Below, in pieces: positions 1 through 28,803 of a stretch of DNA of 28,803 bases. The translations under genes and the position numbers were made by a program. Every line of letters starts with the position of its first letter. The first letter of the stretch is position 1. The notes beneath the pieces were generated by a model. It had not been told where the DNA came from, did no database searches, and was given only the letters and a program-made list of their open reading frames with translations. This stretch comes from a virus, in IMG/VR virus record IMGVR_UViG_3300000228_000030, positions 1-28,803 of that record. One strand, 5' to 3'.

Positions 1-471
1 ATTGAAGTCGATATATTACCTAAAGCTCAAATATATTATGGTTATGCAAATAGAAATGCACTTGTTTCACTAGAAGGTGAAGATTTTGAATCGTCTGAGA
101 TAATAAAGACATTGAATATTGCGCCAGTAGAAATAAAAAAACTACCACCAGATAAAGTTAAAAATGCATATGAAGAAAGATTGCATATCTTTAAATGGTT
201 TTATGAAAGTGGTTCAGAAGCTCCTCCAGATTCAGATCAAGGAAGAAAGAATACACACAATACTTTGTGGTTGGCGAGTGTTCATGCTCATGATATTGGA
301 TTGGGATATGAAGTATCTCTTGCAATAGTTTATGACATAAATGATTTTAGAACAAAAAAAGTTCGTGCTGGATATATGGAAAAACTAGAAGCAAGAATGA
401 AACTGTATACGAATTGGGTTGGCGCAACAAGTGTCTTGGATATCAAAGAAGAGGAGGAATACAAGTATTGA
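1..471 (+). CDS. hypothetical protein, 5' end outside the window
   Basis: The frame is open from the first base with no stop until TGA at 469-471, so 156 codons of a longer gene are visible. An internal TTG at 112 could act as a start, but there is no ribosome site before it and the coding pattern continues upstream, so I treat the gene as truncated by the window edge. The visible part is soluble and mixed charge, has a Lys-rich helical stretch near the middle, and ends in an acidic run (KEEEEYKY). I recognise no domain. The stop overlaps the TTG start of the exonuclease gene by three bases (TTGA), which suggests translational coupling and a shared DNA-metabolism operon. Confidence 0.7.
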   Translation: MEVDILPKAQIYYGYANRNALVSLEGEDFESSEIIKTLNIAPVEIKKLPPDKVKNAYEERLHIFKWFYESGSEAPPDSDQGRKNTHNTLWLASVHAHDIGLGYEVSLAIVYDINDFRTKKVRAGYMEKLEARMKLYTNWVGATSVLDIKEEEEYKY

Positions 472-1226
472 GTATAATAAGAATAGCAATTGATGCAGAT
501 TCGATAGTATTTAAAGCATGCTATAGACATCAGTATAATGGTATTGTAAATATTGAGCAAGCATACTTAGAGTTTTGTTATGAAATTGGAAAGATTCGTT
601 CTGCAGTATTCAATATTGTTCAATACCAAAGGGGTGATATTGTAGAACCATTGATTGTGTTATCTCCTAAAAAATCATTCAGGAATGAATTAAGTTCGGA
701 TTACAAGATAACTAGAAAGCCATTAACAATTGATGGAATAAAAAAATTAAAATATATGATTATGCACCGATTACCAAATTGGTCATTTGTAGCACCAGGG
801 ATTGAAGCAGATGATATTTGTATTTATTATGCAAATCATTATGATTATTTGGTTGCAGCAATAGATAAAGATGTTTTGAATGCTTGTCCAACACCTTGCT
901 ACAATTATAATCAGAGAAGATGGAATCAACCAAATTCCGAATATGATATAGAAAGGTGGTATGCAAAGCAAGCATTGATGGGAGATTCGGCAGACAATAT
1001 AAAAGGTGCTCAAGATGTTGGAGAGATGGGTGCAAATATGTTCATTGATAAATATCTAGGAGAACCATTAAGTTATATGGAATTCGTGGATTTGTTTGGA
1101 AGTGAAGAGATGGCATTGCAATCAATGAATTTAGTGAGAATGGATAGAGTTATAAGGATGAATGATGAATTCGTTTTTAAGCCCTGGACATTGAATGAAG
1201 ATGTAAATGGTTTTTGGGAACTATAA
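468..1226 (+). CDS. 5'-3' exonuclease / flap endonuclease (PIN/FEN fold)
   Basis: A 252-residue protein of the FEN1 / T5 D15 / T7 gp6 type, a structure-specific 5' nuclease that trims flaps and RNA primers during replication and recombination. The acidic metal-site clusters are in the expected order: IDAD near residues 8-11, IEADD at 112-116, AIDKD at 131-135 and MGDSADN at 171-177. The last is the GD.xDN element that leads into the helix-hairpin-helix DNA clamp (GAQDVGEMGA). The basic stretch before IEADD (KSFRNELSSDYKITRK) fits the helical arch. I chose the TTG at 468 because GAGGAGGA lies about nine bases upstream; an earlier ATG at 414 has no such site and sits inside the previous gene. 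A Sak4-like ATPase and an SSB follow downstream. Family call is strong; substrate preference is inferred. Confidence 0.87.
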   Translation: MSIIRIAIDADSIVFKACYRHQYNGIVNIEQAYLEFCYEIGKIRSAVFNIVQYQRGDIVEPLIVLSPKKSFRNELSSDYKITRKPLTIDGIKKLKYMIMHRLPNWSFVAPGIEADDICIYYANHYDYLVAAIDKDVLNACPTPCYNYNQRRWNQPNSEYDIERWYAKQALMGDSADNIKGAQDVGEMGANMFIDKYLGEPLSYMEFVDLFGSEEMALQSMNLVRMDRVIRMNDEFVFKPWTLNEDVNGFWEL

Positions 1227-1242
1227 AAAACAAGGAAGAAAA

Positions 1243-1419
1243 ATGGAAGATGAAGTAGAAGTGATACAAGGCAAACTAAGCAAGATATTCATTAGAGGAT
1301 ATGGAAATTTGGTTTTGGAAATTATTAAAGTTGATTTGATTGGAGTTAAGGCAATGAGTCAGAGAGATGGCAAATCGTTATATATTCCATGGAGTTCTAT
1401 TATTATGATTGAGGATTGA
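1243..1419 (+). CDS. small hypothetical protein (58 aa)
   Basis: A 58-residue protein starting at the ATG at 1243, with AAGGAAGA just upstream. The frame is open further 5', but earlier codons overlap the end of the exonuclease and lack a ribosome site. The chain looks like a small beta-rich fold with alternating hydrophobic residues (NLVLEIIKVDLIGVKAM) and ends in SSIIMIED. It could be an Sm-like or OB-like barrel, but no diagnostic motif is visible. It lies between the exonuclease and the Sak4-like ATPase, so a role in DNA metabolism is likely only from context. Confidence 0.6.
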   Translation: MEDEVEVIQGKLSKIFIRGYGNLVLEIIKVDLIGVKAMSQRDGKSLYIPWSSIIMIED

Positions 1420-1423
1420 TTCA

Positions 1424-2137
1424 ATGGATGAGTCAATAAAATATTATAAATCAGTACCAGTGTTAATAATTGGTGAATCTGGAAGTGGAAAAAGTACATC
1501 ATTAAGAACTTTACCACCAGAAGAAACGGTTATCCTTAATACTGAGGAAAAAGCAATGCCATTTCGTAATCATGACCAATATAAAGTTGTGGATATAAAT
1601 TCATACAAAAAATTAGATCAAGCATTACGTTATTATGCATCGGATAAGGCAGGTGATAAATTCAAATATATTGTGTTGGATTCATTTACATCTATGACTG
1701 AAATGGTAGATAGATATGCAAATGCAGTGTTTTCTGGATTTGAACAATGGAAGCAATACAATTTAATAATTGGTGATATCATTAGGAGATTAAAAGTATT
1801 AAAGCAACAAGTATTTATTTTGGGTATTCCAGAACAAAAGGCTGAATCATTTGGTGAGATAAAGAAGTATCTCAGGGTAAAAGGAAATGAATTGAAATAT
1901 GGAAATATTGAGAAGGAATTTACGATTGTTTTATTCACTAGCCCAATATATGATGAAGATACGGGAGAGATGGACGATGTAGAATTGTTGTATCGACCAA
2001 ATAGACGTAATTCTGCGAAAGCTCCAGACGGGATGTTCAGCAGTAGACCAAAGAATGACGCGTTGTTTATTACACAAGCAATAAATAAATATTATGAGAA
2101 GGAAAGAAATCAAAATGAAGGAGATTCAAATAAATGA
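1424..2137 (+). CDS. Sak4-like RecA-fold ATPase (phage recombination protein)
   Basis: A 237-residue P-loop ATPase. Walker A is GESGSGKST at residues 17-25, close to the N-terminus. A hydrophobic strand ending in aspartate (YIVLDSF, Asp86) is the Walker B element. The size, the N-terminal P-loop, the NTEEKAMPFRN strand after it and the later FILGIPEQKAE strand match the Sak4 group of phage RecA-like proteins (single-strand annealing and exchange), which usually work with a phage SSB; one lies about 500 bases downstream. The ATG at 1424 has GAGGA seven bases upstream and follows the previous stop by five bases. An alternative reading is a generic phage AAA/RecA nucleotide-binding protein. The fold is seen directly; the recombination role is inferred from family and neighbours. 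Confidence 0.8.
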   Translation: MDESIKYYKSVPVLIIGESGSGKSTSLRTLPPEETVILNTEEKAMPFRNHDQYKVVDINSYKKLDQALRYYASDKAGDKFKYIVLDSFTSMTEMVDRYANAVFSGFEQWKQYNLIIGDIIRRLKVLKQQVFILGIPEQKAESFGEIKKYLRVKGNELKYGNIEKEFTIVLFTSPIYDEDTGEMDDVELLYRPNRRNSAKAPDGMFSSRPKNDALFITQAINKYYEKERNQNEGDSNK

Positions 2138-2378
2138 AATAGAGATGAAGAAGAGATTAGCGGAACAACTAACCAAATATTTGGGAAGTAGAGATAAAGT
2201 TAAAAAGTTTGCACTAGAATGCAAAGCAATTGGTTTCGAATTAGGAGATTTAAATAACATAACAAATATTGCAGAAAAACCGGAATGGTTTAGCGTGTTG
2301 TTATCTTATAGTGAATTAGGATTGCTCAAGAGAATGGGTGATGCAGTAATAAATTTAAAAAAAATAGAAGGAATATAG
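2115..2378 (+). CDS. hypothetical helical protein (87 aa)
   Basis: An 87-residue protein with no recognised family. It starts at an ATG inside the end of the ATPase gene (overlap of 23 bases), with AAGGAAAG about eight bases upstream. It is almost entirely predicted helix, with a basic N-terminal half (KKRLAEQLTKYLGSRDKVKKF) and a short loop around NITNIAEKPEW. A later in-frame ATG at 2145 is possible but has a poorer upstream site. The overlap suggests translation coupled to the ATPase, so it may be a partner of it, but nothing in the sequence shows a function. Confidence 0.6.
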   Translation: MKEIQINEIEMKKRLAEQLTKYLGSRDKVKKFALECKAIGFELGDLNNITNIAEKPEWFSVLLSYSELGLLKRMGDAVINLKKIEGI

Positions 2379-2380
2379 AA

Positions 2381-2617
2381 ATGACACGCTTAGAAAGAAT
2401 GGAAGAAAGTCTAAAGAACTACGAAAAAAAAATTATAGAAATAACTGCAAATATTGCAAAAGAACGAGAGTCTATTATGTTGAGGAAAGATGATGCAATG
2501 GCGAAATTGAGAGAAGCTCAAGAGAAGTTCAAAGCGTTGTATGGAGTTACATTGGAAGATGTAAAGGAAGATAGCACAAGTGTTGACAATGAACGTTCAT
2601 TGTTTGATGAAGAATAA
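2381..2617 (+). CDS. small coiled-coil protein (78 aa)
   Basis: A 78-residue protein beginning two bases after the previous stop, with GAAGGA upstream. Residues 1-50 form an uninterrupted charged helix with heptad-like spacing (MTRLERMEESLKNYEKK, then IAKERESIMLRKDDAMAKL), typical of a coiled coil. The C-terminus is acidic and ends in SLFDEE. It lies immediately before the SSB gene. No family is recognised; a small scaffold or partner protein of the recombination group is possible but unsupported. Confidence 0.62.
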   Translation: MTRLERMEESLKNYEKKIIEITANIAKERESIMLRKDDAMAKLREAQEKFKALYGVTLEDVKEDSTSVDNERSLFDEE

Positions 2618-2636
2618 GAAAATAAAGGATTAGAAG

Positions 2637-3287
2637 ATGGAAATTGGTTTTAAATTAGATTTGGGTATTGCAGAATCTGCATCAAGAGGCGGAAGAATTA
2701 GAACGGGAATTCACAAAGTTGAAGTTATTCATGCTTGGGTTGGAAAAACTGAAAATGGAAACAATATTGTTGACTTTGAAATTCGTTCAGAAAACGATGA
2801 AGTAGGATTCATTAATAGAATATGTATTGATGAAAAATGGGCAAATGGTACTGAAAATCTTGACTATAAGCGTTGGCAAGAATTTGCAGCATGTGCTGGA
2901 ATGAAGTCATTGACATTGGTAAGTGGAAATAGAAATACAGCAAATGGAGAAGTTTCTACGAAAGAAATATCTGAGTTGAAAAACAAACATGTTACAGTTG
3001 CAGTATATGAAGAATTCGATGTTTACAACAACAAAGAAAAGGTTTCATTGAAATTGCAAAATACATTCGGAAAAACTGGTCAAACAATTGCTGAGGCTAT
3101 TGCTAAAAAACCAGCAGAAAGAATTGAAAAACTTAGAGAAAGACTTGTGAAATCAGAAACAAAAGAATACAAAGCTTGGAAACTAGGTGGTAGTGATGCA
3201 GCAATTGACAATGTATCACTGAGTAATATTGGAACACCTCAAATTGTTGCAGTTGCAGAAGAGGATGAAGATGAACTCTTTGGATAA
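2637..3287 (+). CDS. single-stranded-DNA-binding protein (phage SSB, OB-fold type)
   Basis: A 216-residue protein that I read as the phage SSB. The N-terminal 140 residues are beta-rich in the pattern of an OB fold (GIHKVEVIHAWVGKTENGN, NIVDFEIRSEND, then KHVTVAVYEEFDVYNNKEK). A helical connector follows, and the last residues form a strongly acidic tail ending in EEDEDELFG, as in T7 gp2.5-type and bacterial SSB tails, which recruit partner enzymes. Pairing with a Sak4-like ATPase about 500 bases upstream is the usual arrangement. The ATG at 2637 has AAAGGA and AGAAG upstream. The evidence is architecture and context; no single catalytic motif exists for this family. Confidence 0.72.
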   Translation: MEIGFKLDLGIAESASRGGRIRTGIHKVEVIHAWVGKTENGNNIVDFEIRSENDEVGFINRICIDEKWANGTENLDYKRWQEFAACAGMKSLTLVSGNRNTANGEVSTKEISELKNKHVTVAVYEEFDVYNNKEKVSLKLQNTFGKTGQTIAEAIAKKPAERIEKLRERLVKSETKEYKAWKLGGSDAAIDNVSLSNIGTPQIVAVAEEDEDELFG

Positions 3288-3573
3288 TAATGAACTAGAA
3301 GACACAAGACAACTTCAAGTTGAACTTGCTGAAAAAATGAAAAAACTATTAAACAATGAAGATTTTAAAACATTGTTCTTGGATGGTTATGTAGAAGCCT
3401 ATGCGATGACAAGTGTTCAAAATGCTTGGATGTTTAATGGTGAGGCAAGAGTAAGATATGTTGAACAAATTTTAGCAAGATCATATTTTACGAGATATAT
3501 TGATGATATTATCAATGAAGGAAATGAGGCATTGATGAGTATTCGTGAGGAACAAATAGAAAATCAGGAATAA
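3271..3573 (+). CDS. hypothetical protein (100 aa)
   Basis: A 100-residue protein starting at an ATG inside the acidic tail of the SSB gene (17-base overlap), with GAGGATGA as the upstream site. The frame is open for 14 codons before this, but those codons are the SSB tail read in another frame. The chain is acidic at both ends and helical, with a core segment NNEDFKTLFLDGYVEAYAM that resembles a pattern common in small uncharacterised phage proteins near packaging or head genes. No function is assigned. The overlap suggests coupled translation with the SSB. Confidence 0.62.
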   Translation: MNSLDNNELEDTRQLQVELAEKMKKLLNNEDFKTLFLDGYVEAYAMTSVQNAWMFNGEARVRYVEQILARSYFTRYIDDIINEGNEALMSIREEQIENQE

Positions 3574-3575
3574 AA

Positions 3576-4100
3576 ATGCAACCACAAAAAGATAAACCGA
3601 TCGTTGGATTGTCTTTGTTGGAACGACTATTGAAAGACAAGAAAATTGAATTCAAAATGGAGTTTTGTGGTTTTCATAGAATTTATGAACTAGCAGCAAC
3701 CAATGAAAGAAAGATATATGTTTCATTTGATGGAGAATTCATAGGTGTTGCACTAAATGTTAAAGAAGTAATAGAACTAATTTCAACGATGGAGAATATT
3801 CCAACTACAAAATACGATGAATCTAAGATTGAAACTACATATGTGTATCACGAAGAAGAATTCGATAGAAAGTTTAAAGAAGAACTATTGCCCAAAAAAG
3901 TTGGTGCTACAAATGGATTAAAGATGTATGACAAACAATTCTATATTGTGAAAAAAGGTCCGAATGGGAAAACATCTGGGACTACATATTGTTTGTATAA
4001 TTTTAAGACAAGAAATTTGCTATGGGCTCATTGGGACAAGTCAATTTTGATTGGTTGGTTGATGACAAAATACCTAGAGATAGAACATTTAGATATATAA
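3576..4100 (+). CDS. hypothetical protein (174 aa)
   Basis: A 174-residue protein that begins two bases after the previous stop. It looks globular and mixed alpha/beta: strands such as RKIYVSFDGEFIGVALN alternate with helices, and the C-terminus holds a Trp-rich stretch (NLLWAHWDKSILIGWL). The central region has several Tyr and Glu residues (TTYVYHEEEFDRKFKEEL). I do not recognise a family and see no signal peptide or catalytic motif. It sits between the SSB group and the MazG-like gene. Confidence 0.65.
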   Translation: MQPQKDKPIVGLSLLERLLKDKKIEFKMEFCGFHRIYELAATNERKIYVSFDGEFIGVALNVKEVIELISTMENIPTTKYDESKIETTYVYHEEEFDRKFKEELLPKKVGATNGLKMYDKQFYIVKKGPNGKTSGTTYCLYNFKTRNLLWAHWDKSILIGWLMTKYLEIEHLDI

Positions 4101-4112
4101 AAGGAAAGTAAT

Positions 4113-4556
4113 ATGAGTAATGCAATAAGTGAAATAAAAAGATTTCAATTTAATAGAGGATTGAATTTTCAAAATTTTGACTCGCTTAATGAACACACAA
4201 ATATCGTTGAAGAGTTATTGGAATCAATTGGATTTGATGTCCCTAAAGAAAATAGAAGTAAACTTGCAGAGTCAGTTAAGGAATTTGTTAACAAGTTATT
4301 TATTGACGATGTAGTTAAAGAAAGCAATACCAATCACGATGTTTACGAGAAAGTGGATGCATATGCAGATATAGTTGTGTTTGCAGTAGGAGCATTGATT
4401 AAACTTGGATATGAACCAGAAGAAGTATTGTTGGAAACATGCAAAGAAATACATTCAAGAGAAGGAGAAATGATAGATGGAAAATTCATCAAATTCGACA
4501 CACCAGAAGCAAAAGCAAAATGGCATAAAGCAGACTATTCAAGATGTAAATACTGA
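4113..4556 (+). CDS. MazG-like nucleotide pyrophosphohydrolase
   Basis: A 147-residue all-alpha NTP pyrophosphohydrolase of the MazG / phosphoribosyl-ATP pyrophosphatase type, which hydrolyses nucleoside triphosphates to monophosphate and pyrophosphate using magnesium held by acidic helices. The first helix carries EELLES after a His/Asn-rich lead. The second metal helix is DAYADIVVFAVGALIKLGY near residues 82-100, giving the ExxE and ExxD pairs. The C-terminal KEIHSREG...GKFIKFDTPEAKAKW is typical of phage members. Phage versions may clean the nucleotide pool or lower alarmone signals; which applies here cannot be told. AAAGGAAAG precedes the ATG. Its last 80 bases overlap the next reading frame. 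Confidence 0.8.
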   Translation: MSNAISEIKRFQFNRGLNFQNFDSLNEHTNIVEELLESIGFDVPKENRSKLAESVKEFVNKLFIDDVVKESNTNHDVYEKVDAYADIVVFAVGALIKLGYEPEEVLLETCKEIHSREGEMIDGKFIKFDTPEAKAKWHKADYSRCKY

Positions 4557-4743
4557 TAATATTGCATATAAAGTAGTATATGCAGGACAAAATGGTGATG
4601 AATCATTTGATTTGTGCAAAACATATGATGTTGCAGCAAGAAGATTAGAAGAAATAAGAACATTGAGAAGTGCGTATATGGAATCGACAAGATTTGAAAT
4701 AAGAGAGGTAGAATTGAACGATGCAAATGATACAAAAGTATGA
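4477..4743 (+). CDS. hypothetical protein (88 aa), long overlap with MazG-like gene
   Basis: An 88-residue frame whose only in-frame start is the ATG at 4477, inside the MazG-like gene; GGAG lies ten bases upstream. The first 27 residues are therefore coded on DNA that also codes the MazG C-terminus, and they look low-complexity (SSNSTHQKQKQNG). The rest, from NIAYKVVYAG on, looks like a compact folded domain with a helix TYDVAARRLEEIRTLRSAY and a final strand RFEIREVEL. This resembles small phage proteins that modulate other enzymes, but no family is recognised. Either the long overlap is real or a non-standard start just after 4550 is used. Confidence 0.5.
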   Translation: MENSSNSTHQKQKQNGIKQTIQDVNTDNIAYKVVYAGQNGDESFDLCKTYDVAARRLEEIRTLRSAYMESTRFEIREVELNDANDTKV

Positions 4744-5251
4744 AATGATATGTAATGATTCTGACTTGCTTGCTATACAATCAAAATTCAATATCGATGA
4801 AGAAAGATTTGTACAAGGTGTTATATTTGCAGAGAATATAGTAAGAGGTGAAAGTGCAAATAATTCCTATGCCCTTGCATTTGATTGTGAATTGAAGGAA
4901 GCGAACACAAAATCATCGAATCTGAGAAATAGCAAATGGATTCAAGAGATAATAAAGTACATAAAACCAGACCAAGAAACATTATATTTTGGAGAGATAA
5001 GACAAATTATAAGGAAAGGAATGGAAATAATTGACAATCCCTATTCGGAAGTGAAGGACAAAGTAGCAGCAATGAATGCATTGGCTAAATACATAAAAAC
5101 ACAAACGAATAAAAATCAAAATGAACAAGCAAAGATTAGTGATTCTGGAAAATTAATTGTTGAATTAATGAAAGGTATTGCAGAATTAGGACTTAATGAT
5201 AAAATGATAGGACGAGATGGTACGATAATTGATGTGCCAATACTAGAATAA
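4721..5251 (+). CDS. probable terminase small subunit
   Basis: A 176-residue protein placed one small gene before the large terminase. Residues about 30-85 follow the DNA-binding pattern of small terminases: a long helix (FVQGVIFAENIVRGESANN), the alanine-containing SYALAFDCE segment, then SSNLRNSKWIQEIIKYI. This matches the common 'A..A...G....A....S.LLRNPKVQ.YI' layout. A second helical block (AAMNALAKYIKTQ) would form the oligomerisation region, and the tail is flexible with a short hydrophobic end. Small terminases form rings that recognise phage DNA and load the large subunit. The start at 4721 has AGAGAGG about 12 bases upstream and overlaps the previous gene by 23 bases. The call rests on pattern and position, not on a diagnostic residue. 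Confidence 0.6.
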   Translation: MQMIQKYEMICNDSDLLAIQSKFNIDEERFVQGVIFAENIVRGESANNSYALAFDCELKEANTKSSNLRNSKWIQEIIKYIKPDQETLYFGEIRQIIRKGMEIIDNPYSEVKDKVAAMNALAKYIKTQTNKNQNEQAKISDSGKLIVELMKGIAELGLNDKMIGRDGTIIDVPILE

Positions 5252-5260
5252 GGAAGAATA

Positions 5261-5512
5261 ATGAAAGTAAAAGAATTGGTGAAAGATTTTACATTTGAAG
5301 AGGTATGCAATTATCTAGAAGGACATACAGGATTGCGATTACCTACATTCGAAGAAGCACGAAAATTGGAAACTAGACACAATGCATATTGGGTAAAAGA
5401 TGAGGTTGGAGATAGACAAGGAATATATGAAAATGGAAACTTGGAAAGTTCACATGTATTATTTAAAAATCAAGTAGTATTGATTGACGAGAGAAACAAT
5501 AGAAATGAATAA
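5261..5512 (+). CDS. hypothetical protein (83 aa)
   Basis: An 83-residue protein with GGAAGA before its ATG, between the two terminase genes. The N-terminal half is helical (KVKELVKDFTFEEVCNYLE). The second half has the layout LPTFEEARKLE, AYWVKDEVGDRQG and FKNQVVLIDE, loosely like the lectin/sulfatase-modifying type 'LPT.eEa...yW..d' pattern. The resemblance is weak and I do not assign the family. It ends in RNNRNE, and its stop overlaps the ATG of the large terminase (ATGAATAA), so the two are probably translated together. Confidence 0.62.
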   Translation: MKVKELVKDFTFEEVCNYLEGHTGLRLPTFEEARKLETRHNAYWVKDEVGDRQGIYENGNLESSHVLFKNQVVLIDERNNRNE

Positions 5513-7073
5513 AGAAAATAAAAGGTTGATAAGACCTGATTATACATTACCATACAAACCAAAAAAAGAATCAATAGAGTTTTTCTCTTGGGTCAATATA
5601 AACATTCCTGACAATGAATTTGTAACACCAAAAATGCACTATATAATGATTGATGAATTATTTTCAGAAGATATAAATACACAAGCATTAGTCCATCGAG
5701 AAGGAGCTAAATCCACAGTATTAACAAAGTTTACACCACTATATGTGGCTGCACGAGGAGAACTTCCTAACTTTGGAAGAGTTGTAAATTGTTGTATATT
5801 TTCTGCAACATATGCACAAGCAGTAGACTTGCTGAAGGATTTATATTATGCATGGGAAGCTTCTGAATTAATGCAAGAAACATTATCAATTGCAAAGAAC
5901 AAGAAAGGTAGAACTATTGCGGAAAGAGAAAATCATCTATGCTTTGAAAACAGTCAAGGACAATTGATTCATATTCAAGCATTAGGTGCTGGAGATTCAA
6001 TGAGAGGAACCAAAAAAAATGATGAAAATGGTAATTCGCACCGCATTGAATTATTCATATTTGATGATATTTTGAAAGAACTAATATTGGATTCTGAAAA
6101 AGAACGAAAGAAACTAAAAAAATGGTTTTATGGTCCTGTGCATCAAGCACGAAATTCATCACATTATAAAAAGATTGTGGTGGGAACTCCAATGCACGCT
6201 GATGACATAATTATGGAGATGTCAAGAAGTAAAACATACAAAACGGTTATGTTTCCAGTAGCAAATGAATTCCCAGTATCAGTAGATAAGATAATTTCAA
6301 GTTGGCCGGAACTACATACACCAGAAAGAATAATGAAAGATTATGAAGAAGCATGTGAAATGGGAGCAGCAGATGAATTTTTTAGAGAGAAAATGTTACA
6401 GGTGGTAAACGAAGAAATGAGAATATTTAAAGATGAATGGATACAAAGATATCACTATGCAGATTTGAAGCAAGAAAACTATAGATTGAATTTTTTCACA
6501 TCTATGGACTTGGCAGTATCAACAAAAAATACAAGTGATATATCTGCAATTATGACAATCGGAGTAAATAGTCAAGGACATAGATTTATAGTTGCATTGA
6601 AACGTGGACGACTTACTCCACAGGAAGTTATCGATGAATTGTTTAAGCAAGTAAGAAAATTCAATCCAATGGAGGTACGAGCAGAAAAAGCTGCATTACA
6701 ACAAGTATTGGATCATTTCATACAGAAGCAAATGATGGAAAAAAAGATTTATTTCAATTATAATCAATTGATTAATAATAGTGTTGATTCAAAAGATTTA
6801 AGAATTAGGTCATTGCAACCATTATTTAAGGCTGGAAAAATACATATACCATATGATGTAGATGTTGATGATATGAATGAGTTGTTATATGAAATACAAG
6901 GATATATCAAGACTGGTGGAACAACAAAATATGTAGATTGTATTGATTGCTTAGCAGGATTTATGGATCCAGATTTTGTAATTGAACCAATGGATTATAT
7001 AGGAACGGAGATAAATAATTATGATGAGAATTTCGAAGATGTGAGAGAGAATATAGACACATATGATTTTTAA
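5505..7073 (+). CDS. terL: terminase large subunit (DNA packaging ATPase-nuclease)
   Basis: A 522-residue packaging motor. The ATPase half has a phage-type Walker A variant, HREGAKST at residues 64-71, and Walker B LFIFDDI at 183-189 with catalytic acid at Asp187/188. Following T-rich strand VVGTPMHADD is the coupling motif. The nuclease half (RNase H fold) starts with the metal Asp335 in SMDLAVS and continues with Glu in VRAEKAAL and the last acids in VDCIDCLAG (Asp478/Asp481). It docks on the portal, translocates DNA and cuts it. I start it at ATG 5505, overlapping the previous stop by eight bases; a TTG at 5484 would add seven residues inside the previous gene. The ribosome site is weak, which fits translational coupling. 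Confidence 0.93.
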   Translation: MNKENKRLIRPDYTLPYKPKKESIEFFSWVNINIPDNEFVTPKMHYIMIDELFSEDINTQALVHREGAKSTVLTKFTPLYVAARGELPNFGRVVNCCIFSATYAQAVDLLKDLYYAWEASELMQETLSIAKNKKGRTIAERENHLCFENSQGQLIHIQALGAGDSMRGTKKNDENGNSHRIELFIFDDILKELILDSEKERKKLKKWFYGPVHQARNSSHYKKIVVGTPMHADDIIMEMSRSKTYKTVMFPVANEFPVSVDKIISSWPELHTPERIMKDYEEACEMGAADEFFREKMLQVVNEEMRIFKDEWIQRYHYADLKQENYRLNFFTSMDLAVSTKNTSDISAIMTIGVNSQGHRFIVALKRGRLTPQEVIDELFKQVRKFNPMEVRAEKAALQQVLDHFIQKQMMEKKIYFNYNQLINNSVDSKDLRIRSLQPLFKAGKIHIPYDVDVDDMNELLYEIQGYIKTGGTTKYVDCIDCLAGFMDPDFVIEPMDYIGTEINNYDENFEDVRENIDTYDF

Positions 7074-7095
7074 ATAATAACAAGGAGTAAATTGA

Positions 7096-7518
7096 ATGAC
7101 ATTGAATGAGTTTAATAAAATGATATTAGCAAAGAGTGTTGCAAGAATTACTATACCTTCGAATGAAATAATGGAAGAAAGAGTATACATAGGATTAAAA
7201 CGAATTGCAATGGATACAATACCATTAAAACTAGTAACGGAAAGTGGAGATGGAATTCAAGTATTAAGAAAGATAGATTCAACAACATATATTAGATATC
7301 CACAAAGACCATTAATTGATAGCGGTTTGAATATCGATATAGATGATGATTTAATTGACGCACTTGGATATTTTGTTTTAGCAGGTCTTGAACAACAAAG
7401 AGCAAAACAACTAATGGGATTATATCATACTGATATTGATTTTTATAACGATAAATTAATTCAAACATATTTGGAGGAAGCATCAAATGATTCAGAAAAA
7501 TTCTATCAATTTCCATAG
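7096..7518 (+). CDS. probable head-tail adaptor / connector protein
   Basis: A 140-residue protein directly after the large terminase, with AAGGAG about eight bases before the ATG. It has a helical N-terminus, a central beta section (LKLVTESGDGIQVLRKI, TYIRYPQRPLIDSG) and a C-terminal helical hairpin, DDLIDALGYFVLAGLEQQRAKQ. The pattern 'D..L..Al.y.v..g......a......y...' in that hairpin resembles gp6-type adaptors that sit under the portal ring. No catalytic motif. The assignment is from layout and position and is tentative. Confidence 0.45.
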   Translation: MTLNEFNKMILAKSVARITIPSNEIMEERVYIGLKRIAMDTIPLKLVTESGDGIQVLRKIDSTTYIRYPQRPLIDSGLNIDIDDDLIDALGYFVLAGLEQQRAKQLMGLYHTDIDFYNDKLIQTYLEEASNDSEKFYQFP

Positions 7519-7530
7519 AAGGATTATACA

Positions 7531-8037
7531 ATGGCAACGGAATATGTAGATACAGAATTAGAAACTAGGAGTATAAACGCTGCAACAAGAGAATTCCAAT
7601 CTATATATAAAGAAGGTGTACCGTATCAAAAAATACCAACAATCAATGGATATTGTTATAGATGGGATGAAGATTTTATTGAATCAATACAATATGCAAT
7701 GTCTACAGATTCGATGGCACATTTTTCAGAAGAAGAATCAATAGCTTGGTGGAATTTTGTAAACTATCAAAATCATTATTCAACTGCAGCAAAAGTTGGA
7801 GATTGCAATAACAATGAAATTGGAGCAACAAATTATGATGAAAATATGAAATCATATGTAGTTTGTAAAAATGGAATAACAACAATAATAGCTCAACCAC
7901 CACTAAATGATATGTTGATAGTAGATGCATGGAAATCTTTAGATAAAGCAATGATGAATATATTAAATTGTATTCCAGTAGATAATTGTGATAAGGATGT
8001 AACAATTATTGATATTGCACCTTGTCCAATAACATAA
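7531..8037 (+). CDS. hypothetical structural protein (168 aa)
   Basis: A 168-residue protein in the tail/adaptor gene run, with AAGGA before the ATG. It is acidic, with aromatic-rich segments (GYCYRWDEDFIESIQYAM, ESIAWWNFVNYQNHY) and six cysteines in total (YCYRW, GDCNN, VVCKN, NCIPVDNC and PCPIT), more than its neighbours. The C-terminal third reads as beta strands. No family is recognised. Its place between an adaptor-like gene and tail-fibre genes suggests a neck or tail component. Confidence 0.6.
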   Translation: MATEYVDTELETRSINAATREFQSIYKEGVPYQKIPTINGYCYRWDEDFIESIQYAMSTDSMAHFSEEESIAWWNFVNYQNHYSTAAKVGDCNNNEIGATNYDENMKSYVVCKNGITTIIAQPPLNDMLIVDAWKSLDKAMMNILNCIPVDNCDKDVTIIDIAPCPIT

Positions 8038-8050
8038 AAAAGGAGAAAAA

Positions 8051-8479
8051 ATGGCTTTAGTACCTGAGTTCATAAGTGTATTGAGAGATATACGAGATAA
8101 CAAATACAAAGAAATAGTGGAAATATACGGAGAAACTATAGTAATCAAATCATCAATTGATTCAACATACAATTCAACACTTGCATTGGAAAAACAAACC
8201 GAACAATTAAAAAATGATACATACACAATATACAACGACACATATAATGTGTATCAAAATACAAAGAAAAAATACGATGACACAGTGGTTTCAGAAGCAC
8301 AAACAAAAGAATATAGAGATGAAACTGAAGAATTCTACGAATTAACGGAAGCAATGTCAAGTGGATTAGGATTCAGTATTCATGAAGATGGACATATGAT
8401 AGTAACAATGCCAGAGAATTCAAATATAAACACAGTAATAATCGATGTCAATGGACATATGATTATTGAACTACTATAA
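8051..8479 (+). CDS. short tail-fibre-like protein (142 aa)
   Basis: A 142-residue protein with a long central helical region (residues about 35-105, many Thr/Asn/Tyr/Lys repeats such as YNDTYNVYQNTKKKYDD), probably a trimeric coiled coil. It ends with two copies of a short beta motif: EDGHMIVTMPENS and then DVNGHMIIELL. The 'DGHLIVT.P......iD.nGHLIv' ending is common at the C-terminus of phage fibre proteins. It could be an adaptor joining the spike encoded next to the tail, or a thin fibre. AAAAGGAG lies upstream of the ATG. Confidence 0.6.
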   Translation: MALVPEFISVLRDIRDNKYKEIVEIYGETIVIKSSIDSTYNSTLALEKQTEQLKNDTYTIYNDTYNVYQNTKKKYDDTVVSEAQTKEYRDETEEFYELTEAMSSGLGFSIHEDGHMIVTMPENSNINTVIIDVNGHMIIELL

Positions 8480-8496
8480 AAAAATAAGGAAAAACA

Positions 8497-10863
8497 ATGA
8501 CAACAACTGACTTGGGTGTAGTAAAACCAGTGAATAAAGGTGCACATGTATTGTCAAATGCATACGAAATATTGAATATGGTTCAAGAAAGTGGAAATGT
8601 TTATATGGCAAATAAAGATGTGCCAGTAAATATACCAGTAACTAATTTAGAATATTGGACAAATATGTCTGGTGATGATTCAATGATGCCGGACTCAATG
8701 AGTTTTGTAGGAGATGTGGTTGGTAATGTAACATTTGATGGAAGTACAAATGCAGAAGTAACATTATCGTTTGACAATAAACAAAATGTAAATACAATTA
8801 CAGATATGATAGCAATAGTATCTCCAGAAAATAAGCAAGTTGTATTTGTTAATGACAAACATCAAGGTGGTATATTTGTTTACGATTCTAGTAAATTCAG
8901 TGTAAATGATGGTGGTGTAACATTCAATGGATGGGTAAGAGATAGGGCAAATGCAAATGAAGTGAATGTTAAATGGTTTGGAGCTAAAGGAGATTTTACA
9001 ACGGATGATACGGTAAGTATACAAAAAGCAATAGACTATGGTAGAACATTAATTGTTTCGACATTTAATGACTATAGTTTGGCTCATTATTCGTATGTAT
9101 TTAAACTTATATTTCCATCGGGCTATACATTTAGAATAACTTCTCCATTAAATATGACTAAGATGAATTTCGGTTTTAGTTTTTGGTATGTTGAAGCTGC
9201 TGGTGCTTGTATTGCATTAGATGCAGAAAGTAGCACAGGACTAAGAAATAAAGCAGGTATTGACTTACTTGGTTCAAGAAAAATGATATGGAACGGTGGA
9301 ACAATAGTAGCAAGTGGACCAACTGATGCCATTGCAAGTGAATTATGTAGATGTGCAATACAAATAGGTAGAGGTGTAGGATTATTTGGGGACCCTATTG
9401 ATTATTCTACGGCTAATGGTGATGTATTGAGTTTCCAAAATATGGAAATTAGAGGATATTATTCTTGGGCTTGTTTATATAATATGGCTTCAGAAGGTTT
9501 ATTGTTTGAAATGGTAAGTTTTACTAATTCATTTGACAATACAAATGCATATGTAATTATACAAGATGGTTCAAATCATTGGAACTATGATTCTAATTTT
9601 GTTGAAACATCTCCAGTAGATACTGCTACATCATTTTTAGGTAATATATTTTCAAGATGTGACTTTATGTCTTCACCAACTGGACAAGGAATATGGTTAG
9701 GTTCACAAGCAACAAATCATCAATTTTTAAAATGTTATTTGGCCGCATGGGGAACTACAGCAGTAACATTATTTGCAGTCAGAACATTACCAGGTGGAAA
9801 TGTAAAAAATACATTCCTAGACTATAAATTTGATATACATATTGAAACTGATGATATAGATTACTTATTTGTATTTAATTCAGATGTAATCAATACTGAA
9901 GTAAAATTAACAAATTTTGAATATTTTGATAATGCATCTCAGGCGACATTGAATACATTTATGACTGCTACAAATGTAAGCAAAGTTACATTTATTAATG
10001 CTAATGTTACTTTGGGTGCAGTTCATGTAAATGGGCAAAACTTATTTAATGCACCATCAAAATATGAGTTTAATGGAAAACTTGTAAATACGGGAACTGA
10101 ACCAAACCTCGTACTGGGGGATTGTAAATTTACTGGAGAATATGTATGTAATACTCCAAATGTAGGACAAAGTACTAATGCAAATTCTAGATATAAAGTA
10201 AGTTCTGACAATGGACCATTTAACTATGGAGATAAAAAGTACATAAGTAGAGAAGGTTCAAACTCAATTACAAAATCATATTTTGATGATTCGGATTACA
10301 CAAATGCGAAAGTAGTTGAATCTATAGATACCACAACTGGTGCATATCTAAGAAATATAGATGGAGTAAATTCCTATATTGATACTGCTACTGCATTTTA
10401 TCCTGGTCTTGACAATGTTAAAGCACTAGGTTTGGCAACAAGAAGATGGACAACAATATATGCTGTAAATGGAGCAATAAACACATCTGATGCAAGGGAG
10501 AAAACTGAAATTGCTAAATTCACCGAGAATGAATTAAATGCATCAATTCAATTGTCCAAAGAAATAGGTACATACCAATGGCTAGAATCAATCAAATCCA
10601 AAGGTGATGAAGCAAGAACACATATAGGTCTTACCGTACAAAGAGCAATAGAAATCATGAAAAACAATAACCTTGACCCATTTAAATATGGTTTTATTTG
10701 CTATGATGTATGGGAAGTAGAAGAAATAGATGGAATTATAACTATGGATTCTGGTGATAGATATAGCTTCAGATATAATGAACTAAATATATTTATAGCG
10801 AGAGGAATTGAAAAAAGATTGTCGATACTAGAAGAAAAGATGTATTCAGAAACAAATGGATAA
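8497..10863 (+). CDS. tail spike: pectate-lyase-type beta-helix with S74 chaperone domain
   Basis: A 788-residue host-recognition protein. The N-terminus (1-150) looks like a virion anchor with a fibre segment (VPVNIPVTNLEYW; VGDVVGNVTFDGSTNAEV). From residue 157 the sequence VKWFGAKGDFTTDD marks the start of a right-handed beta-helix of the pectate-lyase superfamily, which in tail spikes binds or cleaves surface polysaccharide. The C-terminus is a Peptidase S74 intramolecular chaperone: SDAREK, with likely catalytic Ser664 and Lys669, then a helical region ending in GIEKRLSILEEKM. In this family the chaperone helps trimerisation and then cuts itself off just before the serine, leaving about 663 residues. 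Enzyme activity on a given sugar cannot be read from sequence. Confidence 0.85.
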   Translation: MTTTDLGVVKPVNKGAHVLSNAYEILNMVQESGNVYMANKDVPVNIPVTNLEYWTNMSGDDSMMPDSMSFVGDVVGNVTFDGSTNAEVTLSFDNKQNVNTITDMIAIVSPENKQVVFVNDKHQGGIFVYDSSKFSVNDGGVTFNGWVRDRANANEVNVKWFGAKGDFTTDDTVSIQKAIDYGRTLIVSTFNDYSLAHYSYVFKLIFPSGYTFRITSPLNMTKMNFGFSFWYVEAAGACIALDAESSTGLRNKAGIDLLGSRKMIWNGGTIVASGPTDAIASELCRCAIQIGRGVGLFGDPIDYSTANGDVLSFQNMEIRGYYSWACLYNMASEGLLFEMVSFTNSFDNTNAYVIIQDGSNHWNYDSNFVETSPVDTATSFLGNIFSRCDFMSSPTGQGIWLGSQATNHQFLKCYLAAWGTTAVTLFAVRTLPGGNVKNTFLDYKFDIHIETDDIDYLFVFNSDVINTEVKLTNFEYFDNASQATLNTFMTATNVSKVTFINANVTLGAVHVNGQNLFNAPSKYEFNGKLVNTGTEPNLVLGDCKFTGEYVCNTPNVGQSTNANSRYKVSSDNGPFNYGDKKYISREGSNSITKSYFDDSDYTNAKVVESIDTTTGAYLRNIDGVNSYIDTATAFYPGLDNVKALGLATRRWTTIYAVNGAINTSDAREKTEIAKFTENELNASIQLSKEIGTYQWLESIKSKGDEARTHIGLTVQRAIEIMKNNNLDPFKYGFICYDVWEVEEIDGIITMDSGDRYSFRYNELNIFIARGIEKRLSILEEKMYSETNG

Positions 10864-10867
10864 ATAG

Positions 10868-12589
10868 ATGGCTAGGTTACCAGCATACAAACCATCTGGT
10901 CAAGGACAAATGAAAGACCTCAACAATATTATTGTTTCAATGATAATTGCGTGGGGTGGATACAGATCAAAGCTAATAAAATTAGCAAATAAGATACATA
11001 CAAAATCATTTGATGGAAGCATAGAATATTATAATCCACTAGATTTGAAATCACAAATATGTAATCCAGAAAGTGATGTAGTAAAATATGTAAAAATGTT
11101 ATCATTTGATGATGAAACAATACAAGAATTATGTAATGCTGCAAATAATGATGATGTGAAAAATATATTCTTAAAGTATGATGGAACATTAAATAAAGAT
11201 CAAGCAGCATGGAATGAATTTTCATTAACCTTCCAAACAAGAATTGCACCATATGGACCATTTACAATACAATCATCCCATATGTCATACACGGATGCAG
11301 GACCACACGATCCAATGTATGTAAATCAGCTTGGAATAAATGGCGATACCGAAGATGGATATTATGCGAACAAAGATTGGGGTCAACCATTACCACCATT
11401 GAAACTAACAAATGGAACAATTACATATGCAAACCAAACAAGATTATGGGACAACTTTACATTGACTGCGGAAGGATCTGCATTACCAGGATGGAGTGCA
11501 GATTTAGGAAAGGCAATACTAGCACTAATTGCAATGACTGGTCAAGATGTATGTCAATTAGTATCTCAATCATTTACAACATCATTAATAGATGGAATAA
11601 CAACTATAATACAAACTGAAGTTTGGGGTATAGAAATAGATGCGACAGCAATGAGCACTTATTATATTGAATTTTCAGAATTAAATGGTGGACAATTTGA
11701 AGATGTTGATAGTAATGCAGAAAGAATTGTGGATATAGGTGGAGTTTGGCTTCCGTTTTATTGGGCAAGATTATGGGTAGAAGTGACAAAACCAATAGTG
11801 ACGGAAGAACAACGAAATAAATTATATGAAGATTCAAATGGATTGTTTTGGATAATAGGAAATTTCAATGGGTTTATTGCTACGGGAACAACAATTGTAA
11901 TGACTGTAGAAGGATTAAGGAAGGCAAATTCAAAAACATTTGGTTTCTATATGTCGCAATTTCTAACAATATATACAACGGAAGATGAGGGATCATTGCT
12001 CAAAAGATTTGTAGCAGCAATAACACAAATGTTTGTAACAATTGCAGATGCAGTTTTGGGAGTTTTCCTACATATTCCAATATTGAAACAAGGTGTTGAA
12101 ATATTTATAAACTGGATTGCAAACAAATATGGATTGAAATATGACGAAGCAAAAGATATATTGTCTCAAGCACTTGCAATGGTAATTATGGCAATAGTAG
12201 TAGCATATGTAGCACCAATGGCAATAGAAGCAATAACTGGAAGCGTTGGAACTTCAGTAGCATTGGAAGCAGAAACATTATCAATGTTTGGAAACATAGG
12301 AGCAGCAGCAACACCAATAACAAATTTAACACAAGTTTTGAATATTGCTTCGACTGGATTAGATGCATATCAACAAATAGAATTTGCAGGAACAAGCTTG
12401 TCTAAGGATGAAGCGAAAGAAAAAAAGGAGAAGGAGGAGAATCAAATTGTTCCCTTCTCATTCAGAGGATATAATGGAGTTGGTGAAGATTTCGAATCAA
12501 ATATGTTCATAATGTATGATGGAATGTTCAATCAAATGGATATATTATCTCAATCTACAACAATAACTACAACACAAGGAGGCAGATAG
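10868..12589 (+). CDS. virion protein with hydrophobic C-terminal segments (573 aa)
   Basis: A 573-residue protein four bases after the spike gene. The first 370 residues look globular and Trp-rich (AWGGYRSKLIKLANK, GGVWLPFYWARLWVEV). Residues about 380-415 (MFVTIADAVLGVFLHIP) and 430-465 (ALAMVIMAIVVAYVAPMAI) are strongly hydrophobic, enough to span or insert in a membrane, and are followed by a Gly/Ala/Thr-rich stretch and a Lys/Glu cluster (KDEAKEKKEKEE). This combination is seen in phage proteins released during infection to form a channel, but I do not recognise a named family. Its neighbours are the tail spike and a coiled-coil protein, so a tail or ejection role is inferred only. Confidence 0.6.
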   Translation: MARLPAYKPSGQGQMKDLNNIIVSMIIAWGGYRSKLIKLANKIHTKSFDGSIEYYNPLDLKSQICNPESDVVKYVKMLSFDDETIQELCNAANNDDVKNIFLKYDGTLNKDQAAWNEFSLTFQTRIAPYGPFTIQSSHMSYTDAGPHDPMYVNQLGINGDTEDGYYANKDWGQPLPPLKLTNGTITYANQTRLWDNFTLTAEGSALPGWSADLGKAILALIAMTGQDVCQLVSQSFTTSLIDGITTIIQTEVWGIEIDATAMSTYYIEFSELNGGQFEDVDSNAERIVDIGGVWLPFYWARLWVEVTKPIVTEEQRNKLYEDSNGLFWIIGNFNGFIATGTTIVMTVEGLRKANSKTFGFYMSQFLTIYTTEDEGSLLKRFVAAITQMFVTIADAVLGVFLHIPILKQGVEIFINWIANKYGLKYDEAKDILSQALAMVIMAIVVAYVAPMAIEAITGSVGTSVALEAETLSMFGNIGAAATPITNLTQVLNIASTGLDAYQQIEFAGTSLSKDEAKEKKEKEENQIVPFSFRGYNGVGEDFESNMFIMYDGMFNQMDILSQSTTITTTQGGR

Positions 12590-13320
12590 TGGCAACAATA
12601 GACTTATCAAATGATTTTAAGAAATACAATGATTTGGTAACCGTAGAAATAAACAAAGATAAATCGATTATATCGGATGCATATAAAAAAGTCGAAGATT
12701 ATTTTACTCAATTTGGATTGACGAATGAAGAAAAAAGTAAAGTGATGTCGGAGATGGCTGGAAATGCAGTTAAGATAACGAATGATCAAGCATTGCAGAC
12801 AACAATACAGTTAATTAAACTTGCATCCGATTTAGAACTACAAGCAATACAAATTGAAATTGCAAAACAAGAATTGGAAATAAAGAAAAAAGAACTTGAA
12901 CTAAAGACTGTAGAAGTTCAAATTGAATATAAGAAATTAGAAATGATGCAATATGAAATTCAATTGAAGCAAGCAGAAGTATCGAAAATAAATGCAGAAA
13001 TTACATTGATAAACAAACAACTTGCAACTGAAGATGCAAAAGCAGCTCAAATGAGATCTGCAACAGCATTACAAGATGCACAACGATTAGTCGAAGTGCA
13101 AAAAGTTGAATTAGTGAAAGCGCAAAAAGATCTTGCAATTGCACAAAAAGATTTAGCGATAAGACAAGAGCTTGGATATGGTGATAATATGCTAGTGAAA
13201 GCAGGAGAATTCCAAGGTGGACTTGCATCCTTTGCGGTAAATGCTGAATCAGATTCTGCACAAGCTGCAATAGATTCATTTGAAGCAACAATTTCTCAAA
13301 TGAAAGGAAGAGCAGGATGA
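12589..13320 (+). CDS. long coiled-coil virion protein (243 aa)
   Basis: A 243-residue protein that starts with GTG, one base overlapping the previous stop (TAGTG), with a strong AAGGAGG site. Residues about 80-195 form an almost unbroken coiled coil with alternating I/L/A and K/E/Q (ELQAIQIEIAKQELEIKKK). Near its end is a near-exact seven-residue repeat (AQKDLAIAQKDLAIRQ). The C-terminal 50 residues are Ala/Gly/Ser-rich. It lies between the hydrophobic protein and the portal and overlaps the portal start by four bases (ATGA). A tail needle, a core protein or an internal stalk are all possible. Confidence 0.62.
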   Translation: MATIDLSNDFKKYNDLVTVEINKDKSIISDAYKKVEDYFTQFGLTNEEKSKVMSEMAGNAVKITNDQALQTTIQLIKLASDLELQAIQIEIAKQELEIKKKELELKTVEVQIEYKKLEMMQYEIQLKQAEVSKINAEITLINKQLATEDAKAAQMRSATALQDAQRLVEVQKVELVKAQKDLAIAQKDLAIRQELGYGDNMLVKAGEFQGGLASFAVNAESDSAQAAIDSFEATISQMKGRAG

Positions 13321-15374
13321 TAATAGAGGAACTAGAAGAAGAAAGAGTTGAAGAAATATTCAAAGACCTTCGTGAAGATTTTAAGCAAGCAGAAGCTGCA
13401 AAAGTTTACATTGACAAATTGATTATTGAATGGAATGATTTATACTATGGAAAAAACAATACATATGAAAAGGATATAGATTTTGTTGATCCAGAGGCAG
13501 TTGTAAATTACAAAAAAAAGAATATTCCAAATCGTTCAAAAACGGTAATGAGAGAAATTGCAAAAAAGATCGAATGGCAAAAACCGAATATAGTTGAACC
13601 ATTTGTATCAACAAATACACCAATCGAAATTACTTGTCCAAAAAATGAAGAACGAGCAAGAAAACTTGAGAAATGGGCTAACAATGAATTTACAACTACA
13701 TTCGATAGACAAGAATTTGTAACTCAAGCAACGGATGTGATGTTGAGAGAAGGTACGGTATGGACTCAAACTTCGTGGGAAAACGATAGAATAGTTGAGG
13801 ATGAATACTTTGAAGGTATAACAATGGATGAGATACTTGCTGATAAAAGAGAAGTCCAAAGAATAGACCAAGCAAGAGAAGATACATTTAATGTTACATT
13901 TAAGAAAGTAATAGTAAATAAGAATAATCCTGATACAATTGTATTGAGAAATGAAAATGCATTCCCAGATCCAAAAGCAAGAACAATGAGTGAATTGATG
14001 TTTTTTTGCATAAGAAAGAAAATGTCAATATCTGATTTAAAGAAAATGGGTGTTGAACAAGATGTTCTGGATAGAATAGACTCAAACAAACAACCAAATT
14101 ATTCACAAAGTTCATTGGGTCAAATTAGAGATATGGATGATAGGGATTATGGATTCAAGCAAGATTCACAATCAAACGATAAGCAAAGAAGAATTGTTGA
14201 TGTGATTGAATATTGGGGATTCTATGATATAGATGGTGATGGAATCGTTGAACCAATAAAGGCTCAATGGATTGAAAGAGAAAACATAAACATTACTTTG
14301 ATTGAAAATCCAATGCCGGATAAACAAATACCGATTGATAGAGATGTATATTCTGCTAGACCATTTTCATTGTGGGGAAATCCTCCTGCATTCTTTTTAG
14401 GTGAAAACCAAAAAATAAAGAATGGAATAATGAGGGGAATATTGGATAACATGTCTTTGGCTAATAATGGACAAAAATTCATTATGCGTGGAACGTTGGA
14501 TTATTTGAACTTTAAAAAAATGAATAACAATGAAAGATACATCATAACAAATAAAGCAGATGGAATACAAGATGGTGCATTCAATCAACTTCCTGGTTCT
14601 GTGTTTGATTTGTATAGATTGGTATCTGAAGAATCAGAAGAACTAATGGGCGTATCTAAAAATACTCCAGCATTAACAAATTCATCTACTGATAAGAATG
14701 GAGCACAGCAACAATTAACAATGTCTCAACAAAGAATGAATGCAACCGTAAGAAGTATGTCAAATATGTTGAGAAAAATAATTGCAAGATGGATATCAAT
14801 GGCTGAGGTCTTCTTGGATGATGAACAAATTGCAATGTTATTTGATGAGAATGAACTAAAAGATATGAATGTTTTTCAATCTGGAAATACAAGCAAAATT
14901 CAAATTACAGTTGGTACCGAAGCAAATAGAAATATCAAACTACAACAATTGAATATGTTAATGCAACAATCGAAAGTACTTGAGAATAATCTTCCACCAG
15001 AAATATTGAATTCATTAGTAGCAGAAATGTTTGATTTATTTGACATGCATGAAAAAGCAAATAACTTAAGATCTTTTGTACCTCAACCAAGTCAAGAACA
15101 AATAATGATGCAACAACTTGAAATAGAAAACAAAACTCTAGAGAATGAGAAAATTAGAATGGAAACTGGATTGATGAACAAAGACGTTGAAGCAAGATAT
15201 ATGAATGCACAAGCAAGAATGATGGAAGCAAATGCAAACTATGGATACAAACAAGCACAATCTGCTGAAAAAATTGCTAAGACTGAATCACATCGTATGG
15301 ATACAGCTCTTAAACCAGTACAAGCAGAAAATGAAATTGCAAAAACAAAACAAAATAAGGAAAAAACTGAATGA
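13317..15374 (+). CDS. portal protein
   Basis: A 685-residue protein that forms the DNA entry ring at one capsid vertex. Its size, position just before a scaffold-like gene and the capsid gene, and internal pattern fit a podovirus portal. It has a helical acidic N-terminus, a clip/wing region with NIPNRSKTVMREIAKKIEW and PIEITCPKNEERARK, a beta-rich part (DRDVYSARPFSLWGNPPAFF), a crown helix area (LVSEESEELMGVSKNTPAL) and a long Gln/Met/Lys-rich helical tail from about residue 590. Such tails form the barrel that reaches into the capsid. The start overlaps the previous stop as ATGA and the stop overlaps the next start likewise. Confidence 0.78.
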   Translation: MIIEELEEERVEEIFKDLREDFKQAEAAKVYIDKLIIEWNDLYYGKNNTYEKDIDFVDPEAVVNYKKKNIPNRSKTVMREIAKKIEWQKPNIVEPFVSTNTPIEITCPKNEERARKLEKWANNEFTTTFDRQEFVTQATDVMLREGTVWTQTSWENDRIVEDEYFEGITMDEILADKREVQRIDQAREDTFNVTFKKVIVNKNNPDTIVLRNENAFPDPKARTMSELMFFCIRKKMSISDLKKMGVEQDVLDRIDSNKQPNYSQSSLGQIRDMDDRDYGFKQDSQSNDKQRRIVDVIEYWGFYDIDGDGIVEPIKAQWIERENINITLIENPMPDKQIPIDRDVYSARPFSLWGNPPAFFLGENQKIKNGIMRGILDNMSLANNGQKFIMRGTLDYLNFKKMNNNERYIITNKADGIQDGAFNQLPGSVFDLYRLVSEESEELMGVSKNTPALTNSSTDKNGAQQQLTMSQQRMNATVRSMSNMLRKIIARWISMAEVFLDDEQIAMLFDENELKDMNVFQSGNTSKIQITVGTEANRNIKLQQLNMLMQQSKVLENNLPPEILNSLVAEMFDLFDMHEKANNLRSFVPQPSQEQIMMQQLEIENKTLENEKIRMETGLMNKDVEARYMNAQARMMEANANYGYKQAQSAEKIAKTESHRMDTALKPVQAENEIAKTKQNKEKTE

Positions 15375-16330
15375 CACTTGAAGAAGAATTAGAACAAATG
15401 CAGCAAGATGCGTTTAATGATAGAGACAATGGTGAAGAACAATCGGAAAAAGAATCCAACGAAGAGGAAGAAGAAAACGATGAAGAAACGAATGATGAAG
15501 GCAGTAAAGAAAATATTGAAGAGGATGAACAAGAAGAATCCGAAAATAAAGAAGAAGAAAAAACTGAAAGAACTTTGGAGAAAAAAGGAAACAAAGAGTT
15601 CGAACCAATCAATGTATTGATAAATGGTCAAAAAATATCACTAGATACAAGAGAAGAAATGATTGCATTCATAAACAAGAGTGCAAATTCAATAGGAAGA
15701 AAACAATCAAAGAGTGAGAATGATCAAATCCTTGAACAGGGGAACATAACACGAGAAGATCTACAATTACTGGTTGATGCAAAGAATGGAAACAAAGCTG
15801 CAATTAACAAACTTGCAAAAACAAGTGGAGTTGATATTCTAGATATAGATGAAAATGAAGAATACAAGCCTCAATTCAATCCTGTGATTATGACTGAGAT
15901 TGATGAAATAGCAAACGATATATTATCGAATGAGGATTTGGCAAAACAATTCAAACAAACATTAAAAATTATTCCAGATGATTTCAAAAAACAAATATCA
16001 TCAGATCCAAACGCACTAAAACAATTTGCATCGCATATTGAAAGTGGATTGGCTGCTAAAATTATTCCCGAGGCAATAAAGTCAGGAATGATGAATGATA
16101 AGAGTTTCATTGAGAACTATGTAACAATTGGAAAAAGGATGTATGATGAAGAACTTGCAACCGGTAACAACAATGATAAAACTTCACAAAGAAAAACTAA
16201 TCCAAAGGCGGAAGAACTTAGAAAGCGAGCTTCTAATCCAAAGGGACTAAATCAAGAACGCAATAAAAAAGATTCAGCAGATGATATATGGAATATGTCA
16301 GATGAAGAATTCAATAAAAAGTTCATGTAA
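15371..16330 (+). CDS. probable capsid scaffolding protein
   Basis: A 319-residue protein between portal and capsid. Residues 5-75 are extremely acidic (about half Glu/Asp, for example EEEEENDEETNDEG). The middle is helical. The end, DDIWNMSDEEFNKKFM, is the short amphipathic C-terminal helix by which scaffolds of podoviruses bind the capsid protein. Scaffolds guide prohead assembly and then leave or are cleaved. No protease is evident here. The ATG overlaps the portal stop (ATGA). Because of the acidic Glu run, the same DNA also reads as a Lys-rich frame from 15408 to 15620, which is not a gene. Confidence 0.75.
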   Translation: MTLEEELEQMQQDAFNDRDNGEEQSEKESNEEEEENDEETNDEGSKENIEEDEQEESENKEEEKTERTLEKKGNKEFEPINVLINGQKISLDTREEMIAFINKSANSIGRKQSKSENDQILEQGNITREDLQLLVDAKNGNKAAINKLAKTSGVDILDIDENEEYKPQFNPVIMTEIDEIANDILSNEDLAKQFKQTLKIIPDDFKKQISSDPNALKQFASHIESGLAAKIIPEAIKSGMMNDKSFIENYVTIGKRMYDEELATGNNNDKTSQRKTNPKAEELRKRASNPKGLNQERNKKDSADDIWNMSDEEFNKKFM

Positions 16331-16483
16331 TTGGCAATGTGTAAGACCAATGCAAGCTTGCTATGGATGATTATATCATTTAAAACCACATTACAATTCA
16401 TCGATCAATGAACAATGTGTGAGTCTACCGCCAAGGAGAAAACCTTGGATGATGACAATAACCAATTAAAAAAAGGAAAAACA
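16331..16483 (+). promoter_or_regulatory. structured untranslated leader of the capsid gene
   Basis: The only long gap before a gene in this part of the window. It can fold into a two-tier hairpin at 16387-16419 (CACATT pairs with AATGTG, and inside it TTCAT pairs with ATGAA around loop CGATCA) and a compact hairpin at 16431-16448 (CCAAGG, loop AGAAAA, CCTTGG). A palindrome GCAAGCTTGC lies near 16355. No T-run follows either hairpin, so they are not typical terminators. They could stabilise the capsid mRNA, mark a processing site or accompany a promoter; I see no clear -35/-10 pair. The capsid ribosome site AAAAGGAAAAA follows. Confidence 0.45.
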
Positions 16484-17765
16484 ATGGCAACAATGGGAAC
16501 TGGAACATTTTTAAGTTCAAAAGTAACGGCGGTTTATGATAGAATGCTACTTATGAGAGCAGTGGATAATCAAATATTTGATGTCGGTGCACAAGCACGA
16601 ACAATCAATGCAAATTCAAACACAAAGACTGGATTCGCTTACCGTTAATTTGTAGCGGCATATTGTGGTGACACAATTTGAAAACTCATCGAATTGCTGG
16701 GAACTCCATTAATATGGAAAATCAGCAGCCAAGCATGCAATTGCATGAAGGTTCAACGACTATTCCGAGAGGAAGTAGAGACAAGTGTCTCGAAGCGGTG
16801 AGTATCTAATTAAAATAAAATTAGATAATGATATAGTCTAATCTATGCAGTAATGTATAGCTGCACTTAATTGTGCGATGCGAGATTAACGAACTCGTGT
16901 GAATATAATGTACAAAAATATACTCCCCGCAACAACGCCCCTAGCTGAATATGACGGAAGTAATCTTAAAACTGCCAATAAAATAGTAAGAGAAGAAGTT
17001 TCATTTAGTGTTGGACATTATGGCGATTATATTGTTTACACAGATGAATTGGATCTCTATGATTTTGATAATATTCGTGCATCATTTTTGGACGTATTGG
17101 GTGACCAAGCTAGTATTACTTTGGACACACTAAGAAGAAATGCATTGAGAGCTTCAACAAACCTTGTATATGCAAATGGACAAACAACAAGAGCATTGGT
17201 TGCATCAACTAAAGCTAAGATTGTTGTTGGAGATTTGAAACTTATTGGAGTAAAACTCAAAAACCAAAGAGCGAAGAAATTCAAGCGAGTAGTAACTGGA
17301 ACAACTGCAATAGGAACTACACCAATCAGAAGTGCATACCTTTCAATTATATCTCCAGAAGTAACTGAAGACTTGAGATTGTTGGACAAATGGAAAAATG
17401 TTGAAGATTATGCGGATTACTCAAAAGCAATTTCAGAAGATGAAGTTGGTTCTTGGGGAGATTTTAGATTCCTTGAATCAACAAACAATGCTCCAATTGA
17501 TGTATCTGGAACGAATGTATATCAATCTTACTTCTTTGGTGAGAATGCATATACAACTGTAACGGTAAGAGGAAAACAAGGTATTCAAACAAAAGTAAAA
17601 CCACTTGGTTCAGCAGGAAGTGCTGATCCACTCGATCAATACGGTACAATCGGATGGAAGGCAATTGCAGGTACAGCAATTCTTAACCAAGCGTGGTTGG
17701 TTGTGGCTGAATCCACAGCATCAATCGAAGACGCAACCGTTAAGCATTATTACGATTTTTCGTAA
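16484..17765 (+). CDS. major capsid protein, N4-gp56 type, split by a group I intron
   Basis: Joined from exon 1 (16484-16645, 54 codons) and exon 2 (16911-17765, 284 codons plus stop), giving 338 residues. The joined chain reads GFAYR then YKNILPATTPLAE across the junction, the usual 'F.r...LpatTPL.EG' of N4-gp56 capsid proteins. It continues with the family pattern: VGHYGDYIVYTDELDL, ASITLDTLRRNALR, PIRSAYLSIISPEVTEDLR and a C-terminal beta section. It assembles the icosahedral shell. ATG 16484 follows AAAAGG; the frame is open back to 16415, but that adds unsupported codons. Without splicing, translation stops at TAA right after Arg54. The GTG at 16899 that seems to open exon 2 is inside the intron and is not a real start. 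Confidence 0.88.
16646..16910 (+). ncRNA. self-splicing group I intron (subgroup IA) in the capsid gene
   Basis: A 265-nt ribozyme. P1: exon CCGU (16642-16645) pairs with GCGG (16655-16658), with the required U.G at the splice site. P10: UUUGUA (16649-16654) is the exact complement of the first six bases of exon 2, UACAAA. P2: ATTGTG/CACAAT with GUGA loop (16662-16677). P3: 16684-16691 with 16796-16803 (8 bp). P4: GCTG 16696-16699 with CAGC 16723-16726. P5: TCCAT/ATGGA. P7: GACTA 16758-16762 with TAGTC 16834-16838. Between P7 and P3 are two extra hairpins (TTCC/GGAA, 16763-16774; GAGACA/TGTCTC, 16778-16791), typical of IA. P8: 16804-16811 with 16819-16826. P9: CTATGCA/TGTATAG with GUAA loop (16843-16860). 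The intron ends in G16910. It contains no open frame for a homing nuclease. Confidence 0.92.
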
Positions 17766-17778
17766 TTTAACCTAAATA

Positions 17779-17805
17779 CACGCTACATCAATTTGATGTG
17801 GTGTG
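17779..17805 (+). terminator. 12-bp hairpin with 3-nt loop after the capsid gene
   Basis: CACGCTACATCA pairs with TGATGTGGTGTG around the loop ATT, with three G.U-type pairs. It sits 14 bases after the capsid stop and is the strongest hairpin in the gap 17766-17832. No T-run follows, so it may be a weak terminator or an RNA end-stabiliser that raises capsid mRNA relative to downstream genes. The 3-nt loop also recalls the hairpin promoters used by N4-type virion polymerases, but the stem is longer than theirs. Confidence 0.45.
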
Positions 17806-17832
17806 ACACATGAACAACAATAAAGGGAAACA

Positions 17833-18300
17833 ATGGATATGCAAAGAAAAGTATTGAAAGATATGAACAAAGATGAGTTGGATAAAATTATGACTCAACT
17901 TGAAATTCCTGGAGAAAACTCAGATACATTGGCAATCAAAGTTCAACGGATTGAAGAGTCGGGTAAATTTAAACCAATCAATGAAAATGGTACAAGTGGT
18001 ATTAAGATTGATGAGAAAGGTAGACGAATACATCCTACATTAGGAACATATAGAAAAGTTATTGTAACACCAATCGAACCAATGGAACAAAATACATCAA
18101 TTTTTGTTTCAATCAATGCCTATACAGCTGAATTTAAACCAAGAGAAATGGTTGAATTGCCAACGGAAATTATTAAATTGTTGAAATCACCTAGAGTACC
18201 TCAGCATTATTATGATTCGAGAGCTGTATCTGAAAATGGAAATGTTGGTGCACATATGACTAGATATGTTGCTAAGTATATTGTAGAGTCTGCTGAATAA
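17833..18300 (+). CDS. hypothetical virion protein after capsid (155 aa)
   Basis: A 155-residue protein with AAAGGGAAA before its ATG. The first 70 residues are helical and charged (RKVLKDMNKDELDKIMTQL). The rest reads as a compact beta-rich domain (YRKVIVTPIEPMEQNTSIF, VSINAYTAEFKPREMVELP) followed by SPRVPQHYYDSR. It lies directly after the capsid gene, where decoration, head-completion or adaptor genes are found. No family name can be given. The N-terminal helical part could be an assembly handle. Confidence 0.65.
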   Translation: MDMQRKVLKDMNKDELDKIMTQLEIPGENSDTLAIKVQRIEESGKFKPINENGTSGIKIDEKGRRIHPTLGTYRKVIVTPIEPMEQNTSIFVSINAYTAEFKPREMVELPTEIIKLLKSPRVPQHYYDSRAVSENGNVGAHMTRYVAKYIVESAE

Positions 18301-18316
18301 TACATAAGGAGTAAAA

Positions 18317-18529
18317 ATGTTCGATCAACTTCTAAAGTTATTTGGTAATGAAGGTTTTGCAAATTTGCTTAAAACTGGATTATCTGGATATGGTGCATTC
18401 AAAGCTGGTGATATGATGAACTTTCAAAAGGATATGATGAAAAAATCAGAACAACGGCAAGATGCATTATTTAAACAAGACCAAGAAAGCAAGGATTATA
18501 GAAAAAATCTTGATTTCAGCTTTACTTGA
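18317..18529 (+). CDS. small virion-type protein (70 aa)
   Basis: A 70-residue protein with AAGGAG eight bases before the ATG. It has a short amphipathic N-terminus (MFDQLLKLFGNEGFANLLK), a Gly/Ala turn (GLSGYGAFKAGDMMNF) and a charged, Gln-rich helix (MKKSEQRQDALFKQDQES). Similar small proteins with a hydrophobic front and a charged helical tail precede the large internal proteins of many podoviruses. That is a resemblance of layout, not a family match. It could be a minor ejection protein. Confidence 0.62.
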   Translation: MFDQLLKLFGNEGFANLLKTGLSGYGAFKAGDMMNFQKDMMKKSEQRQDALFKQDQESKDYRKNLDFSFT

Positions 18530-18538
18530 TTTTATGCT

Positions 18539-18555
18539 AGGGGTGCAATACCCCT
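18539..18555 (+). terminator. GC-rich hairpin, possible weak terminator
   Basis: AGGGGT pairs with ACCCCT around loop GCAAT. It lies ten bases after the small gene's stop and is one of the few runs of G and C in this AT-rich window. It is followed by TTGAATTATTG, not a clean T-run, so termination would be partial at best. Confidence 0.45.
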
Positions 18556-18562
18556 TGAATTA

Positions 18563-18592
18563 TTGTACACAATAGCTAAGTGTACATATACT
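18563..18592 (+). promoter_or_regulatory. inverted repeat with a possible promoter -10 box
   Basis: TGTACAC (18564-18570) and GTGTACA (18580-18586) form a perfect 7-bp inverted repeat with a 9-base spacer. TATACT (18587-18592) directly after it matches five of six bases of a sigma70-type -10 box. TTGTAC, 18 bases upstream, is a poor -35. It could be a promoter overlapped by an operator for the 285-residue gene and the giant gene, or simply an RNA hairpin. Confidence 0.3.
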
Positions 18593-18610
18593 CAAATAAA
18601 AGGATTTTAA

Positions 18611-19468
18611 ATGGCAGGTATAGGAGAGCTTCAAGATTATAGAAGATATAAACAATCGGATCCAATGGATGGTATGCGTTCGTTAGCATATTTATTGCAA
18701 ACACAGAATGAATCATTTAAAGAAATGGGTGAAGGAATTGACAAATATGGGCAAGGCAAAGGACGTGAAGCACTTGCAACATTAATGGCAACACCAGAGT
18801 ATGGAAAATTAAATCCAGAACAAGCACAATCAAAAATAATGGAATTGACAAAAGGACGTGATCTTGGTGATGCAGGAAAAAGTATATTAGAACAAACATA
18901 CAAAAACAAAGGTGATATTCAAGATCTTGCACAAGATGAACAATTAAGAAGATTGGAACATGGTTTTGATTTGGATAAATTGGCGGTACAAGAACGATAC
19001 AATATTGCTGGAGATGCAAGAAGCCATGCAAATACAATGGAAAGATTATCCAAATATGGTGAAGGAAGTGGAAAAAGCGGAAGAGGTGGAAAAGAAGAAT
19101 TAATGGGTGGTGAAAATAGTAATCCAGCAAGAAAAGCATATATAGAAGAAATATGGAATACACAAGATCCAGATATCAGAAATAAACTAATTGCAAAAGG
19201 AATTATGGATGGAACACTGAGCAGACAAGATAGACTTACATTAAGTAATGCGGGATTATTTGGAAAAAACAACGAGAAACAAAAAATCAATGGAGTAAGA
19301 ATTGGACAAGAAGAATACAATGCAATGGATCCAGAATCGAGGAAATTTTACGAAGCACATCCAGAAGAAGTTTATTTTGTGAATCGTCAGCCAATGGTTA
19401 GGAATATGCCATTAAATGCAGTATCATTGAACGAACTCAAGAAAACATTAAAACCAAAACAAAAATAA
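18611..19468 (+). CDS. hypothetical internal-virion-type protein (285 aa)
   Basis: A 285-residue protein with AAAAGGA before its ATG, directly upstream of the giant polymerase gene. It is helical and charged, with a Gly/Ser/Lys-rich linker near residues 150-165 (GEGSGKSGRGGKEE). The C-terminal domain has RKAYIEEIWNTQDPDIRNKL and EEYNAMDPESRKFYEAHPEE, segments that look like a small folded unit. No known family is recognised. Its position between small virion genes and the giant protein suggests it is packaged and perhaps ejected together with it. Confidence 0.65.
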   Translation: MAGIGELQDYRRYKQSDPMDGMRSLAYLLQTQNESFKEMGEGIDKYGQGKGREALATLMATPEYGKLNPEQAQSKIMELTKGRDLGDAGKSILEQTYKNKGDIQDLAQDEQLRRLEHGFDLDKLAVQERYNIAGDARSHANTMERLSKYGEGSGKSGRGGKEELMGGENSNPARKAYIEEIWNTQDPDIRNKLIAKGIMDGTLSRQDRLTLSNAGLFGKNNEKQKINGVRIGQEEYNAMDPESRKFYEAHPEEVYFVNRQPMVRNMPLNAVSLNELKKTLKPKQK

Positions 19469-19475
19469 AGGATTC

Positions 19476-22400
19476 ATGATGAATGAATGGGAAAATCTTG
19501 AATTACCAAAAGAAGAAAATGCTATGATAGATTTTATTCCATCCAAGCAAAATGATGACAACGAATGGAAGAATATAGATATAAGTAGCAAGGAAGCATT
19601 AGAGAAACTAAAAGACTTTGGTAAGGATAAAAAAGTATACAATGATGCAGACGAACTATGGAAATTTGGTGAGACTAAAGATAAAAAGCCAATATACAAA
19701 ACAAAAGATGAAATGGATGCTATTGATAGAGCTAGAGCAAATTTTGCACAAACATCATTTTCTGAAGGTGTAAACAAATTATTTGGATTGAAGGGGAATG
19801 AGGCTGATGTAAAAGTTGTTGATGGAAAAAAAGAAAGTCTAGACAATAAAATAATCAATGATATGGACAATCAACAAATTCAAGAATATATAGGTCGAAA
19901 GATGATTCCATCGGATAATCCAAAGGATAAACATTTATATGCCTTTGAATCATTAGACGTGGATGGAACGACTTCCATTAAATTTGGTATAGCTAAGAAA
20001 AGTTTTCAAGATAGATACAAGAAACAACCAGAAGTATTGCAAGGTGCTAGATTGTTATTTGATGAACCAGTAGAAAATGCAGAAGAAATTGAAAATACAA
20101 TACATGGATCAAAATGGGCGAGAGAAAATAGGGAGTTTGCATTTGGTAAGGGACATATAAAAGGTTCGGGAGGAACTGAATACTATGATGCAAAATCATT
20201 GTTATTTGGAGAAACAACAACAAATACTGCACAAACACCAATACAAGAAAATGCTACTAAAAAAGTTGAAACAATATTGAAAGATAATCCATACAAAGAT
20301 GTTGCTAAAAATGTAAGAGATATTGGACATGATTTGAATACCACTACTGAAAATATCAATTCAACTGAAATTGTTAAACCAGCTGAAGAACCATTGGATA
20401 GAACATACTTCTTGAAAAATGATACATCGAAATTAACAGTTGAGCAATTAATTGAGAAAGCAAATAAGGTTCGTGAAGGAACAAACTACTTAACTCCAGG
20501 ACGAGCATATTCAAAAGATGTGTTAGAGTCAATGCCGCAATATCAAGAATTGGCACGAAAGATTGATGGTGATATATTTAAACTTGAAGGAGATACTCCA
20601 CAAGAAAAAGCAAAATCACTATCAAAACAAATGTCAAGTTTCAATTGGAATATGATGGATACAGTTGGAAGTGCGTTAATGCTGGATGGAAACAAGAAAC
20701 TTGCAAAGAATTTTTCAGACGCATTAGAACTATATGACGCAACGGATACAGATGCAACGCAAGTTGTAGAGGCAACAAAAAATGTAGCAACAGATCCAAC
20801 ATCTTGGATATCGTTAGGAACATTTCCAGCGATAAAAGGAATTGCGCAAGAAGCAGGGAAGAAGGGATTAATAAATTATCTTCGTGGTGAAGTACCAAAA
20901 AATGTTGCAATTGGTGCTACAGAAGGTGCTGGATATGCTGGAACTTTTGATTTAGCAAGACAAAATATAGATATTGAAGCAGATAAGAAAAAAGAAATAA
21001 ATGCTGGTGAATTAGCACAATCAATGGGACTAGGTACAGTATTGGGTGGAGCATTGGGTGGAACAATGACAAAGCTTATGAAAGCTCCAACTAAAGAAGA
21101 AGGAGTCAACGCATTTAATGAATTTAGAAATGAAGCCAACACAGTTATAAATAATCCTGAATCAACTCCTAAACAAATAGAAGAAGCAACGACTCACTTG
21201 GAATTCATAGATAATGCAGAAAGGATTATGAATAGTGGAAAAACACAAGAAGAAAATATTGCTGCATTAAATTCAATATTAAATGATGGACAAAAAAAAG
21301 GTTTCCTTGAGTTAGATACTGAAGCTAGAAAAGAATCAAAACCAGAAGGATTAACTCCAGAAGACTATGAAACAATTAAGAATGAAGATGGAACTTCACA
21401 AGTAAAATTGAAAGATGATGTTGCAAAACAAATTGAAAAAGCAAAGCAATATAAGTCTGAACAAGAATTGCAAATAGTCAAAGGAGAAGGTGCAAAAAAA
21501 ACTAGAAGCGAAATTGAGCAATCAACATTCAAAGTAAGAAATCCATTGACGGAACAAGAAGGTGTAATTGAGGGACAAAAATATATTGAGCCATTGAACG
21601 ATGAAATGAAAATTGAATATGGATATGATGATCGTGGAAGAATGTATGCACATGAAAAATCACTACTTAGTCATCAAGGAACGAAAGAAGACAAAGCCTC
21701 ATTGGAAGTTGTGCCGTGGAAACCAAAGATTGAAAAATGGAAAGACATTGAAAATGAAATTGCAAGGAGAATGAACTTCTATGACCACGACAAAACATTG
21801 CAACAAAGATATGGACAAACACAAGCGTCATTGAAACAAGAAAGAATAAAGAATAATATTGCATCAAAAGATATCGCAAATAGAAATGCATTTATGATAG
21901 ATCAATATCGAGATTTATACAAAGTTACTGAGCATAAAGGATTGAGGCAAGACATAAAAAGTTCAATAAAAGAAATCAAAGAAAATAAAATTGTTGACTA
22001 TAAAATATCTGACGAATTGAAAGAACGAGTGGATAAGCAATATTATGATCAATTAAAAATCGATGAAACACATTCTGCAGAAAGAGTTAGACGTGATATT
22101 GAAATAAGCCAAGACTTTAAAAGACGAACTGAAACAAGACTTGAAAAAAATGAATTTGATGCAATAGACAATCCAGAAGCTGACATAGTAAAAAAACAAG
22201 ACGTCGATGAAAGAACAATCAAATCAATACAATCAAAGATAGATGACCAAGTATCTTCAAGATTAGTAAAAGACAATTTGAATGATGTAAAACAAGGAAT
22301 GCAATTATTGGGTAGAAATTGGTCGGGGAAGAGTTCAGAAGTATTGGGAACAAAACTTAAGAATAAAATGAAAGTTGTTGATGAATATCGAAATAGATTG

Positions 22401-25400
22401 AATGATATGCAGGATTTTAATGATGCAAAAATAACATTGCAAGAATTGAGATATCGTGAAGAAAGAAGATTGCAAGATAAATGGAAAACTGGATCAAAAA
22501 TAGAATTCAAAGATATGACCGAACTAACAAAATTCCAAGAAGAAAAGATCAAGGAGTATGCTGATATTGGATTGAATGTTAAACCATCATATGAGAAAAA
22601 TGAATTTCATCAATCTACTGGAGCTCAAAATTCAGAAAAGGCAAGACAATTTAAACTTGAACGAGAATCGAAAGAAAGAAAATCGAATTCAGCAGCATAT
22701 GATTCATTGATAGGAAGAATCTCACATTTTAGAGAAACCGGAAAACTACCAATATCAAAAGACAATAAATACGGAAAACAAGGACAAGTTGCATTAACTG
22801 AAAAACAAATACAAGCAATAGACGATAAGATATTGTCTGATAAAGAAATTGCAGGAATGCAAGAAATTCCAAATGTGACGAATGCAGAAAAGAAAACAAT
22901 GATAAAAGATTCGAAGAAAAATGCAATTGTTAAAATACGAGAAGCACAAAAGAAGCGACTTGGACTTTCAAAAAATGATACAAAACCAAGAATAGTGAAT
23001 TTCAAAGATTCAATATCAGATGTGTCGAATTCATATATGCAAATTATGGCTACGGTATTAAGCTCTGCAAATATTGGAAAGCATACAAAACTTGGCGGAA
23101 AAGGATTTGAACTTAATGATATTCGAGAAGCGATGGGTAAAGATTTTGAAGAAATGGGAATTAAACAACCAGAGAAAAATGGAGAGAAAATTCCTTGGAA
23201 AAATGTAACAAAACCACTTGTTATGAAGGAGGGGTATGGACAACAACAAAAATCAAGAATTAACGAATTGATGGAATCAAATGGAATAACAAAAGAACAT
23301 GCAGAACAAATAGATAAGGCTTATCAAAACATTATGGAAAAAGAAATGCCTGAACTTAAAATGGTTAGAGAAGCAATCTATGCAAAACTTACAGATCCTG
23401 ATTTTAATGGACACATCAAATATAAAATTGGTAACTTTGAAGTTGATTTCAAAATGCTTAAGAATGAAACTGGAATGATGAAAATAAAAGGAACCAATAA
23501 AGAGGTAACAATAAAAACCGGAAGTGTTGACGAAGCAAGTAGAGCATTAATGCCAAATATTATTCATTCAATAGATGGATATATTGCTAGAAAAATGCAA
23601 AAACAAGGATTTCACTCAACACACGACTCATTTGTTATTCCTGCTGGAAGAACTGAAGAAGATGCAATGAAAGCATATAATGAAATTTTAAAAGAAATAA
23701 ATTCTGGAAATCTATTCGAAAACATAATGAAACAAATTGGAGTAGATTCAAAGAAATTTAAGCAAAATACATTAACAAATGAAATGATTGATGAATCGAC
23801 TGCAAAGATGAAAATAGAACATTCAAAAGATATTGCAGAAGAAGCAACAAAGCGTGAAGAAGACTTATCAAGAACTTTGACTGATTCTGAAACAATGCGT
23901 GAATATATGGCATCGAATAATCACAGACAAACTCCAACGGGAAGATTGATTGATAGATTGGTACAAGAAGCAATGCATAGTAATATGTCAATTGCAAGAG
24001 AATCAGATGATGTCTTTGAAAGACAGTTCGCACTAGCAATGCAATCACCACACTATGATAAAACGAAACAAATCGAAGCTCCAGAAGGTGTGAATAAAGC
24101 GTTATGGAATAAAACACAAGAAGAAATATTCAATGAGTCAAGAGCAAAGATTGAATATAATCCATTCTTGCAAGAAAAACTAATGAATAATCAAATGAAA
24201 GATTTGTTTGATTTCCCAACAAAACAAGAAAGAAAATTCTTTGACGAAAATGGGAAAATGATTGGTGAAAAGACTAAGTCAAAAACTGATATACTTATCA
24301 AAGAAAGACGACTTGGAAGAAAAATATATAATGATTTGCCAAAACGAATAAAAGATTATGTATCAAAAGATTCGAAGAGTTATCAAGAACTTGCATTGAA
24401 AGTAAGAAACGAAAATAAATCAAAGATTGAAACACAACCTGAGACAAAAACTGAAGAAGTGATTCAACCTAAAGTTACAGAGAAGATTCAACCTAAAGTT
24501 GAAGAGGCAATAGAACAAAAACAAATGCCGATTGAACAACAATTCGAAACTGCAATTGTATTACATGCAAATGAAGTACAACCAAATAAAGGATTGTTGC
24601 AAAAAATAAAAGACGCTTGGTATGATAGTGAGTTTGTTGCATATATTGAAAGGCAATTAGGAAATACTGAAAGGTCAAAGCAATTCAATAAATTGCATGC
24701 AATTCAACAACATGCAAGTGAAATGGTTGCAAGAAAACATGAAGCACTGAAAAAGAATTGGGATAATATTCTTCCTAAAGATGAATTGAAAAACATTACT
24801 AAACATATATTACATACTGATTTAGAAGCAATAACTGATGCAAGTGGGAATGTAATGTCAGTAAATGAAATTGCAAAATTCATGAAAGACAATAAAAGAT
24901 TGCTTGATTTTAGACATCCAGTAATGGGAAAATTGGATACAGCAATGAATCAAAGTGCAAAAGCAATAGGACGACCAGAGAATCAAATTGGACATTTCTT
25001 TGACAATGCAGATGAAATTGTAAAACATTTTGAATTGAAACAAAGTGATGCAGAAATTATTGATAAGATGATTACGATAAAAGCGATGAAATATGATACG
25101 CAAGCATTCATAGACAAATATAAAAATGAACAATGGTTTAAGGATGTGATACAAACAAGAAAAATAGATAAACAAAGATCCAAAGAATTGTTTGAGCAAA
25201 ATGGTCAATCATATGTAAAAGGGTGGATTGCCGAAATAACTGATAATGGGAAAATGCTACGATCTGATGATAATCCAATGGCTGAAAATGGATTTGAAGT
25301 TGTACGTAATACACAACCATCATATGAAGCAGGAGCAATTCCAATAAGTATTGAAAAAAATAAAGTTGGAAAGACAATTGAAGGATCAAAGAGACCAATA

Positions 25401-26906
25401 AACAATGAAACAATGAACAAAGCATTTGAAAATCAAATGAAAATTACTGGAAAGAATGATATGAAGGTTGCAGGAGAAATAATAAGAAAGGAACTTGGAC
25501 GAACAAATGATGCATCCCAAATACTTGCAGGAACAACTGCGTCGGTAATGAATAAAGATGCGAGAAGAACTGTAGTTGACACAATATTGCAAACAAAAAA
25601 AGATTTTCCAAAAATATTCTCAGATACTGAGCAACCAAATATGATGAAAATTCCACCAAATGTACAAAAAAGAATGCCATATGAATTGCAAGGCGAAATA
25701 AGATATATTGATAAAGCAATGTATAGGCAAATTGTCGGAGGTGAAAGTCCAACTTGGACAAATGGAGAAGGAAATAGAGCATTGAGAGTTGTAGGAACAA
25801 TGGTTAGGGATTTAACTAAACGTTTTAAACAAGATGTTGTATTAAAAAATCCATCTTCATATGGAAATGCAGAAGCAATGAATGTAACATTAGGACTATC
25901 AGTAGGTATTGATCCAATAAAAATAGCAAAATATCAAAAAGAAGCATTGGATGAAATGGCGAATGTAAAGAAATTGATAAGTGAAATAGCAATTGCAGAA
26001 TCATTGGGGAAAGATACAAAAACTATACAAAGTCAATTAAATAAATCTGAATTATACCAAATGGAGAAAATTGGATTGACAACAAATGCAATTGAAGGTG
26101 TTGCAGGAAGTGGTGGAATAGTTTCTGATATGTTATCGGAAGCAACAAGAGGAAACTTAGATAAAATAACAAATGAAATATTGTTGAATCAAAATTCGAC
26201 ACTTGGGAAAGGAACAACGAAAATATTTTCTGCAATAGATACAAGTGGTAGATATATGATTGCAAAAGGAATGATAAATAAAGGAAAATCAATAGAAGAA
26301 GCAGTATTGATTGCGAATGGATTACTTGGAGATATGAATCAAATTGCTCCAGCATTAATATCAACATTAGACAACAATGGTATTGCTCCATTCTTAAAAT
26401 GGTTTACCCAAATAACACCGATGATTATGAAACAAACAAAAGAAAATCCAATGAAAGCATTTGGAGTTGCTGCAGCAGTATATATGCTAGGTAAAGCATC
26501 TGATACAAGAGAAGATCAATTTGATGATAACAATTTTGCTGGAGTAAATTCTGCACCTTGGAATCCAATAGGAACTCCAATAGATTTTGCTGCAGATAAA
26601 ATAGAATCAGTTTCGGATAAAACAAAAGCATATAAACTTGCGAAAAAGAGAGAAGAAGGAACACAGAAAAATAGATTGGATAGTATGGAAATGCTAATGT
26701 ATAATGAATTGGCTCCATACATACTTCCAAGTATATATAAAAAACCATTGGAAGTATTCTTGGGCAAGGAAAAAGATTCTGAATGGACAAACAAAGATTC
26801 AATGAAAGTATTGAGAAAAACGGTACTGCCAAAACGACAACAAAAAAACAATGAAGTTGATTATCGACCATTCACTCAACAAGTGCTTGACGATAATTTA
26901 AAGTAA
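19476..26906 (+). CDS. giant virion protein with T7-type single-subunit RNA polymerase core and GIY-YIG-like domain
   Basis: A 2476-residue protein. Order: 1-130 acidic, unrecognised; 153-240 GIY-YIG/T5orf172-like (LYAFES, IKFGIA, DRYKK, ENAEEIENTIH, GTEYYD); 430-535 Gly/Ala-rich ejection-type region (VAIGATEGAGYAGTFDLA, GLGTVLGGALGG). The RNA polymerase begins with DxxGR at 718-722 (YDDRGRMYA, then HQG). Motif A is DVSNSYMQ with Asp1182, motif B is VTKPLVMKEGYG with Lys1246 and Tyr1254, His1364 lies in PNIIHSIDG, and motif C is HDSF with Asp1384. These match T7 residues 421-425, D537, K631, Y639, H784 and D812. Residues about 750-1150 are a charged helical insert between DxxGR and motif A. 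From 1450 on the protein is helical, ending with an FLKWFTQITPMIMKQ segment near 2310. By analogy with N4 it is packaged, ejected and transcribes early genes. AAAGGA precedes ATG 19476. Confidence 0.87.
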   Translation: MMNEWENLELPKEENAMIDFIPSKQNDDNEWKNIDISSKEALEKLKDFGKDKKVYNDADELWKFGETKDKKPIYKTKDEMDAIDRARANFAQTSFSEGVNKLFGLKGNEADVKVVDGKKESLDNKIINDMDNQQIQEYIGRKMIPSDNPKDKHLYAFESLDVDGTTSIKFGIAKKSFQDRYKKQPEVLQGARLLFDEPVENAEEIENTIHGSKWARENREFAFGKGHIKGSGGTEYYDAKSLLFGETTTNTAQTPIQENATKKVETILKDNPYKDVAKNVRDIGHDLNTTTENINSTEIVKPAEEPLDRTYFLKNDTSKLTVEQLIEKANKVREGTNYLTPGRAYSKDVLESMPQYQELARKIDGDIFKLEGDTPQEKAKSLSKQMSSFNWNMMDTVGSALMLDGNKKLAKNFSDALELYDATDTDATQVVEATKNVATDPTSWISLGTFPAIKGIAQEAGKKGLINYLRGEVPKNVAIGATEGAGYAGTFDLARQNIDIEADKKKEINAGELAQSMGLGTVLGGALGGTMTKLMKAPTKEEGVNAFNEFRNEANTVINNPESTPKQIEEATTHLEFIDNAERIMNSGKTQEENIAALNSILNDGQKKGFLELDTEARKESKPEGLTPEDYETIKNEDGTSQVKLKDDVAKQIEKAKQYKSEQELQIVKGEGAKKTRSEIEQSTFKVRNPLTEQEGVIEGQKYIEPLNDEMKIEYGYDDRGRMYAHEKSLLSHQGTKEDKASLEVVPWKPKIEKWKDIENEIARRMNFYDHDKTLQQRYGQTQASLKQERIKNNIASKDIANRNAFMIDQYRDLYKVTEHKGLRQDIKSSIKEIKENKIVDYKISDELKERVDKQYYDQLKIDETHSAERVRRDIEISQDFKRRTETRLEKNEFDAIDNPEADIVKKQDVDERTIKSIQSKIDDQVSSRLVKDNLNDVKQGMQLLGRNWSGKSSEVLGTKLKNKMKVVDEYRNRLNDMQDFNDAKITLQELRYREERRLQDKWKTGSKIEFKDMTELTKFQEEKIKEYADIGLNVKPSYEKNEFHQSTGAQNSEKARQFKLERESKERKSNSAAYDSLIGRISHFRETGKLPISKDNKYGKQGQVALTEKQIQAIDDKILSDKEIAGMQEIPNVTNAEKKTMIKDSKKNAIVKIREAQKKRLGLSKNDTKPRIVNFKDSISDVSNSYMQIMATVLSSANIGKHTKLGGKGFELNDIREAMGKDFEEMGIKQPEKNGEKIPWKNVTKPLVMKEGYGQQQKSRINELMESNGITKEHAEQIDKAYQNIMEKEMPELKMVREAIYAKLTDPDFNGHIKYKIGNFEVDFKMLKNETGMMKIKGTNKEVTIKTGSVDEASRALMPNIIHSIDGYIARKMQKQGFHSTHDSFVIPAGRTEEDAMKAYNEILKEINSGNLFENIMKQIGVDSKKFKQNTLTNEMIDESTAKMKIEHSKDIAEEATKREEDLSRTLTDSETMREYMASNNHRQTPTGRLIDRLVQEAMHSNMSIARESDDVFERQFALAMQSPHYDKTKQIEAPEGVNKALWNKTQEEIFNESRAKIEYNPFLQEKLMNNQMKDLFDFPTKQERKFFDENGKMIGEKTKSKTDILIKERRLGRKIYNDLPKRIKDYVSKDSKSYQELALKVRNENKSKIETQPETKTEEVIQPKVTEKIQPKVEEAIEQKQMPIEQQFETAIVLHANEVQPNKGLLQKIKDAWYDSEFVAYIERQLGNTERSKQFNKLHAIQQHASEMVARKHEALKKNWDNILPKDELKNITKHILHTDLEAITDASGNVMSVNEIAKFMKDNKRLLDFRHPVMGKLDTAMNQSAKAIGRPENQIGHFFDNADEIVKHFELKQSDAEIIDKMITIKAMKYDTQAFIDKYKNEQWFKDVIQTRKIDKQRSKELFEQNGQSYVKGWIAEITDNGKMLRSDDNPMAENGFEVVRNTQPSYEAGAIPISIEKNKVGKTIEGSKRPINNETMNKAFENQMKITGKNDMKVAGEIIRKELGRTNDASQILAGTTASVMNKDARRTVVDTILQTKKDFPKIFSDTEQPNMMKIPPNVQKRMPYELQGEIRYIDKAMYRQIVGGESPTWTNGEGNRALRVVGTMVRDLTKRFKQDVVLKNPSSYGNAEAMNVTLGLSVGIDPIKIAKYQKEALDEMANVKKLISEIAIAESLGKDTKTIQSQLNKSELYQMEKIGLTTNAIEGVAGSGGIVSDMLSEATRGNLDKITNEILLNQNSTLGKGTTKIFSAIDTSGRYMIAKGMINKGKSIEEAVLIANGLLGDMNQIAPALISTLDNNGIAPFLKWFTQITPMIMKQTKENPMKAFGVAAAVYMLGKASDTREDQFDDNNFAGVNSAPWNPIGTPIDFAADKIESVSDKTKAYKLAKKREEGTQKNRLDSMEMLMYNELAPYILPSIYKKPLEVFLGKEKDSEWTNKDSMKVLRKTVLPKRQQKNNEVDYRPFTQQVLDDNLK

Positions 26907-26932
26907 CAATCAAAAATATAAAAGGACATATT

Positions 26933-27175
26933 ATGGCTAAGAATGGTTATGGAGAAGTGGTACAAGCAATGCCAATAAAGGATAATACTTTCATAGGAAT
27001 TGCAACAAATCAAAATCCGAATGGAGGAACGATTCAAATGCTAGCAGATGGAGATATTACATTTATTTTTGGATTAAAATCAATAGCATTGACAAATATA
27101 AATGCAGGACAAAATTTTCAAGCTGATATAGGTTGTACTGGAATAACATCTACAGCAAATATAATTATTACATAA
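26933..27175 (+). CDS. small beta-rich protein (80 aa)
   Basis: An 80-residue protein with AAAAGGA before its ATG, 26 bases after the giant gene. It is neutral, rich in Gly, Asn, Thr and Ile, and reads as short strands (TFIGIATNQNPNGGTIQML, ADGDITFIFGLKSIALTN, ADIGCTGITSTANIIIT). There are no helices, no signal peptide and no catalytic motif. A small decoration or tail-tip protein would fit its place before the receptor-binding-type gene, but this is inference. Confidence 0.6.
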   Translation: MAKNGYGEVVQAMPIKDNTFIGIATNQNPNGGTIQMLADGDITFIFGLKSIALTNINAGQNFQADIGCTGITSTANIIIT

Positions 27176-27184
27176 GGATTTAAA

Positions 27185-28803
27185 ATGAATTTTGGATTCA
27201 ATTTTGGATTTGGAGGAAACAAAGGAATAAAAGCCTTGATAAACTACTTAAGTTCAGGAGGCATTTTTAAATACACAACATCATTAAATGGCAATACAAT
27301 ACTTAAAAATAATGGTTCAGGAGGAATGATTTACGATGCTCAAACATACACTGGAAGAGCACTACAATTAGGTGCTACTAATGAACTTGCTATCCCAATT
27401 TTTCACACACTTGGTGCAGATACAAAACAAGCAGCTGGGGTTGGTACAGGTTGGACTGCAAATGGCAATCATAGCTACACGGGCAATAACACATCAAGCA
27501 ACTTGGGAAATATATCAACTCTTACTCTATATAGTTCAATGACACTTGAAATAACCTTTGAGATTACAGCGATAACAGCAGGTACGGTTGAGGGTAAGAA
27601 TGCAATAGGTACTTATACAATTTATAAGCCCGCAGAGACCATTACATGTGCTTCTTTTTCTGGAACAATTATAATCAAGTCGGTAAAGCAGATAAACAAT
27701 GATAATAGCTTTCTAACCTATACTGATATTGCAACTAACAAAATTGTTCATCTTGGAAATAGTGTAGATAACACAGGTAACACACCGGAACTTGTTGAGA
27801 ATTATAATACTGTGCCTTCTTCTGCTACTTGGACATCAGGAACAATTACAAATCTACCTGATGGCTTTACGAAACTAGATTATGGGAGTAATGTTAATTC
27901 TTACTTTTATTTTAGAGAAACAAATCCAGAGTTTAAGGAAAACCTTGTTGCTGGCAAATCCTACAGAGCTATAGGAGAGTTTAAAACTGATGGAACCAAT
28001 GCTTATCCGGGTGTTGCGGGGCAAGGGCTAGCAACAACTCCTTCATCAGCTGCTAATGGGGTTGTACCTTTTGATGTTACATTTAAAGCAACAAGTGCAA
28101 GTAATGTTTATATTTCTTGCTATTGCGACTCTGCGACAAACAGAGTAATATATTGGAAATTGACAAGTGTCAATGAAGTCCTCTCGCTTGCTCCAACATA
28201 CAATTTCCTAAACCAAACCGTAAACAATATCCTCACAACTCATGCCGAATTTAGTACAAGCGACCTGACAAAGCTACAAGCTAATCCAAACCTTCTGGCT
28301 AAACTCGCTATGAATGGAAGTGCTGAAGAGCTTGATATGGTACTTACAGGCGATGAAGGATGGTATCCTTGTGCGGAAGAAACAAGAGCTTTAGTTTTTG
28401 ATGCTAAAAGCAAATCAAATGGTTCGTTTTATTTCAGATCATCCAAAGCAACTACTCAAACATATAAACTAAAAATGCCAGTAGGCACTTCTGTAACACT
28501 CAATGGTGTGGTGTATAACGGGAATGGGACTACTGAGGTAGTAGCGACAACTATTGGTAAAGGAGTTAAATTTACCGAGAGTGTGGATGGGGCGTTGACT
28601 TATTTAAAAGTTAATTCTAATGGTTTAACAGGGTTAATACCTAATTTGTCCGCCAATACATTGTTAAACACTTTTGACTGCTACAGCAACCAAGTAACAG
28701 GCTCAATACCTAGCTTATCTGCAAATACTGCATTGGTTACTTTTAGCTGCAGTTACAACCAAGTAACAGGCTCAATACCTAGCTTATCTGCAAATACTGC
28801 ATT
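27185..28803 (+). CDS. receptor-binding-type protein with leucine-rich repeats, 3' end outside the window
   Basis: An open frame of 539 codons from ATG 27185 (AAGGA upstream) to the window end with no stop. The N-terminus is Gly/Phe-rich (NFGFNFGFGG), as in anchors of some tail proteins. Residues about 40-400 look like beta-sandwich or carbohydrate-binding modules with many Thr, Asn and Gly. From residue 471 the protein enters 23-residue leucine-rich repeats of the type LxxFxCxxNQVTGSIPSLSANTA. Such repeats bind proteins or glycans and suit a receptor-binding tip. Codon use differs from the rest of the window: more CTT, GCT, GGC, CTC and other C-ending codons, suggesting a separate origin. 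A tail fibre or a host-derived adhesin are both possible. Confidence 0.75.
   Translation, partial: MNFGFNFGFGGNKGIKALINYLSSGGIFKYTTSLNGNTILKNNGSGGMIYDAQTYTGRALQLGATNELAIPIFHTLGADTKQAAGVGTGWTANGNHSYTGNNTSSNLGNISTLTLYSSMTLEITFEITAITAGTVEGKNAIGTYTIYKPAETITCASFSGTIIIKSVKQINNDNSFLTYTDIATNKIVHLGNSVDNTGNTPELVENYNTVPSSATWTSGTITNLPDGFTKLDYGSNVNSYFYFRETNPEFKENLVAGKSYRAIGEFKTDGTNAYPGVAGQGLATTPSSAANGVVPFDVTFKATSASNVYISCYCDSATNRVIYWKLTSVNEVLSLAPTYNFLNQTVNNILTTHAEFSTSDLTKLQANPNLLAKLAMNGSAEELDMVLTGDEGWYPCAEETRALVFDAKSKSNGSFYFRSSKATTQTYKLKMPVGTSVTLNGVVYNGNGTTEVVATTIGKGVKFTESVDGALTYLKVNSNGLTGLIPNLSANTLLNTFDCYSNQVTGSIPSLSANTALVTFSCSYNQVTGSIPSLSANTA
28595..28803 (+). repeat. tandem 69-bp repeats coding leucine-rich repeats
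   Basis: Three full 69-base units start at 28595, 28664 and 28733, and a fourth begins at 28802. Units 2 and 3 share 48 identical bases (28687-28734 equals 28756-28803), while unit 1 has diverged. Each unit codes 23 residues (LNTFDCYSNQ then VTGSIPSLSANTA). The near-identity points to recent duplication, so copy number may vary between related phages. The array continues beyond the window. Confidence 0.9.

Follow-up and report, generated by a model that had tools for sequence, protein, structure and literature searches.

To our knowledge, gp50 of phage N4 is the one well-studied single-subunit RNA polymerase that is packed in a virion and injected into the host. A 2015 review argued by parsimony that such packaged enzymes predate the split RNAPII (PMC4496689). 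The full-length gp50-type virion RNA polymerase (vRNAP) belongs to a set of seven hallmark proteins of the Schitoviridae (PMC10654107), and a published census of N4-like phages discarded every protein shorter than 2500 aa or lacking the ExDGxxxG motif (PMC10654107). Giant proteins were also proposed as virion RNA polymerases in the Poorviridae phage vB_PunP_Y3 (PMC11654794) and in StenR_269 (PMC10747016). Here, we analyzed a viral DNA stretch of 28,803 nucleotides (IMG/VR record IMGVR_UViG_3300000228_000030, hereafter the window) that contains a giant gene (Table 1). Judging from sequence comparisons and predicted structures, its product is most likely an RNA polymerase that is packaged and ejected. 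Taken as a whole, the locus is very probably best explained as encoding the virion RNA polymerase of an N4-related lineage with small genomes—with an ejection body of the gp50 type and an RNAPII-like engine.

Table 1. Features of the window, with positions numbered from its first nucleotide.
Feature	Position	Strand	Basis or remark
Terminase large subunit, N4 gp68 position	5484..7073	+	phrog_38, E = 2e-59
Portal protein, N4 gp59 / SU10 family	13317..15374	+	Homology matches
N4 gp57-like scaffold/tape measure gene	15371..16330	+	phrog_2120, E = 4e-26
Major capsid protein exon 1, 54 codons	16484..16645	+	
Group I intron in capsid gene, ~265 nt	16646..16910	+	Rfam RF00028
Major capsid protein exon 2, N4 gp56 family	16911..17765	+	phrog_1357, E = 2e-51
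Small virion gene following the capsid gene, conserved; N4 gp55 position	17833..18300	+	
Conserved 70-aa gene, candidate small virion/ejection protein	18317..18529	+	
Small virion gene directly upstream of giant gene	18611..19468	+	Without cysteine
Giant virion-type RNA polymerase gene (putative)	19476..26906	+	2476 codons/aa; homologous genes in 10 other loci
N-terminal region, residues 1-699	19476..21572	+	Length varies among relatives
DxxGR, as DDRGR, D718-R722	21627..21641	+	Motif positions scripted
Large helical insertion, DxxGR to motif A, residues 723-1181	21642..23018	+	Predicted model, motif distances
Palm/fingers catalytic core, residues 1164-1446	22965..23813	+	Profiles and predicted fold
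Motif A DVSNSYMQ, residues 1182-1189, catalytic D1182	23019..23042	+	Scripted motif check
Motif B VTKPLVMKEGYG, residues 1244-1255, K1246 and Y1254	23205..23240	+	Scripted motif check
PNIIHSIDG, residues 1360-1368, H1365 at T7 H784 position	23553..23579	+	Scripted motif check
Motif C HDSF, residues 1383-1386, catalytic D1384	23622..23633	+	Scripted motif check
C-terminal domain homologous to N4 gp50 C2	24636..26357	+	Residues 1721-2294 vs gp50 2714-3436

The initial annotation had placed five T7-type motifs, in the T7 order, within the 2476-codon frame, and a scripted check recovered all of them. The order is indeed that of T7, yet 460 residues separate DxxGR from motif A, against ~112 in T7, so T7-like spacing begins only at motif A. 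Among the aligned giant genes, which share only 20–33% identity with the window protein, no variation was found at R722, D1182, K1246, Y1254, G1255, D1367, H1383 and D1384. One relative (L015) has Gln in place of His1365, and the DxxGR positions other than the invariant R722 differ in some family members. DxxGR itself falls where the confidence of the model is low (pLDDT <50) and is followed by the T7/RNAPII-like pattern Y......S.QG....KASL; in a profile comparison, this region matched the end of the gp15 family (E = 1.5e-4), and its equivalent in relative G001 matched phrog_2166 (E = 1.4e-6). Both sequence and model confirm that the T7-type single-subunit polymerase core is real, beyond chance motif matches; RNA synthesis is its putative activity.

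A profile search of the core, as proposed in the initial annotation, gave RNA polymerase matches. In the PHROG search, residues 1182–1376 matched phrog_2051, i.e., N4 RNAPII gp16 (E = 2e-11), and N4 RNAP2 was the sole significant match of the family-core profile among PDB sequences (E = 5.5e-13). The predicted core likewise displays the palm/fingers fold that the same annotation had made the touchstone of its claim. The best fold match was N4 RNAPII (Z 18.1), followed by mitochondrial and T7 RNA polymerases, in a comparison that resolves residues 1164–1446 and leaves the thumb and the DxxGR region outside; N4 mini-vRNAP was absent among the fold matches listed. Aligned with hhalign, the giant family matched the relatives' own RNAPII-large (99.8%, E = 6e-28), N4 gp16 (99%, E = 9e-18) and T7 (97%, E = 3e-11), with no significant match to the gp50 core, and HMM scores ordered these candidates in the same way. 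Among the tblastn matches listed for the giant protein of relative L010, all were RNA polymerase or RNA polymerase 2 genes (best E = 8e-11). The features of a gp50-type core (ExDGxxxG in motif A; phrog_2206) were not found in the giant protein, whose core is of the gp16 type in sequence and fold; nor does it come from a small early gene, or pair of genes, of its own, as an RNAPII does. These comparisons point to a polymerase core that belongs with N4 RNAPII, not with gp50, and, lying in a gp50-type ejection protein, such a core would make the gene a mosaic. The initial annotation finds support in its view of a polymerase inside an N4-kind virion protein, but missed both the RNAPII-like (gp15/gp16) character of the core and the very large insertion.

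The insertion measures 370–510 residues in all family members, compared with 112 in T7 and 135 in N4 gp50. For the N-terminal region, all Pfam matches fell below family cut-offs; a glycine-rich stretch at residues ~480–535 could be membrane-active. In the C-terminal domain, the closest fold was that of N4 gp50 (9pnt, Z 15.4 (VIA); next row 4.7), predicted Schitoviridae virion polymerases were retrieved from BFVD with E-values down to 1e-15, and hhalign matched the giant family to the gp50 C-terminus (95%, E = 2.5e-8). The C1 motif HExxH was not found after the core in the giant family, and only relative L033 has an HExxH, before the core. The giant protein contains no cysteine in 2476 aa, where ~18 would be expected from the other ORFs of the window; cysteine is likewise absent from 8/8 N4-type vRNAPs, while RNAPII and T7 RNA polymerases have 1–14. 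This absence is not absolute in giant proteins, since two relatives have one or a few cysteines.

The giant gene lies among the virion genes, where N4 has gp50. The initial annotation had described a gene order different from that of N4, a claim that did not survive comparison—the N4 order (TerS-TerL-tail-portal-gp57-MCP-small genes-gp52/gp51-gp50) is kept in the window, shortened by fewer intervening genes. The capsid gene is split by a group I intron (RF00028 match at 16636–16860, 105 bits, E = 1.2e-26), with boundaries read from the sequence. The gene directly upstream of the giant gene is a candidate ejection partner at the gp51/gp52 position, and its counterpart in L010 showed a weak match to 'pilot protein for DNA ejection' (E = 0.007). 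No RNAPII gene was seen in the 28.8-kb window fragment. Together with the core fold, the gp50 C2-type domain and the lack of cysteines, the position of the gene agrees with the central proposal of the initial annotation, i.e., a T7-class core inside a giant, N4-kind ejection-type virion protein.

Direct searches with the window protein gave no match, whether the whole protein was compared by tblastn against 50,697 phage records, by phmmer against PDB or in a scan of IMG/VR. Because the IMG/VR protein scan was empty, relatives were reached through the portal and capsid genes; similarity of their giant proteins to that of the window is detectable by family profiles only. Seven of these relatives, with near-complete genomes of 43–47 kb, encode a separate RNAPII besides the giant gene. 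Genomes with overlapping ends span 44.8–46.8 kb, outside the ~66–104 kb of the isolate Schitoviridae genomes in the records compared. The comparison of the window fragment with the Schitoviridae hallmarks covered the portal, MCP and TerL, which are of N4 type, a weak TerS and the vRNAP, whose core differs. The lineage was not found in the isolate records searched, and the filters of the published census (at least 2500 aa; ExDGxxxG) would have dropped the whole group. The probable hybrid comes from small N4-like phages that form a little-known lineage; a separate lineage had indeed been suspected, and is upheld by evidence other than gene order. Binning had placed one relative, of 43.6 kb, in a Helicobacteraceae MAG, a weak hint as to the host.

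The sparse region before RNAPII in five relatives contains 15 short hairpins in all, against ~2.7 in shuffles. Two hairpins of G001 (at 16598 and 17143) have the same flanks and different stems, and a hairpin followed by TAA[TC]T, a motif fitted afterwards, occurs at 0–2 sites per genome. Early promoter function of these hairpins is a lead, not a result.

According to the mechanism we propose, the giant protein would be packed in the capsid and ejected into the host with the DNA or ahead of it, there to transcribe the first phage genes, the separate RNAPII included. The N-terminal region probably helps host entry or membrane seating. For two-metal nucleotide addition, the central T7-type polymerase would rely on the catalytic aspartates D1182 and D1384 together with K1246, Y1254 and H1365; it carries the enlarged helical insertion before motif A, and the C-terminal domain is homologous to gp50 C2. 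As to how this arrangement arose, the chances appear evenly poised for an engine exchange, in which an RNAPII-type core, copied from an RNAPII gene (that of the phage itself or a related one), replaced the gp50 core in a gp50-type ejection protein. The protein could otherwise be a plain gp50 orthologue throughout, packaged without any exchange, that kept an ancestral T7/RNAPII-like core while the Schitoviridae gp50 core diverged fast. The same gene position and the homologous C-terminal domain would fit such a history, as would the more canonical residues retained around HSxD/HDA in the gp50 relatives pVa5 and phi 1. However, the catalytic core is usually the best-conserved part, so the missing core match to gp50, in a protein whose C-terminal domain does match, counts against plain orthology; so do the ExDGxxxG signature, present in 8/8 gp50s and 0/10 giants, and a 100/100 branch that parts gp50 cores from all other cores in the free tree. 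A tree forced to join the giant and gp50 cores was only 3.25 log-likelihood units worse and was not rejected (p-AU 0.106), so the mosaic reading is favored, not proven, and plain orthology keeps a considerable, if minority, share of the probability.

Readings that dispense with a packaged transcription enzyme fare worse. A polymerase relic within a structural or ejection protein, be it non-packaged, expressed late or inactive, with no part in transcription, would suit the late, structural gene position and the very large size. A relic would nonetheless lose its catalytic residues, which ten or eleven members retain despite their high divergence, and the lineage has a separate RNAPII for later transcription, as in N4; we consider this reading improbable. 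Motifs arising by chance in a helical, tape-measure-like protein that is no polymerase could be suspected since they were first spotted by eye and the protein is largely helical. Profile E-values of 2e-11 to 6e-28, a palm/fingers fold with a Z of 18 and the invariance across relatives refute this idea, leaving it a negligible probability.

If the preferred interpretation of a packaged hybrid polymerase holds, the lineage represents a second design, which combines an ejection domain of the gp50 kind with a different core, in a genome roughly two-thirds as large. Such a design bears on how the two N4 polymerases originated and on which parts of gp50 serve packaging and ejection as opposed to transcription. 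Comparison of the two designs suggests that the features in common (C2, no cysteine) relate to packaging and ejection, and those that differ to transcription. Should the engine exchange be true, the ejection body would be a modular carrier able to deliver different enzymes, and the lineage might use promoters unlike the hairpins of N4.

Phage Y3 and StenR_269 are N4-related podophages that have an N4-type capsid protein and, close to the capsid genes, encode a giant protein devoid of cysteine; as candidate family members these proteins were rejected, having no core or C-terminal profile match (~70% of Y3 tested). The T7 and mitochondrial RNA polymerases share the single-subunit catalytic residues and the palm/fingers fold (Z ~10–17), but are free enzymes of ~900–1300 aa, cell-expressed or imported, without ejection domains. 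N4 gp50 (the Schitoviridae vRNAP; PDB 9pnt; mini-vRNAP 2PO4) is, like the window protein, giant, cysteine-free and encoded next to capsid and ejection genes, with the same layout of N-terminal part, polymerase and C-terminal domain and a homologous C2. The giant protein is, however, ~1000 residues shorter, lacks both the ExDGxxxG motif A and the C1 HExxH of gp50, has an insertion of 460 residues that parts DxxGR from motif A, where gp50 has 135, and shows no detectable similarity to the gp50 core. By sequence and fold, the closest solved relative of its core is N4 RNAPII (gp15 + gp16; PDB 6dt7), and the order of the DxxGR, motif A, PDGF-type and HSID motifs is shared. Yet RNAPII, a small early gene product, comprises two chains (a single one in relative G009), whereas the giant core forms a domain within a late giant protein that lacks cysteine and in which a large insertion joins DxxGR to motif A.

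A T7-class active site is kept by selection in the giant protein of this 28,803-base IMG/VR virus record. All polymerase motifs claimed by the initial annotation are present at the residues it gave, with nucleotides 21612-23760 encoding residues 713-1428. Portal and capsid protein queries located relatives in IMG/VR, eight of which carry a giant gene spanning the core (the palm/fingers part); a ninth (L033) was recovered with a core profile, and the tenth (L060) is a MAG contig. R722, D1182, K1246, Y1254, G1255, D1367, H1383 and D1384 are invariant across the aligned giant cores, which share 20-33% identity with that of the window, and His1365 is replaced by Gln in one member.

Compared by sequence with solved structures, the core profile had N4 RNAP2 (6dt7) as its sole significant match (E=5.5e-13). 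In addition, residues 560-1480 were modelled using AlphaFold2 (mean pLDDT 68, about 80 within the core), and modelled residues 1164-1446 matched N4 RNAPII (Z 18.1), mitochondrial RNAPs (Z 10-17) and T7 RNAP (Z 10-13). The palm/fingers fold, whose absence from a predicted structure would have refuted the claim according to the initial annotation, is therefore predicted. Model confidence is low in the DxxGR region, where support comes instead from sequence—an invariant Arg, a downstream Y...QG...KASL stretch similar to that in RNAPII and T7, and a match to phrog_2166 (the gp15 family) in one relative.

Judged by sequence, the giant core is not of the type found in gp50, the packaged virion RNA polymerase of N4. 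Its sole PHROGs match is phrog_2051 (E=2e-11, residues 1182-1376), the profile of the N4 RNAPII subunit gp16—matched by N4 gp16 itself at E=5e-172—and N4 gp50 matches phrog_2206 only. Profile comparison of the giant family retrieved the large RNAPII subunit of these phages (E=6e-28), N4 gp16 (9e-18) and T7 (3e-11), with no match to the gp50 core, while the gp50 C-terminal domain was found; single-sequence HMM scores gave the same ranking. Among the tblastn matches listed for the giant protein of one relative (L010), 15 of 15 were genes for RNA polymerase or for RNA polymerase 2. Moreover, the gp50 motif ExDGxxxG occurs in all eight gp50s and in none of ten giants. DxxGR and motif A are 372-510 residues apart in giants; the corresponding distance is 112-115 in T7-like enzymes, 135 in gp50 and 107 in the single-chain RNAPII of G009. 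The insertion was modelled by AlphaFold2 as a long run of helices. When a tree was built from the motif A-C region, the giants grouped as a single clade (100/99) adjoining the phages' own RNAPII (94/81), and a 100/100 branch set gp50 cores apart from giant cores, RNAPII and T7. However, a constraint uniting giant and gp50 cores was not rejected (p-AU 0.106), nor was an alternative placement of the giant cores relative to the RNAPIIs (p 0.369), and divergence is deep. We therefore favour, as the better reading rather than a demonstrated one, a gp50-type ejection body carrying an RNAPII-like core.

Four signs—position, C-terminal part, cysteine absence and a separate RNAPII—agree in pointing to a virion protein that would be ejected. 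The window runs from a weak TerS candidate through TerL, tail genes, portal, a gp57-like gene, capsid and small genes to the giant gene; this is the N4 order from gp69 to gp50, which the initial annotation had mistakenly described as different. In the predicted model, residues 1721-2294 fold like gp50 2714-3436 in 9pnt (Z 15.4; next row 4.7), in agreement with profile comparison (95%, E=2.5e-8), and this part also resembles the virion polymerases predicted for Schitoviridae (E as low as 1e-15). None of the 2476 residues is cysteine, against about 18 predicted from the other window ORFs; all eight N4-type virion polymerases examined (several sequences partial) are likewise cysteine-free, whereas RNAPII and T7 enzymes contain 1 to 14. 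Cysteine absence was earlier taken as a vRNAP sign for StenR_269 (PMC10747016). The protein with the T7-class active site thus has an ejection domain and a composition of the gp50 type and is encoded at the gp50 locus. Seven relatives with near-complete genomes encode a separate RNAPII, as a gp15/gp16-like pair in six and, unlike N4 and the other relatives, as one fused chain in G009. The window is a fragment and does not extend over the RNAPII region.

The giant protein would be packed in the head, pass out through the narrow tail alongside the DNA, its domains loosely linked, and refold in the cell, where it may transcribe the region preceding and including RNAPII; the latter would then take over. 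The sparse region upstream of RNAPII is enriched in short hairpins, and two in record G001, candidate early promoters separated by 0.5 kb, have common flanks (ACAGAGATGT upstream, TTAATT.CTA downstream) but different stems (7 bp, 3-nt loops). This fits the literature account of N4 early promoters (PMC4496689), but the sample is small and the motif was picked after the sites had been inspected.

Coordinates of features in the window and in related records
Feature	Record	Position	Strand	Details
Giant ORF	window	19476-26906	+	2476 aa
Tail fibre	window	8497-10863		C-terminal peptidase S74 chaperone domain, Pfam E=1.2e-9
Capsid group I intron	window	16646-16910		between codons 54 and 55; Rfam RF00028, 105 bits, E=1.2e-26
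Capsid interruption 1	L018	9089-10000		group I intron match, E=2.6e-11
Capsid interruption 2	L018	10742-11487		no Rfam match
Split giant gene	L017	8654-13540, 13516-16317		overlapping ORFs, 1629 + 934 aa
Giant gene with HELNH (zincin-like)	L033	6476-13771		residue 552, before core
Fused RNAPII	L044 (G009)	656-2623 (1664-3625)		~650 aa; DxxGR and motifs A-C in one ORF
Hairpins	G001 (reverse complement of L061-L063 joined)	16598, 17143

The intron in the window's major capsid gene has boundaries (T|intron...G|exon) that fit group I rules, and joining restores FAYR-YKNILP; relatives such as L002 have an uninterrupted ORF. The first interruption in L018 lies at nearly the same site. In L017, the giant gene is split between polymerase and C-terminal domain; the N4-type polymerase of AD45-P1 also occupies two ORFs.

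The lineage phages are smaller, with three records with overlapping ends measuring 44.8, 45.3 and 46.8 kb and carrying nearly all genes on one strand, and the window portal is ~30% identical to the best phage record. In a census of N4-like viruses (PMC10654107), proteins shorter than 2500 aa and proteins lacking ExDGxxxG were removed, and each of these filters would exclude the present group. Two further relatives of N4, Poorviridae (PMC11654794; Y3 compared in part) and StenR_269, lie at the family's edge or beyond it, and their giant proteins gave no match to this giant family. The same giant gene lies on the 43.6-kb contig L060 (WTBY01000035.1), whose binning into a Helicobacteraceae MAG weakly hints at Campylobacterota hosts. 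A packaged plus a newly made polymerase, as the relatives would have, is the N4 scheme, and the giant protein, the positional and architectural counterpart of gp50, would work like it. Nevertheless, it should not be classified as a typical gp50, from which it differs in core sequence type and in lacking the HExxH that gp50 carries after the core, in C1, whereas the HELNH of L033 precedes the core.
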